Positions 1 through 56,068 of a stretch of 56,068 bases of DNA are shown here, one piece after another. The first letter of the stretch is position 1. Every line of letters begins with the position of its first letter. A program made the translations under genes and the position numbers. Origin of the DNA: Acidobacteriota bacterium. GTDB taxonomy: Bacteria > Acidobacteriota > UBA6911. The stretch spans positions 1-56,068 of the forward strand of contig JAAYAJ010000036.1 of the NCBI GenBank assembly GCA_012719455.1, in the 5' to 3' direction. The notes below the pieces were generated by a model. That model saw only the letters and a program-made list of their open reading frames with translations, was not told the origin of the DNA and ran no database searches.

Positions 1-771
1 CCCCTGGCCCAGGAGGGAGTGGAAGGCCCGGTCCGCCACCCGCCGCCGCACCCGCTCGGCGATCTTCATCCCCTGCCCCTTGCGGACCCCCGGCATCACG
101 ATGAAGAATTCCTCCCCGTCGTAACGGCCGATGTGGTCGAAATGGCGCAGGGCGGACTGCATTGTCAACACGGTTTCCTGCAGCACCTGGTCCCCGATGA
201 CGTAGCCGAAGGTGTCGTTGATCCGCTTGAAATTGTCTATGTCGACGAGGGCGGCCGAGAGGGGCTTGCGGGCGGCGCGGGCGGCCGCCGTTTCCCGCGC
301 CAGGAGATCGAGGATGGCCTGCCGGTTCCAGATGCCGGTCAGCGAATCGTGCGTCGCCTGGTAACAAAGCTCCCTCTGCTTGAGCGCCAGCGAGGACTGC
401 AGGTTGATGATGCGCAGGCCCGACTGCAGTCGCGCCCGGAGTTCCTGGATATCGAAAGGTTTTCCGAGATAATCGTCGGCCTGGGCGTCAAGGGCGGTGA
501 TCACGTCCTCCTGCTGGTTTTTGGATGTGACCAGGATGACGTAACTGTAGGTGTCGGACATCTGCCCGCGGATCCGCCGGCAGAGTTCCACGCCGTCCAT
601 CCCGGGCATCATCCAGTCCAGGATCACCAGCCGGGGCGGGTCTTCCCCCTGCAGGATGTCCCAGGCCTCGGCCCCGTCAGCGGCCAGAACCACCTCGTAC
701 CCCCACCGGCAGAGGGACTTCTTCAGGGAGAGCCGGTAAAAAGCGTCGTCGTCCGCCAGCAGGACTTTCAT
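1..771 (-). CDS. Response regulator with GGDEF domain (partial, C-terminus cut by window edge)
   Basis: Encodes an N-terminal receiver domain followed by a GGDEF diguanylate cyclase-type domain; 257 residues are visible and the C-terminus lies beyond position 1. The receiver has an acidic pocket (ADDD at 6-9), phosphoacceptor Asp52 (LDWMMPGMDG) and Lys104 (LGKP). The cyclase domain starts near residue 140 (HDSLTGIWNR). Its signature reads DGEEF at 218-222, so the first Gly of the usual GG[DE]EF is Asp, and activity may be altered. The ATG overlaps the TGA of the upstream HPt gene (ATGA), so the two are translationally coupled and probably exchange phosphate. Function as a c-di-GMP-producing output regulator is inferred from family knowledge. 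Confidence 0.88.
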   Translation of the reverse strand, partial: MKVLLADDDAFYRLSLKKSLCRWGYEVVLAADGAEAWDILQGEDPPRLVILDWMMPGMDGVELCRRIRGQMSDTYSYVILVTSKNQQEDVITALDAQADDYLGKPFDIQELRARLQSGLRIINLQSSLALKQRELCYQATHDSLTGIWNRQAILDLLARETAAARAARKPLSAALVDIDNFKRINDTFGYVIGDQVLQETVLTMQSALRHFDHIGRYDGEEFFIVMPGVRKGQGMKIAERVRRRVADRAFHSLLGQG

Positions 772-1133
772 TCGGTCCGCTCCCGGCAAAAGGATTCGAG
801 CTCCCGCAGCACGCCGGCCATGGCCGACGCCAGCTCCTCGAGGGTCTTCCACGCCCCTGCCAGATCCTTTTCGCGTCCCATCGTCTCCAGGTCCGCGGCA
901 CAGTTGCGCGCCCCGGGGGCGCCGAAATAGGCCAGCCTCCCCTTGAGCGTGTGGGCCAGGCGTTCCAGGGTGGGGCAGTCGCGGCCAAGGACGGAGTTCT
1001 GCATCTCCTCGAACATGCGGGGGTAGTCCTCGATGAATATTTCGAACAGTTCCCGGAGCAGTTCCCTATCCCCGTCCACGTGGGACAGCGCAACATCCAG
1101 GTCCAGACTTCTTTCATCCCCGCATGAAGGCAT
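768..1133 (-). CDS. HPt domain phosphotransfer protein
   Basis: A 121-residue stand-alone histidine phosphotransfer (HPt) protein. The phosphorylatable His is His61 in the segment RLAHTLKGRLAYFGA, which matches the HPt consensus H-x-L-K-G. The start ATG at 1133 has AGGAG a few bases upstream; a longer reading frame exists but has no better site. The stop overlaps the start of the GGDEF response regulator, which points to a phosphorelay between the two. No histidine kinase gene is visible in the window. Confidence 0.85.
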   Translation of the reverse strand: MPSCGDERSLDLDVALSHVDGDRELLRELFEIFIEDYPRMFEEMQNSVLGRDCPTLERLAHTLKGRLAYFGAPGARNCAADLETMGREKDLAGAWKTLEELASAMAGVLRELESFCRERTE

Positions 1134-1457
1134 GATCGCTCCTGGGCAGTGGCGGCGCCAATGCGGTCGCCTTTCAAATCTTAGTCCAGTTTTGCGAAAG
1201 GTCAAATAATGTTGCAACCCGTTCCCGTTGCGTACTCTTATCGGCGGCCCGCCCGATGCCGTCGCACTTCGGTTGACGCGACCCGATTCCGCTGACTTGC
1301 CGGCGAAACCGGGGTATGGTGAAACGATCGACCGCCGGGCCCGGCGCCCCCCTCAAAGCATGCGGAAAAGAACCCGAGCCGCCTGAATGATCCGACCCGC
1401 CGGGCTCGCACCCGAGCGGCGCGCGGCAGGCGGTGAGCACGCGGGGAATCGGCGGAG
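1134..1457. other. Intergenic region without recognised gene
   Basis: 324 bp between the HPt gene and the CPBP protease gene, both leftward. It contains a short GC palindrome near 1331-1344 (CGCCGGGCCCGGCG) without a T-tract. I see no convincing coding sequence, terminator or promoter. Confidence 0.5.
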
Positions 1458-2810
1458 CTACGCCAGCATCAGGAAGGCGAAAAAGAGCACCACTCCGTTG
1501 TTGAGGGCGTGCGCCGTCATGGGCGCGATGATCGAACCGCGCCACTGGCGGATGGCGCACAGGGTGAACCCGATCATGCCGAGCACGGGGACGGCCATCC
1601 AGCCCTGCGGGTGAATGAGGGCGAACAGGAGCCCCGTGACGACACCCGAGGCCGCCCAATGCAGGCGGCGCCGCAGGTAGCCGAAGAGCATCCCGCGGAA
1701 GAACGTCTCCTCCACCACGGGGGCCCAGACGCAGCCCAGGAGCGCGATGAATGCCAGGACGGCCGGATCCCCGCTGATTTCGTTCACGATGGGGTGGGCG
1801 GGCACCTTTCCGGAGAACCGGGAGAGGACCATGACCGGGACGAGGGCCAGCGCCAGCAGCGGGAGCCCCGCCAGGTAGCCCAGCACGCCGGCGCCCATTT
1901 CGCGCCAGATCCCCGCCCCGCGGTGCCACCCCAGGGCGGCGCGGGTCCCCGCCGCCCCCCGGAGGGAGGGCCAGACGAGGGCGAGAACCACGGCCGGGAG
2001 CGCCAGCAGGACCGACGCCGAAGCCAGGGCCGGCAGCACCCGTCCCAGGAGCGCCGGCAGCACGATCATTCCCGCGAGGTAGATCGCGAAGGCCTCGATG
2101 AGCGGCTCCCCGGGCGATTCCGGGGGGGAAAAACGGGCTCGCAGCCCCCCCCTCCGGCGCAACAGGAGCGCGAAGATGAAAAGGATCGCCCCCGTCACCA
2201 GGGCGGCCACTGCGCCCGTGATAAAGGCCGCGGCGCCCACGAAGGTGCGCTTTGCCGAACAGAGGACGGCCTGGCGATCGCTGTCCCCGGGACCCCGGTC
2301 ATGGCTGAGCGCCAGGGCCCCGGTCCACCCGTACTTCTCCATGGCCCGGCGCCCGTCGGCCCCGAGCGAGCGGCTCCCCTGCCGGTAGACCTGCAGCAAG
2401 AGCGCGGCGTCGCGGGAGGAGAGTCCTCCGCCCGGCTCCGCGGCCAGGCGCTCCAGCTCGGCCAGGGCGCGCTCGCGCGCACCCAGCTCCACCAGCACCG
2501 GGGCGAGAAAGAGGCCCTTCTGAGGATGGCGGGAGCCGTCGAGCGCCTTTTCGAGCTGGGGGATGGCAAGCGCCGCGCTCGCCTCCCCGAGCATGCTCTT
2601 CATTCCCACGACGTACCGTCCCGTCAATCCCAGCGCCATGTCGCGCTCGAACCCCTGCCGGGGCGCCTCCCTCTCCAGGGAGGTACGCCCCTGGACAGCG
2701 ACGACGGCCAGCACGATCACGAGCCATGCAACCGCGCTCCCGGGGAACCTGCGGGGGGGTGGACCGGCGGGGGTTTCATCCCGGTCAGTGTCAATCGAAA
2801 GGGTTTGCAT
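1458..2810 (-). CDS. CPBP family intramembrane metalloprotease
   Basis: A 450-residue polytopic membrane protein. The last 90 residues carry the CPBP (CAAX protease and bacteriocin-processing, formerly Abi) motifs: EETFFR with Glu367/Glu368, a second motif with His400 (FALIHP), and His434 followed by Asn (HALNN). The first 200 residues are unusual for the family. A single membrane segment near residues 27-43 is followed by a soluble Ala/Leu/Glu-rich stretch resembling helical repeats, then several hydrophobic segments. Substrates of bacterial CPBP proteins are mostly unknown, so only the enzyme class is assigned. The Shine-Dalgarno at the chosen ATG is weak. Confidence 0.82.
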   Translation of the reverse strand: MQTLSIDTDRDETPAGPPPRRFPGSAVAWLVIVLAVVAVQGRTSLEREAPRQGFERDMALGLTGRYVVGMKSMLGEASAALAIPQLEKALDGSRHPQKGLFLAPVLVELGARERALAELERLAAEPGGGLSSRDAALLLQVYRQGSRSLGADGRRAMEKYGWTGALALSHDRGPGDSDRQAVLCSAKRTFVGAAAFITGAVAALVTGAILFIFALLLRRRGGLRARFSPPESPGEPLIEAFAIYLAGMIVLPALLGRVLPALASASVLLALPAVVLALVWPSLRGAAGTRAALGWHRGAGIWREMGAGVLGYLAGLPLLALALVPVMVLSRFSGKVPAHPIVNEISGDPAVLAFIALLGCVWAPVVEETFFRGMLFGYLRRRLHWAASGVVTGLLFALIHPQGWMAVPVLGMIGFTLCAIRQWRGSIIAPMTAHALNNGVVLFFAFLMLA

Positions 2811-2882
2811 GAATCAAAAATAATGCACCGCGCCCTTTTCTGCAATCATCGCGGCGCAAACATTTCCCGGCGCATGAACACG

Positions 2883-2915
2883 AAAAGGCCGCAAACCCTT
2901 TCGGGCTTGCGGCCT
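2883..2915 (-). terminator. Intrinsic terminator after tRNA-Leu
   Basis: On the minus strand a 10-bp GC-rich stem (AAGGCCGCAA with TTTGCGGCCTT) around a short loop is followed by TTTTC. It lies just downstream of the tRNA 3' end and probably ends the secG-tRNA transcript. Confidence 0.7.
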
Positions 2916-2925
2916 TCACATTCCC

Positions 2926-3010
2926 TGGTGCCGAAGGGGGGAGTCGAACCCCCACGGGTTTCCCCACCACCCCCTCAAGATGGCGTGTCTGCCAATTCCA
3001 CCACTTCGGC
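2926..3010 (-). tRNA. tRNA-Leu (anticodon GAG)
   Basis: The minus strand folds as a class II tRNA of 85 nt. The acceptor stem is GCCGAAG paired with CTTCGGC, the anticodon stem CCATC/GGTGG holds loop TTGAGGG (anticodon GAG, Leu), and there is a long variable arm. The T-arm contains GGTTCGACTCC, and the CCA end is encoded in the genome. It sits directly downstream of secG, an arrangement common in bacteria. Confidence 0.93.
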
Positions 3011-3035
3011 ACTTTGGACGGGCTCCCCCGTACAC

Positions 3036-3485
3036 TTACTCGGCGGGCTGTGCCGCCGGCGCGGGCGCGGGGGCAGGCTCCGCGGACTCCTGTTTCTGCC
3101 GGGCCTGGATCTCTTCCTGCATCTTCCGGATCTGGTCCGGAGTGGGGACCGGCTCCTGGCTCTTCGGCGCGGCCGCGGGCTCGCCGTCCGCCGGCTGGGC
3201 GGCATCTCCCTTGGTCGTTTCCAGGACCGACTTGGACTCTCCCGTCGTCGGCGAGGGCGACGACATCAGCGAGAGGGAAATGCTGGTGACCATGAACACC
3301 ACCGCCGCGATCGTCGTCATCCTCGAAAGAAAGGAGGCGGGGCCGCGGCTGCCGAACGCGGTCTGCGTGGCGCCTCCGCCGAATGCGCCGGCCAGGTCCG
3401 CGCCCTTGCCCGACTGGAGGAGCACCACCAGCACCAGGACCAGGCAAACCAAGACGTGCAGCGCTATGACCGTATAGTAGAGCAT
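3036..3485 (-). CDS. secG: Preprotein translocase subunit SecG
   Basis: A 149-residue protein with two membrane segments (about residues 4-23 and 54-73) separated by the conserved SecG loop, which contains LLQSGKGADLAGAFGGG followed by an SRGPASFLSR-like segment. It is the accessory subunit of the SecYEG channel in the inner membrane. After the second helix there is a long Pro/Ala/Glu/Gln-rich tail, so the protein exceeds the usual 75-110 residues; such tails are common in high-GC bacteria. It lies 37 bp downstream of tpiA at the end of the gap-pgk-tpiA operon, a frequent tpiA-secG linkage. Confidence 0.92.
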   Translation of the reverse strand: MLYYTVIALHVLVCLVLVLVVLLQSGKGADLAGAFGGGATQTAFGSRGPASFLSRMTTIAAVVFMVTSISLSLMSSPSPTTGESKSVLETTKGDAAQPADGEPAAAPKSQEPVPTPDQIRKMQEEIQARQKQESAEPAPAPAPAAQPAE

Positions 3486-3522
3486 CTTCTATTCCCGCTT
3501 TTATTCCTGCTTTCCGCCGACC

Positions 3523-4275
3523 TCAGGGTTCGTGACGGATGATGCCGAGGAAACTTTTGGCTTCCAGGCACGCCCCGCCGACCAGTGCGCCGTCGATATC
3601 CGGCTGCCGCATCAACGCCGCCGTGTTGTCCGGCTTGACGCTGCCGCCGTACACGATGCGAACTCTCCCGGCATCGGCCCCGAACTTCCCGGCAAGCGTG
3701 CGCCGGATGAAACCGTGCATCTCCTGCGCGGTCTCGGGTGATGCCGTACGGCCGGTTCCAATCGCCCATACCGGTTCGTAGGCGAGAATAATACGCTCGA
3801 GGTCCCCCGCTGTCAAGCCGTCCAGTCCGCCCGCAAGTTGTTGCGCCACTATGTCCTCGTGCCGCCCCGATTCCCGGTCGGCCAGGCTCTCCCCGACGCA
3901 CACGATGGGAGCAAGCGTCGAACGGAGCGCCGCGCGCACCCGGAGGTTCACGGTCCGGTCGGTTTCCCCGAAGTACTGCCTCCGTTCCGAATGCCCGATG
4001 AGGACGGCGCTACACCCGACATCCTCGAGCATGCGGGGGCTGATCTCCCCCGTGAAGGCGCCGGCCTCTTCCCAGTGCACGTTCTGCGCCGCAAGGCCTA
4101 TGGGCGACCCGGCGATCTCCGCGCCCACCGCCTCCAGGGCCGTAAACGGCGGCGCGAGGATCACCTCGCAGGAGGGCGCCCCGCCGAGCCCCTCCCGGAT
4201 GGCCCGGGCCAGGGCGCGCCCTTCGGCCACCGTCTTGTGCATCTTCCAATTACCGGCGATGACGCGCGTTCTCAT
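3523..4275 (-). CDS. tpiA: Triosephosphate isomerase
   Basis: A 250-residue full-length TIM-barrel enzyme interconverting dihydroxyacetone phosphate and glyceraldehyde 3-phosphate. Visible catalytic residues are Lys11 (GNWKMHK), His95 (IGHSERR) and Glu167 (AYEPVWAIGTG); the phosphate-binding GGSVKPDN motif is near the C-terminus. Its ATG overlaps the pgk TGA (ATGA), so pgk and tpiA are translationally coupled. Confidence 0.97.
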   Translation of the reverse strand: MRTRVIAGNWKMHKTVAEGRALARAIREGLGGAPSCEVILAPPFTALEAVGAEIAGSPIGLAAQNVHWEEAGAFTGEISPRMLEDVGCSAVLIGHSERRQYFGETDRTVNLRVRAALRSTLAPIVCVGESLADRESGRHEDIVAQQLAGGLDGLTAGDLERIILAYEPVWAIGTGRTASPETAQEMHGFIRRTLAGKFGADAGRVRIVYGGSVKPDNTAALMRQPDIDGALVGGACLEAKSFLGIIRHEP

Positions 4276-5468
4276 GCCTGCTCCCTTCGGCCGCCATCGC
4301 TGAGGGCGGCGACCCCGGGGAGCACGCGCCCGGCAAGAAATTCCAGCGACGCCCCCCCCCCGGTCGAGACGTGCGTGATGCGGTCGGCCACCCCCGCCTT
4401 GGCCACGGCGGCGGCGGAATCACCCCCGCCCACGATCGACACCGCACCGGAATCGGCCACCGCCCTGGCCAGGCCAAGGGTGCCGGAAGCGAAGGCGTCC
4501 TGCTCGAAAACCCCCATGGGACCGTTCCAGACGATGGTCCGGGCCGAGCGGATCACCTCCGCGTAGGCGGCAGTGGTTTGCGGGCCGATGTCCAGCCCCA
4601 TTTCATCGTCCGGGATCTCCCCGGCCGGGACCGCGTGCGCACCCGCCGCGTCCTCTATCCCCCCGCTCGCAATCGCGTCGACGGGGAGCATCAGGCGTCC
4701 TTCCCCCGCGCGCCCGATGAGGGCGCGCGCCAGGTCGAGCTTGTCCTCTTCGCACATCGACCGGCCTATCTTCTTCCCCTGGCTCTTGAGGAAGGTGAAC
4801 ATCATGGCACCCCCGATCAGCAGGCGGTCCACCTTTCCCAGCAGGTTTTCGATGACTTCGATCTTGTCGGAAATCTTGGCCCCGCCCAGGATGGCGACGA
4901 AGGGGCGGTCGGGCGTCTCGAGCGCCCCGCCCAGGTAACGAAGTTCCTTTTCCATCAGGAAGCCCGCGGCGGCTTGCTCGACATGCCGGGTGATGGCGGT
5001 GACCGAGGCGTGGGCCCGGTGGGCGCACCCGAAGGCGTCATTGATGTACAGGGGGGTGCGGGCCGCGAGCTCCCGGGCGAATTCGGGGTCGCCCGCCTCC
5101 TCGCCGGGGTGGAAGCGGAGGTTCTCCAGCAGCACTACTTCGCCCGGGCGGGCGGCCTCCACGGCCTGCGCCGCCGCCGGACCAATGCAGTCGGCTGCGA
5201 ACCGCACGCTCCGGCCCAGGAGTTCTTCCAGTCTCCGGGCGACCGGGGCCAGCGAAAATTCGGGCCGGGGCTTCCCTTTCGGCCGCCCCAGGTGGGAGGC
5301 CAGCACCACGACAGCCCCCCGATCCAGGCAGTGGCGCACCGTAGGGAGCGCCTCGCGGATCCGCAGGTCGTCAACCACCTTCCCGTCCTTGATGGGAACA
5401 TTGAAATCGACCCGTACGAAGACACGTTTCCCTTCGAGGTCCAGGTCTTCCAGCGTAAGTTTTGCCAC
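4272..5468 (-). CDS. pgk: Phosphoglycerate kinase
   Basis: A 398-residue enzyme of normal length that makes ATP and 3-phosphoglycerate from 1,3-bisphosphoglycerate. Motifs seen are the N-terminal VFVRVDFNVP, the hinge/substrate region with LASHLGRPKG, and the nucleotide-binding GGGDSAAA near the C-terminus. The start is taken as GTG at 5468 (MAKLTLEDL...), preceded by a GGGAGGGG ribosome-binding site; an upstream ATG in the same frame has no better support. It lies between gap and tpiA in one leftward operon. Confidence 0.96.
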   Translation of the reverse strand: MAKLTLEDLDLEGKRVFVRVDFNVPIKDGKVVDDLRIREALPTVRHCLDRGAVVVLASHLGRPKGKPRPEFSLAPVARRLEELLGRSVRFAADCIGPAAAQAVEAARPGEVVLLENLRFHPGEEAGDPEFARELAARTPLYINDAFGCAHRAHASVTAITRHVEQAAAGFLMEKELRYLGGALETPDRPFVAILGGAKISDKIEVIENLLGKVDRLLIGGAMMFTFLKSQGKKIGRSMCEEDKLDLARALIGRAGEGRLMLPVDAIASGGIEDAAGAHAVPAGEIPDDEMGLDIGPQTTAAYAEVIRSARTIVWNGPMGVFEQDAFASGTLGLARAVADSGAVSIVGGGDSAAAVAKAGVADRITHVSTGGGASLEFLAGRVLPGVAALSDGGRREQA

Positions 5469-5528
5469 AGCCGCACCCCCTCCCGGGCAGAAGGGCCGGT
5501 CGGTCCGCCGGCCCCGGCGCATCCGCGC

Positions 5529-6524
5529 CTATTTGATCATGAAAGCCACCAGGTCCCGCAACCGGCAGGAATAGCCCCACTCGTTGTCGTACCAGGTGAG
5601 GGTCTTGACCAGGTTCCCATTGACCTTGGTTTCCAGGGAGTCCACCGTACCCGAGCAGGAACTCTGCATGTAATCGGAGGAGACCAGGGGCTCCTCGGAA
5701 TAGCCCAGGATCCCTTTCAGGGCGCCGTCGGCCGCCTCCCGAAACGCCTGGTTCACATCCTCCCGCGTCGTCCGGGTACGGACGGTGACCACCAGGTCGA
5801 CCAGCGAGACGTTGGGGGTCGGCACCCGGATGGCGAGGCCGTCCAGTTTCCCCTCGAGCGCGGGCAGGACCAGGCCGATCGCCTTGGCCGCGCCGGTGGT
5901 GCTGGGCACCATGTTCACGGCCGCGGCGCGGGCGCGCCGCAGGTCCTTGTGCTGCAGGTCGAGCAGGTTCTGATCGTTGGTGTAGCTGTGGATCGTCGTC
6001 ATGAAGCCGGCTTCGATCCCGAACCTCTCATCGAGCACCTTGGCCACCGGGGCCAGGCAATTGGTGGTGCAGGAGGCGTTGGAGACGATGTGATGCCGGT
6101 CCGGGTCGTAGGCGTCGCTGTTGACGCCGAAGCAGAAGGTCCCGTCGACGTTCTTCCCCGGCGCCGAGATGACCACCTTCTTCACCGTCCCCTTCAGGTG
6201 GGCCTTCGCCTTTTCCGCGTCCCGGAACAACCCCGTCGATTCCACGACCACCTGGGCGCCGACCGAGCTCCAGTCGATATTGCCCGGGTCCCGTTCGCTG
6301 AACATCCGGATCGGCCTGCCGTTGATGAACAGGTTGTTCCCGTCCAGTTCCACCTTCTCGCCGAAGGGGCCCAGGACCGAGTCGTATTTCAGGAGGTGGG
6401 TCATGACTTCGGCGTTGGTGATGTCGTTGATCCCCACGATTTCCAACCGGGGATCGTTGATGCAGCAGCGGACCAGGTTTCTGCCGATGCGGCCGAACCC
6501 GTTGATAGCGACTTTGATTGACAT
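5529..6524 (-). CDS. gap: Glyceraldehyde-3-phosphate dehydrogenase, type I
   Basis: A 331-residue NAD(P)-dependent dehydrogenase. It has the Rossmann start VAINGFGRIGRN (5-16), catalytic Cys152 in SNASCTTNC, the following HSYTNDQ segment with the activating His, and the C-terminal WYDNEWGYS. The ATG at 6524 has a good GGAGG site (CGGAGGAACCGCA). It is the first gene of the gap-pgk-tpiA-secG operon. A longer reading frame reaches 6842, but the homologous part starts at 6524. Confidence 0.97.
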   Translation of the reverse strand: MSIKVAINGFGRIGRNLVRCCINDPRLEIVGINDITNAEVMTHLLKYDSVLGPFGEKVELDGNNLFINGRPIRMFSERDPGNIDWSSVGAQVVVESTGLFRDAEKAKAHLKGTVKKVVISAPGKNVDGTFCFGVNSDAYDPDRHHIVSNASCTTNCLAPVAKVLDERFGIEAGFMTTIHSYTNDQNLLDLQHKDLRRARAAAVNMVPSTTGAAKAIGLVLPALEGKLDGLAIRVPTPNVSLVDLVVTVRTRTTREDVNQAFREAADGALKGILGYSEEPLVSSDYMQSSCSGTVDSLETKVNGNLVKTLTWYDNEWGYSCRLRDLVAFMIK

Positions 6525-6702
6525 TGCGGTTCCTCCGAGTTTGAATGTTCGCCCGCCCAAGGCATGAGCACATCGGGCGGCCGGCTGGGTGCTGCCGAAC
6601 CAGGAGCTGTGGTTCAAAGGACGTTTCAGTATACGCCATATTGCGGAACGAGGGAATAGCCGGATCGAAAACGGTCCCGCCGGTGATAGACTGGGTGGCG
6701 CC

Positions 6703-8007
6703 ATGACCGGACGTTTCCACCACCCACCGGGTCCCCGCCCCGCCGCACCGCGCGCACCCGGGCGGATCCATGCCCTCGCCTCCCGCTTCGCCCTCCCCGG
6801 CCCGATCGAGGCGTTCGAGTTCCCCGGCAGGGGAAACATCAACCAGCAATCCTACCTGGTGCTGTCCGGCGCCCGGGAAAACCCCGACCCTTACCTGCTG
6901 CAGATGCTCAATCCCACTGTCTTCCGACACCCGGATGGGGTGATCGAGGCCATGACCCTCTGCCTGCAAACCCAGCGGCGGGCCCTGGCCCGGCTCGAGG
7001 CCCCGGACCTCCGCACATGGGAGGTCCTGGAACTGGTCCCGACCGTGGAGGGACGCCCTTGCCTGGTCATTCCCGCGAAGGAGGGGGTGCGCTGCTGGCG
7101 CATGATGGGTTACCTCAGGAACACGCGCTGCTGGCGCAGCCTCGGCGAAATCCCCGACCGGGAAACCCGCCTGCGGGTGGCGGCCGAGGCGGGGCGGGGA
7201 CTCGCCCTGTTCCACCTGCTGACGGCGGACCTCGACCCGGGCCGCCTGCGGACCCCCCTGCCCGGCTACCGGGACACCGCCCTCTATTACGCCCAGTTGC
7301 ACTCCGTCCTGGCCGGGAACCGGACGGCGGGGGACGCCGCCCCCTTCCTTCCCGAGGACGCCGCGCTGGCGGCGGACACCGCACACGATTTCGTCGTCCA
7401 CCTCGCGCCCGGGGAATTCGAGCGCCGCCGCGCGGACGCCTGCGTCCGCCGCCTCGCCGCGCTGGCGGACCGATATCGTGATTTCGCGCTCACCCTCTGC
7501 CGGGGCCTGGAGGAGGGAAAACTGAAACGGGGGGCGATCCACGGGGACACCAAGCTCGAGAATTTCCTGTTCGACGCCGCCACGGGAAGGGTCCGCGCCC
7601 TGGTCGACCTGGACACCATCATGCCCCACACATGGCTCAGCGACTGGGGGGACCTGGTGCGCTCGCTGGTCAACATCGCGGGGGAACGGGAGACCGACGC
7701 CGAAAAAATCCGCATCGACCCCGCCCTGTTCCGGGCCGCGGCGCGCGGTTTCCTTTCACCGGCGCTCCCCATGGCCGCCGGTGAGAAGGCGTTGATGACA
7801 GCGGCCCCCGCGATCATGGCGCTGGAACTGGGGGTGCGTTTTCTCGCCGATTACGTGCGCGGGGACCGTTACTTCCGTCTCCGGCCCGACGCCCCCCCCG
7901 ATCTCAACCGGTCGCGCGCCCTGGTACAGTTCCGCGTCTTCGAGGAGCTCCGGCGCCACGCCGGGCTCCTGGAGGTGGAGACCGGGGATCAGGACCGCGT
8001 GTGGTAG
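6703..8007 (+). CDS. Phosphotransferase family protein, N-acetylhexosamine 1-kinase (NahK)-like
   Basis: A 434-residue APH-fold kinase. The catalytic loop is [12 protein letters not shown] with His280 and Asp282, and the metal-binding Asp lies in LVDLDT about 20 residues later. The N-terminal block ([10 protein letters not shown], then [14 protein letters not shown]) resembles NahK-type N-acetylhexosamine 1-kinases more than antibiotic kinases. This suggests anomeric phosphorylation of an amino sugar in the cytoplasm; the substrate is inferred. The gene converges on proA and overlaps its 3' end by 19 bp. The ribosome-binding site is weak, and the ATG was chosen because the conserved sequence begins soon after. 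Confidence 0.72.
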
Positions 8008-9239
8008 TCCCCCTCGCCCACCCACTTGTAGGTCGTCAGCTCGCGCAGCCCCATCGGGCCGCGGGCGTGCAGGCGCTGGGTGGAGATGGCCACTTCGGCC
8101 CCAAGGCCGAACTGCCCTCCGTCGGTAAACCGGGTGGAAGCGTTGACGTACACCGCGGCCGAGTCCACCTCGCGGATCCAGCGCTCCGCGTTGGCCCGGT
8201 CCGCCGTCAGGATCGAGTCGGAATGCCCCATGCTGTGGGCGTTGGTGTGCGCGATCGCCTCGTCGATATCCCGGACGACCTTCAGCCCCAGGACCAGCGC
8301 CATCCATTCGGTGTCGAAGTCCCCCGGCCCCGCCGGCCGGACCGCGTCCCGGCCCGCGAGGCACTGGAGCGCCCCGGGGTCCGCCCGGAAGACGACTCCG
8401 GCCGGGGTCAGCGCATCCACGATGCGGGGGAGCGCCCCGGCGGCCACGCTCCGGTGCACCAGCACCGTGTCCAGGGCGTTGCAGACCGAGGGGCGCTGCG
8501 TCTTCGCGTTGTGAATGACTCCGATCGCCTTTTCGATGTCGGCCGAGGCGTCTACAAAGATATGGCAGATGCCGATCCCTCCCGTGATGACGGGAATCCG
8601 GCTGTGCTCACGGCAGAAGCGGTGGAGGCTTTCCCCGCCCCTGGGAATGATGACGTCGACCAGGTCGCCGAGATCGAGCAGCTCCAGGACGAGCCGGCGG
8701 TCGGGGTCCCCGACCAGTTGCACCGCGTCCTCCGGCAGGCCGCTCCGCCCAAGCGCCGCCCGCACCAGCGCCACCAGCGCCCGGTTGGAGTGGAGCGTCT
8801 CCTTCCCGCCGCGCAGGATCACACCGTTGCCCGTCTTGATCGACAGCGCCGAAACATCGATCGTCACGTTGGGCCGGGATTCGTAGATGACGCCCAGGAC
8901 CCCCAGGGGCACCCGCCGCCGGTGGAGCCGGAGCCCGTTGGGAAGGACCGTGCGGTCGAACGTCTCCCCGACCGGGTCGGGAAGACGCTCGAGCGCTCCC
9001 ACGTCGTGCGCAAGCGCCCCCAGGCGCGCCTCGTCGAGCGTCAAGCGGTCGATCAGGGCGCCGTCGAGGCCCGCTTCGCGGGCGAGTTCCACGTCCCGCC
9101 GGTTCGCCTCCAGGACGTCTGCGCGGGATTCCTCGAGGAGCCGTGCCAGCAAGGCCAGCGCCCCGTTTCGCGCCTCCGTCGGCTGGGTGGCCATGACCCT
9201 CGCCGCCGCGCGCGCCTTCCGCCCCATTTCCTTCATCAT
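7989..9239 (-). CDS. proA: Glutamate-5-semialdehyde dehydrogenase (gamma-glutamyl phosphate reductase)
   Basis: A 416-residue enzyme that reduces gamma-glutamyl phosphate to glutamate semialdehyde in proline synthesis. The aldehyde dehydrogenase-like fold shows [24 protein letters not shown] and the C-terminal [10 protein letters not shown]. The catalytic Cys is inferred in [11 protein letters not shown] or [13 protein letters not shown]; by family knowledge it is the latter. The tandem ATG ATG at 9239 overlaps the proB stop and has GGAGGAGA upstream, giving a coupled proBA operon. The 3' end overlaps the convergent kinase gene. Confidence 0.95.
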
Positions 9240-10357
9240 GTCGTCTCCTCCGGGATCGTGGAAATCAGAACCATGTTGTTGTGATGGATCACCTCGTCCC
9301 CGAAGCGGTACCCGAGGATCGATTCGATCGCGTCCGAAGGGGAACGGAGGATGCGCGCAATATCCCGGCCGTCGTAGTTGACGATCCCGCGCGCGATCTC
9401 GCGCCCGCCGGGCAGCGTCACGCGGACGGTGTCCCCGCGCTCGAAGGAACCCTCCACCGCGGTCACCCCGACGGGGAGCAGGCTCCCCCCCCGGGCGAGC
9501 GCGCGGGCGGCCCCCACGTCCACCGTCAGCTTCCCCGGGGACTGGCTGCCCGACAGGATGTAGCGCTTGCGGCTCTCGACCGCAGAGGCCGTAGGCAGGA
9601 TCCGCGTCCCCAGCTTCTCCCCCCGGGCGATGCGCAGGAGGACGTCGGGCTCGGACCCCCTGGCAATGACGCAGCCCGTGCCGGAGCGCCGGGCCAGGTC
9701 GGCCGCCATGAGCTTCGTCGCCATCCCCCCGGTGCCCAGCCCGCACCCGCTCCCGCCGGCCGCGCGCCACAGTTCGGGCCCGATTTCGGGCCCGGAGATC
9801 TCCTCCACCAGCCGCGCCCCCGGATCGTTCCGCGGGTCGGCCGTGAACAACCCCGGCTGGTCCGTCAGCAGCACCAGCCGGTCGGCGTCCACCAGATTGG
9901 CCACCAGCGCCGACAGGTTGTCGTTGTCCCCCACCCGGATCTCCTCGGTGGCCACCGTGTCGTTCTCGTTGATGATCGGGAGGACCCCGCGACCGAGCAG
10001 GGCCAGCAGGGCGTTACGCGCGTTCAGGTAGCCCCGCCGGCTCGAGAAGTCGCGCCGCGTCAGCAAAATCTGCGCCACCGTCACCCCGTACAGCGCAAAA
10101 ACCTGTTCGTAAAAGGCCATGAGGCGCGGCTGCCCCACGGCGGCAAGCATCTGCTTGACCGGGATGTCCTTGGGCAGGTCCGGGAAACCGAGCTGCTCCC
10201 TCCCCGCGGCGATGGCGCCCGAAGAGACCAGCAGGATCTCCTCCCCCTCACTCGCGAGTCGGGCGATCTGCCGGGCCAGGTCGACGACGAGGGGGGAGGA
10301 AAGACAGGGGGTTCCCTGGGTGAGAGTGGAGGTGCCTAACTTGACGACGGTGCGCAT
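9236..10357 (-). CDS. proB: Glutamate 5-kinase with PUA domain
   Basis: A 373-residue enzyme catalysing the first step of proline synthesis, ATP-dependent phosphorylation of glutamate. The amino acid kinase domain shows [10 protein letters not shown] at the start, the SSGAIAAGR loop, the NENDTV substrate motif and GGMATKL. The last 75-80 residues form the PUA domain ([19 protein letters not shown]). The PUA-containing length is typical. The gene is divergent from lptD across a 91-bp gap and probably has its own promoter there. Confidence 0.96.
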
Positions 10358-10448
10358 GCGCCTTCCCCTGGATTATTGAGAAAGGTTTAAGATAGCATAA
10401 ATCGGCGGTCGGCGGTCGGGCCGGCGCGCTTTCCGGAAAGAAAATGGA

Positions 10449-12686
10449 ATGATACGAGGGCTCGGAGCAGTGAACACCGGCGGGGGGATTCGGGCCCTCC
10501 TTGCGGCGGCGCTGTGCGCGGCGTGCGTTGCGACCGCGACGGGGCAGACCGGGCGGGGGGACCTCCCCGGACAGGTGCGGACCGAAATCCGCTACCGCGA
10601 CGGCACCGTGGTCCTCCGCTCCGACACCCAGGAAAAGTCGCAATCGCTTCACCGCGCCGCCGGGCGCGTGCACATCACTTTCCGCGACATCGTCGTAACC
10701 GGGGACGAGGCGGTGTACGACGAGGCCACCCGCGAGGGGTTCATCTCCGGGAACACGCGCTTCAGCCAGGACGGGGACCGGCAATGGCTCTCCGCGTCGC
10801 GCGCCGAATTCAATTTCGCGACCCAGACCGGGGCCTTTTACGATGCCACCGGGTTCACCGACCGGGAGTTCATGATCTCCGGCCGCCGGATCCTCAAGAC
10901 CGGACCGGACACCTACCGGGTCGAGGAGGGGGGCGCGACCACCTGCCCGGAGGAGAATCCCAAGTGGCGCTTCACGGCGGGCCGGACCGATATCCGGGTG
11001 GACCGGACCGCCCGCATGCAGAACGCCGTCTTCAGGATCAAGGGGGTCCCGGTACTGTACCTGCCCTACGTCGTGCTCCCGGTCGGGATGAAGGAACGCT
11101 CGAGCGGGTTTCTCCCCTTCCACACCGGCAGCTCGACCTCCAAGGGGCGCGTCTTCAGCGAGGGTTACTACCAGACCCTGGGGAGGAGCGCCGACCTGCT
11201 GCTCTACGGCGATTACTTCAGCCTGCGGGGACTCGCGCTGGGGGCGGAGTTCCGGGCGCGGCCGAACCAAAAAACCAGGCTGGAGATCCGCGGCTACGGC
11301 ATCCGCGACCGGCTGGACCAGGGGGGGGCGCAGCTGGACATCGACGGGGAATCGTGGCTCGGGGAGGACTGGAGGGCCGTGGCCAGGGCCAACATCAGCT
11401 CCAGCTTCACCTTCCGCCAGGCTTTTTCGGAAAACCTCCGCACGGCGACCATCCCGATGGAGAAGGCCCAGGGTTTCCTGAGCCGCAATCACCAGAGCCT
11501 CTCCACAAATATCGTCTTCAGCCGCGAGGCGGTGACCTTTCCGGGGGAGTCGGTGGTGGTGCGCCGCATCCCGTCGCTGCAATTCCTGTCGCTCGGCGCC
11601 CCGCTGGGCCGCTCCCCCTTCTTCCTCAGCTTCCGCTCCGCGCTCGAGGGGCTGTCGCGCCTGGACAGCCTCCTGGAGACCGGGGGCATCGTCCAGCGCA
11701 TGGACATCTTCCCCCGCATCACGGCGCGCATCCCTTCCTGGAAGGGCTTCTCGCTGGCCCCTTCGGTGGGGGTCCGCGAGACCTGGTACAGCGCCCGGGT
11801 CTCCGCAGACGCCCCCGGCGGGGTGGACAACCGGGGGCTGCACCGGAGCTACCTCGACCTCGAGATCGACGTGAGGACGCCGGTGCTCGAGCGGACCTTC
11901 CACCGGAAGGGGACGGGCGGGATCCGCCACACTATCGAACCCTTCTTCACCTGGCGCAGGATCTACGGTGTGAGCCGACTTGACGAAACCATCCGGTTTG
12001 ACGCCGAGGATGCGATCGCCGACACCAACGAACTCGAATACGGGATGGTCCATCGGCTCTACCGGGGCGCGCCGGCCGGGGAGGGGGGGAGCGCCGAAAT
12101 CCTCTCCCTGGGCCTCGTGCAGAAGTACTACTTCGATCCGACTTTCGGCGGAGCTTTCCGGGAGGGGGAAGCAAACGCCTTCTCCCCTCTCGACACCGCC
12201 ACCGGGTTCTACCGGTCGACGGCATCGGCCAACTTCGCCCCCCTCAGCGCCACCCTGCAGTTCACCCCCCGCACGGGCATCCACAACGACGTCCGCGCCG
12301 ATTTCGACACCAGGCGCGGGAACTGGAGCAACGTGAGCGTGGCCACCGAATGGCGGCAGGGGCCGGTGTCCCTGTCCGGCACCTATTTTTACATCAACCC
12401 GCGCGGGGGGGCGTTCCTCTCGGGCAACCATCTCCAGGCACAGGTCGAGTTCGGGTCCCGGAAGCGCGGCTTCAACTCCCGGTTGACCGCCAGCCGCAAC
12501 CTGCAGTCGGGCCAGTGGCTCAACAGCAACGTCCGGGTGGGTTACGCCTGGAACTGCTGCGGCCTGGGCCTGGGGTTTGACCAGTACGACCTCGGCATCC
12601 GGACCGAATCCCGGCTCTCCTTCTCCTTCACCCTCAAGGGGATCGGGCACTTCGGCAACATAAGGGAACCGGAAGGCATCTTCTGA
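10449..12686 (+). CDS. lptD: LPS-assembly outer membrane protein LptD
   Basis: A 745-residue protein with a signal peptide (hydrophobic stretch about residues 16-32 ending ATATGQ) and an N-terminal OstA/LptA-like beta-jellyroll (about 45-140: ITFRDIVVTGDEAVYDEATREGFISGNT). A large C-terminal beta-barrel follows, with the LptD hallmark VPVLYLPYVVLPV and SSGFLPF. In family members it inserts lipopolysaccharide into the outer leaflet. The presence of the gene argues for an LPS-bearing outer membrane. A Cys pair near residues 700-701 (WNCCGLGL) matches the C-terminal cysteines that form LptD disulfides. Confidence 0.92.
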   Translation: MIRGLGAVNTGGGIRALLAAALCAACVATATGQTGRGDLPGQVRTEIRYRDGTVVLRSDTQEKSQSLHRAAGRVHITFRDIVVTGDEAVYDEATREGFISGNTRFSQDGDRQWLSASRAEFNFATQTGAFYDATGFTDREFMISGRRILKTGPDTYRVEEGGATTCPEENPKWRFTAGRTDIRVDRTARMQNAVFRIKGVPVLYLPYVVLPVGMKERSSGFLPFHTGSSTSKGRVFSEGYYQTLGRSADLLLYGDYFSLRGLALGAEFRARPNQKTRLEIRGYGIRDRLDQGGAQLDIDGESWLGEDWRAVARANISSSFTFRQAFSENLRTATIPMEKAQGFLSRNHQSLSTNIVFSREAVTFPGESVVVRRIPSLQFLSLGAPLGRSPFFLSFRSALEGLSRLDSLLETGGIVQRMDIFPRITARIPSWKGFSLAPSVGVRETWYSARVSADAPGGVDNRGLHRSYLDLEIDVRTPVLERTFHRKGTGGIRHTIEPFFTWRRIYGVSRLDETIRFDAEDAIADTNELEYGMVHRLYRGAPAGEGGSAEILSLGLVQKYYFDPTFGGAFREGEANAFSPLDTATGFYRSTASANFAPLSATLQFTPRTGIHNDVRADFDTRRGNWSNVSVATEWRQGPVSLSGTYFYINPRGGAFLSGNHLQAQVEFGSRKRGFNSRLTASRNLQSGQWLNSNVRVGYAWNCCGLGLGFDQYDLGIRTESRLSFSFTLKGIGHFGNIREPEGIF

Positions 12687-12715
12687 GCCGGGCGCGCATG
12701 GGAAAGGGAGGCACC

Positions 12716-13204
12716 GTGAATACGGCCTGGATTTCGGCCGGCTCCAACCTGGGAGACCGGCGCGCCCAGCTGCAAAGAGGGCTCGCGGCCCTGGAGGCGT
12801 GCGGGCGCATCATCGGCGTCTCCTCCTGCTACGAGACCGAGCCGGTCGGGAACAGGGAGCAGGCCTGGTTTTTGAACCTGGCCCTGGGGCTCGAGACCAG
12901 GCTCGCGCCGAGGCCGCTGCTGGCTTTCTGCCAGAGAGTGGAACTCGCCCAGGGGAGGGTGCGACCTTTCCCCAACGCGCCCCGGACGCTCGATCTCGAC
13001 ATCCTGTTTTACGGAGATCTCGTCATCGTCGAGCCGGACCTCGTCCTTCCCCACCCCCGCCTGCAGGACCGCAGGTTCGTCCTGGAGCCGCTGGCGGAGA
13101 TCGCCCCCCTGCTCGAGCACCCCGTGCTGCACCGCTCGGTGCGGCAACTGCTCGAGCTCTGCCCGGACCGGTCCGAAGTGCGGAAAATAACGGCGGGCGG
13201 ATGA
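12716..13204 (+). CDS. folK: 6-hydroxymethyl-7,8-dihydropterin pyrophosphokinase (HPPK)
   Basis: A 162-residue enzyme transferring pyrophosphate from ATP to hydroxymethyl-dihydropterin in folate synthesis. Motifs are the N-terminal ISAGSNLGDR, SSCYETEPVG, and RTLDLDILFYGD with the Mg-binding Asp pair, then LPHPRLQDRRFVLEPL. The GTG at 12716 has a GGGAGG site 5 bases upstream and is preferred to the ATG at 12698. It follows lptD by 29 bp and could share its transcript. Confidence 0.93.
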   Translation: MNTAWISAGSNLGDRRAQLQRGLAALEACGRIIGVSSCYETEPVGNREQAWFLNLALGLETRLAPRPLLAFCQRVELAQGRVRPFPNAPRTLDLDILFYGDLVIVEPDLVLPHPRLQDRRFVLEPLAEIAPLLEHPVLHRSVRQLLELCPDRSEVRKITAGG

Positions 13205-13287
13205 AAACGCCCCGGGGAAATTGAACGGATCATTGTTGCTGTGCTATGATGCGCCCGGTGTAAAAGCGGACGCGTCCCAGCGCCGAT

Positions 13288-14817
13288 ATGGAGGCGAAGC
13301 TTCTTCGTCCCCCCAAACCGGAAAGAAAGGTTTTCAGCTTGGCACGCCATTTTCGCAGACCGGGTCTCCTGCTTGCCGCGGTCGTCCTCCTCGCCCCCAT
13401 CCTTGCCGCCGAGGCCCGGGCGGACGGGCTGGAGACCATCCAGAAAAAAATCTCCCAGGTTCTGAAGCGTCCCGGCGCCCGCTCGGCGCAGTGGGGGATC
13501 AGCATCATGGACCCCGCCGACAACAAGGTCCTGGTGGAGGTCAACCCGGACAAGCCTTTTCTGCCCGCCTCGGTCCTCAAGGTGGTCACCACCGCCGCGG
13601 CCGTGGAAAAGCTGGGACCCGAATTCCGCTATCGCACCGGGGTATACAGCACCGGACCGGTGGGCGACGACGGCGGCGTATCCGGCGACCTGGTCCTGGT
13701 GGGCCGCGGGGACCCCAGCCTGGCGGACACCCAGGACGAATCCGGATCGAAACCCGCCCTGGAGGAACTGGCCGGTCGACTGTATGACATGGGCATCCGG
13801 GAGGTGCACGGGGACGTGATCGGCGACGACAGCTATTTCGCCGCGCAGACCGGGGAAAAGGGGTGGACGGCCAGGGAACTCAAGACCCGGTACGGTGCAC
13901 CGGTCAACGCCCTGAGCATCAACAACAACGTCGTCTGGGTCACCGCCCGGCCGTCGAAACACAAGCAGCCCGTCATCGTCGGCATCGAGCCCAAGACCTC
14001 CCATTTCCGCATCCGCAACCGCGCCGTCACCGGGAGCCGGGAAGCAAAACTTACAATCAAGGCACGGCTCGAGGAGGCCACCCACACGATCGTAATCACC
14101 GGGACCCTCCCCGCAGCGCGCTCCTTCCGGCAGCACCTCGTGCTGGGAAACCCCGCGGAAACCACCGCCGCCGTGTTCAAGGAGGAACTCGAGCGCCGCG
14201 GCATTACCGTCCGCGGGGAGGTCGGGAGCCTTCACCAGGGGCAAGGGGTGGACCCCGGTCGTGACACCTGGACCCTGCTGGCGGAACACTGGTCCGCCCC
14301 GCTGGTGCGCGCGCTCGAAATCATCAACAAGCAGAGCCAGAACCTGCACGCTGAGATGCTGCTCAGGACCCTGGGGGCGGAGTTCCGGGGGCGCGGGACG
14401 AACGAAGCCGGGCTCGAGGTGGTCAACGAGTTCCTGGTCGAAGCCGGAATCGACAGCGAAAAAATACAGCTCGACGACGGGTGCGGACTGTCGCGGGAGA
14501 ACCTGCTGACCCCGCGTTTCCAGACCTCCCTGCTGGAATTCCTGCTCGGCCGCCCCTATTTCAGCCTCTTCTATAACACCCTGGCCGTCAGCGGCACCGA
14601 CGGAACCCTGAAAAACCGCCTTTCCGCCCTGGAAGTCAAGGGTTCGATCCACGCCAAGACCGGGACCCTCAACGGGGTCACCACCCTGAGCGGCTACATC
14701 ACCACGCAATCGGGGCGGAACCTGGTCTTCAGCATCTTCGCCAACCGGGTGACCGCCCCCGCGCGCGTCAAAAGAACGATTGACGAGATCTGCTCGCTTC
14801 TGGTTAAACTTTACTAA
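13288..14817 (+). CDS. dacB: D-alanyl-D-alanine carboxypeptidase/endopeptidase, PBP4 (DacB/PBP4 family)
   Basis: A periplasmic class C penicillin-binding protein of about 509 residues. The hydrophobic segment LLLAAVVLLAPILAAEARA is a signal peptide. Catalytic motifs are SxxK in PASVLKVV, SxN in KQSQNLHAEM and KTG in IHAKTGTLNG. It trims or cleaves peptidoglycan cross-bridges. Two starts are possible: the ATG at 13288, or TTG at 13339, which has AAAGG at good spacing and gives a more compact signal peptide. The stop overlaps the moaD ATG by one base. Confidence 0.9.
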   Translation: MEAKLLRPPKPERKVFSLARHFRRPGLLLAAVVLLAPILAAEARADGLETIQKKISQVLKRPGARSAQWGISIMDPADNKVLVEVNPDKPFLPASVLKVVTTAAAVEKLGPEFRYRTGVYSTGPVGDDGGVSGDLVLVGRGDPSLADTQDESGSKPALEELAGRLYDMGIREVHGDVIGDDSYFAAQTGEKGWTARELKTRYGAPVNALSINNNVVWVTARPSKHKQPVIVGIEPKTSHFRIRNRAVTGSREAKLTIKARLEEATHTIVITGTLPAARSFRQHLVLGNPAETTAAVFKEELERRGITVRGEVGSLHQGQGVDPGRDTWTLLAEHWSAPLVRALEIINKQSQNLHAEMLLRTLGAEFRGRGTNEAGLEVVNEFLVEAGIDSEKIQLDDGCGLSRENLLTPRFQTSLLEFLLGRPYFSLFYNTLAVSGTDGTLKNRLSALEVKGSIHAKTGTLNGVTTLSGYITTQSGRNLVFSIFANRVTAPARVKRTIDEICSLLVKLY

Positions 14818-15062
14818 TGAGCATCAAGGTCCTGTTTTTCGCCTCGATGGCGGACGCGGCGGGAACCCGGGAGATGAGCGTGGAGGCGGCCGGGATCACC
14901 GACGTGATCTCGGTATTCGACCGGTGCGCCGGGGAACACCCCGCCCTGGAGTCGTACCGCTCCTCGGTCCTGCTGGCACTGAATGCCGAATTCGCCCAGC
15001 CCTCCTCACCGGTCCGGGACGGGGACGAGGTCGCCTTCTTTCCGCCGGTCAGTGGGGGGTAG
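14817..15062 (+). CDS. moaD: Molybdopterin synthase sulfur carrier subunit
   Basis: An 81-residue ubiquitin-like protein ending in Gly-Gly (FFPPVSGG), the tail that is thiocarboxylated to deliver sulfur to precursor Z. The beta-grasp pattern KVLFFASMADAAG...EVAFFPPVSGG is typical. It directly precedes moaE, its partner, so the two form the molybdopterin synthase pair. No other Moco synthesis gene is present in the window. Confidence 0.93.
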   Translation: MSIKVLFFASMADAAGTREMSVEAAGITDVISVFDRCAGEHPALESYRSSVLLALNAEFAQPSSPVRDGDEVAFFPPVSGG

Positions 15063-15063
15063 C

Positions 15064-15474
15064 ATGTTCGGTCTCACACGGGAGCCCATCGACACCGCCC
15101 GGATCGCCCGGAGCCTTCAGCGGCCCGAGGACGGCGCCCTGGTCGTCTTCGAGGGGATCGTGCGTAACAACGCGCGGGACAAAGCGGTCCGTTTCCTGGA
15201 ATACGAAGCCTACGAATCGATGGCGCTGAAAAAACTCGAAGAGGTCGGGGCGATGGCCCGGAGCCGTTTCGACATCCGCGACATCGCCATCGTGCACCGG
15301 CTGGGGCATATGGAGATCGGCGAAGCGAGCACCGTCATCGTGGTGGCGTCGGCCCACCGCGGCGCGGCCTTCGAGGCCTGCCGCTTCGCCATCGACACGA
15401 TCAAGGAGATCGTCCCCATCTGGAAGAAGGAGTTCTACACCGACGGCGAGGTGTGGATCGAGGGGGCGCGCTAG
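15064..15474 (+). CDS. moaE: Molybdopterin synthase catalytic subunit
   Basis: A 136-residue protein with the MoaE core: GALVVFEGIVRNNARDK, LEYEAYESMA, IAIVHRLGHMEIGE, VVASAHRGAAFEACRFAID, and the catalytic Lys segment PIWKKEFYTDGEVW. It converts precursor Z to molybdopterin together with MoaD. The ATG at 15064 is preceded by a GGGGGG-rich site within the moaD end; the genes are separated by one base. Confidence 0.95.
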   Translation: MFGLTREPIDTARIARSLQRPEDGALVVFEGIVRNNARDKAVRFLEYEAYESMALKKLEEVGAMARSRFDIRDIAIVHRLGHMEIGEASTVIVVASAHRGAAFEACRFAIDTIKEIVPIWKKEFYTDGEVWIEGAR

Positions 15475-15478
15475 TCGA

Positions 15479-16078
15479 TCACAATTCGTGCCGGTGCTCA
15501 AGGGCCTTGGACATGGTTACCTCGTCGGCGTACTCGAGGTCGCTCCCGACCGGCAGTCCCAGGGCCAGGCGGCTGACCCTGACCCCGATCGGCTTGAGCA
15601 GCCTGGCGAGGTAGAGGGCCGTCGCCTCCCCTTCCACGTTGGGGTTGGTCGCCAGGATGATCTCCTTCACTTCCCCTTCCCGCAACCGTTCCAGCAGGTT
15701 CCGGATCCGCAGGTCTTCGGGCCCGACACCGTTGATGGGGGAAAGCGCGCCGTGCAGCACGTGGTACCGCCCGCGGTATTCCCGCGTACGCTCCACCGCG
15801 ATGATGTCGCCCGGTTCCTCCACGACGCAGATGGTCTCCCCGGACCGGGAGCCGCTGCGGCAGTAGGCGCAGGGGTCCAGGTCGGAGAAATTGTTGCAGC
15901 GCGAACAGGAGCGGATCCTGTCCTTCACCTCCAGGATGGCGCGGCTCAACCGCTCTGCGTCCTCCCGGGAACGGCGCAGCACGCTGTAGGTCAGCCGCTC
16001 GGCGCTCTTCGGGCCGATTCCCGGAAACTTGCGGAATTCGTCGATCAGCTTTTCGATAGGTTCCGCGTAATCGCTCAT
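15479..16078 (-). CDS. recR: Recombination protein RecR
   Basis: A 199-residue recombination mediator of the RecFOR pathway. It has an N-terminal helix-hairpin-helix ([13 protein letters not shown]), a four-Cys zinc site at Cys58, Cys61, Cys70 and Cys73, and a Toprim domain ([15 protein letters not shown]...). The C-terminal segment is [19 protein letters not shown]. Its ATG overlaps the dnaX stop (ATGA). The gene that usually sits between dnaX and recR (ybaB) is absent here. Confidence 0.96.
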
Positions 16079-17787
16079 TCGTCCAACTTTTCCGCCTTAA
16101 CCGGCCCGGGGAAGGCATCCAGGAACGACTGGACCACCGGCTCGCGCCGGGCCCGTTCGAGGATTTCCCCGGAGGAAGACTCGGCCCGCGGGGACGGAGG
16201 CGTGGGAACACCTTCGTCCCTTCCCGCTTTGCCCCCCACCCCTTCGACCGTGACACTGACTTTGCGCCCCACGACGGAGGCCGCCGCCTCGGCGATGGCC
16301 TCCAGGTTGCGTGCGACCTGGTGCCGTGCGAACTCGCCCGCCTCCCCCGGATCCAGGATCAGCCGGTCCCCCTCTAATCGGGCGCCGGCAAAGGATTGCA
16401 GCAGGAATTCGAGCGCCTCCCGGCCGAGGGCCGCGACAATGCTCTCGAGGAGTTCCCGCGCGTTTCCGCCCGTGTGGGGGCGGGCGGAAGCGGGGGCTTC
16501 AGATTTTTTTTGAGGCGCCGGCCGGCCGGCCGGGGAACGCTCCAGGGGCTCCCGCCGCCCCTGCCGCCCTGGAGCCGCCTGCCCGGCCGGCGGCTCCGTC
16601 GCAACCCGCGTTGCCGGCGCCCCGCCGCCGGGCCCCCCGGGCGGGTCATCATCGGCGTAGGCGGAGAACTCGGCCACCAACTCCTCCAGGGGACGCAGCC
16701 GGGCGATGTGGGCCATTTCGACCAACCCCATCTCGAGCTGAAAGCGCACCTGGGCGGCGTACTTCATCCCGGCCTCGACCTTCTGAAAGGCGTCGAAGAG
16801 GCGCAACAGGTCCTCGCGGGAAAAGAGCTCGGCCTGGGCGCGGAGATCGGGAAGAACACTTTCGGGGATGCCGAGCAGGGCGGGGTCGGAGATGCCCACC
16901 TTCAGGATCATGAGGTTGCGGAAATGGCCCGAGAGGCGGCGGCAGAAATTGTTCAGGTCCTGCCCTGCTTCCACCAGTTCGGCCACCGTCCGGAACAGGG
17001 CGGCGGGGTCGTGCTCCGCTATGGCCCGCGTCGTTTCGGCCAGGACCCGGGGCTCCACCAGGCCGAGGAGGGTCGAAACGTCCTCGTCCCGGACTTCGCT
17101 CCCGCTGAAGGCGATCACCTGGTCGAGCGCCGACATGGCGTCCCTCATGCTCCCCCCGCTCGAGAACACCACCTGTTCCAGGGCGGGGTCGCTGATCCTG
17201 ATCCCCTCCGCCTCCGCGATTTTGCGCAGCCGGTCCAGGATGAGGGGATACTGGATGAGCTTGAAGCTGTACTGCTGGCAGCGGGAAAGGATGGTGGCCG
17301 GGATCTTGTGGTATTCCGTGGTGGCCAGGATGAACACCACGTGGGGCGGCGGCTCTTCCAGTGTCTTCAGCAGCGCGTTGAAGGCCTCCGGGGTGAGCAT
17401 GTGGACTTCGTCGATGATGAAGATCTTGTACCGGTCCCGCGCCGGGTTGTAGCGCGCTTTTTCCCGCAGTTCCCGGATATCGTCGATGCCCCGGGTGGAG
17501 GCCGCGTCGATCTCGAGCACGTCCATGCAACCGCCGGCGGCGATCTCGGTGCAGGCCACGCAGCGCCCGCACGGCTCCCCCGGTTTGCCCTCGTGACAAT
17601 TGAGCGCCTTGGCCAGAAGGCGCGCAGTCGAGGTCTTGCCGCTGCCGCGCGGGCCGGAAAAGAGAAAGGCATGCGCGACCCGGCCGCTCTGAAGCGCGTT
17701 GATCAGCGTGCGGGAAACATACTCCTGCCCGACCAGTTCATCGAAACTCTGGGGGCGCCACTTGAGAGCCAGAACTTGATATTGCAT
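16075..17787 (-). CDS. dnaX: DNA polymerase III subunit gamma/tau
   Basis: A 570-residue clamp-loader ATPase. It has a P-loop GPRGSGKT at 45-52, a zinc-binding Cys set ([16 protein letters not shown]), Walker B in IIDEVHML, and sensor 1 in [20 protein letters not shown]. After about residue 365 a Pro/Gly/Ala-rich linker leads to a C-terminal domain ([22 protein letters not shown]...) expected to belong to tau. I looked for but cannot establish a programmed frameshift site. The start at 17787 is the conserved [21 protein letters not shown]; the ribosome-binding site is poor. It lies just downstream of the SRP RNA gene and is coupled to recR. Confidence 0.95.
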
Positions 17788-17800
17788 AGGTAGAAGGGTC

Positions 17801-17901
17801 GGACCCCGGGGATCCCGTTGCACATGCAGGGATCCTCTTAATGCTGCTTCCTTCCGGACCTGACATGGTTCGAGGGTTGCATTGCACAGGGCCCGGGGCC
17901 C
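17801..17901 (-). ncRNA. ffs: Signal recognition particle RNA (4.5S type)
   Basis: The minus strand contains the universally conserved SRP domain IV sequence CAGGTCCGGAAGGAAGCAGC (plus 17,841-17,870 region). The flanks form a long hairpin closed by GGGCCCCGGG with CCCGGGGTCC. The length of about 101 nt fits the short bacterial class. It lies immediately upstream of dnaX, a position seen in many bacteria. The exact ends are estimated from the closing stem. Confidence 0.92.
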
Positions 17902-18082
17902 GTCATGGCCTTGCGGCCCAAAGGTTTATCTTACGGCATCCCCTGTTGGGAAACAAGCCGGAAAAACCTCGGCCGACGGCGCAAAAACCTATAAACAACC
18001 GGCCGCCCCGTACGTAGTATTATGCGGTGGCGCGGCCGCGAGTGTCGCCGCGATGCGTGCTGTTATGGAAAAGATGAGGACC

Positions 18083-19408
18083 ATGAAAAAAAATCCCCTG
18101 TCCAAGGCGGGCCAGCGCCCAACCTGGTTTTTGATCGGCATCCTTCTGATCGCGGCGGCCCTGACCGTTGCCTGCGGCGGCTCGGGCTCCCCCGGCGGTT
18201 CGGGCCCCGGATCGGCGGCGGGTTCGGGCAAGGGCCCGGGCGGCGCCGGTGCCATGACTGAAGTCTCGGTGCAGACCACCCGGGTCCGGAAAATCACCCT
18301 GCGGCGCGAAGTGGATGTGTCCGGCTCCCTGGTCGCTTCGGACCAGGCCAGGGTCAGCAGCGAGGTCGCCGGAGTGGTGCGCCAGGTGCTGGTGGAGCTG
18401 GGACAGGAGGTGGCCGCCGGCCAGGTCCTGGTCCGGCTCGACACCCGCGAACTCGACCTGGCGCTGGAGCGTGCGCGCAGCCAGCTGAGGCAGACCGAAG
18501 CCCAGCTCGGCATCGACGGGGTGAAGGTGACCGAACCCCCCGCCAACGAGCAGGTTTCGTCCGTCCGCCTGGCCATGGCCAACCGGGACGACGCGCTCGC
18601 CCAGCTGCGCCGGGCCCAGCGGCTGCGGGAGCAGAACCTGCTGCCGCAGGCGGACCTGGACGCCGCCGAAACCCGGGTCAAGGTGACCGAGGCCGGCTAC
18701 CGGACGGCGCTCGAAAACGTCCAGAGCCTCAAGGCGACGCTCGAGGAGCGCCGGCATGCGGTCGAACTGGCCCGGAAGAAGCTCAACGACAGCCAGATCC
18801 GGGCTTCCATCCCGGGGCGGATTTCGGAGCGCCTCGTCAACCAGGGGGAGTTCATCCGCGAAAACACCCCGGTGGTCTCCATTGTGAAGATGAACCCCCT
18901 CAAGCTCGAAACCGCGGTCCAGGAGCGCTACGCCGGGACCGTTCGCCCGGGGCTGCCGGTGGAGTTCGCCGTCGAATCGTCTCCCGGGAAGAAATTCCCG
19001 GCCCGCGTGGCCCACATCAGCCCGTCGGTGGACCAGGCCACCCGCACCTTCGCCATCGAGATCCTCGTCGACAACAGCCACCGTCAGCTCAAGCCCGGCT
19101 TCTTCGCCCAGGGGGTGATCTTCACCCGCCAGGATGAAAACGTGCCGGCCATCCCCGAATACGCCATCTCGACGCTCGCCGGGATCTCCAACGTCTACAT
19201 CGTCGAAGCGGGGAAGGCGCGGCAGCAGGCGGTGGTCCTGGGGGCCAGGTCGGGAGAGCTGGTGGAGGTGGTGGAAGGGCTCCGCGGCGACGAGGTGCTG
19301 GCGGCCAGCAACCTCACCATGCTGGCCACCGGGGTCCCGGTCAAGGTCCTCGGGACAGCCCCGGCCGCATCCCCGCTCACGGAAAACCAAATGGAGGCAA
19401 GCCGATGA
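18083..19408 (+). CDS. RND efflux periplasmic adaptor (membrane fusion protein), lipoprotein
   Basis: A 441-residue adaptor with an N-terminal signal and a lipobox-like LTVACGG, then a Gly/Ser-rich linker. The HlyD/AcrA order follows: barrel-sandwich half (VDVSGSLVASDQARVSSEVAGVVRQVLV), a coiled-coil hairpin (about 140-260, ELALERARSQLRQTEAQ...), second half-lipoyl, and beta-barrel (VEFAVESSPGKKFPARVAHISP). The ATG has GATGAGGA upstream. Its stop overlaps the start of the RND pump, so the two form a bipartite unit. No outer-membrane factor gene is adjacent. Confidence 0.92.
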   Translation: MKKNPLSKAGQRPTWFLIGILLIAAALTVACGGSGSPGGSGPGSAAGSGKGPGGAGAMTEVSVQTTRVRKITLRREVDVSGSLVASDQARVSSEVAGVVRQVLVELGQEVAAGQVLVRLDTRELDLALERARSQLRQTEAQLGIDGVKVTEPPANEQVSSVRLAMANRDDALAQLRRAQRLREQNLLPQADLDAAETRVKVTEAGYRTALENVQSLKATLEERRHAVELARKKLNDSQIRASIPGRISERLVNQGEFIRENTPVVSIVKMNPLKLETAVQERYAGTVRPGLPVEFAVESSPGKKFPARVAHISPSVDQATRTFAIEILVDNSHRQLKPGFFAQGVIFTRQDENVPAIPEYAISTLAGISNVYIVEAGKARQQAVVLGARSGELVEVVEGLRGDEVLAASNLTMLATGVPVKVLGTAPAASPLTENQMEASR

Positions 19409-22400
19409 AATTGGCCGATGTCAGCATCCGGCGCCCGATATTCGCCTTCATGATGTCGGCCGCCATCGTGGTCCTCGGGATCGCGTCCTACAGCCAGCTC
19501 GGGCTCGACCTCATGCCGAAGACCGACGCCCCGGTGGTGTTCGTGCAGACCAGCCTCCCGGGGGCGAGCGCCGAGGAGGTGGAGACCCAGATCACCAAGC
19601 CGATCGAGGAGGTGGTCAACACCATCGCGGGGATCGACGAACTCCGCTCCAGCTCCCAGCAGGGGGGCTCGCGCGTCATCATCATGTTCGTCCTGGAACG
19701 GGACATCGAAGCCGCCGTGCAGGACGTGCGCGACAAGGTGGCCTCCATCACCAACCAGTTCCCCCGGGAGACCCTGGCGCCCCGGATCATGAAGATGGAC
19801 CCGGACTCGAACCCGATCCTGACCATCGCCGTCAGCGGGAACCGGTCGCAGAAGGAAATCAGCGAGATCGTCGACAAACAGATCAAGCAGGTGCTCGAGA
19901 CGGTCAACAACGTCGGCGAGGTCACCTTCACGGGGGACCGCCACCGCGAGATCCAGCTGCTGTTGGACAAGGACCGGCTGAACGCCTACAACCTCACCGT
20001 CGACCAGGTCCGGGCCGCGGTGCAGCGGCAGAACGTGGAGATCCCGGGGGGGAGCTTCATCTCCGGCGCCCAGGAAATCACCCTGCGCACCATGGGAAGG
20101 ATCCAGACGGTCGAGGACTTCAACCGGATCATCATCAGCTACAGCGGCGGCCGGGTCATCACCTTCCAGGACATCGGCCGGGTGGTCGACACCGTGGAGG
20201 AGATCCGCAGCGTATCGCGCCTCAACGGCCGCCAGGCCGTGTCGCTCGACATCCGCAAGCAGTCGGGGACCAACACGATCGAAGTGGTCGACGCCGTGCT
20301 GGCCGAACTCGATCGCGCCAAGCCGAACCTGCCGCCCGATATCACCATCCAGACCACGCGCGACCAGTCCACCTTCATCCGCCGCTCCTTCAGAGAGATC
20401 CAGCACCACCTCATCCTGGGGGGACTGCTCGCCAGCATCGTGGTGCTCCTGTTCATGCGCAACTTCCGCTCCACCGTCATCGCCGCGGTCGCGATCCCAA
20501 CCTCCATCATCGGCACCTTCACCGTGATGCGCGCGCTGGGGTTCACCTTGAACAACATGACGATGCTGGCGCTGTCCCTGGCCACCGGCATCGTGATCGA
20601 TGACGCTATCGTGGTGCTGGAAAACATCTTCCGTTACATCGAGGAGAAAAAGGTGAAGCCCCGGGAGGCAGCGTCGCGTGCGACCAGCGAGATCGGGCTG
20701 GCCGTCATGGCGACGACGCTCTCGCTCGTGGTCATCTTCCTCCCGGTCGCGTTCATGACGGGCCAGGTGGGGCGCTACTTCTACAGCTTCGGCATCGTCT
20801 CGGCCAGCGCCTTCCTCCTTTCCATGTTCGTCGCCTTCACCCTGACCCCCGCGCTGTGCGGGGCCTGGCTCAGGCCCTCCGACGTCGGACGCCGGACGTC
20901 GAAATCGCAGGGGTTTTACAGGTTCCTCGAACATGGTTACGGCCGCATGCTCCGCTGGAGCATGGCCCACCGCCCCGTCATCGTCGTCATCGCCCTGGCG
21001 GTGGTGGCCTCGGCCGCGTTCCTCTTCCCCAGGGTGGGGAAGGAACTGGTGCCGGAGGACGACCAGAGCGAGTTCAGCGTCAACGTCAACCTCCCGCAGG
21101 GAACCAGCTTCGAGCGCACCGACCAGTACGTCCTTCCGATCGAAGAGGAACTGCGGGGCATGCCGCACGTGGAGACGGTGTTTGCCACCGTCAATCCCTC
21201 CCGGGCCAATTTTTACGTCCAGCTCACCCCGCTCGAGCGACGCGACATCTCCCAGCAGGACCTGATCCGGTCCACCCGTGCCAGGCTGAGGAAGTACCAG
21301 GGGGCCCGGATCAGCGTCTCGGGTGGAACCGACATCTCGGGTTCCTCCACCGCCGGTTCCGGCCAGGGGGGGGGGAGAGGCGCCAACCGGCTGCAGATGC
21401 TGATCCAGGGGCCGGACATCGATCAATTGCAGGCCTACATCGTGGAACTCATGGACAAGGTCCGGACCATCCCGGGCGTCGTCGACGTGGAGACCAACTT
21501 CGAGCCCACCGCCCAGGAGCTGCGGGTCCGGATCGACCGGGCCCGCGCCGCCGACCTGGGCGTCGCCATCGATTCGCTCGCGACCAGCATGCGCCTGCTG
21601 GTCGGGGGGGACGAGGTCTCCAAGTTCAAGGAGGGGGACGACCAGTTCAGCGTCAAGCTCCGGCTGGACGAGCAGTTCCGGGACGATCCCACCAAGATGG
21701 GCGACCTGCTGATCGCGGGCGCCGGCGGCAAGCTGCTGCGGGTGAGCGACGTGGCGAGCCTGTCGCTCGAGCCCGGCCCGGCCACCATCGACCGTTACGA
21801 CCGGCAGCGGCAGATCTCGCTCCACGGCAACCTCGACGGGATCCCCATGCAGACGGCGGTCGACGCCGCCCGCGAGAAGATAGCCGAAATGCAGCTCAAG
21901 CCGGGCTACTCGGTCCAGTTCGGCTTCGGCGCGCGCATGCTGAGCCAGGCCACGGACGACTTCTGGATGGCGCTGGTACTGGCCCTGATTTTCATCTACA
22001 TGGTGCTGGCTTCGCAGTTCAACAGCTTCATCCACCCGCTCACCATCATGACCGCCATCCCCCTGAGCCTTCCCTGCGGCCTGTTCGCCCTGATGGCGTT
22101 CGGTATGACGCTCAACGTCTACAGCGCGATCGGCATGATGATGCTGTTCGGAATCGTGAAGAAGAACTCGATTCTCCAGGTGGATTACACCAACACGCTG
22201 ATCCGCGAGGGGATCGAGCGGGACGCGGCCATCATCACCGCCAACCGCGTGCGGCTGCGCCCCATCCTGATGACGACCATCGCCATCATCGCCGGGATGC
22301 TCCCCATCGCCCTGGGCCGGGGGGCGGGCTCCGGGTCGCGCTCCTCCATGGCCGTCACCATCATCGGGGGGCAGGCGATCTGCCTGCTGCTGACTCTGCT

Positions 22401-22515
22401 GGTCACCCCGGTGGTCTATTCCCTCTTCGACGACGCCAAGCTGTTCCTGCTGCGGTTGTGGACCCGCCCGGGCTCCAAAACCGTCGCAGCCGAAGCCGAA
22501 GAATCCGCAGGCTAA
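19405..22515 (+). CDS. RND superfamily efflux transporter, inner membrane pump
   Basis: A 1036-residue hydrophobe/amphiphile efflux type permease. It starts MKLADVSIRRPIFAFMMSAAIVVLG and has the duplicated 6+6 transmembrane layout with two large periplasmic loops. The proton-relay acidic pair is in ATGIVIDDAIVVLENI in helix 4, and FGIVKKNSILQVDYTN marks the second half. The C-terminal GRGAGSGSRSSMAVTIIGG is typical. It is coupled to the adaptor gene by an ATGA overlap. Substrates are not predictable; drugs, solvents or lipophilic metabolites are exported by relatives. Confidence 0.94.
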   Translation: MKLADVSIRRPIFAFMMSAAIVVLGIASYSQLGLDLMPKTDAPVVFVQTSLPGASAEEVETQITKPIEEVVNTIAGIDELRSSSQQGGSRVIIMFVLERDIEAAVQDVRDKVASITNQFPRETLAPRIMKMDPDSNPILTIAVSGNRSQKEISEIVDKQIKQVLETVNNVGEVTFTGDRHREIQLLLDKDRLNAYNLTVDQVRAAVQRQNVEIPGGSFISGAQEITLRTMGRIQTVEDFNRIIISYSGGRVITFQDIGRVVDTVEEIRSVSRLNGRQAVSLDIRKQSGTNTIEVVDAVLAELDRAKPNLPPDITIQTTRDQSTFIRRSFREIQHHLILGGLLASIVVLLFMRNFRSTVIAAVAIPTSIIGTFTVMRALGFTLNNMTMLALSLATGIVIDDAIVVLENIFRYIEEKKVKPREAASRATSEIGLAVMATTLSLVVIFLPVAFMTGQVGRYFYSFGIVSASAFLLSMFVAFTLTPALCGAWLRPSDVGRRTSKSQGFYRFLEHGYGRMLRWSMAHRPVIVVIALAVVASAAFLFPRVGKELVPEDDQSEFSVNVNLPQGTSFERTDQYVLPIEEELRGMPHVETVFATVNPSRANFYVQLTPLERRDISQQDLIRSTRARLRKYQGARISVSGGTDISGSSTAGSGQGGGRGANRLQMLIQGPDIDQLQAYIVELMDKVRTIPGVVDVETNFEPTAQELRVRIDRARAADLGVAIDSLATSMRLLVGGDEVSKFKEGDDQFSVKLRLDEQFRDDPTKMGDLLIAGAGGKLLRVSDVASLSLEPGPATIDRYDRQRQISLHGNLDGIPMQTAVDAAREKIAEMQLKPGYSVQFGFGARMLSQATDDFWMALVLALIFIYMVLASQFNSFIHPLTIMTAIPLSLPCGLFALMAFGMTLNVYSAIGMMMLFGIVKKNSILQVDYTNTLIREGIERDAAIITANRVRLRPILMTTIAIIAGMLPIALGRGAGSGSRSSMAVTIIGGQAICLLLTLLVTPVVYSLFDDAKLFLLRLWTRPGSKTVAAEAEESAG

Positions 22516-22630
22516 GAACCTGTCCGCCGGATATTGTCTTTCCCCGCGACCTGGGGTAGAGTGCATCGGCGCCTGGGAGCGGGTCCAAGGCGAACCTAAA
22601 ACCATGGGATTCTCCCCGGGATACTCACTT

Positions 22631-23707
22631 ATGCCGTCCATGCCCCCGAACCACCGCCTGCGCCTGCCGCTGCTATGCCTCCTGATCCTGGCCGCCGCCG
22701 CCGGCTGCGTTTCGGGAAAAACCGGGGACAGTACCCCGCAACCGGCGGCGGCGCCGGGCGTGACAGCCGGCCCCGGGGCGAAGCCGACTCCCAGGAAGCC
22801 GGTGGTCAAGTACCGCGCCGCTTCCATTCTTTCCGAAAGCACGCTTTTCACCGTCTACGGGCGGGCCTTCGGCCGAGCGCCCATTCTCGGGCGGCTGGGC
22901 ACCTACCGCGGCTTCGAAGACATGGAACGGGACATCCAGCCCTGGATCGAGGGGATCTCGAGCCGGCACGACAAAAAGCGCGTCATCCCGGCCCTCCACC
23001 TGATCTACGCCATGGCGATCCCCTGCGTGCCCGGCGACGACTGCCTCCTCTACCTCGAAGGGATCGAGAAGGATATCGTGGGCACCTACATCGAGCCTGC
23101 CGCCCGGCGGGGGTGGATGGTCATCCTCGACACCCAGATCGGCAAATCGACCCCGGTCAGGCAGGTCCAGCGCATCCTCGACAAGGGATACCTGCAATAC
23201 GACAACGTGGCCGTGGCGATCGACCCCGAGTTCAGCGCCGCCCCCGACCAGGAGACCCCCCCGGGACGCCCCATCGGAACGGTCAAGGCATCGCAGATCA
23301 ACAAAGTCCAGAAGATGCTCGACGACCACACTAAGGCGCACCGGCTGCCGAGCAAGAGGATCCTCATCGTGCACCAGTTCGGCGACGCCAACGTTGACGA
23401 CGGCGTCCCCCACATGATCCAAAACAAGAAGAGTCTCCAGACGTTCGACAACGTGGAGCTGGTTTTCGACGCCGACGGCCTGGGGGGACAGGCGGTGAAG
23501 ATGGTCAAGTACAACCGGATGACCGACGCCGCCGTCTACCCCTTCACCCGGTTCCGCGGGATCAAGATCTTCTTCCCGAACCAATGGGAAAAGCACGGGC
23601 ACTTCGACACGCCCCCGATGGAGCTGGACCAGATCTTCGGGCTGGAGCCGGCGCTCGGGGGAAAGGTCCGGATCGAGAACAAGCCCGACGTGGTGATCAT
23701 CGCCTAG
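22631..23707 (+). CDS. Secreted lipoprotein of unknown function
   Basis: 358 residues. A hydrophobic signal ends in LAAAAGCVSG, a good lipobox, followed by an Ala/Pro/Gly-rich linker and a globular domain from about residue 55. I do not recognise a named family. Features seen are LSESTLFTVYGRAFGRAP, IPALHLIYAMAIP, GWMVILDTQIGKSTP, VAVAIDPEFS, ILIVHQFGD and VELVFDADG. These resemble successive barrel strands ending in acidic residues, so a TIM-barrel, possibly glycoside hydrolase-like, is conceivable but unproven. It stands alone between the RND genes and convergent rqcH. Starts at 22604 and 22640 are alternatives. Confidence 0.7.
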   Translation: MPSMPPNHRLRLPLLCLLILAAAAGCVSGKTGDSTPQPAAAPGVTAGPGAKPTPRKPVVKYRAASILSESTLFTVYGRAFGRAPILGRLGTYRGFEDMERDIQPWIEGISSRHDKKRVIPALHLIYAMAIPCVPGDDCLLYLEGIEKDIVGTYIEPAARRGWMVILDTQIGKSTPVRQVQRILDKGYLQYDNVAVAIDPEFSAAPDQETPPGRPIGTVKASQINKVQKMLDDHTKAHRLPSKRILIVHQFGDANVDDGVPHMIQNKKSLQTFDNVELVFDADGLGGQAVKMVKYNRMTDAAVYPFTRFRGIKIFFPNQWEKHGHFDTPPMELDQIFGLEPALGGKVRIENKPDVVIIA

Positions 23708-23711
23708 GCTC

Positions 23712-25205
23712 TCACTCCTCCAGCCTCGAGGCCAGGATCGACTCCAGCCGCCTCGGGTCCCGCTTCAGGTGCACCGTCCGCCCGGCCCGGACGTAGACCA
23801 GGCCGGGTTTGGCCCCCCTGGGCTTTTTCACGTTCTTGATCGGCGCCATGTGAACGTCCGCCCGGGTGGCGTTCTTCATCTTCGAGAAATGGACCGCGAG
23901 TTCGCAGGCCGCCAGGATCGACTCCGGCGGCGCCTCCGCCCGCCCCTCGGTGCGCAGCACCACGTGGCTCCCCGGGTAGAGCTCCAGGTGGAAGAAGAGG
24001 TCGTTCCCCCGGGCCAGGCGCGTCGTCAGCACGTCGTTCCCCTCGTCGCTGCGACCCACCCAGATTTCCAGCCCCTCCTCCGTCCGGTACCGCTTGGGCC
24101 GCAGCCGGGACGGGAGACCCGGCCCAGGGTCCTTCTTCACCGGGGCGGCCGCCGACGCCGGTTTCTTCCCGGCAGGGCGGCGGCCCAGCAGCCTCCGGAT
24201 CGGGGGGGAGTCGGCCAGCCGTTCGAGCGCCCCGGGATCGGGGGGATCCAGCCAGGCGATCTTCTCCAGCTCCCGCAGGCAGGCGTCCAGCCGCTCCCGC
24301 TCCGCACGGAGCCGCTCCAGCTGGACCTCGATCATCCCGGTGCCCCGGGTCTCCTTGTGATAGCGCGCGAAGTAGCTTTCCAGGTTCTCGGCCGGAGTCA
24401 GCTTCGGGTCGAGGGGGATCTCCACCGTCTCCCCTGTCCCATAGTCCGTGGCCGCGACCGCAGCCTCCCCGGGCTTGACCGTATGCAGCACTCCTTTGAG
24501 CAGTTCCCCGAGGCGGCGGCAGTCCTCCGCCCGCATGGCGCGGCCCAGGTCCTCCTCGAGACGGGAGTGTTTCCGCCCGAGAAACGCCTGTTCCTTCCGG
24601 ACGGCCTGTTCGATCCGGCGCAATGCCAGGTCGGCTCCATGCTCCCGCTCCCGCCGCCCGTACTCTTGCGCGACGGCGGCCAGGAACCCGCCGTCGGGCA
24701 CCTGCGCCCACCGGTCTTCCCCCGCGGAAGCCAGGGTCCCCCGCGGCCCGGCCCAGGGGGCGCCGATTTTCAGCTCGGGCCGGGTGTCTTCGAGCGGGCG
24801 CAGGGAGTGGAGCAGAACACCCGCATCGTCGAGAAGGACCAGGTTGCTTCGGGGGCCCAGGACGGACAGCAGCAGCTGGAGCCCGCCCGTGCGGGCTCGA
24901 AAGCGGAAGCCGACCTGGCGGTCCGAACCTGCGGCTTCCACCCCTTCGAGGGTGCTCCCGGCAAGGTGCGCCCGCGCGTATTCCCCGAAGGAACCGGCGG
25001 GCGACTCCGGACCGGCCGCCCCGGCATCCGAAATCCGGGCGAACTGCGGGCGGCAGCTGAGCAGCAGGCGCGCCCGCTCGCGTCCCTTTTCAAGCACCAG
25101 GACCAGGGAAAAGGGGTCGACCTGGACGACACGCCGCAGCCGGGCGCCCGCCCAGGTTTCATGGGAGATGCGCGCCGCGCGGCGCAGTTCCTCGAGACTC
25201 AGCAT
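23712..25205 (-). CDS. rqcH: NFACT family protein, RqcH-like ribosome quality control factor
   Basis: A 497-residue protein with the NFACT domain order: NFACT-N (about 1-200, with GPRSNLVLLDD), helical coiled-coil middle (about 200-350, rich in Arg/Glu/Leu), and NFACT-R (DUF814) at the end. NFACT-R shows GRSDEGNDVLTTRLARGNDLFFH, PGSHVVLR and KNVKKPRGAKPGLVYV. In bacteria RqcH binds obstructed 50S subunits and adds C-terminal alanine tails; this role is taken from the family. The ATG at 25205 has GGAGG upstream. It follows fhs behind a strong terminator, so it is probably transcribed separately. Confidence 0.88.
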   Translation of the reverse strand: MLSLEELRRAARISHETWAGARLRRVVQVDPFSLVLVLEKGRERARLLLSCRPQFARISDAGAAGPESPAGSFGEYARAHLAGSTLEGVEAAGSDRQVGFRFRARTGGLQLLLSVLGPRSNLVLLDDAGVLLHSLRPLEDTRPELKIGAPWAGPRGTLASAGEDRWAQVPDGGFLAAVAQEYGRREREHGADLALRRIEQAVRKEQAFLGRKHSRLEEDLGRAMRAEDCRRLGELLKGVLHTVKPGEAAVAATDYGTGETVEIPLDPKLTPAENLESYFARYHKETRGTGMIEVQLERLRAERERLDACLRELEKIAWLDPPDPGALERLADSPPIRRLLGRRPAGKKPASAAAPVKKDPGPGLPSRLRPKRYRTEEGLEIWVGRSDEGNDVLTTRLARGNDLFFHLELYPGSHVVLRTEGRAEAPPESILAACELAVHFSKMKNATRADVHMAPIKNVKKPRGAKPGLVYVRAGRTVHLKRDPRRLESILASRLEE

Positions 25206-25229
25206 GGGGCCTCCGGCCGGTGTGCGGGC

Positions 25230-25266
25230 AAAAAAATCCCCCCGGAGCACCGGGCCCCGGGGGGAT
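25230..25266 (-). terminator. Intrinsic terminator downstream of fhs
   Basis: On the minus strand, ATCCCCCCGG and CCGGGGGGAT form a perfect stem around an 11-nt loop, followed by seven T residues. It lies 24 bp beyond the fhs stop codon. Confidence 0.9.
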
Positions 25267-25289
25267 CGAAAACGGCAGGAAACGCCGAA

Positions 25290-27056
25290 CTAGAACAGCC
25301 CCGTAACCTTCCGGGTCTTCACATCCACGTCGATCCTGCGGTAGGCGGGATCGGACGCCGTTCCCGGCATCAGGCTGATGGTGCCGGCCACGGGGACCAC
25401 GAACCCGGCCCCCTTGTAGGTCAGGATGTCGCGGACCGGCAGCGTCCAGCCCTTCGGAACGCCCTTGACGTTCGGGTCGTGCGAAAGGCTGAGGTGGGTC
25501 TTCACCATGCAGGTGCCCAGCTTGGCGATTTCGGGGTCGTTCTCCATCCTCTTGAGCTTGGCCTGGGCTTCGGGGGTGTAGCTGACCCCGTCGGCGCCGT
25601 AGATTTTCTTGGCGATGATCTCGACCCTCTTGCTGAGAGGCATGTCCAGCTCGTAGAGGAACTTGAAATCGTTGGGCTCGTTGCAGGCGTCGATGACGGC
25701 GTCGGTGAACTCCAGCGCGCCCTCTCCTCCCTTGAGCCAGTGCTCGGACACGGCCACCCTCGCCCCGGCCGCCTCGGCGTTCCGCTTGATGACGGCGATT
25801 TCGGCCTTGGTGTCAGTGTAGAAGGAGTTGATGCAGACGACGGGGCTGATCCCCGCCATCTTGACGTTCTCGATGTGCTTGACGAGATTGGCGCACCCCT
25901 TGTCCACCAGTTCCACGTTCTCTTCCTTGTAGACGGGGTCGAGCGGCTTGCCCGGAGGCACCGGAGGCCCGCCGCCGTGGCTCTTGAGCGCGCGCACGGT
26001 CGCCACGATCACGGCGCAGTGCGGCTTCAGGCCGCTGAAGCGGCACTTCAGGTTCCAGAACTTCTCGAACCCGATGTCGGCGCCGAACCCGCTCTCGGTG
26101 ACGTGATAATCGGCAAGCTTCAGGGCCAGCTTGTCGAGCACGATGGAGGACTGCCCGATGGCGATGTTGGCGAACGGCCCGGCGTGCACGAACACGGGCT
26201 GACCTTCCAGCGACTGCAGCAGGTTGGGGTTGATCGTATTGAGCATCCACGCCGTCATGGCGCCGTCCACTTCCAGGTCCGCCGTGGTCACCGGATCGCC
26301 CTTCTTGTTGTAGGCGACGACCATCTTCCCGATCCGCTCGCGCATGTCGGCCAGGCTGGTGGCCACCGACAGGATGGCCATCAGCTCGCTGCTGACGGCG
26401 ATGGCGAAACCGGACTGCATCATGAAGCCGTCCATCTTGCCGCCCAGCCCGATGTTGATGTTCCGAAGCGCCTGGGCGCAGAAATCGATGACCCACTTCA
26501 TCTCGACCGACCGGTGGTCGATATCAAGCCTCTTGAGATTCTTGGAAGCCAGGACGGCGTCGTCGTAGTTGTACTCGTGCTGCATCCGGCTGGTCAGCGC
26601 CACCATCGCGAGGTTATGCGCGTTGATGATGTCGTTGATGTCGCCCGTCAGGCCGAGCGAAAAGGGGGTCAGGGGAATGCACTGGGCCATGCCGCCGCCG
26701 GCCGCGCTCCCCTTGATGTTCATGGTCGGACCGCCCGAGGGCTGCCGGATGCCTCCGGTCACCTTCTTCCCCCGCTTGCCCAGCCCCTGCACCAGGCCCA
26801 TGGTAGAGGTGCTCTTCCCCTCTCCAAGCGGCGTCGGGGTAATGGCCGTCACGTCGATGTACTTGCCGTTGGGCCGGTCCTTCAACCTTTCCAGAACAGC
26901 TTCGAAATCCACCTTGCCGTAGTAATGCCCGTGAGGAATCAGTTCCTGGTCCTTGATTCCCAGCTCGTCGGCCAGCTGCTTGACGGTCTTCATCTCCTTC
27001 TCGCACGCCTCAGCAATCTGCCAATCCTTCAGTTTTGTTGGATCAAGCTTAGCCAT
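25290..27056 (-). CDS. fhs: Formate-tetrahydrofolate ligase
   Basis: A 588-residue enzyme making 10-formyl-THF from formate, ATP and THF. The ATP-binding motif TPLGEGKST is near residue 75, followed by TVGIRQPS-like [27 protein letters not shown] and the conserved [14 protein letters not shown] near the C-terminus. Length is close to the usual 555-590. The start has a near-perfect AAGGAGG site. With the 5-formyl-THF cyclo-ligase at 38,943 it indicates active one-carbon folate metabolism. Fhs is also part of the Wood-Ljungdahl methyl branch, but no other gene of that pathway is in the window. Confidence 0.96.
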
Positions 27057-27428
27057 CTACAATCCTCCTTGATATTATTCATGATCAGCCCATTATGATG
27101 CCGTAAACCGGCCCGGAACAAACCCGGACCGTCATTCCACCTTCAAAGTCAACCACCCCCGCCTTTAAATCGCTAAAATAAGATACAAATAATTTCCGGG
27201 ATTAAAAAGCCCGATTCTTCGAAACCTGCATAAAAATGGTTTTCCGCCACAAGCGGCGGATGAGGGTTCCGAAGGCCGGTTGACGCCGCGACATGCAATA
27301 CGGTATCCTCGCGCGGTCGGTTTGCGGCCGGACGCCCCGAGTCCGGCGACCTTCCGACTTAGGGTATCATGACGGCGGCGGGCGGCCGAAGGGAGGGATC
27401 CCTCCCCGTGGGAGCCCGCCGGGGGGGG
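27057..27428. other. Divergent intergenic region between fhs and hydrolase gene
   Basis: 372 bp between two divergent genes. A possible rightward promoter is TTGACG at 27280-27285 with TATCCT at 27304-27309 (18-bp spacer). The part next to fhs (27,160-27,230) is locally AT-rich and likely holds the fhs promoter, but no clear hexamer pair stands out. No further coding sequence is supported. Confidence 0.4.
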
Positions 27429-28562
27429 ATGTCGATGCTCGGGACCGGGAAAAGGGGGTTGGGGATCGTGGCGGCGATCCTGGTTGCCGGCATCCTTGCC
27501 TGGAATCCGGGGCGCCACCTCCTCTTTTCGGTGCGCCTCGCCCTGGACATGAAAGCCCTCGCGGCCGGGAGTGACGGATCGGGCGCGGCCGTGGTTGAAA
27601 GCAGGGCCAGCGCCCGGGACGGGGACCGTCACTACGAAGCCCTCTATTACCGGCCGGCCGGGGCGCCGGCTCACACCGCCGTGGTGCTTTCGGCGGGCAT
27701 CAGCCCCCTGGGCTGCTATCACGAGAGACTCGTGGCGCTGGCGCGCCTGCTGGCCTCCAGGGGATTGCTGGTGATCACCCCCGACATCCGGGAGTTCCGG
27801 CAGTTCCAGATCACCGCCGCCCCCGTGGAGCAGATGCTCTTCTGGCACGCCCGCGCGGGCGCGCTGGAGGGGGGGGAACGGATCCGCAAAACCGGCTTGG
27901 CGGGGGTTTCCTATTCCGGGACGCTCGCCCTGATGGCGGCCGCCCGACCGGAGGTGCGCGACCGCACCGCCTTCGTCGCCGCCATCGGCCCCTATTACGA
28001 CCTCAAGAGGTGCAGCCGGGGGTGGTTCGCGGCCGGGTCGACCGAAGAGTGGAAGGGGTACTACCCCACCCGCTATTACGCGCGCTGGGTGATGATGCTT
28101 TCCGCCCTGGACCTGCTCGAGGACGCCTCCGACCGCCGGGGGCTGCGCCGGCGCCTGGAGAGCCTGCTGCTGCAGGAGGACCTTCCGGACGCCGGCCCCC
28201 TGACCCCGGAGGGGGAGCGCTGGCATGCCCTGGCGACCACGCGGCCGGGCCGGACCGATGCCCCGCTCGCCGCGGAAATCGAGGCGTTTCTCTCGCAGCG
28301 GGTCTACGCGGAACTCGATCCCCGGGAAGCGCTCGGCGCTCTCCGCTGCCCGGTCTTTCTGCTTCACGGAGCCTACGACGACCTCATCCCGCCCGGGGAG
28401 AGCGCCGACCTGCACCGGGAGATCGCCCGTTCCCGGCTGCTCGTCAGCCCGTTTCTGACCCACACCCACCCGGTCGGAACGGAGTTGTCCCGCCCGCGGC
28501 TGGTGCGGGCGGCGGCCGAGGCGATCCTTTTCTGCGCCCGCTTTTCCCGCGCCCTGGAATGA
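27429..28562 (+). CDS. Alpha/beta hydrolase, membrane-anchored or secreted
   Basis: A 377-residue protein starting with a membrane segment (about residues 9-27, LGIVAAILVAGILAWNPG) and then an alpha/beta hydrolase domain. The nucleophile elbow is GVSYSGTLAL (Ser in G-x-S-x-S). The acid is likely Asp in LLHGAYDDLIPPGES, and the His lies in the C-terminal THTHPVG. It resembles dienelactone hydrolase/prolyl oligopeptidase-type esterases. The substrate is unknown. Divergent from fhs, it is followed 81 bp later by the mannose-1-phosphate guanylyltransferase gene. Confidence 0.75.
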   Translation: MSMLGTGKRGLGIVAAILVAGILAWNPGRHLLFSVRLALDMKALAAGSDGSGAAVVESRASARDGDRHYEALYYRPAGAPAHTAVVLSAGISPLGCYHERLVALARLLASRGLLVITPDIREFRQFQITAAPVEQMLFWHARAGALEGGERIRKTGLAGVSYSGTLALMAAARPEVRDRTAFVAAIGPYYDLKRCSRGWFAAGSTEEWKGYYPTRYYARWVMMLSALDLLEDASDRRGLRRRLESLLLQEDLPDAGPLTPEGERWHALATTRPGRTDAPLAAEIEAFLSQRVYAELDPREALGALRCPVFLLHGAYDDLIPPGESADLHREIARSRLLVSPFLTHTHPVGTELSRPRLVRAAAEAILFCARFSRALE

Positions 28563-28643
28563 GAGCAGCCCGGAACCGGTTTTTCCCATAGGAAAAAGTG
28601 CGCGTCTCCATTACAATGCCCACCCTTGGAGAAAAGTGATCCC

Positions 28644-29699
28644 ATGCATAAGCTCTATTCCGTCATCATGGCGGGAGGCCGCGGGGAGAGGTTCTGGCCT
28701 CTCAGCACCAGCACGCTGCCCAAGCCCTTCATCCCGCTCCTGGGCTCCACGACCCTGATCCAGGACACGGCGGCCCGGATCGAGCCGCTGACACCCCCGG
28801 AGCGCACCCTCATCTCCATCGGGGCCGGGCATTACGACATCGCGCGGCGGCAGCTGCCCCGCATCCCGGAGGAAAACTTCATCCTGGAACCGGTGGGCCG
28901 GGACACCTCCGCCTGCCTCGGACTGTGCGCGCTGCACCTGGAGCGGAGAGATCCGGACGCCGTAATGCTCGCGCTCCCGGCGGACCATTACGTCGGCGAC
29001 GGCGCCGCCTACCTCCGGACGATCGAAACCGGGATGGAAGGACTCCACACCACCACCGGGATCGTATTCGGCATCCGCCCCACCCGGCCCGAAACGGGCT
29101 ACGGCTACATCCTGGCCCGACGGTCGCAGGACGGGGGAGCCGTCTGGCCGGTGGAGACCTTTGTTGAAAAGCCCGACGCGCCGACCGCCGCCCGCTACCT
29201 GGCCGACGGCGGCTATTTCTGGAACAGCGGCATGTTCCTCTGGCCCAACCGCACGCTGCTCGAGCTGTTCCGCCGGCACATGCCGGAGACCTCGGCAATC
29301 CTCGACCGGTTGCGCCCGCTGATCGGTCGCGGCGACGCCTCCGACGAGGTGCGCGCCCTCTTCGAGACGCTCCCCCGCATCTCGATCGATTTCGGCATCG
29401 TGGAGAAAACCCCGGGGCTCGGGCTGGTTCCGGTGACCTTCCCTTGGGACGACATCGGCAGCTGGGCCGCGCTCGACCGCGCCCTCGAGGCCGACGCGGC
29501 GGGCAACGTGGTGCTGGGGCGGCACACCGCCGTCGACAGCACCGGCTGCGTCGTCTATGCGCAGTCGGCGACGGTGGCCACCCTGGGAGTTTCGGATTTG
29601 GTTGTGGTCGAGGCGTACGGTAAAGTCCTGGTGTGTTCAAAAGCAAAAGCTGCGGAGCTGAAAAAGCTGGTGGCAGCGCTCGCCCCCGAAGAGGGCTGA
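28644..29699 (+). CDS. manC: Mannose-1-phosphate guanylyltransferase
   Basis: A 351-residue nucleotidyltransferase making GDP-mannose from mannose 1-phosphate and GTP, for cell-surface glycan synthesis. The N-terminal signature is [28 protein letters not shown] at about 178 and the FWNSGMFLW block fit the type I ManC core. The C-terminal phosphomannose isomerase domain of bifunctional ManC proteins is absent, so it is monofunctional. The upstream GGAG is somewhat far from the ATG at 28644. argG follows 14 bp downstream. Confidence 0.9.
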
Positions 29700-29713
29700 C
29701 TGGAGACGGTGCA

Positions 29714-30949
29714 ATGAGTGCAAAAGCGAAGAAGGTGGTTCTGGCGTACAGCGGCGGACTGGATACATCCGTCATCATCCCCTGGCTGAAGGAAAACTAC
29801 GGGGCGGAGGTCATCGCCTTCGCCGCCGACATCGGCCAGGGGGCGGAACTGGACGGCCTGGAGGAAAAGGCGATCCGGACCGGCGCCTCGAAATGCATCA
29901 TCGAGGACCTGCGGGAGGAATTCGCCTGCGAGTTCGTCCTCCCCTGCCTGCGCGCGGGAGCCGTCTATGAAAGGAAGTACCTGCTCGGCACCTCCTTCGC
30001 CCGCCCGCTGATCGCGCGCCGGCAGGTGGAGATCGCCGAGGCGGAAGGGGCCGACGCGGTCAGCCACGGTTGCACCGGCAAGGGGAACGACCAGGTGCGC
30101 TTCGAACTCGCCTTCAAGGCGCTCAACCCCAGGCTGAAGATCATCGCCCCGTGGCGCGAGTGGGACCTCAAATCGCGCGAAGACGAGATCGACTACGCCC
30201 TGGCGCGCAAGATCCCGATCACGGCGACGAAGGAGAAGATCTACAGCGAGGACCGCAACCTCTGGCACATCAGCCACGAGGGGGGGATTCTCGAAGACCC
30301 CTGGGTCGAGCCCGAGGAGAGCATGTTCGTACTCACCGTCTCCCCGGATAAGGCCCCGGACCGCCCCCGGTACGTGGAGATCGAGTTCGAATCGGGCAAC
30401 CCGGTAGCCGTCGACGGCCGGCGGCTCAGCCCGGTGGAGGTGATCTCCCTGCTGAACCAAGTCGGGGGCGCCCACGGCGTCGGCCGCGCGGACCTGGTGG
30501 AGAACCGGCTGGTGGGGATGAAATCGCGCGGCGTCTATGAAACCCCGGGCGGCACGCTCCTGCTCGCGGCCCACCGCGAACTGGAAAGCCTCACCCTGGA
30601 CAAGGCGACGCTGCACTACAAGGATCTCGTCGCGGCCAAATACGCGGAACTGGTATACAACGGAGAGTGGTTCGCCCCCCTGCGCTACGCCATGGACGCC
30701 TTCATCGACTCCATCCAGGCACGGGTGACGGGAACCGTGCGCCTGAAACTCTACAAGGGGAACATCATCGTCGCGGGAAGGAAGTCCCCCAATTCCCTCT
30801 ACCGGGAAGACCTCGCAACCTTCGCCGAGGACGCGGTCTACAACCAGAAGGACGCCGAGGGTTTCATCAACCTTTTCGGCCTCCCCTACAAGGTGGAAGC
30901 CCTGCTCGATACGAAGGCCGTCTACCGGGAGCGACGGTATCGCCGCTAG
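29714..30949 (+). CDS. argG: Argininosuccinate synthase
   Basis: A 411-residue enzyme joining citrulline and aspartate with ATP in arginine synthesis. The N-type ATP pyrophosphatase P-loop is [12 protein letters not shown] at residues 9-20. Downstream conserved blocks are the FAADIGQG segment, [15 protein letters not shown] and [13 protein letters not shown]. Start is ATG 29714 with GGAGA upstream. No other arg gene is adjacent, so it sits in a mixed transcript with the ManC-like gene. Confidence 0.97.
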
Positions 30950-30958
30950 GACACCCGG

Positions 30959-30990
30959 TCCCCCGGGTGCGTCGGGCGCACCCGGGGGAT
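30959..30990 (+). terminator. Strong hairpin between argG and bshC, possible terminator
   Basis: TCCCCCGGGTGCG and CGCACCCGGGGGA form a perfect 13-bp stem with a TCGGG loop, nine bases after the argG stop. There is no T-tract, so Rho-independent termination is uncertain; it may instead stabilise mRNA ends. Confidence 0.5.
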
Positions 30991-31002
30991 CCCCGAATCT
31001 CC

Positions 31003-32652
31003 ATGGACAGATCCACAGACATCCCCTACCGCCGTATTCCCGGCCAGTCCCCCCTCTTTTTGGACTATCTCGATCTTGCCCCGGCGGTCCTCCGTTTTTA
31101 CGGGACGCCGCCGTCTAAACAGAAACTTGAGGATTTAGCTGGCAACCAACTATCAAAAAAGACTTTTCCAAGAAACGAACTGGCCCGTATCCTGGCGCGC
31201 CAGAACGCCCTTTACGGTGCCGGCGCCGACTTGCAGGAGCAGATCGCCGAAATGGCGCGCCCCGACAGCGTCGCCGTCGTCACGGGCCAGCAGGTGGGCC
31301 TGTTCGGCGGCCCCCTCTATACCGTCTACAAGGCCCTGACCGCGATGGCGTTGGCGGCAGAGTTGCGGGAGCGGGGGATCCGCGCCGTCCCCGTCTTCTG
31401 GATGGAAACGGAGGATCATGACCTGGCCGAAGCCACCCGCCTCACCCGGCTCCGTAGCGACGCCCCCCCCGAAACGATGGAGTACAACGAGGCCCTTTTC
31501 GGGGGGGCGGGCCCTTCGCGGCAACCGGTAGGGCAACGCATCCTTTCCTTTAGGATTCACAAGGTAACTACTGATTACCTTGATTCTATTCCGGAATCAC
31601 CATTCCGGGGCGCCGTACGCGGGTTTCTCGAACAGGCCTACACTCCCGGAGTGACGATGACCCAGGCGTTTGCCCGCCTGCTGCGCTTGCTCCTTCCGGG
31701 ACTGCTTCTGTTCGACCCCGGGGACCCGGAGGCCAAACGCCTGGCGGCACCCGTCTTCCGCCGGGCGCTCCAGGACGCCGGCCCCATCAGCGCCGCGATG
31801 CGGGAACGGTCCAGGGACCTGGTCGACGCCGGGTATCACGTCCAGGCGCGCATCCGGGAGAATGCCCCCCTCCTGTTCTGCTTCCGCGATGGGAAAAGGC
31901 TGGCGGTGGAGCGGCGACCGGGCGGGTTCGGGCTGCGCGGCTCGGCGCACGCCTTCACCCCGGCGGACCTGTTGCGGCTGACCGAAAACGCTCCGGAACA
32001 GTTCAGCCCCAACGTGCTGCTGCGCCCCCTGGTCCAGGACTTTCTCTTCCCTACCGCCGCCTATGTCGCCGGCCCCTCCGAAATCGCCTATTTCGCCCAG
32101 GTGAGCCCCCTCTACTCCTTGATCGACCGGCCCATGCCCGTCATCTGGCCCCGCAACGGCTTCACCCTCCTCGAACCGGAATTGACCGCGGAACTGGAGC
32201 GCCGGGGGCTAGTTTTTGAAGACTGCCTGGCCGGAAGGGAGCGGATGTGGGAAAAGGGAGCCCCGGAATCCCCCACGGAACTCGAGAGCCTGGAACGGCT
32301 GGAGCGGCGGCTCGATTGCGCCCTGGAGGAGATCGGCGCGGAAATCGGAACCATCGAGGCGGGATTGACCCGGGCTGCGGCAAAAGCCCGGAGCAAGATC
32401 CTCCATAACCTGGCGCGCCTCCGGGCCGCATCGCTGCGGCGGGCGGAGGAGCGCCGGGCATACGTTCAGTCATCGCTCGACCGGATGCTCGCGCGCTGCC
32501 GTCCGAACGGAAAATTGCAGGAGCGGGAACTGGGGATCCTCCCCTACCTGGCCCGCTGCGGGCCGGCGCTCATCGACCGGCTCCGGCGGGAGACCAGACC
32601 GGAAAACTTCGCCCACCGGGTGCTTCACCTCGAGGATCCGCCCCCGGCCTGA
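31003..32652 (+). CDS. bshC: Putative cysteine ligase BshC (bacillithiol synthesis)
   Basis: A 549-residue protein matching BshC, which in the family adds cysteine to GlcN-malate in the last step of bacillithiol synthesis. The hallmark block is VAVVTGQQVGLFGGPLYTVYKAL, followed by PVFWMETEDHDLAEA. A coiled-coil region is near residues 420-490 (LESLERLERRLDCALEEIG...). Starts at ATG 31003; an upstream in-frame extension overlaps argG and is rejected. No bshA or bshB is in the window. A bacillithiol-type thiol would be unusual for proteobacteria but fits Acidobacteriota, Bacteroidota and related phyla. Confidence 0.93.
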   Translation: MDRSTDIPYRRIPGQSPLFLDYLDLAPAVLRFYGTPPSKQKLEDLAGNQLSKKTFPRNELARILARQNALYGAGADLQEQIAEMARPDSVAVVTGQQVGLFGGPLYTVYKALTAMALAAELRERGIRAVPVFWMETEDHDLAEATRLTRLRSDAPPETMEYNEALFGGAGPSRQPVGQRILSFRIHKVTTDYLDSIPESPFRGAVRGFLEQAYTPGVTMTQAFARLLRLLLPGLLLFDPGDPEAKRLAAPVFRRALQDAGPISAAMRERSRDLVDAGYHVQARIRENAPLLFCFRDGKRLAVERRPGGFGLRGSAHAFTPADLLRLTENAPEQFSPNVLLRPLVQDFLFPTAAYVAGPSEIAYFAQVSPLYSLIDRPMPVIWPRNGFTLLEPELTAELERRGLVFEDCLAGRERMWEKGAPESPTELESLERLERRLDCALEEIGAEIGTIEAGLTRAAAKARSKILHNLARLRAASLRRAEERRAYVQSSLDRMLARCRPNGKLQERELGILPYLARCGPALIDRLRRETRPENFAHRVLHLEDPPPA

Positions 32653-32657
32653 CCGGG

Positions 32658-33674
32658 CTAATTCGAGGCCCCCGAAATCAGGATCTCGATCTTGGTGTTC
32701 TCGCGCAGCTGCTGGATCAGCTTTTCCAGCTCGGCCTGCTCCTTCTGGCTGCGGAGCATTTCCGTCAGCTGCGGGGTGGCCTCCTCGAGCGTCGCCACCC
32801 CCTCCGCCTTCTTGTCCATAACCTTGATGACACGGTAGCCGGAAGAGGTCTCGACCAGCCCGCAATCTCCGATGGCGAGCGCAAAGGCGGCCTCGGCGAA
32901 CTCGGGGATCAGGGCGTTTTTGGCGGCGTACCCCAGGTCCCCCCCCGTAGCCGCGGTTCCGTCGGACGAATGCTCCCGCGCCAGCTTGGCGAAATCCTCC
33001 CCCTTCTTCGCCCGCGCCAGCAGTCCTTCAGCCCGCTGGCGGGCCAGGGCGTCCTGCTCGGGAGTCGCTCCCCTCGGGATGAGGATTTGGCTGGCCCGGA
33101 TAATGTCGGGATGGGCGAACTCGCTCGGGTGCTCGGTGTAATACTTGGTCAGTTCCTCCTGGGTGACGGACACCGATTTGGAGACCGCCGCCTCCATGTA
33201 TTTGCCGATCGTCAGCGTCTGCCGGAGGTTCTCCCGCAGCTGGTCGCGGTCGAGCATCTGTCGGGCCAGGTCGTCGTTCATTTCCGCGTCGCTCACATAG
33301 TTCTTGGCGATCTTGTCCATCTCGGCCTGCACCTCGGCGTCGGCGACCTGGACCCCTTCAGCCACCGCCTTCTGATAGAGCAGGCGTGAATTGAGGATCG
33401 AGGTGATGGCTGCGACCGTCAGCTGGTCCCGGTAGTCCTCGCGCAAGTCCTTCCAATCGGGGTTCCCGATCCGGGCGAGTTCCCTGTGGATCAGCACCTC
33501 GAGCTCCCGTCCCGGGACCGGCTGGCCGTCGATGGTGGCCACGACGGCGGGAAAGATGGAGCCGGGAGCCGGAGTCTGCGCCGCGGGGGTCTGCGCGGAG
33601 GCGGAAGACGGGAGGCCGAACCCGGCCAGCGCCAGGCTTGAACAGAACAACGCTTTTTTGACCAGACTTTTCAC
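32658..33674 (-). CDS. Parvulin-type peptidyl-prolyl isomerase (SurA/PpiC family)
   Basis: A 338-residue periplasmic protein with signal peptide (MKSLVKKALFCSSLALAGFGLPSSASA). It has a SurA-N-like helical region (VVATIDGQPVPGRELEVLIH) and a parvulin domain at about 190-285: RASQILIPRG, FAKLAREHSSDGTAATGGDLGY and ETSSGYRVIKV. It likely assists folding of secreted or outer-membrane proteins, consistent with LptD in the same genome. It is convergent with bshC, with 5 bp between stops. Confidence 0.9.
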   Translation of the reverse strand: MKSLVKKALFCSSLALAGFGLPSSASAQTPAAQTPAPGSIFPAVVATIDGQPVPGRELEVLIHRELARIGNPDWKDLREDYRDQLTVAAITSILNSRLLYQKAVAEGVQVADAEVQAEMDKIAKNYVSDAEMNDDLARQMLDRDQLRENLRQTLTIGKYMEAAVSKSVSVTQEELTKYYTEHPSEFAHPDIIRASQILIPRGATPEQDALARQRAEGLLARAKKGEDFAKLAREHSSDGTAATGGDLGYAAKNALIPEFAEAAFALAIGDCGLVETSSGYRVIKVMDKKAEGVATLEEATPQLTEMLRSQKEQAELEKLIQQLRENTKIEILISGASN

Positions 33675-33840
33675 GATAAAACACCTCTTCCTTGTTCCAA
33701 AATGTGCATGACAGGTTACACCATATCACACCGCCGACCGAACAAAATCCGATCCCCCGGCCTCCCCGCCGGATGGGGGAGTTTACGGTTGCGCTCCCCG
33801 AGAGCTGAAATTACACTAGCCCACATTCCGGGGAGGGAAG

Positions 33841-35274
33841 ATGGGATTCAACTGGCTGGACTGGATCATCGTCCTGGCGTACCTGCTGGGGATCACTCTG
33901 TTCGGGCTCCATTTCCGCAAGAAGCAGCAGTCGATGCACACCTATTTTCTCGGCGGGAAGACGGTCCCCGCATGGGCGCTGGCTCTCTCGATCGTGGGGA
34001 CCGAGACCAGCACACTGACCATCATCAGCACCCCGGGGATCGCCTTCGCCGGAAACCTCAGTTTCCTGCAGCTGATCATGGGATACCTGGTCGGGAGGGT
34101 GATCATCTCCCTCATCCTGATCCCCGCCTACTTCAAGGGGGAGATGTATACCGCCTACGAGCTGATGCAGCGCCGGTTCGGCCCCCGGGTCAAGCACGCC
34201 ACCGCGAGCATGTTCCTGGTCACCCGCGCGCTGGCCGAAGGGGTCCGGGTCTTCGCCATCGCGATCGTCGTCGGAATCGTACTCGGTTCCGGGGATATCT
34301 GGTCCATCCTGATCATCTCGGCCCTGACCCTCATCTACACCTTCCAGGGGGGGTTCACCGCCGTCATCTGGACCGACGTGGTGCAGCTCGGCATCTACCT
34401 CGGCTGCACCGCCATCACCTTCTTCGTCATCCTGGGCCTGATCCCCAACGGCTGGGAGGGGGTAATGGCCGCCGCGGGACCGAAATTCGCGGTCTGGAAC
34501 TTCTCGCCCGATATCAGCATCCCCTACACCTTCTGGGCCGGCATCATCGGGGGCGCCTTCCTCACCACGGCCAGCCACGGGGTGGACCAGTTGATCGTGC
34601 AGCGCCTCCTGGCGGCGAAAACCGAACGGGACAGCAAGATCGCCCTGCTGTCGAGCGGCGTCATCGTCCTGCTGCAGTTCACCCTCTTCCTCGTCATCGG
34701 CATCATGCTCTACAGCTTCTACCACTACCGTCCGGACCTGGCCGCCCCCGCCGCCGCCGACCGGATCTTCCCCGACTTCATCGTGAACTATCTCCCGCAC
34801 GGGGTCCGCGGCATCATGGTCGCGGCCATCCTCGCCGCCGCCATGTCGAACCTCAGCAGCGCCCTGAACGCGATGGCCTCGACCACCGTCGTCGATTTCG
34901 TGCGCCCCTTCGTCAAGGCCGACCTTTCCGCGGCAAGCCAGCTGCGGATCTCGCGCTGGTTCACGGTGTTCTGGGGCGTCGCCCTGGCGGCCCTGGCCGT
35001 GCTCTCGCGCGGGGTCGGATCGGTCCTCGAGGCGGGGCTGACGATCGCCTCGATCACCTATGGAAGCATGCTGGGGGTGTTCCTGCTCGGGGTCCTGACC
35101 AAGCGGGCCAACGAGCGCGGCGCCATTTTGGGAATGGCCGTCGGGCTCGTCTCCATGCTCGGAGTCTGGGCCGCAAGCGACATCGCCTTCACCTGGTACG
35201 TACTGGTCGGAACCGTGATCACCTTCGCCACCGGCTACGGGGCGAGTCTCCTTTCCGCCCGCAACCCCGCCTAG
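33841..35274 (+). CDS. Sodium:solute symporter (SSS family)
   Basis: A 477-residue protein with about 13 predicted hydrophobic helices. SSS hallmarks are DWIIVLAYLLGITLFGLHFRKK, FLGGKTVPAWALALSIVGTETSTLTIISTPG, and the helix 5-6 segment TFQGGFTAVIWTDVVQ. The conserved motif in helix 8 (ILAAAMSNLSSALNAMASTTVVD) carries the Na+-binding Ser/Thr positions. The transported solute cannot be read from the sequence; sugars, amino acids or carboxylates are possible. RBS is GGGAGGGAAG. Its stop overlaps that of the convergent L,D-transpeptidase. Confidence 0.9.
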   Translation: MGFNWLDWIIVLAYLLGITLFGLHFRKKQQSMHTYFLGGKTVPAWALALSIVGTETSTLTIISTPGIAFAGNLSFLQLIMGYLVGRVIISLILIPAYFKGEMYTAYELMQRRFGPRVKHATASMFLVTRALAEGVRVFAIAIVVGIVLGSGDIWSILIISALTLIYTFQGGFTAVIWTDVVQLGIYLGCTAITFFVILGLIPNGWEGVMAAAGPKFAVWNFSPDISIPYTFWAGIIGGAFLTTASHGVDQLIVQRLLAAKTERDSKIALLSSGVIVLLQFTLFLVIGIMLYSFYHYRPDLAAPAAADRIFPDFIVNYLPHGVRGIMVAAILAAAMSNLSSALNAMASTTVVDFVRPFVKADLSAASQLRISRWFTVFWGVALAALAVLSRGVGSVLEAGLTIASITYGSMLGVFLLGVLTKRANERGAILGMAVGLVSMLGVWAASDIAFTWYVLVGTVITFATGYGASLLSARNPA

Positions 35275-35747
35275 GCGATCTCCACCGGGGTGCCTGCCGG
35301 GACCCGCTCGAACAGCTCCATGACGTCCCCGTTGCGCATCCGGATACAGCCGTGGGAACGGGGCTCCCCCATCGGCTCGGTATCCGGAGTCCCGTGGATG
35401 TAGATATAGCGCTGCATGGTGTCCCGCTCCCCCAGCCGGTTGAACCCCACCTCGCACCCCGAAAGCCAGAGGATCCGGCTGAGCACCCAGTCCCGTTCGG
35501 GAAAACGCGCGGCCAGTTCGGGGGACCACACCTCCCCCGTGGGACGCCGGCTGACGAGCACGGCGCCGCGCGGGAGACCGGCGCCGATTTTGGCCCGCAC
35601 CACGTGGCGCCCCCGGGGGGTGCCCCCGCTCCCCTTGAGCTCCCCCGCCCCCCGGGCCGAGGTCGACACCGGGTAACGCGCGAGAGGCTCCCCCCCGGCA
35701 CCCAGCAGGGTCAGCGTCTGCCGCGCGATGGAAATCTCGATCTTCAT
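35271..35747 (-). CDS. L,D-transpeptidase (YkuD domain)
   Basis: A 158-residue protein that is almost entirely a YkuD domain, with the catalytic motif HGTPDTEPMGEPRSHGCIRMRN carrying the nucleophilic Cys and the conserved His and Arg. Family members form 3-3 crosslinks in peptidoglycan or attach lipoproteins to it. No signal peptide is apparent at the start (MKIEISIARQTL), so export is unexplained. The stop codon shares the palindrome CTAG with the convergent symporter stop, giving a 4-bp overlap. Confidence 0.87.
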   Translation of the reverse strand: MKIEISIARQTLTLLGAGGEPLARYPVSTSARGAGELKGSGGTPRGRHVVRAKIGAGLPRGAVLVSRRPTGEVWSPELAARFPERDWVLSRILWLSGCEVGFNRLGERDTMQRYIYIHGTPDTEPMGEPRSHGCIRMRNGDVMELFERVPAGTPVEIA

Positions 35748-36003
35748 CCTTACCCGTTACGATTTGACACAGGTGAAATGGGCGGCATCGTCGATATCGC
35801 CGCTCCCTCGGCAACGCGCCGCCTCGGGGCAGGCGCACACCGACCGGGCTTTCTCTCCGCCCATTGCTTGCTCCACGCTCTTATCATACTCGACGAACGC
35901 GGGCGACGGGCCACAAAGATATTGCTATTTCGCACCGGTTATTGTCTCATCCATTACTCGGCCCGGCGGCACCCGCCGGCGCTTTGCTAAAAAGGAGACA
36001 TCG

Positions 36004-37584
36004 ATGACCCAGGAAGCGGTTCAACCGGCGTATTCCAGGAAACAGATCATGTGGGGGCTGGTGGCCATCTTCGCCGTCTACGGCACGATGGCCTACTCGG
36101 TGCAGACGATGACGATCGCCCGGCCGAAGATCGCGGCAGACCTGGACGGGTTGTCCCTGTACGCCTGGTCCGTGTCGATCCCCTCGCTGGTCATGGCCCT
36201 GGTGACCGTTATCTTCGGAAAGCTCTCCGACATGTACGGCCGGCGCATCATCCTGATGGTCGCCCTGTCCGCCTCGCTCGTCGGCACCATCCTCTCCGCC
36301 GTCAGCCCCACCTTCGTGTTCCTGATCGTGGCGAGCGCGATCGCCGCCGTGGGCGCCGGGGCGTTGATGCCGCTGGTCTTCGCCGTGGTCGGGGATCTCT
36401 TCCCGCCCACGGAGCGGGCCAAATGGGTCGGCCTCCTGAACATCCCCCTCGGGGTGTTCACCCTGACCGGCCCCGCCCTGGGCGGCTTCATCGTGGACTC
36501 GTTCAACTGGCGCTACCTGTTCTGGCTGGCGGTCCCGCTTCTCGTCTTCTGCCTCGTCACCGTGCCGCTGGGCGTCCCTTCGCTGGCACGCCGGGATGCG
36601 GCCCGCAAAATCGACGTCCAGGGGTGCATCTGGATGGCGCTCGCAGCCTCGAGCTCCATCCTGGCCTTCTCCTACGCCGGCACGACCTTCCCCTGGTTCT
36701 CCAAGCCGATCCTGGGCCTCCTCCTCATCTCGGCCGCGTGCTGGGTCATCTTCCTCCGGGTCGAAATGCACGCCGCGGAGCCGGTCCTCGACCCGCGCGT
36801 GCTCCGCAACCGCTCCTTCGCCACCGTGGCGCTGGCCACCTTCGTCTCCTCCTTCGGAACGATGGGAATGATGATGTACTTCCCGATGTTCCTGCAGGGG
36901 GTACAGGGGATCAGCACCCTCCACAGCGGGTTCATCACGACCCCCTACGGGGTGCTGACGGCGTTCATGGGGGTCCCCGCCGGTTACGCCATCGCCCGCA
37001 CCGGGCGTTTCAAATGGATGTTCGTGGCCGGGTACGGCCTCCTGGTGGCAAGCATGTTCGCCCTGATTCTCCTCGACGCCGGCACCCCGGTCGGGTGGAG
37101 CGTGGCGGTGGCCGTCGTGGCCGGGCTGGGTTACGGCGTCATCCCGACGATCAACACCGTGGTGGTGCAGAACGCGGTCCCGATGGAGCTGATGGGGGTG
37201 GCGATGGGGGCCGTCTTCTTCTTCCTCAACATCGGGTCGGCCATCTCCCCCGCGATCCTGGGCTCGACCATGAACGCGACCTACGCGCGGGCGCTCGAGC
37301 AGTCCCTGCCGCTGGAATTGAAAGCGGCGGTGGACGCACAGGTCCTGGAGGCGATCGACGACCCCCAGGTGCTGCTGTCGGCCCCCGCCCTGGAGGAACT
37401 CCGCAAGGCGCTCGACGGGAAGACGTCCGACGGCCAGCCGCTCTTCGACCGGATCCTGGCCGCCGTGCGCCATTCCCTGGAAACTGGCCTGCGCGCCGTC
37501 TTCTGGATCGGCGCGGTCATGACCCTCTTCGCCTTCCTCATCGTCGCGACCATCCCCGAAAAAACCCGGGGAGCAGAGGGGTAG
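36004..37584 (+). CDS. MFS transporter, DHA2-like drug:H+ antiporter family
   Basis: A 526-residue protein with about 14 hydrophobic segments. MFS motif A is GKLSDMYGRRIIL near residue 75, and motif C-like GPALGGFIVDSFNWRYLFWLAVP lies in helix 5-6. The 14-helix layout and the extra C-terminal loop fit DHA2 exporters such as EmrB. The substrate is unknown. Start ATG 36004 has AAAAGGAGACATCG. A strong terminator follows directly. Confidence 0.88.
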   Translation: MTQEAVQPAYSRKQIMWGLVAIFAVYGTMAYSVQTMTIARPKIAADLDGLSLYAWSVSIPSLVMALVTVIFGKLSDMYGRRIILMVALSASLVGTILSAVSPTFVFLIVASAIAAVGAGALMPLVFAVVGDLFPPTERAKWVGLLNIPLGVFTLTGPALGGFIVDSFNWRYLFWLAVPLLVFCLVTVPLGVPSLARRDAARKIDVQGCIWMALAASSSILAFSYAGTTFPWFSKPILGLLLISAACWVIFLRVEMHAAEPVLDPRVLRNRSFATVALATFVSSFGTMGMMMYFPMFLQGVQGISTLHSGFITTPYGVLTAFMGVPAGYAIARTGRFKWMFVAGYGLLVASMFALILLDAGTPVGWSVAVAVVAGLGYGVIPTINTVVVQNAVPMELMGVAMGAVFFFLNIGSAISPAILGSTMNATYARALEQSLPLELKAAVDAQVLEAIDDPQVLLSAPALEELRKALDGKTSDGQPLFDRILAAVRHSLETGLRAVFWIGAVMTLFAFLIVATIPEKTRGAEG

Positions 37585-37587
37585 TCC

Positions 37588-37630
37588 GGGAGGCAGGGCC
37601 GGCTTCCGCCCGGCCCTGCCTCCCCGTTTT
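37588..37630 (+). terminator. Intrinsic terminator after the MFS gene
   Basis: GGGAGGCAGGGCCGG and CCGGCCCTGCCTCCC form a perfect 15-bp stem followed by CGTTTT. It lies between convergent genes and could act on both strands, though the T-tract favours the rightward one. Confidence 0.8.
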
Positions 37631-37636
37631 CCATCA

Positions 37637-38611
37637 CTAGCGGATGCTCTGCAGCTCCTCGCTCATCCCCTGCTCGTAGGTGCTCCACCCGGAGTTGATC
37701 CCGTAAGGAGCCCGGTGGAAGATGGCCTCGATGCGCCGGATCTGTCCCTTTTCAATCTTGAAGATCTCCGCCAGCTGCCAGGTCCAGTTGATGGGGAGAT
37801 GGTCGAAGAAACCGAAGGCGTAGACATTGCCCCGTTCGCGGTCGACGGCGACGAAGCGCCGGTCGCGGATACGGGTCACGATCCCCTTGAGCTGCCCCGA
37901 CTCGAACTGCTTCTTGCACTCCGTGGTCATGAGCTTGCCGTTCTCGTAGCGCACGCAGTCGTCGGTGAAGGGGTAGTAGCCCTTGCCGTCGTTGCGCTGC
38001 AGGCCGGTGAAGTAATAATTCCCGACCTCGATCAGCTCCTCGCGCGTCATCCGCTCCGCTTCGGGGATGGTCTGGGTGAAGATCTCGTGCGGCGCCCCCA
38101 TCTTTTCCACCGCTTCCGCCGTGGAGGGGGACGTGGAGGCCGGGGGGGGCCCGGACAGGCTCTGTTCCGGCCGGATGACCAGCTGCTCGGCCTCGGTGAT
38201 CAGCCCCTCGACGATCTTGAGCCGGATGGCGACGCCGACCGTGGTGGGCGAGGCCGGTTTGCCTCCCGGGGCGGCCTTCGCACCCCGTGCGGCGCCCCCT
38301 TCCCGGACGGTTCCGATAAAGGCAACCTGTTGCGTCTCGACATCGGGGACGTAGAACTTGTAAGTCCCCTTCCCCGACATTCCGTACCAGAGCCCCTCGC
38401 CGCCGAGCGGCAGTTCTATGCCGTTTTCGGTGAAGCGGCAGTTCTTGTGGAAGAGATCGGGACTCGCCTCGTGGGCGATCATGGCGTCCAGGTACCGGTC
38501 GATGTAATTTTCCAGGCAGGCGCGGTCGCACGCCGGCTTGACCGTCGGCTGGGCGAGTACCGCGGGGACGATAACAAAGAAAAGGGCCGCAACTAACCAA
38601 CGCATCCGCAT
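37637..38611 (-). CDS. Secreted protein of unknown function
   Basis: 324 residues with a signal peptide (MRMRWLVAALFFVIVPAVLAQ). The mature protein starts with a Cys-containing helix (ACDRACLENYIDRYLDAMIAHEASP) and continues with CRFTENGIELPLG. A repeat-like second copy is TREELIEVGNYYFTGLQ...FTDDCVRYENG, and the end is QIRRIEAIFHRAPYGINSGWS. This recalls SnoaL/NTF2-like domains, perhaps two, but I cannot name the family. ATG 38611 has AAGGAGGAATCTT. It stands alone. Confidence 0.7.
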   Translation of the reverse strand: MRMRWLVAALFFVIVPAVLAQPTVKPACDRACLENYIDRYLDAMIAHEASPDLFHKNCRFTENGIELPLGGEGLWYGMSGKGTYKFYVPDVETQQVAFIGTVREGGAARGAKAAPGGKPASPTTVGVAIRLKIVEGLITEAEQLVIRPEQSLSGPPPASTSPSTAEAVEKMGAPHEIFTQTIPEAERMTREELIEVGNYYFTGLQRNDGKGYYPFTDDCVRYENGKLMTTECKKQFESGQLKGIVTRIRDRRFVAVDRERGNVYAFGFFDHLPINWTWQLAEIFKIEKGQIRRIEAIFHRAPYGINSGWSTYEQGMSEELQSIR

Positions 38612-38942
38612 AAGATTCCTCCTTGTCAGACAGCAAGTTGTCATTGAAAACGGTGCCAGGGCTGTTCCGCGACCATCATACTCGAGATCGGGCCGAAAGC
38701 AACGAAAGACGGGGACGGCGCCGGCCTCCCCCGAAATTCATAACCCGAGCCGCGGGCTCGGGGCTTGGGAAAGGGTCCGCCCGGGGCGCCCGCGGGACGA
38801 ACTCCCCCATGCCAGTCGTGAATTCCGCCGGAAGTTTTCGGGATTCACAAATTCGCAATCCCATTCCCGCCCGACCTTGACTATGGGGACCATTTGCCCA
38901 AAGATTGGAGCGGAGACGGGCAACAGGAGTCCCGGCAGGGCC
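38612..38942. other. Intergenic region with hairpin and candidate fthC promoter
   Basis: 331 bp between divergent genes. CCCGAGCC (38744-38751) and GGGCTCGGG (38754-38762) form a strong hairpin, and ATTCA and TGAAT sequences around it could extend it. A candidate rightward promoter is TTGACT at 38877-38882 with AAAGAT at 38900-38905. A 6S RNA is often found upstream of this ligase gene, but I cannot establish its characteristic central bubble here. Confidence 0.4.
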
Positions 38943-39572
38943 ATGGTCGAATCGATTCAGGAGCAAAAACGGGAAATACGCCGGAAAATGCGCGCACTGC
39001 GCTCCGCCCTCCCGCCCGGCGAGCCGATGGATGCCGGCCGCGGGATCGTCGAGGCCCTCCTGTCGGGCCGCCCCCCCATCGCCGCGCCCGGCCCCGGGTC
39101 GGTGGTGGCGCTGTACGTGTCGGACGGCGGGGAACCCGATTTCATCCCGAGCCTCCCCGATTTCGCCCGGGCTGGAATCGTCTGCTGCTTCCCCGCTTTT
39201 CACAGGGACCGGATGGAGTTCTACGCGGCCGCGCAAGCCTCCGATTTTGCGGTCGGCGCTTATGGCTTGTATGAGCCGGCGCCCACAACTCCTCCGATCG
39301 CCGGCGCGGACATCGGCGTCATGCTCCTGCCCGGGATGGCGTTCGACCGGAGGGGCGGGCGCCTGGGACGCGGCAAGGGGCATTACGACCGCTTCCTGGC
39401 GCAGATCGATCCCCGGTGCCGGCCGCTGCTCCTCGGCACCTGCCACGATTTCCAGGTCGTCGATCACGTGCCGGCAAACGAAGCGGACATCAGGATGGAC
39501 TTCGTGCTGACACCGGGCGGCGTCCTGACGCCCGTCCCTCCCGCCGGAGCACCCAAAGCGCGTCCAGAGTAG
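38943..39572 (+). CDS. 5-formyltetrahydrofolate cyclo-ligase
   Basis: A 209-residue enzyme (MTHFS/FthC/YgfA family) that recycles 5-formyl-THF to 5,10-methenyl-THF using ATP. Motifs are KREIRRKMRALRSALP near the start and VMLLPGMAFDRRGGRLGRGKGHYDRFL with the Gly-rich ATP-binding loop. It is the last high-GC gene before the lower-GC uptake region and is convergent with cbiZ. The stops are separated by 57 bp that include a GCCCGG/CCGGGC hairpin (39612-39627) without a clear T-tract. Confidence 0.92.
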   Translation: MVESIQEQKREIRRKMRALRSALPPGEPMDAGRGIVEALLSGRPPIAAPGPGSVVALYVSDGGEPDFIPSLPDFARAGIVCCFPAFHRDRMEFYAAAQASDFAVGAYGLYEPAPTTPPIAGADIGVMLLPGMAFDRRGGRLGRGKGHYDRFLAQIDPRCRPLLLGTCHDFQVVDHVPANEADIRMDFVLTPGGVLTPVPPAGAPKARPE

Positions 39573-39629
39573 AATGCGCCCGCCGTTGTGCCTGTTTCTC
39601 TCTGCCGCAAAGCCCGGCGCCCCGGGCGT

Positions 39630-40823
39630 TCAGCCCAATCCGGGATCCTGTTTAAGCAGATTTTTGTTAATACGGGGCTCCCGCCATTTTTCCGAAAATC
39701 CCAGCGCAATGGAATGTCCCAGCATGCGAGCGAACCATTCACTCGATGCAGGATAACCTTCGCCGGCGAGAGCGAGCCGATATTCGGAAAACCTTGCATA
39801 ATCGCCAGAAACCGCTGCGGCAACCTGCGCTCCGTAGGTGGCCAACAGCTCCGGGAGGCATCCGGCGGGCAGGATTCCCCATGTGATGTTATCGTTGACA
39901 TGAACAAGCGCGGCGACGGCGGCTACAACCAAAGGATCACGCTCCACCACGATAAAGTTTTTGCGCAAAAGGGCGGCTTGTTCCTCGAGAAGATGACCGG
40001 CGATGTTTTCGAGAAGCGACTCACGCTCAATGCCAAGCCGATCCACATAGCGCATTATGGAGCGCTGGCTTTCGGCAGTCAGCCCGTTTTGCAGCATCAA
40101 CGTTTCCTTTATTGCATCATGCACCGTCCTCCCAATAAGTTCCCCCAGCACACAGTGCTTCCCGGCACCCGATAAAACAGTGGCGGTATTCCGTTGCGCA
40201 GCTATGCCGATTTGATCGGTCCCGGTTCCGGTTGCCAAGCCGCTGGAGTATCGGGAGCCTACAACCAGCTCCTGCAATGCGGCCGTCTTGGCCTCCGTTG
40301 CGGTCATCACCGCACGAACCATCGCTCCCGCCGTCATTTCCTGATTCACGAACAGCATGGTGTTGATGGTACCGTGCATCGAGGTTTCCTTTTCCGCCAC
40401 TCTTTCATATGCGCCGTTCCACTCGTAAACGGTTGCGGGGTCTCCGGCCCGCCCTGCATTGGTTTCCACTCCTCCGGTGCATACTGCGACCACCGTAAGA
40501 TCCCGGAAACTTTCCTTCCGGATTGCGGCATTCCGCATATTTGCCGCGGTGCCCAGGGTTGCGCATCCCTCCTTGGGCAAGGAATACTGCTCGCAAATCA
40601 GTTGACGATAAGAGTTGGGATCACGCGAAATGAGACGATGTATCGCACGCTCATGACCGGTAGGTTCGCAGGATTGATGATTGTAAAGATAATCCAAGTC
40701 CTCGCGCAATCCGCCGGCGGCGGAACAGGTGGAAATCACTCGATGGGGCGCAAGGAAACGCGCATAAATGATCTTCTCGTCACGATGCAGTTCCATGCCG
40801 CCATAATATGTTCCCAAATGCAT
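39630..40823 (-). CDS. cbiZ: Adenosylcobinamide amidohydrolase (CbiZ family)
   Basis: 397 residues. The CbiZ core is seen as TGGVETNAGRAGDPA (117-130), GTINTMLFVNQEMTAGAMVRA (from 151), and ATEAKTAALQELVVGSRYSSGLATGTGTDQI (175-205). In the family it cleaves the aminopropanol-side amide of adenosylcobinamide or of certain pseudo-cobamides to adenosylcobyric acid, enabling remodelling. An N-terminal region of about 110 residues precedes the core; it has Cys residues and no assigned role. RBS GAGGAGGGA precedes the ATG. It is the last gene of the riboswitch-controlled operon, downstream of the radical SAM gene. Confidence 0.88.
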   Translation of the reverse strand: MHLGTYYGGMELHRDEKIIYARFLAPHRVISTCSAAGGLREDLDYLYNHQSCEPTGHERAIHRLISRDPNSYRQLICEQYSLPKEGCATLGTAANMRNAAIRKESFRDLTVVAVCTGGVETNAGRAGDPATVYEWNGAYERVAEKETSMHGTINTMLFVNQEMTAGAMVRAVMTATEAKTAALQELVVGSRYSSGLATGTGTDQIGIAAQRNTATVLSGAGKHCVLGELIGRTVHDAIKETLMLQNGLTAESQRSIMRYVDRLGIERESLLENIAGHLLEEQAALLRKNFIVVERDPLVVAAVAALVHVNDNITWGILPAGCLPELLATYGAQVAAAVSGDYARFSEYRLALAGEGYPASSEWFARMLGHSIALGFSEKWREPRINKNLLKQDPGLG

Positions 40824-40864
40824 AATGCCCTTCCCTCCTCATCCCTTGCGGCGACAACGTCCAT

Positions 40865-41884
40865 TCAGCGGACTTTCCCTTCCATCAACGCAGCCGCAAT
40901 GGCGCGATAAATGGCGCACAAGATCTTGTCGCTTCGCCCCGCGTTATATCTCAGGCGCGAGGGGCAGTCGCCCGGGCAACTTGCGGACAATGGGCAGTCG
41001 CCGCACAATCCCCGCAGGCGCACGTTTTTATAAAACCCGCGCAATCGATTCCAATCCACGCTGAACACCGACCCGACCGCGGCGGCGGGATCTCCAACAT
41101 TTTGTGCACATGGGTAAGCCGTGCCGTCCGGGTGAACGGCCAGGCTTTCTCCCCGGCAAGCGTGGCAAAAAGGCCGTGGGCCATGCGCTCCGGACAATGC
41201 CTCGCGCACGGCGTCCAGTTCGCGCCATCGCAAAGGGACATTTCGGATTCTCCGAATGCCCTCCATGGTTTCAAGCAATGCCTTCGTTCCTGCAAACACC
41301 TGATCCTCGTCAGGCGAAAGGGATCCATTCAACAGGGCGCGGCCCTTGTTCACCAGGACATCCATTCCAAAACCGGTCACGTTTTCAAACGCCGCCAGGG
41401 TCAGCGCCAATTGCGAAAGGTGACCGGTGTTTTCCTTCGTTAAAACCGTTGTTACACGGACAGGGATTTTGGCTTCGGCCAGGAGAGCCAGGCCCCGAAA
41501 AGTGGCCGACGCCTTCCCTCGCAATCTCTCGTGCACTTTTGGCGGGCCGTCGATGCTCATGCCAATTTCGATTGCATATCGTCGGCAGGCATCTATCACC
41601 TCGGCGTCGACAAGCGTGCCGTTTGTCTGCATGGCGATGGTTGCCGCGGCCCCGGATTCCCGCAACCATGCGCCGATTTGCCGTACCAGGTCCAGGGCAA
41701 GAGACGGCTCTCCGCCCGCAATCTGGACGTGAAACCGCGCTCCGGATCCCAACGCCAAATCCAACGCGGCGCGCGCTATTTCTTCAGACATCACCCGCGG
41801 AGGCTCGTCGTTGCGATAACAATAGGCGCAATGGGCGTTGCAGGCGGTAGTGACCCATAGCACAAGGTAGCGCAGCGGATTCAT
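40865..41884 (-). CDS. Radical SAM/SPASM domain protein, corrinoid operon-associated
   Basis: 339 residues. The radical SAM cluster motif CxxxCxxC is at Cys15, Cys19 and Cys22, followed by the SAM-binding AGGEPSL. The C-terminal 100 residues form a SPASM-type region with eight Cys at 240, 243, 259, 294, 297, 303, 307 and 323, enough for two auxiliary Fe-S clusters. SPASM enzymes often modify ribosomal peptides; a cobalamin-linked peptide/radical SAM pair has been described in protein-family collections, from memory, but no precursor peptide is visible here. The ATG overlaps the btuD stop (ATGA). The exact reaction is unknown. Confidence 0.8.
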   Translation of the reverse strand: MNPLRYLVLWVTTACNAHCAYCYRNDEPPRVMSEEIARAALDLALGSGARFHVQIAGGEPSLALDLVRQIGAWLRESGAAATIAMQTNGTLVDAEVIDACRRYAIEIGMSIDGPPKVHERLRGKASATFRGLALLAEAKIPVRVTTVLTKENTGHLSQLALTLAAFENVTGFGMDVLVNKGRALLNGSLSPDEDQVFAGTKALLETMEGIRRIRNVPLRWRELDAVREALSGAHGPRPFCHACRGESLAVHPDGTAYPCAQNVGDPAAAVGSVFSVDWNRLRGFYKNVRLRGLCGDCPLSASCPGDCPSRLRYNAGRSDKILCAIYRAIAAALMEGKVR

Positions 41885-42954
41885 AGGTCCGGCTGCAAAT
41901 CCGGACTACTTGGGTTCATATTCCTTCCTTTGCAGGTGAGACCGTGGACCGGTCTCAGGCGCCCCAATAATTCTTCTATCGAATGACACCACACCGCTCC
42001 GCCGTTCTTGATCTTCCAGCTGATCTCCCCTTTGCCGTGATATACCTGCACACATACCGGAGCGCCGTCCGGACCGACAACCTGGTACCCGGCACGCTCC
42101 AGCGCACGACAAGTCCATATTGCGGCCACCCCCTCTCCCACCAAGGCGATCCTGCCCATATTCGCGGCGCCGGACATGAAGGAGCCGGACGCTTTATCAA
42201 ACTGTACACCGCCGTGAGCGAATGCTTCGGCGAACGCATCCGTCAATATCAGGTCTTCGGGGGCCCCCTGCCGCATCGTTCCGTCAGGAGACAATAGCCA
42301 CAAACGATCCGCGTTGCGAAGAGCCAGATCCAGGTCATGGGTCGACAGCAGTATGGCCCGATCCCCGGAAAGGGCCAGCTTGCGCAACAGGTGCATCAAC
42401 TCGACACGGTGCGGCAGGTCCAGAAATGCGGTAGCCTCGTCGAGAATCATGACCTGCGGATCCTGGGCAAGGGCCCGGGCGATCATGACTTTCTGCCGTT
42501 CGCCGTCGCTGAGTTCACAAACCGGTCTCATCGCCAGGTCCAGGATTCCCACCGCGACAAGGGCATTATGGACAGCCTCGTGATCGCGCCGAGAAAGTCG
42601 GCCGCTCCAGCCGGTAAAAGGATGCCGCCCCATTGAGACCAGGGTGACTGCCGGCATGACGCCCACGGCGACGCGTTGGGTGAGAACCAGGCTGAGGCAT
42701 TGCGCAAGCTCACGGGCCGGATAGTCGACAATATTTCTGCCGTTGAGCCGCACGGTTCCAGCCAACTGAGGCTGGATGCGCGAGATGCTTCGTATGAGCG
42801 TTGATTTTCCCGCGCCATTGGGGCCGAGGAGGCAGACAAATTCTCCCGCATGCAACGAAACGCTTATGTCGGCGGCTACAACCCGCGCCGAATGCCCTGG
42901 CCGCGGATAGCCGATGCTCAGCCCCTGGATGTCGAGTATTGCCGCTTTTTCCAT
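41881..42954 (-). CDS. btuD: Corrinoid ABC importer ATPase with C-terminal extension
   Basis: 357 residues. Residues 1-250 are a BtuD/FecE-type ATPase: Walker A GPNGAGKST (44-52), signature LSDGE (148-152), Walker B VMILDE (168-173), switch His206. Residues of about 255-357 form an extra domain (GRIALVGEGVAAIWTCRALERAGYQVVG...) with a nucleotide-fold look, not needed for basic ATPase function. The ATG at 42954 shares one base with the btuC stop. It is expected to power import through BtuC. The symbol rests on operon context (cobalamin riboswitch, CbiZ). Confidence 0.85.
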   Translation of the reverse strand: MEKAAILDIQGLSIGYPRPGHSARVVAADISVSLHAGEFVCLLGPNGAGKSTLIRSISRIQPQLAGTVRLNGRNIVDYPARELAQCLSLVLTQRVAVGVMPAVTLVSMGRHPFTGWSGRLSRRDHEAVHNALVAVGILDLAMRPVCELSDGERQKVMIARALAQDPQVMILDEATAFLDLPHRVELMHLLRKLALSGDRAILLSTHDLDLALRNADRLWLLSPDGTMRQGAPEDLILTDAFAEAFAHGGVQFDKASGSFMSGAANMGRIALVGEGVAAIWTCRALERAGYQVVGPDGAPVCVQVYHGKGEISWKIKNGGAVWCHSIEELLGRLRPVHGLTCKGRNMNPSSPDLQPDL

Positions 42955-44033
42955 CAGCCCGCCTCCATCACGTGGCGGCGGCGCAGGATCACGGCAACCA
43001 CCACGGGCGCCCCGATCAGTGCGGTAACGGCGTTCAGAGGTAAAGAGATATGACTCCCGGGCACCTGTGCGATCAGGTCCGCAAACAGGGCCAGGGATGC
43101 ACCCAGCAATACAACCGCCGGCACAAGCACATGATGATCGGTGGTCTTCAGCAGCGCACGGCATAAATGGGGGACGGCGATACCCAGGAAGCCGATGGGG
43201 CCGCAAAAAGCCGTGACGGCTCCGGCCAGCAAGGCGGCCCCGATAATAATAAGGTTGCGCATGCGCCGGACGGGAACGCCCATGCTGCGTGCATATGCAT
43301 CGCCCAGCAGGAATGCGTTCAACGGCTTCGCCATCAGCCAAACACCCGATGTGCCAACAATAACCGCGGGAGCAAAAACGGTCAGCTGCTTCCACGTCAC
43401 CCCGGCAAACGATCCGAATGTCCAGGTGACGTAACTCTGCATCTGGTGCTCCCCGGAAAACTGCATCAGGATGCTGACCATGGAACTGGTGATATACCCG
43501 AACATCAACCCGACAATGAGCAGCGTAATGGTGTTCTCCACCCTGCGCGCAACGACAAGGACGATGCCCAAAACAGCCAAGGCTCCGACCGTTGCCGCTA
43601 AAATAATGGATAGATTTCCCGCCATGCGCGCCCGCGTAAGCCATCCCCCCCAGTTCAATCCATTCGCAGCCAACACCACCAGGGCCACCCCCAGACTTGC
43701 ACCGGAGCTGATGCCAAGAACGAATGGATCGGCAAGCGGATTGCGGAAGAGGGTCTGCATGTTCAGTCCCGCAATTCCCAGGGCGCAGCCGGCCAGCATT
43801 GCCGTGAGCGCGCGCGGCAACCGGAAAAGCAGGACGATCTGGCGCCAGCTTTCCGGCGCATCCGGGCTGCCCGCCAGTATGGCGATAACACTTTTGATCG
43901 GGATCATCAGCGACCCGATTGCAAGCTCCAATGAAAATGCCGTGATCAGCAGTGCCGTCAATGCCAACCAGATGATCGGCCGAACCCGGGGGGAAAGCGG
44001 CGCTTCGGGATCAGTCGGGGCTGAGGAAATCAT
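42954..44033 (-). CDS. btuC: Corrinoid ABC importer permease (FecCD family)
   Basis: A 359-residue protein with about 10 hydrophobic helices. Family hallmarks are RLPRALTAMLAGCALGIAGLNMQTLFRNPLADPFVLGISSGASLG, the coupling-region GDAYARSMGVPVRR, and GPIGFLGIAVPHLCR. It forms the inner-membrane channel of a type II importer. The ATG at 44033 overlaps the upstream SBP stop (ATGA); a longer frame to 44162 is rejected. Confidence 0.9.
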   Translation of the reverse strand: MISSAPTDPEAPLSPRVRPIIWLALTALLITAFSLELAIGSLMIPIKSVIAILAGSPDAPESWRQIVLLFRLPRALTAMLAGCALGIAGLNMQTLFRNPLADPFVLGISSGASLGVALVVLAANGLNWGGWLTRARMAGNLSIILAATVGALAVLGIVLVVARRVENTITLLIVGLMFGYITSSMVSILMQFSGEHQMQSYVTWTFGSFAGVTWKQLTVFAPAVIVGTSGVWLMAKPLNAFLLGDAYARSMGVPVRRMRNLIIIGAALLAGAVTAFCGPIGFLGIAVPHLCRALLKTTDHHVLVPAVVLLGASLALFADLIAQVPGSHISLPLNAVTALIGAPVVVAVILRRRHVMEAG

Positions 44034-45256
44034 TTTGCACCGCCTGCCTTTTCCGGAAGCTGCCAGTACCAGGTACGCTGGTGCAGGGGCAGGAGTTCCG
44101 GATGCATGATGCTGATCAGATCCGCCAACACCCTGTCCGGATTTGCTATGCCCGTTTCCCAAACGTCATTGCCTCCGCCGGAGCCCATTTTTGCGTTATC
44201 GTTGTAGACGCGCTTCGTGCGAAAAGCCCGGAATATCGAATATCTTTCATCCTGTCCCTCGAGCTCCTCCATGGATCGGCTGTCTGCGGGATTGAGCCAG
44301 ATGTCCGCATCTTTAGCGCGCGCAATGACCGATTCTATATTCATTGGAATGCTGCCGGTCGTCGCCTCATCCTTCCATAGGTAATCCCCCCCGGCATCGC
44401 GGATAAAAGCGCCGACAAAACTGTTGCCGCCGGGCATATGCCAAACGCCCCTGAAGTTCGCCCCGCAAAACACCGTCGGTCGAACAGCGGCGGCACTCGC
44501 CTTTGCCGCCTGCGCCTGATATCGCTCGGCGATACCGTCAAACAGGCTTTCCGCCTCGGTGTCTTTGTCGAAAAACGCCGCTATGAATTTCATCCACTCT
44601 GTACGGCCCAGCGGTGTTGTTTCCATATATTCCGAATTCATGGCGACATTAAAACCGGCTTCCTGGAGCTTGCCATGTTGATCGAATTCCGGAACCCCGG
44701 TCCCATACGTCATAATGAGATCCGGCTGAACGCCAACGAGCAACTCCATGTCAAAGCCCTTGGCCATCCCCGACCCATCGCCGACTTCCCGGATACGCCC
44801 ATCCCGGATGCGTGCGGCTACGGAAGGAGTGTCGACCATTTTCCCGTCCACAATCCCGACAATGGAGTCTTCGATGCCCAGCATCGCGAAATAAACAACA
44901 TGTGTTGTGCTCGTAACCACAATGCGCCGCACCGGCGTTTCCACCAGGATCGCGCCTTTTTCGACCTCGGGATGCTTTGCCCCACGCGGCACAAGCACGT
45001 AGGTGAAATTGGTCTTCGCATCTCGCCAGGGAGTAAGTACGCGCAAGACCTTGCATCCCGGCCGGTATTCCAGCGTGAATCCCTTTGCATGCCGGATCGT
45101 GGCGCCGGAATGGGGCAAAACCATCGACCGGCCGTCGGATTCCGAACCCTCTACGGACGGCTGATTACGGTTGCATGAATAACTAAAGGCGGCGCAGACC
45201 AGGAGCACCCAGGCGAAAAGGATCCGATTGTGCCTGCTGATTGCACTTCGTTTCAT
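44030..45256 (-). CDS. btuF: Corrinoid ABC importer substrate-binding protein
   Basis: A 408-residue exported protein. It has an N-terminal signal with Cys21/Cys28 (the lipobox is not canonical), then a short conserved N-terminal module (ATIRHAKGFTLEY...NFTYVLVPRGAKHPE). The FecB/BtuF clamp follows (VRRIVVTSTTHVVYFAMLGIEDSIVGIVDG, VQPDLIMTYG, WETGIANPDRVLADL). ATG 45256 is the first start after the riboswitch and terminator; a reading frame extending to 45418 runs through the riboswitch and is rejected. First gene of the leftward operon. Function is inferred from the riboswitch and from cbiZ. Confidence 0.85.
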   Translation of the reverse strand: MKRSAISRHNRILFAWVLLVCAAFSYSCNRNQPSVEGSESDGRSMVLPHSGATIRHAKGFTLEYRPGCKVLRVLTPWRDAKTNFTYVLVPRGAKHPEVEKGAILVETPVRRIVVTSTTHVVYFAMLGIEDSIVGIVDGKMVDTPSVAARIRDGRIREVGDGSGMAKGFDMELLVGVQPDLIMTYGTGVPEFDQHGKLQEAGFNVAMNSEYMETTPLGRTEWMKFIAAFFDKDTEAESLFDGIAERYQAQAAKASAAAVRPTVFCGANFRGVWHMPGGNSFVGAFIRDAGGDYLWKDEATTGSIPMNIESVIARAKDADIWLNPADSRSMEELEGQDERYSIFRAFRTKRVYNDNAKMGSGGGNDVWETGIANPDRVLADLISIMHPELLPLHQRTWYWQLPEKAGGAK

Positions 45257-45276
45257 GCCGCTGAATCCCATCGGGC

Positions 45277-45321
45277 AAAAAAAATCCCCGACTCCAGTCT
45301 TCATTGACCGGAATCGGGGAT
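45277..45321 (-). terminator. Intrinsic terminator of the btuF leader
   Basis: On the minus strand ATCCCCGA and TCGGGGAT pair, enclosing a further GTC/GAC-type inner stem, and are followed by eight T residues. It lies between the riboswitch and the btuF start, so premature termination is the likely expression platform. Confidence 0.85.
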
Positions 45322-45390
45322 GCCGTTTTCCATCCTCGACAATCATCTGCATGCGCGCCCAATCCACGAGGGGCAATGCAAACATGCTGC

Positions 45391-45533
45391 CTTCCAGGTC
45401 TTCCGGCTCCCGGATCATCCTACTTGCCGCGCCTTCCCACCCCTGCGGGCAGTGGCATTGCCGCGGCTTTGGTCCCCGGTTACGGCGGCGGGTCCGCGAC
45501 GGCTTTCAACCGTCTTCCCTGTCTTAATGGAAG
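45391..45533 (-). promoter_or_regulatory. Cobalamin riboswitch controlling btuFCD-rSAM-cbiZ
   Basis: The minus strand shows the classical class I landmarks in order: CGGACCCGCCGCCGTAA (plus 45480-45496), the B12 box GCCACTG (plus 45450-45456) with GGGAAGGC (plus 45431-45438), and AGACCTGG (plus 45394-45401). P1 is CTTCCA (plus 45528-45533) with TGGAAG (plus 45391-45396). It lies upstream of a terminator and btuF. Corrinoid binding should reduce expression. Confidence 0.9.
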
Positions 45534-45559
45534 CTAAGAAAAAGCGGGATTGAAGTCAA
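45531..45559 (-). promoter_or_regulatory. Candidate promoter of the leftward corrinoid operon
   Basis: On the minus strand TTGACT (plus 45554-45559) and TAGCTT (plus 45531-45536) are separated by 17 bp, just upstream of the riboswitch P1. The -10 element is a moderate match. Confidence 0.45.
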
Positions 45560-45629
45560 TAGGTTTTATTAAGCCTCCGCCGATGCCCGGCCCCCGGCTT
45601 GATCGGAACGCCAAAACTCGAGAAGCATA

Positions 45630-45659
45630 TTGACAATTCTCCATGCACGGTGGTATCTA
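45630..45659 (+). promoter_or_regulatory. Candidate promoter of the rightward btuB transcript
   Basis: TTGACA at 45630-45635 (perfect -35) and TATCTA at 45654-45659 with an 18-bp spacer. Transcription would begin around 45666, at the first riboswitch element. Confidence 0.5.
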
Positions 45660-45660
45660 G

Positions 45661-45757
45661 GGTGTTGTTTTTGGCATTGAATTCGGTGAAATTCCGAAAC
45701 TATACCCGTAACTGTGATTAGGCGTTAAACCCGCCTATAAGTCAGAGCGCAAACGCC
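45661..45757 (+). promoter_or_regulatory. Compact cobalamin riboswitch, upstream copy (element A)
   Basis: About 97 nt. The core reads GGTGAAATTCC, then CCCGTAACTGTGA, a small hairpin AGGCG/CGCCT, then AAGTCAGAGCGC. P1 is GGTGTT (45661-45666) with AACGCC (45752-45757). It matches the 5' and 3' core of the cobalamin class but lacks the peripheral B12-box arm, as in the compact AdoCbl/class II variants. An intrinsic terminator follows 41 nt later. Confidence 0.75.
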
Positions 45758-45798
45758 TCCGGGAAAAGAGGAGCCACACGGTCTTAATACGCGTAAGG

Positions 45799-45835
45799 CC
45801 CAGCCTCCAACCGGAGCGCTGGGTCTTTTTATTTT
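45799..45835 (+). terminator. Intrinsic terminator between the tandem riboswitches
   Basis: CCCAGC-CTCC (45799-45808) pairs with GGAG-C-GCTGGG (45813-45823, one bulged C), loop AACC, followed by TCTTTTTATTTT. GCCTCCGG at 45755-45762, whose first bases belong to P1 of element A, can instead pair with CCGGAGC (45811-45817). This gives an antiterminator alternative. Confidence 0.88.
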
Positions 45836-45912
45836 CGGACACAATCAAGCCCCCTGGGGCAGGAGTAAACCCATGTAGTATGAAGCAGGCCGGATTACGG
45901 CCTTCCAATCCA

Positions 45913-46019
45913 CCAAGGCAAAGGAAGTGAAGGTGCCCTGACATTGATCCTCGCAGGAATCCCTTCCACTGTCCCGCAACGGTAATTCTCATCCGAGAGA
46001 GTCCGGTCTATTGCCTTGG
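45913..46019 (+). promoter_or_regulatory. Compact cobalamin riboswitch, downstream copy (element B)
   Basis: About 107 nt. P1 is CCAAGGCAA (45913-45921) with TTGCCTTGG (46011-46019), a perfect 9-bp stem. The core has GAAGGTGCC, GGAATCC, ACTGTCCCGCAACGGTAAT, a TCTC/GAGA hairpin, then AGTCCGGTCT. It has the same layout as element A, without a B12-box arm. No terminator follows; the btuB Shine-Dalgarno sequence is 15 nt downstream, suggesting translational control. Confidence 0.78.
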
Positions 46020-46021
46020 AT

Positions 46022-46040
46022 GGAAGTATTTCCGAGGAGA
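46022..46040 (+). promoter_or_regulatory. Shine-Dalgarno hairpin element, copy 1
   Basis: GGAA-GTAT-TTCC hairpin directly followed by GAGGAGA, the ribosome-binding site of btuB. It is 18/19 identical to 50343-50361 in front of the small ORF of cluster 2. Confidence 0.55.
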
Positions 46041-46056
46041 GAGAAAGGAATTTACC

Positions 46057-48246
46057 GTGAACAGGATTGTATTTGCTTTTCTTTTTTGCCTGACTGTTCT
46101 TTGCTGCTCTGCGATACCCGCTCAAGAAATCTCCGAGAATTCCGGCACCGCTCAACCCAAAGAAAAGATCCGGGCGACCCACCTCGATCAAGTCGTAAGG
46201 GTAACCGCGGACGGAGTCAGGGCCACCCTGTTGGACACCCCCTCCACCATCAACATCATTACAGCTGATGACATCGAACAATCCGGGCAGCGTGATCTAA
46301 CCGGCATTATCACCAGCATACCGGGAGTGTTGGATGACGGATCGGGGGCTACTTACTTTAATTTTCGGGGCACCCGCTCCTCCTCCAGCGAGGGAGCCGC
46401 CATTTTTATAGACGGCAAACCCCTGAATTTGGGAAAAATGGATTACAGCATCATTGACGATATCCCACGGGACATTGTAGAGCGCATCGAGGTCGTAAAG
46501 TCTCCCGCCGCTTCGCGTTATGGCGCCAATTCATCGCGTGGAGCCATCAATATTGTCACGCGCTCGGGGCAGAACGCCGGCAAGCCTTTTGATACCAGGA
46601 TATCGCTGGATATCGGATCATGGCAAAGCTATAAGGCCTTCGTTACCATGTCGGGAAAGAAAAACTCCTGGGATTACAGCGCGCAATTCGGCCGCGACCA
46701 ATCCGAGGGCTATCGACAGATAGACTCGGAGCGCACCCTGTTCAACGCCAAAGCAGGATACGAGATAGCGAGCGGCATCCGGATTGACGCCAATTTCGGC
46801 TGGAACGACACCTGGCGCAAAAACGCCCGGGGCCTCCAATACTGGTCGCTTGATGAATATAGGGACCGCAGCTACGTACCCAACAGCCAAACGGGAAGCA
46901 CGTATAATGTCCGGCCGAATGAATCGGATCACAGGTTGTTCTCGAGCGGCATTGCATTCCAATACAACCGCGGCAATTGGAATGTCAATACTTCTTTCGA
47001 TTTCAGCCATTTTGACGATATATTCAGCTCCCTTCGCTACTACAACAATCCGGGGAATGGAACAACCCAGCGCGGCCAGGGCACGTATATTGAAGACCGC
47101 AACGAAAACAAGTATGGCTTCAAAGCCACCGCAAACCGCTCCTTCATCCGTGGGGAGCATCTGCTCAATACCTTCTCCATAGGATACGACTACGCTCTTA
47201 CAGACTGGGACCAGGCCCGGGACTATCCATATGCCGAAAGCCTGAGTTCGAGCACCATAACCGCCATCAAGAAGAACGACCTCGACTTCTCCCGCGCAAT
47301 TCACGGCGTTTTTATCAACAACGACCTGAAATGGAACCGCTGGGGGCTGTATCTGGGCATGCGCCATGATTCAGTGATTTACAGCCTGGAAAACAGGCTG
47401 CCGCTGTCCGTTGAAAAGACCTTCAGCGAGCCCTCGTGGGACGTTATACCTTCCTACAGCATCGGCAAGAACAGCAATCTCTATTTCTCGATCGGGCGAA
47501 ATTACTGGTATCCCAACTCCTATTACCTGATTGCGGCCATGGAATACGACGATCCCGACAACCAGCCGGAAGACCTGAAGCCGGAAAAATATCTGAATTT
47601 CGAAATCGGGCTCAAGCAGCAGGTGCATGCAAGTTTTAACTACAGCGTTGCCCTGTACCGATCCAACGTAGACAACAAGTATATGCCCTTCTACACCAGC
47701 GGCGGGTTCAAGGGATACAAACACGTCGGCAAGAGCATCCACCAGGGCATAGAACTTGAAGCGGATGGACATCCCCTTCATTGGCTGGGATATCGGGCCG
47801 GATTCACCTATATCAACGCAAAATGGGATGATGCAACGATGCGCATCTATGTGTATGGCGCCACCCCTTCCCTCGACACCGTGCAAAGCGTGGATATTTC
47901 CGGAAAGAGGGTCTACCGTGTCCCCGCTTACCAATACACGGGAAGCCTGATTTTCACGCCTCTTAAACCATTCACCTTTTCGGTCGACATTCATGGATTC
48001 GGCAAGCAAAACATCGACGCGTATAACAGGTATAAGCAAAACGCGGTAAACCTCGTCGACCTGAAAGCCGGCTATAGGATCAACAAATTTCTCGAGCTGT
48101 ATATCCTGGGCAGCAATGTCTTCAACACGCATTATGAGAGCATATTCAACACCGATGGCAAGCGCACCAAGGATGGCATTCCGAACCATGACTATTACCC
48201 CAAGGACGGCCGCTATGTTCAGGGTGGAATAAAGGTGAGGTTCTAA
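46057..48246 (+). CDS. btuB: TonB-dependent outer membrane corrinoid receptor (BtuB-like)
   Basis: A 729-residue receptor. Signal peptide MNRIVFAFLFCLTVLCCSAIPAQ; TonB-box-like DQVVRVTA; plug domain with LLDTPSTINIITADDIEQSGQRDLTGIITSIPGV and AASRYGANSSRGAINIVT. A large beta-barrel follows, ending in an aromatic residue (GGIKVRF). The GTG start at 46057 follows a GAGGAG site. It is preceded by tandem cobalamin riboswitches and divergent from btuFCD, so corrinoid import across the outer membrane is the expected role. TonB/ExbBD are not in the window. Confidence 0.9.
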   Translation: MNRIVFAFLFCLTVLCCSAIPAQEISENSGTAQPKEKIRATHLDQVVRVTADGVRATLLDTPSTINIITADDIEQSGQRDLTGIITSIPGVLDDGSGATYFNFRGTRSSSSEGAAIFIDGKPLNLGKMDYSIIDDIPRDIVERIEVVKSPAASRYGANSSRGAINIVTRSGQNAGKPFDTRISLDIGSWQSYKAFVTMSGKKNSWDYSAQFGRDQSEGYRQIDSERTLFNAKAGYEIASGIRIDANFGWNDTWRKNARGLQYWSLDEYRDRSYVPNSQTGSTYNVRPNESDHRLFSSGIAFQYNRGNWNVNTSFDFSHFDDIFSSLRYYNNPGNGTTQRGQGTYIEDRNENKYGFKATANRSFIRGEHLLNTFSIGYDYALTDWDQARDYPYAESLSSSTITAIKKNDLDFSRAIHGVFINNDLKWNRWGLYLGMRHDSVIYSLENRLPLSVEKTFSEPSWDVIPSYSIGKNSNLYFSIGRNYWYPNSYYLIAAMEYDDPDNQPEDLKPEKYLNFEIGLKQQVHASFNYSVALYRSNVDNKYMPFYTSGGFKGYKHVGKSIHQGIELEADGHPLHWLGYRAGFTYINAKWDDATMRIYVYGATPSLDTVQSVDISGKRVYRVPAYQYTGSLIFTPLKPFTFSVDIHGFGKQNIDAYNRYKQNAVNLVDLKAGYRINKFLELYILGSNVFNTHYESIFNTDGKRTKDGIPNHDYYPKDGRYVQGGIKVRF

Positions 48247-48311
48247 ATCACACCAAGGACATGGCTTTGATTGCATTTTGTCCGGCAGACTGGTGCTCCT
48301 TGACTCAGAAT

Positions 48312-48462
48312 GCCCCGACTCTCTCAAATACCATTTTTGAGATGGGTCGGGGCGGTTCTCCCTGCATTCGTGGTTCCACCGGATGCGGGGAAACCTCCCG
48401 TCTGAAAATGGGCAAGGGCGTCATTCCGCCGCATGGCGATGGGATGGGACCGGCCCGACCCC
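48312..48462 (+). promoter_or_regulatory. Structured leader RNA with two mutually exclusive helices
   Basis: GCCCCGAC (48312-48319) pairs perfectly with GTCGGGGC (48346-48353), extended by TCTCAAA/TTTGAGA (48322-48328, 48336-48342). The same strand GGGTCGGG (48344-48351) also pairs perfectly with CCCGACCC (48454-48461), extended by GGT/ACC. The second helix encloses a hairpin GCATTCGTGGT/ACCGGATGC and a purine-rich core with GGGGAAACCTCCC. No T-tract is seen. The alternative pairing suggests a riboswitch or attenuator for the following receptor gene; cobalamin-class core motifs are absent and I cannot assign a class. Confidence 0.55.
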
Positions 48463-48562
48463 AATGAAAAAAGGCTGTGAAATGCGTATTTGTAAAAATG
48501 TTGCCCTCACCTGTTCAACGGCACATGCGGTCTCTATACATTGTCAGCCCGGCAGCCCGCTT

Positions 48563-50293
48563 ATGCGTAAAGCAAGGATGCTTGCAGCGATGCTGTTCCT
48601 GTGTATTTCATCCGCAACAGCTCAAACCGCAAGTTCCATCAAAGAGGATGCCGGGAAAATAGAGTTGACCGCCAAGGACATTAAGGAGATGAACGCCTCA
48701 AACATCGTTGAACTCTTGAACCGGGTTCCCGGCGTAGAGGCGGGCGATAGCAGCGTGAAGATCCGCGGCTCCCTGGAAGTGAAGGTCTTTATGGACGGTC
48801 GCCCGCTGAATGATCCGCTTTCAAGACATAGCAGCATCAAATGGAGCATGGTTTCCATTAACAATGTTGAAAAGATAGAGATCTTCAAGGGCAGCGGCGC
48901 CGTTGCTTTCGGAGACGGAACCAGCGGCGGCGCCATTCGCATCACCAGCAAAAAAACTGAAAAGAGCCATGCAAAGCTCAAGGCCCAGGGCGGAAATTGG
49001 AGCACGCAGCAGTATAACCTGGACTATGGAAGACAATTCGGCCATTGGGGAGTTTTTGCTTCATCGGAATATTTCTCCACGGACAGCTACAGGGTGAACC
49101 AGGACAAGGAACGAAAACGTTTCGGGGTCAAAACGGACTATCACCCCCAACAGGATTCTCTCTACAGCCTCTCCGCCGATTACGCCGAAGAGGAACGTGG
49201 AAGCGCCGGATACCCGGCCTACCCCACGCCGCATGCCCGGGAATATTCCCGGTCCTTCGCCCCGGCTCTTGGGATAACGCTGGGACGCTTTCGCAATAAT
49301 TTGAACGGGGGCATTTACCGCCAAAAAAGCACCGATTCAGACAGGGGAATTGATTCATGGGTTGACGGCTGGTCTCTTTGGGAAGATGCCTCCTACAGCA
49401 TCATCACCGACGGGATTCTCAACAATCTTGCACTCGGCTTTACATTTAAGGCGGATCACGTGGACGGGGCCACGATCGCCCCCCGAACGGAGGCAAGTTA
49501 TGGTGTGAGTTTTCAAAAACAATTCAGCTTCGGCAAAAAGGGGTTAAACGCGACCTTGGGTTTCAGGGCCAACATGTACTCCGCGTTTGACACGGCATTG
49601 AATCCGGAATTGAGAATTGCGTACAAGGCAACCCCTAGTTTGGACCTTCAATTCTCCGTTACTCGAACGAACAATATTCCCTCCATTCTCAGGCGTTATT
49701 ATCGAACTTCATCCACAAGACCAAATCCCGACCTGGACATGGAAAAGGCGACAAATCTCAGCTTTTTTGCCGCCTATCGCCCCAATGAAAAACTTCAGGC
49801 AGGGTTTACCGTCTTCCATAACGAAATCACCGACAAAATCACTTATGTCCGCGACCTGGTAGGAAGCGGGGGGACGTACCGGAATTTCGGCAAGGTAACT
49901 CGGAAGGGCACCGACCTGACGGTAGAGTGGAAACCTGTGCAATGGCTGATCATAAAGCCGTCTCATGAATACCTGATCGCGCAGGATGAAGAAACGGGAT
50001 TGGAATTGACGGCATCTCCCCATCATCGCACGCAGGTGAGTATTCACTATAAACCGGTGCGCCAATTCACAGCCGTGCTGATATATGAACGCGAATCCAA
50101 GCAATACACCCGGTCCGACAATTTAGAGTACGCGGATCCATACAACCTTTTTGAGCTTCGCGCGGATTACTCGATCGGTCGATGGCTGCTATACGGCCGC
50201 ATCAAGAACCTTGCCAACAGGACATATCTTTACGGAGACGGGCTTCCCGCCCCACCGCGATCCTGGATAGGGGGATTGAGTCTCGAGTTATAG
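48563..50293 (+). CDS. Second TonB-dependent outer membrane receptor
   Basis: 576 residues from the ATG chosen for its signal peptide (MRKARMLAAMLFLCISSATAQ). Starts at 48464 or 48482 (AAAAGG upstream) would add a long N-region. The plug shows IELTAKDIKEMNASNIVELLNRVPGV, KVFMDGRPLND, GSGAVAFGDGTSGGAIRIT; a compact barrel ends in SLEL. No obvious TonB box is seen. It is shorter than receptor 1 and heads the rightward cluster 2 with CcsA/ResB-like proteins and an importer. The substrate is unknown; corrinoid, haem, other tetrapyrrole or metal chelate are all possible. Confidence 0.85.
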   Translation: MRKARMLAAMLFLCISSATAQTASSIKEDAGKIELTAKDIKEMNASNIVELLNRVPGVEAGDSSVKIRGSLEVKVFMDGRPLNDPLSRHSSIKWSMVSINNVEKIEIFKGSGAVAFGDGTSGGAIRITSKKTEKSHAKLKAQGGNWSTQQYNLDYGRQFGHWGVFASSEYFSTDSYRVNQDKERKRFGVKTDYHPQQDSLYSLSADYAEEERGSAGYPAYPTPHAREYSRSFAPALGITLGRFRNNLNGGIYRQKSTDSDRGIDSWVDGWSLWEDASYSIITDGILNNLALGFTFKADHVDGATIAPRTEASYGVSFQKQFSFGKKGLNATLGFRANMYSAFDTALNPELRIAYKATPSLDLQFSVTRTNNIPSILRRYYRTSSTRPNPDLDMEKATNLSFFAAYRPNEKLQAGFTVFHNEITDKITYVRDLVGSGGTYRNFGKVTRKGTDLTVEWKPVQWLIIKPSHEYLIAQDEETGLELTASPHHRTQVSIHYKPVRQFTAVLIYERESKQYTRSDNLEYADPYNLFELRADYSIGRWLLYGRIKNLANRTYLYGDGLPAPPRSWIGGLSLEL

Positions 50294-50342
50294 CCGGAAC
50301 AACCTTGAATCGGGGCCAATGATGCGGCCGATCGCACCAGAC

Positions 50343-50361
50343 GGAATTATTTCCGAGGAGA
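50343..50361 (+). promoter_or_regulatory. Shine-Dalgarno hairpin element, copy 2
   Basis: GGAA-TTAT-TTCC hairpin followed by GAGGAGA, six bases before the ATG at 50367. Nearly identical to the element in front of btuB (46022-46040). Confidence 0.55.
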
Positions 50362-50366
50362 AATAA

Positions 50367-50603
50367 ATGCTTACAGAACCATCCCCTATAAGCTCTCTGA
50401 CATTTTATCAGCATCTGTTCAGCCCCAATAGTTTGCACCCGCGCCCTCGGCAATTGGATTCCATTTTTTCTTTGCATTATCCTTTTTCTTCAAGTGTTTA
50501 CGGGCAGCCATGTCCTCAACCAGACGCCCGCCCCGCGAGCGGACTCCGCTCCGAATGCATGGATCTGCTCCCCCCCTCCAGTACCGCATGGAGACGGCCA
50601 TGA
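50367..50603 (+). CDS. Small hypothetical protein, translationally coupled to CcsA-like gene
   Basis: A 78-residue frame (MLTEPSPISSLTFYQHLFSP...). I recognise no family. It is Pro/Ser-rich, has two Cys, and has no signal peptide or membrane helix. The case for translation is positional. GAGGAG lies exactly six bases before the ATG, and the TGA overlaps the ATG of the CcsA-like gene (ATGA), which itself lacks a ribosome-binding site. It may be a coupling leader rather than a functional protein. The composition alone would not support it, and a Lys-rich antisense frame overlaps it. Confidence 0.45.
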   Translation: MLTEPSPISSLTFYQHLFSPNSLHPRPRQLDSIFSLHYPFSSSVYGQPCPQPDARPASGLRSECMDLLPPSSTAWRRP

Positions 50604-51370
50604 AAGCGCTCATTCACAATCTTTTTCTGTTCGCGTGCGCTGCATGTATTCCCGCGGCAATTTTTTCAATGCTTGGGTGGAGGCGCCTGCGGAATGTTAT
50701 CTATTTGGTTGCCGTTTCCTTAATGCTCGCGTCGACAGCGGTGCGCATTGCCTACAACTGGCCCTTGATGTGCCTCTACCAGGAGCCCTATTTGATTTCC
50801 TTGCTTCTCCTGTTATTGCCGATCCATCTGTATGTAAAAGGAGACATTTCCTCGGCAATCGCTTCGGGGACTGCGGCGGTACTGGTATCCTTCTTCTCCC
50901 TTTTATTCCCAGGAGACATTTACGTATCATTCGTAAAAACCAATAGCATTTTCGCGCATCTTTTTTCCCTCTTTTCCTCATTTGCACGGGCGGCCTATTT
51001 CTGCTCCGCTGCGATTTCGATCCGAATACTTCTATCCCGCACCAATTCTGGCGCCGGTCCATCGACAGCGGACCTGGGCCGAACTACAAACCTGATAATT
51101 GCCGGATTCGCCCTTCACACGCTGGGTATGTTTTGCGGCGGAATATGGGCCTATTGTGGATGGGGCACCCCTATTCAATGGGAATCGCATCTATTGCTGG
51201 GCATGGCCGGTGTCTGGTTTTACTACGCCTGGTTTCTCCACCTTCACCTTGCCGGAAACTATAGCCGGCGCACGATGCTGTGCGCTTCTTTTGCCGGGGG
51301 AGTTCTAACCTTCCTGTTTGCTTTTCTGCCCGACACCGGGGTTTTCAATTTCCAGGGGATTATCCAATGA
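50600..51370 (+). CDS. Divergent CcsA/CcmC-like membrane protein
   Basis: A 256-residue protein with about eight hydrophobic segments. Residues from about 178 read IIAGFALHTLGMFCGGIWAYCGWGTPIQWESH, then a helix ending LHLHL. This aligns with the CcsA haem-handling (WWD) region WAxxAWGxYWSWDPKE. The first Trp and the W-G are kept, but the YWSWDPKE part is replaced by PIQWESH. Flanking His residues on both sides are retained. It is probably a relative of the cytochrome c system II haem channel with an altered ligand site. The start is the ATG at 50600 (coupled); 50510 and 50588 are alternatives. Partner: ResB-like gene next. Confidence 0.68.
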   Translation: MKALIHNLFLFACAACIPAAIFSMLGWRRLRNVIYLVAVSLMLASTAVRIAYNWPLMCLYQEPYLISLLLLLLPIHLYVKGDISSAIASGTAAVLVSFFSLLFPGDIYVSFVKTNSIFAHLFSLFSSFARAAYFCSAAISIRILLSRTNSGAGPSTADLGRTTNLIIAGFALHTLGMFCGGIWAYCGWGTPIQWESHLLLGMAGVWFYYAWFLHLHLAGNYSRRTMLCASFAGGVLTFLFAFLPDTGVFNFQGIIQ

Positions 51371-52173
51371 GCCGACTGAAACGGGCCCTTGACGCTCTCG
51401 GCAGTATGCGCTTTGCCGTCTACCTTCTCGCGGCTACATCTATCCTGTTTATGGCCGGCGCGCTCTGCTACCGGCTCAAACCCGCCGTTTTTACACCGCT
51501 AAATTCCACCATGCTGTTTGAATGGCTTGCAACATACGGAATCATGAATGCACGGCACACCTGGTGGTTTTTTCTCCTGATAGGCATCTTCTTTTTCCTG
51601 GGCGTCAACACCTTCCTTTGCACGCTGGTGCGCATGATGGCGCTTATAAAGCTGAGAAACCGCAGGTCCCTGAAATCCCTGCTATACCTACTCTCGCCCC
51701 ATATCATGCATATCGCCTTCCTTGTCATCATCCTGGGATATCTGGTGCTTTACACGTTCGGGGTCAATTCCTACAACAACATTCTTAAACCCGGTTACCG
51801 CCGGCCGCTTCCCGGCTCCGAGATCATGATAGAGATCCGCAATCCTTCATTTGCCACCGTTGCCCATAAACATAATGACTTTTTAAACCGTCTCCATATA
51901 TCCGCAAACTATGAGCTTGTCCTCCATGATGAGGGGAAAACAGTACGGAAAAACCTGGGATTGAACAGCCCCTGCCTTTATAAGGGCTACAGCATCCATG
52001 TAGCGGATTTCAATCCTTCCCGCGTCCAATCCACGACCCGCAGCATTTGGGTCAACCTGACGATTCGAAAGAACGTGGGGATTCCAATATTCATGGCCGG
52101 CATTGTGCTCTTTGCGGTGGGAGTGTTTCTGTATCTGCTTTCCGCTTTCACAAAAAGCCATCAGGTTCTATAG
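51367..52173 (+). CDS. Miniature ResB/Ccs1-like membrane protein
   Basis: 268 residues, shorter than typical ResB (about 400 or more). The start SRLKRALDALGSMRFAVYLLAATSILFMAGAL matches the ResB opening helix (L-x-S-x-R-x-A-x-x-L-L). A second helix pair and SPHIMHIAFLVIILGYLVL with His residues follow, then a short periplasmic domain (YKGYSIHVADFNPSR) and a final helix. In system II, ResB and CcsA relay haem and reduce apocytochrome. Here the pair is embedded in an uptake operon with no cytochrome gene, so another tetrapyrrole or metal substrate is possible. ATGA overlap with the CcsA-like gene. Confidence 0.72.
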   Translation: MSRLKRALDALGSMRFAVYLLAATSILFMAGALCYRLKPAVFTPLNSTMLFEWLATYGIMNARHTWWFFLLIGIFFFLGVNTFLCTLVRMMALIKLRNRRSLKSLLYLLSPHIMHIAFLVIILGYLVLYTFGVNSYNNILKPGYRRPLPGSEIMIEIRNPSFATVAHKHNDFLNRLHISANYELVLHDEGKTVRKNLGLNSPCLYKGYSIHVADFNPSRVQSTTRSIWVNLTIRKNVGIPIFMAGIVLFAVGVFLYLLSAFTKSHQVL

Positions 52174-52189
52174 ACAAGGAGAAATTAAG

Positions 52190-53251
52190 GTGAAACGCAT
52201 TGCCGCTTTTTTGATCTCGGTCCTGGTCTTTTCCTGTTGGGGCTGTAATTTCGAAAAAAGTTTCCAATCCATCGGGCCCTTCACCGTTCAGAAACAGCCT
52301 AACGGAACTCTCGTCAGCGACGGCATCAGCAGGAAATTTCTTCTGGTGCCCCGGGGACAAAAAGCTCCCGCGGACACGGGCGGGGCGACGGTCGTGTATA
52401 CCCCCGTAAAGAGAGTGATCGCCTATTCCACCTGCGATGTTTCCTTTCTTGTCGGCTTCGGCATACTCCGCGAGGTTCTTGTAGGCGTCACGAAAGAAAA
52501 AGATGAATGGACGACCGACCTCATAAGGCAAGCCATGGATGAAGGCAAAATCATCTATCTCGGAGAGTCCTCCCAGATCAATTTTGAGCTGCTGAAGTCC
52601 GTCAAGCCCGATATTGTTTTCACCTGGAACGCGGACATCATTCCCGTGCTCGAAGACTTGCAAATACCGACCGTCATCACCAGCACCGAACTGGCCAAGG
52701 GACTGGAGGCCCAGGCCAAGTACGTGGAATTCATAGCCCCGTTCTTTCACAAGGAAAAGGAAGGCCGTGTTTTCGTCGACAAATTCCTGAATGCCATAGA
52801 CCAGATCAAGGCAAAATCCCCGGCCATCAAAGACAGGCCGAGTGTCATCTGGGGAGATGTATACAACAAGCGTGTTCTGGTAGAGCCCAACAACGCATGG
52901 GTATCGCAGCTTGTCAACCTTTCCGGCGGGAAATATGAGCTCGACGATGTCCAGGGTGCATCCTGCCTTGAAATAACGATTGAGCGGTTTTTCCTGGCCG
53001 GCAAGAAGGCGGACATCATGTTCACCTACCGGTCCCCCAAAACCGGCATCAATTCCAAAAGGCAACTTGCTATTGAAAACCCCATGATGGCGAGTATCCG
53101 CCCCATGCTCAGCGGCGAAATCTACACGCCCAGGGAGACATTTTATGAATCCTATCACAGGCTGGATGAGGTGATGTTTGAAATAGCCTCTATCCTTCAA
53201 CCGACCGTATTTGGTCCTCCCCGCTACGAGTTTTTTCAAAGGCTACAGTAA
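52190..53251 (+). CDS. ABC importer substrate-binding lipoprotein (FecB/BtuF family), cluster 2
   Basis: A 353-residue protein starting with GTG after AAGGAGAAATTAAG. Lipoprotein-type signal VKRIAAFLISVLVFSCWGC. It shares with the cluster 1 protein a short N-terminal module ending RKFLLVPRGQKAPAD, then the BtuF-type clamp: PVKRVIAYSTCDVSFLVGFGILREVLVGV, LKSVKPDIVFTW, and YESYHRLDEVMFEIASILQP. It should bind the ligand released by receptor 2. Ligand unknown; relatives bind corrinoids, haem, Fe-siderophores or molybdate. Confidence 0.85.
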   Translation: MKRIAAFLISVLVFSCWGCNFEKSFQSIGPFTVQKQPNGTLVSDGISRKFLLVPRGQKAPADTGGATVVYTPVKRVIAYSTCDVSFLVGFGILREVLVGVTKEKDEWTTDLIRQAMDEGKIIYLGESSQINFELLKSVKPDIVFTWNADIIPVLEDLQIPTVITSTELAKGLEAQAKYVEFIAPFFHKEKEGRVFVDKFLNAIDQIKAKSPAIKDRPSVIWGDVYNKRVLVEPNNAWVSQLVNLSGGKYELDDVQGASCLEITIERFFLAGKKADIMFTYRSPKTGINSKRQLAIENPMMASIRPMLSGEIYTPRETFYESYHRLDEVMFEIASILQPTVFGPPRYEFFQRLQ

Positions 53252-53256
53252 GCATC

Positions 53257-54288
53257 ATGAACGAAGACACAATGGTTGAAAACAGGCGATACCTTTACCT
53301 TTTCCCAATTGTCGCGTTGCTGCTCGCAGCATCCGTAATACTCAACCTCATCATCGGCACGGCCCATATCCGCCTTTCGGAAATCCTGGCGATCCTGTTG
53401 GGGCGCGTTCCCTCTGAAGTGGTTGAGAGCTTTATCATTTTCAAGATCAGGATGCCGCGCCTGGTGGCTTCCCTGATCGGCGGAGGCTTTCTTGCCGTCT
53501 CCGGTCTCCTGATGCAGGTCTATTTCCGCAATCCCATCGTCGGCCCCTATATTCTTGGCATATCTTCCGGCGCCACGTTGGCGGTAGGCATTGCCACCCT
53601 CTCATCGCTCAGCCTCGGATTTGCGGGCATAAGCCCATACATGACGGTCCTGGCCGCCTTCATCGGCGCCTGCAGCGTCATGGCCATCGTCATCTTTGTG
53701 GCATCCCGGATGAAAAGCGTCATCGCCCTGCTTCTCATAGGGATAATGATGGGCTACGTTGCATCCGCCCTTACGGACATCCTGGTTGCCTTTGCCAACA
53801 AGGAAAAAATCAAGCATTTTGTTCTCTGGGGCATGGGAAGCTTTTCCGGGTTCAGCTGGGAGGAAATCCTCATACTCTTTTTTGCCGGGGGAGCCATTGT
53901 TGTCGGCACATACTTGATGAGCAAGCATTTGAATGCTTTTTTGCTCGGCGAAGAGTATGCACAGTCGATGGGCGTGAACATCCGGCTATTTCGCGTTTTG
54001 CTCATATTCCTGTCGTGCGCCCTGGCGGCCCTTGTCACGGCCAGCGCGGGTCCCGTGGGTTTTATCGGGCTGGCCGTTCCCCACATGGCGCGCATTCTCT
54101 TTAAAACCCAGAACAACCGCATTTTGATCCCCGCCTGCCTGCTGCTCGGCGGCTTTGTGACCAACATCTGCGATCTTGTGGCGAGGACTGCGTTCTCCCC
54201 GGCGGAGCTGCCGCTCAGTTCCATTACCGCCATATTCGGTGCCCCCATTGTCATAGGCCTTATCGCCAAAAGGAGGTATTCGCTATGA
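53257..54288 (+). CDS. ABC importer permease (FecCD family), cluster 2
   Basis: A 343-residue polytopic permease with about ten helices. FecCD signatures are KIRMPRLVASLIGGGFLAVSGLLMQVYFRNPIVGPYILGISSGATLA, LGEEYAQSMGVNIR, and AGPVGFIGLAVPHMAR. It starts five bases after the SBP stop; its own Shine-Dalgarno is weak. The 3' end carries the AGGAGGT ribosome-binding site of the ATPase gene. Confidence 0.9.
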   Translation: MNEDTMVENRRYLYLFPIVALLLAASVILNLIIGTAHIRLSEILAILLGRVPSEVVESFIIFKIRMPRLVASLIGGGFLAVSGLLMQVYFRNPIVGPYILGISSGATLAVGIATLSSLSLGFAGISPYMTVLAAFIGACSVMAIVIFVASRMKSVIALLLIGIMMGYVASALTDILVAFANKEKIKHFVLWGMGSFSGFSWEEILILFFAGGAIVVGTYLMSKHLNAFLLGEEYAQSMGVNIRLFRVLLIFLSCALAALVTASAGPVGFIGLAVPHMARILFKTQNNRILIPACLLLGGFVTNICDLVARTAFSPAELPLSSITAIFGAPIVIGLIAKRRYSL

Positions 54289-55562
54289 ATCCGGCATCCA
54301 GCGCGGCGGAAATTGTTATTGAAATGAAGGACTTGGCCGTGGGCTATGGCAAGAAGCGGGTCCTGTCCAATATCCATGCCAAGATAGCGAAGGGCCAATT
54401 CGTTTCACTGCTCGGACCGAACGGTGCGGGTAAAACAACACTGCTCAGGACAATTACGCGACACCTCCGGAAATTGGATGGAGTTCTGCTGCTGAACAAC
54501 AAGCCGATTGAAACCTATCGATATAAGGAGCTAGCCGCCAATCTTGCCGTTGTTCTCACGTCAAGAATAAGCACGGAGTTGTTTACCGGCTTCGAATTCG
54601 CGGCCATGGGCCGACATCCCCATACAGGATTGATGGGAAACCTTACCTTGCGTGATAAGAATATCGTATGGGAATCCCTCCGCCTGGTGAACGCGGAAAA
54701 CCTGGCAGCCCGCCCGATGAATGAACTGAGCGATGGAGAAAAACAGAAGCTGTTCATCGCCAGGGCGCTCTGCCAGGAGCCGAAAATCATCGTCCTGGAC
54801 GAACCCACGGCCCACCTTGATCTAAAACACAAAATGGAAATCATGGCCATTCTCGCCGAGTTTTGCAGAACCAAAGGAATAACGATAGTTGCTTCTTTGC
54901 ACGACGTGGGAATCGCCGCAAGGATTTCAGACCAGGTTGCGCTCATAAAGAATGGATCCGTGGTTGCATGGGGCAGTCCGGAAGAGGTGCTTCACGACGC
55001 CAATCTTTCAGATCTCTATGAGATCACTTTGGCAACTTATGACAGGCGGATTGGCACCCTGGAATTGAAATGCAGCCCGGGGACAGGAAAAGTCTTCTGC
55101 ATTTCGGGGGCGGGGACCGGAGCGGTTTTATATCGTTCGCTCGCCAGAAACAAGCTGAATGTGACAACGGGGATTCTGCACGAAAACGATATTGACTGCC
55201 ACATTGCCACCGCCCTCGGATTCACAACAATTACCGCACCTCCCTTTACAAAAATACCCGAAGGATTGCTGGAAAAATGCCTGAGTCCCATTGAAGATGC
55301 CGACTACATCCTCGACACGGGATTTCCCATCCAAGAAGCAAATAAAATGAATGTCCGGCTTCTTGAACATGCCCTGGAAGCCGGGAAACCTGTCATTTCA
55401 ATGCGAAAAGAGCGGCATTTTTTCGGTCTGCCATTGGAGGGGAAAAACGGCATCACTTTTGTAGAAAACGAACAATCGGTCCTCGACATTCTGACCGGCG
55501 CCTTCGGCCATGTCCAGGCCTCGGAAGCGCCGGCATCTTCCCAGGCGCCAACCCGGATCTAG
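54285..55562 (+). CDS. ABC importer ATPase with additional C-terminal domain, cluster 2
   Basis: 425 residues. The ATPase part (1-260) has Walker A GPNGAGKTT, signature LSDGEKQK, Walker B IIVLDEPT and a His switch in SLHDVG. From about residue 270 an extra domain of about 130 residues begins KVFCISGAGTGAVLYRSLARNKLNVTTGILHENDIDCHIATALGF and contains an ADYILDTGFPI segment. A similar, shorter extension occurs in the cluster 1 ATPase. It might sense cargo or a nucleotide; unproven. Strong AGGAGGT site and ATGA overlap with the permease. Confidence 0.87.
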   Translation: MNPASSAAEIVIEMKDLAVGYGKKRVLSNIHAKIAKGQFVSLLGPNGAGKTTLLRTITRHLRKLDGVLLLNNKPIETYRYKELAANLAVVLTSRISTELFTGFEFAAMGRHPHTGLMGNLTLRDKNIVWESLRLVNAENLAARPMNELSDGEKQKLFIARALCQEPKIIVLDEPTAHLDLKHKMEIMAILAEFCRTKGITIVASLHDVGIAARISDQVALIKNGSVVAWGSPEEVLHDANLSDLYEITLATYDRRIGTLELKCSPGTGKVFCISGAGTGAVLYRSLARNKLNVTTGILHENDIDCHIATALGFTTITAPPFTKIPEGLLEKCLSPIEDADYILDTGFPIQEANKMNVRLLEHALEAGKPVISMRKERHFFGLPLEGKNGITFVENEQSVLDILTGAFGHVQASEAPASSQAPTRI

Positions 55563-55677
55563 CCGGTGGAATATGCGAACCTTTCCTGATTCTCCGATCA
55601 TTGCCAGGCGGGAGATGCCAGGCGACGCGAATGATTCATCGCGTGAATGATTGGAGCCCGAGGACAGGATTCTATAA

Positions 55678-56068
55678 ATGAGTGTTTTTGGAATCGTTTC
55701 TGCTTGTTTTCGCAAATCCTGGTGGCTTACAGTCTGCGGGCTGATATCCATCTTCTGCCTTGAGATGCTTACTCTCTATGGCCCCCAGCTCGTGAAACAG
55801 GCTATCAATATGCTGGCAACGGGCCATGCTGACCCTGCCGCCCTGTTCCGCCTGGTGCGTACGCTTGTCGTGCTTGCCCTCGGAGTGGCGATCCTGCGTT
55901 TTTTCGGCCGTCCCATGTTCATGGCTTTCGGCCGCATTGTGGACCGGGAACTCCGTGAACAATTCCTTCAACGGGTCATAGGGCTGCCGAGAACGGTGAG
56001 CGGGAAATATTCGCCGGGCGAAATAATGGCGCGCGCCACCTATGACATCGACAACATTCAAACGGCCA
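55678..56068 (+). CDS. ABC exporter-type transmembrane protein (partial, right edge)
   Basis: The first 130 residues are visible and the frame runs off the window. Two hydrophobic helices (WWLTVCGLISIFCLEMLTLYGP; VRTLVVLALGVAILRFFGRPM) are followed by VDRELREQFLQRVIGLPRTVSGKYSPGEIMARATYDIDNIQ. This is the first coupling-helix region of type IV ABC exporters (GDIMSRxTNDID-like). A nucleotide-binding domain is expected downstream. It is 115 bp after the cluster 2 ATPase in the same direction. That gap contains a possible 25-codon frame (55573-55650) for which I claim no function. Confidence 0.78.
   Translation, partial: MSVFGIVSACFRKSWWLTVCGLISIFCLEMLTLYGPQLVKQAINMLATGHADPAALFRLVRTLVVLALGVAILRFFGRPMFMAFGRIVDRELREQFLQRVIGLPRTVSGKYSPGEIMARATYDIDNIQTA

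Follow-up and report, generated by a model that had tools for sequence, protein, structure and literature searches.

The established job of CcsBA-type proteins is to assemble cytochrome c. What, then, is a CcsA/ResB-like gene pair doing in the middle of a TonB-dependent uptake operon? Such a pair is encoded in the window, by which we mean the whole 56,068-nucleotide stretch analysed here (contig JAAYAJ010000036.1, assembly GCA_012719455.1), from an Acidobacteriota bacterium of lineage UBA6911. A preliminary description of the window had proposed that the pair handles a tetrapyrrole or metal cofactor during uptake, or reduces it in the periplasm, and we examined these proposals by profile and structure comparison, riboswitch searches and analysis of related loci.

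A coupled CcsA/ResB-like gene pair lies within a receptor-importer operon

The gene of the CcsA-like membrane protein (50600–51370, + strand, 256 aa) and that of a minimal ResB/CcsB-like membrane protein (51367–52173, + strand, 268 aa) overlap by the tetranucleotide ATGA, and the coordinates and coupling given in the preliminary description proved exact. Both assignments draw on AlphaFold models and alignments, and the CcsA-like protein also on the Pfam model Cytochrom_C_asm (37.3 bits, cut-off 29.9). The ResB-like protein scored 23.9 bits against Pfam ResB, just under the cut-off of 24.6, which was passed by the orthologues at loci L027 (31.7 bits) and L031 (58.0 bits). With the curated equivalog model TIGR03144, the CcsA-like protein reached 26.3 bits, below the cut-off of 187.6 (the L031 orthologue reached 32.7).

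The genes around the pair were as previously named. Upstream lie TonB-dependent receptor 1 (46057–48246, +, 729 aa; Pfam Plug and TonB_dep_Rec) and TonB-dependent receptor 2 (48383–50293, +; 636 aa as an ORF, the true start probably lying downstream; Pfam Plug 60.6 bits), the latter with a homologue at locus L030 (35% over 591 aa). Downstream follow a BtuF-like substrate-binding lipoprotein (52190–53251, +; Pfam Peripla_BP_2 49.6 bits), a BtuC/FecCD permease (53257–54288, +; Pfam FecCD 264.9 bits, best NCBIfam match BtuC) and a BtuD-like ATPase with a C-terminal extension (54285–55562, +). The best curated relative of this ATPase, with the C-terminal extension included, is a corrinoid ATPase (NCBIfam corrinoid ABC ATPase PRK09536, 11–361 of 402). 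We found no CXXCH protein among the genes of the 37–56 kb region of the window, in agreement with the earlier statement that no cytochrome gene lies nearby.

A divergent operon on the minus strand, btuF2-btuC2-btuD2-radical SAM-cbiZ, encodes a second binding protein without the cysteine discussed below and without a ccsA/resB pair (btuF2, 44030–45256, −; Pfam 66.5 bits), a permease (btuC2, 42954–44033, −; Pfam FecCD) and an ATPase with extension (btuD2, 41881–42960, −; Pfam ABC_tran), all three with inferred starts, as well as a radical SAM protein (40865–41884, −; Pfam 63.7 bits) and the corrinoid salvage enzyme CbiZ, an adenosylcobinamide amidohydrolase (39630–40823, −; Pfam CbiZ 204.8 bits). 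Across the block of ~40–56 kb, GC3 ranged from 0.50 to 0.70, against 0.82–0.86 in sampled genes elsewhere in the window, and this deviating composition suggests that the block was probably acquired by transfer.

Cobalamin riboswitches and salvage genes point to a corrinoid cargo

The preliminary description had overlooked both the cobalamin riboswitches of the window and a B12 cargo. The divergent btuF2 operon is led by a cobalamin riboswitch (RF00174, 45376–45559, −; 92.1 bits, gathering threshold 31.5). Upstream of the receptor/pair operon, and reaching the start codon of receptor 1, is a tandem of cobalamin-class aptamers, both scoring below their gathering thresholds: the first is of the AdoCbl-II type (45668–45755, +; 32.3 bits against 36.5, E 2.9e-4) and the second of the AdoCbl type (45895–46055, +; 37.2 bits against 50, E 8e-4). 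A genome-wide scan additionally returned an RF00174 match overlapping the first of these (45634–45774; 27.9 bits, E 3.8e-5).

In the genome as a whole (97% complete), CobS and CbiZ were present, CbiD was not found, and CobN gave no match in a search run without a positive control; this gene set resembles that of a corrinoid salvager. Taken together with the riboswitches, the salvager gene set makes corrinoid uptake the best reading of the pair operon, and we regard a role of the pair in that uptake as well supported and highly probable from its genomic setting. The B12 operon context thus favours the earlier placement of the pair in uptake rather than in cytochrome assembly, and the tetrapyrrole cofactor then suggested as cargo is likely, with a corrinoid indicated by the cobalamin riboswitches and salvage genes.

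Orthologous operons occur in Desulfobacterota and have a sister class with other partners

A first scan, in which GTDB species were searched with the CcsA-like motif, returned 37 loci. Six of them had the order ccsA-resB-btuF, all in Desulfobacterota-type genomes, including Desulfocicer vacuolatum DSM 3385; RF00174 lay close upstream in all six, and btuC-btuD followed btuF in five, that is, wherever the contig continued. A second, independent survey covered 395 genomes of Desulfobacterota and identified 14 with a B12-type pair, one of them (G399) being the Desulfocicer genome of the first scan. In every one of these 14, btuF was directly downstream of resB. A same-strand RF00174 match was located within 3 kb upstream of resB in seven and at ~9 kb in two more, compared with a chance expectation of ~0.05 in all (site density ~2.5 per Mb), and contig ends lie close by in several of the remaining loci without a match. 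The gene-neighbourhood comparison proposed in the preliminary description therefore yields orthologous ccsA-resB-btuF(-btuC-btuD) order in 19 other loci, all from Desulfobacterota and many of them riboswitch-led, RF00174 being at full strength in most orthologues.

CobN and a radical SAM protein are often found within the same cluster as the Desulfobacterota pair operon, the radical SAM homologue coming after btuD in several cases. The only CXXCH motif in the B12-class operons was one in the radical SAM protein of L030. A reverse search with the pair-linked BtuF recovered the same genomes, plus two (G571 and G785) without a pair match, whose contigs end at or within btuF. Searches of plasmids and phages for the pair gave no match, and a single-sequence scan of genome contigs for relatives of the pair found nothing. 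In the tree, the window pair grouped within the B12 class with the Desulfobacterota locus L104 (support 89), which agrees with the compositional sign of transfer.

The remaining loci formed a clade separate from the B12 class (split support 100). Here the order is receptor-ccsA-resB together with a protein bearing Oxidored_molyb-type domains, to which a tetrapyrrole-methylase-like domain is often joined; in many cases there is an amino-acid-permease-like protein as well. Moco/W-cofactor riboswitches were detected at four of these sister-class loci (L022, L024, L050 and L060). A single CXXCH motif occurs in 12 of about 21 sister-class partner proteins, the rest having none. With a B12 class on one side and a sister class under Moco/W-cofactor riboswitches on the other, the pair is, as read from operon composition, a module shared by TonB operons whose cargos are of two or more kinds; both classes offer other candidates for inner-membrane transport beside it. 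An iron-siderophore cargo, hinted at by BLAST-type receptor names and by an iron-induced CcsA locus of B. thetaiotaomicron (PMC10434189), was rejected for the B12 class, since cobalamin riboswitches and salvage genes mark the cargo as a corrinoid.

The pair keeps the membrane haem ligands of System II and has lost the synthase site

The AlphaFold models of the CcsA-like and ResB-like proteins were of good confidence, with pLDDT values of 86.4 and 88.9, respectively. The CcsA-like model aligned with residues 624–909 of CcsBA (7s9y; Z 20.5, 251 residues, 3.5 Å) and the ResB-like model with residues 2–339 (Z 11.9, 217 residues, 3.2 Å), while the System I protein CcmF was matched with Z scores of 18.4 and 9.4. 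CcsBA was absent among the best Foldseek matches listed for the CcsA-like model, the correspondence having emerged on structural realignment, and a single-sequence PDB search with the pair proteins gave no match. Structure prediction and comparison with CcsBA, suggested earlier as a check, thus returned a CcsBA fold and not an unrelated one.

The synthase site of CcsBA comprises two periplasmic histidines (P-His1 and P-His2) and the WWD motif, which are needed for activity (PMC10663686, PMC6299221), and P-His mutants retain wild-type haem levels (PMC6299221). Both membrane haem ligands of the System II synthase, TM-His1 and TM-His2, are kept in the pair: H115 of the ResB-like protein aligns with CcsBA H83 and H214 of the CcsA-like protein with CcsBA H858 (chain numbering). 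The conservation of histidines across homologues, another check that had been proposed, singles out these same two residues, each present in 20/20 B12-class sequences and invariant across the wider family in our alignments. Both periplasmic ligands are lost, the histidine of the C-terminal LHSY motif being missing in 35/35 sequences and that of WLHVS also being absent. Two further histidines are confined to the B12 class, namely H112 of the ResB-like protein, which is invariant there, and a histidine at position 120 of the CcsA-like protein (15/20 sequences), two residues before the WLHVS histidine site and near the periplasmic face. Trp206 of the CcsA-like protein is also invariant, and its spacing from His214 equals a Trp–His spacing of CcmF; for W214 of the CcmF relay (W214/W251), no counterpart was placed.

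The rewriting of the WWD signature is borne out as well. The window's CcsA-like protein carries WAYCGWGTPIQWESH in place of the canonical WAxxxWGxYWxWDPKE, and throughout the pair family the WGxYWxWDP motif is gone, with W.Y.GWG.P..W[EDHN][DSN] in its stead in the alignments. The histidine of 'WESH' (H197), previously picked out as a feature, is peculiar to the window protein, relatives having mostly D-P or D-A there, and we rejected it as a ligand because it is not conserved in the alignment.

Orthologous order in the 19 other loci, the invariance of H115 and H214 and the match of the AlphaFold models to CcsBA exclude chance: the pair is genuine. The fold shows descent from System II, and of the functional hallmarks of the synthase that we tested, it keeps only the membrane haem ligands. 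The window's genome encodes its own System I (CcmF, CcmC, CcmA and CcmB), a HemX adjoining HemA and, on another contig, a second pair belonging to the sister class, so cytochrome c assembly has no need of the window pair. Cytochrome c assembly by the window pair was rejected on the strength of this System I, the loss of the P-His residues and WWD motif, and the lack of a CXXCH neighbour. Adjacency of homologues to c-type cytochromes, named beforehand as the finding that would speak against an uptake role, is absent from the B12 class and holds partly for the sister class through its CXXCH-bearing partners.

Pair-linked BtuF proteins carry a cysteine or a predicted selenocysteine

The BtuF proteins linked to the pair share an invariant cysteine in the motif G-x-[ST]-C-[LIM]-E, corresponding to Cys259 in the window protein (codon 52964–52966). 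Cysteine or predicted selenocysteine occupied this position in 19/19 pair-linked proteins, compared with 0/7 paralogues outside pair operons (alignment), among them btuF2 of the window, which has serine; this tally does not count L125, where the contig begins inside btuF, and L126, whose alignment was unusable. Cys259 aligned with Trp196 of E. coli BtuF in three MAFFT modes at low sequence identity, a placement that rests on the global and local modes of MAFFT, as a local alignment to E. coli BtuF covered the N-lobe only. Trp196 forms part of the wall of the cobalamin cavity in E. coli BtuF, where the corrin ring turns its beta side to the C-lobe (PMC5269720).

Five genomes (L031, L120, L121, L125 and L126) have an in-frame TGA at the Cys259 codon, with the reading frame conserved beyond it. 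tRNA-Sec (RF01852) scored above cut-off in all five, ARAGORN reported a SeC anticodon (tca) in four, and UGA at this position probably encodes selenocysteine. A hairpin of 7–8 bp at +15 to +34 after the UGA was identified in four of the five genes. It was equalled by 51–193 of 2000 synonymous shuffles and a similar hairpin is present in one Cys gene, so by itself it is only suggestive of a SECIS element. The hairpin is weak in some UGA genes (L126), which weighs against our overall reading. A BtuF selenoprotein has already been predicted in reviews of prokaryotic selenoproteomes (cd01144; PMC13188914, PMC9312934), and our relatives resemble it in being BtuF-type proteins predicted to contain selenocysteine; the listed protein has the motif CxxU, whereas the pair-linked proteins have G-A-S-U-[IM]-E, with no preceding cysteine, and are tied to the pair.

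A proposed periplasmic redox step during corrinoid import

Considering this evidence, we lean towards the view that a minimal CcsB/CcsA-type complex has been recruited into B12-riboswitch-controlled, TonB-dependent corrinoid uptake, where it may act as a transmembrane haem-b redox module. The conserved ligands and the fold suggest that one haem b would be held by His115 of the ResB-like protein and His214 of the CcsA-like protein at the inner leaflet, with quinol or the cytoplasm as the presumed source of electrons. CcmF, a proposed haem reductase that would use its membrane haem on a periplasmic tetrapyrrole (PMC10663686), serves as the precedent. On this model electrons could travel by way of the haem and of aromatic side chains such as that of Trp206 to the periplasmic side; there the corrinoid would be presented in the rewritten WWD pocket or by a docked BtuF. 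The target of reduction might be the BtuF-held corrinoid or Cys/Sec259 of BtuF. The outcome would be reduction of Co(III), removal of the beta-axial ligand (methyl, adenosyl, cyano or sulphide) or both, and the product might be cob(II)alamin, a corrinoid that has been dealkylated or Cys/Sec in its re-reduced state. In this way the varied corrinoids of the environment could be captured in a single form for delivery to BtuCD.

The redox mechanism itself we hold with modest confidence, as a reading of conserved residues and gene context. Among the functions put forward in the preliminary description, reduction of the cofactor in the periplasm is the best supported and somewhat probable; a haem transporter is not needed, in view of the BtuCD importer and of the missing periplasmic haem ligands. 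More tentatively, the pair may be a periplasmic corrinoid reductase/dealkylase that processes B12 ahead of its passage across the inner membrane, and the module might, with different partners, serve Moco/W-cofactor uptake. Three observations stand against the redox reading: the CcmF tryptophan relay maps incompletely, through the Trp206–His214 spacing only; the pair has no periplasmic acceptor haem site; and a second importer of the window, btuF2-btuC2-btuD2, does without a pair. A further point on that side is the presence of CobN in many Desulfobacterota operons, which would fit a cobalt-centred role too.

Cobalamin riboswitches control cobalt importers too, and the same redox module could have cobalt or a Co(III)-chelate as its cargo, releasing Co(II) for insertion into the corrin ring by CobN. 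This would account for the CobN and, in some loci, ChlI/ChlD-type partners that flank the pair operon in most Desulfobacterota loci. The window's genome, however, keeps the pair and yet has no CbiD and, in the search without a positive control, no CobN match, so that cobalt would be unusable for corrin synthesis there. Its CbiZ and CobS indicate corrinoid salvage, and Cys259 aligns to the cobalamin-cavity position of BtuF; we therefore consider a cobalt cargo unlikely. It is likewise improbable that the pair moves a tetrapyrrole, either a corrinoid across the membrane or haem out to a periplasmic partner: the haem exporter CcsBA does share its fold and the two membrane histidines (PMC10663686), but the exit site (P-His1, P-His2 and WWD) is lost, and a second translocator would be superfluous beside the always adjacent BtuCD importer, whose place in the sister class is taken by the amino-acid-permease-like partner.

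We give still less weight to a specialised haem attachment, in which haem or a corrin would be bound through a single thioether, either to BtuF at Cys/Sec259 or to the sister-class CXXCH. The family does offer a precedent for attaching haem to cysteine, the pair is strictly linked to a BtuF with Cys/Sec, and CXXCH motifs do occur in sister-class partners. Against this, the P-His pair and WWD motif required by the synthase (PMC6299221, PMC10663686) are gone, the other sister-class partners have no CXXCH, and a covalent haem inside the BtuF cavity would exclude B12. Equally doubtful is a role outside redox chemistry, with the pair as a docking or gating factor of TonB receptors or of BtuF, its CcsBA fold kept and its histidines structural. 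It would explain why the pair accompanies TonB receptors in operons of different cargos, but two buried histidines remain invariant at about 20–35% identity, and the neighbouring Cys/Sec points to redox chemistry.

Relation to known systems and implications

The pair resembles CcsBA/ResBC of System II in fold, gene pairing, TM-His1 and TM-His2, and a small periplasmic beta domain. It differs in having no P-His1 or P-His2, a rewritten WWD loop, a ResB half cut to 268 aa and no cytochrome c partner, and in its location in a B12-controlled uptake operon of a genome with System I. With CcmF it shares the fold and the proposed reduction of a periplasmic tetrapyrrole by membrane haem (PMC10663686); CcmF, in contrast, keeps the WWD and P-His elements and acts on holo-CcmE, the presumed substrate of the pair being a corrinoid or a binding-protein thiol/selenol. 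The TonB receptor, binding protein, FecCD-type permease, ATPase and cobalamin riboswitch of the window are common to BtuB-BtuFCD, to which the window adds the CcsA/ResB-like pair, Cys/Sec in place of BtuF Trp196 and the ATPase extension, and the relatives a link to radical SAM and CobN. PepSY-type periplasmic siderophore reductases (e.g. FoxB, FpvG) are inner-membrane haem proteins that reduce imported metal complexes beside a TonB receptor; their fold is unrelated to that of the pair, and they handle iron, not corrinoid.

We found no published description of a cobalamin system with ResB/CcsA-type proteins in the literature searched, which comprised papers open without subscription, and within that scope the earlier claim that no system with this combination had been described stands. 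The novelty we propose is a System II build put to another use within the Btu system.

A branch without the synthase site, with a membrane haem site, and in riboswitch-controlled import operons would represent a second use of the CcsBA fold. Well-known B12-processing enzymes such as CblC act inside the cell. If the redox step is true, processing of B12 at its cobalt would take place already in the periplasm, and a selenocysteine facing the cobalamin would offer chemistry that can be tested directly. As for the sister class, its operons with Moco riboswitches give a hint that a Mo or W cofactor is taken up in a TonB-dependent way. Our analysis suggests that in some bacteria B12 undergoes chemical reduction outside the cell membrane as it is imported.

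RNA elements and the BtuF-like proteins of the B12 class

GC3 in the window drops from about 0.85 to 0.50-0.70 across 39630-56068, and by this measure the B12 block looks horizontally acquired, with a Desulfobacterota relative as the probable donor. Within the block, about 52 bases at 50324-50374, between receptor 2 (48383-50293) and ccsA (50600-51370), are similar to the 3'-terminal part of the AdoCbl-type riboswitch that lies upstream (45895-46055), with a local score of 43 versus a mean of 26 and a maximum of 43 for shuffles. As relatives carry a riboswitch immediately 5' of ccsA, this segment is possibly a decayed riboswitch. Elsewhere in the window, a bacterial small SRP RNA (17801-17898, minus strand, 61 bits) adjoins a dnaX-like gene.

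The BtuF-like genes of five relatives' loci (L031, L120, L121, L125, and L126) carry an in-frame TGA at the invariant-Cys position, a probable selenocysteine that, judging from sequence, would occupy a cobalamin-cavity position. Selenoproteome reviews list BtuF with CxxU, whereas the proteins described here have GASU[IM]E instead.

Sister-class operons

The window genome encodes a second, sister-class CcsA/ResB-like pair on another contig (L008:8300-9880), which is conserved in several members of the genus, with no TonB receptor adjoining it; in one genome (G006), cytochrome bd genes adjoin its counterpart. Two other loci (L011:7056-8819 and L049:2163-3911) encode a fusion of two Oxidored_molyb-type domains with a tetrapyrrole (corrin/porphyrin) methylase domain, which looks secreted, adjoins ccsA/resB, and in some copies has a single CXXCH.

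At four further loci (L022, L024, L050, and L060), Moco/W-cofactor riboswitches (63-72 bits) head operons of TonB receptor, ccsA, resB, and an Oxidored_molyb-fold gene. TonB receptors are unmentioned in the 2008 Moco-riboswitch paper (PMC2408646). The presence of these riboswitches on receptor operons suggests that a Mo or W cofactor is the cargo of TonB-dependent uptake.
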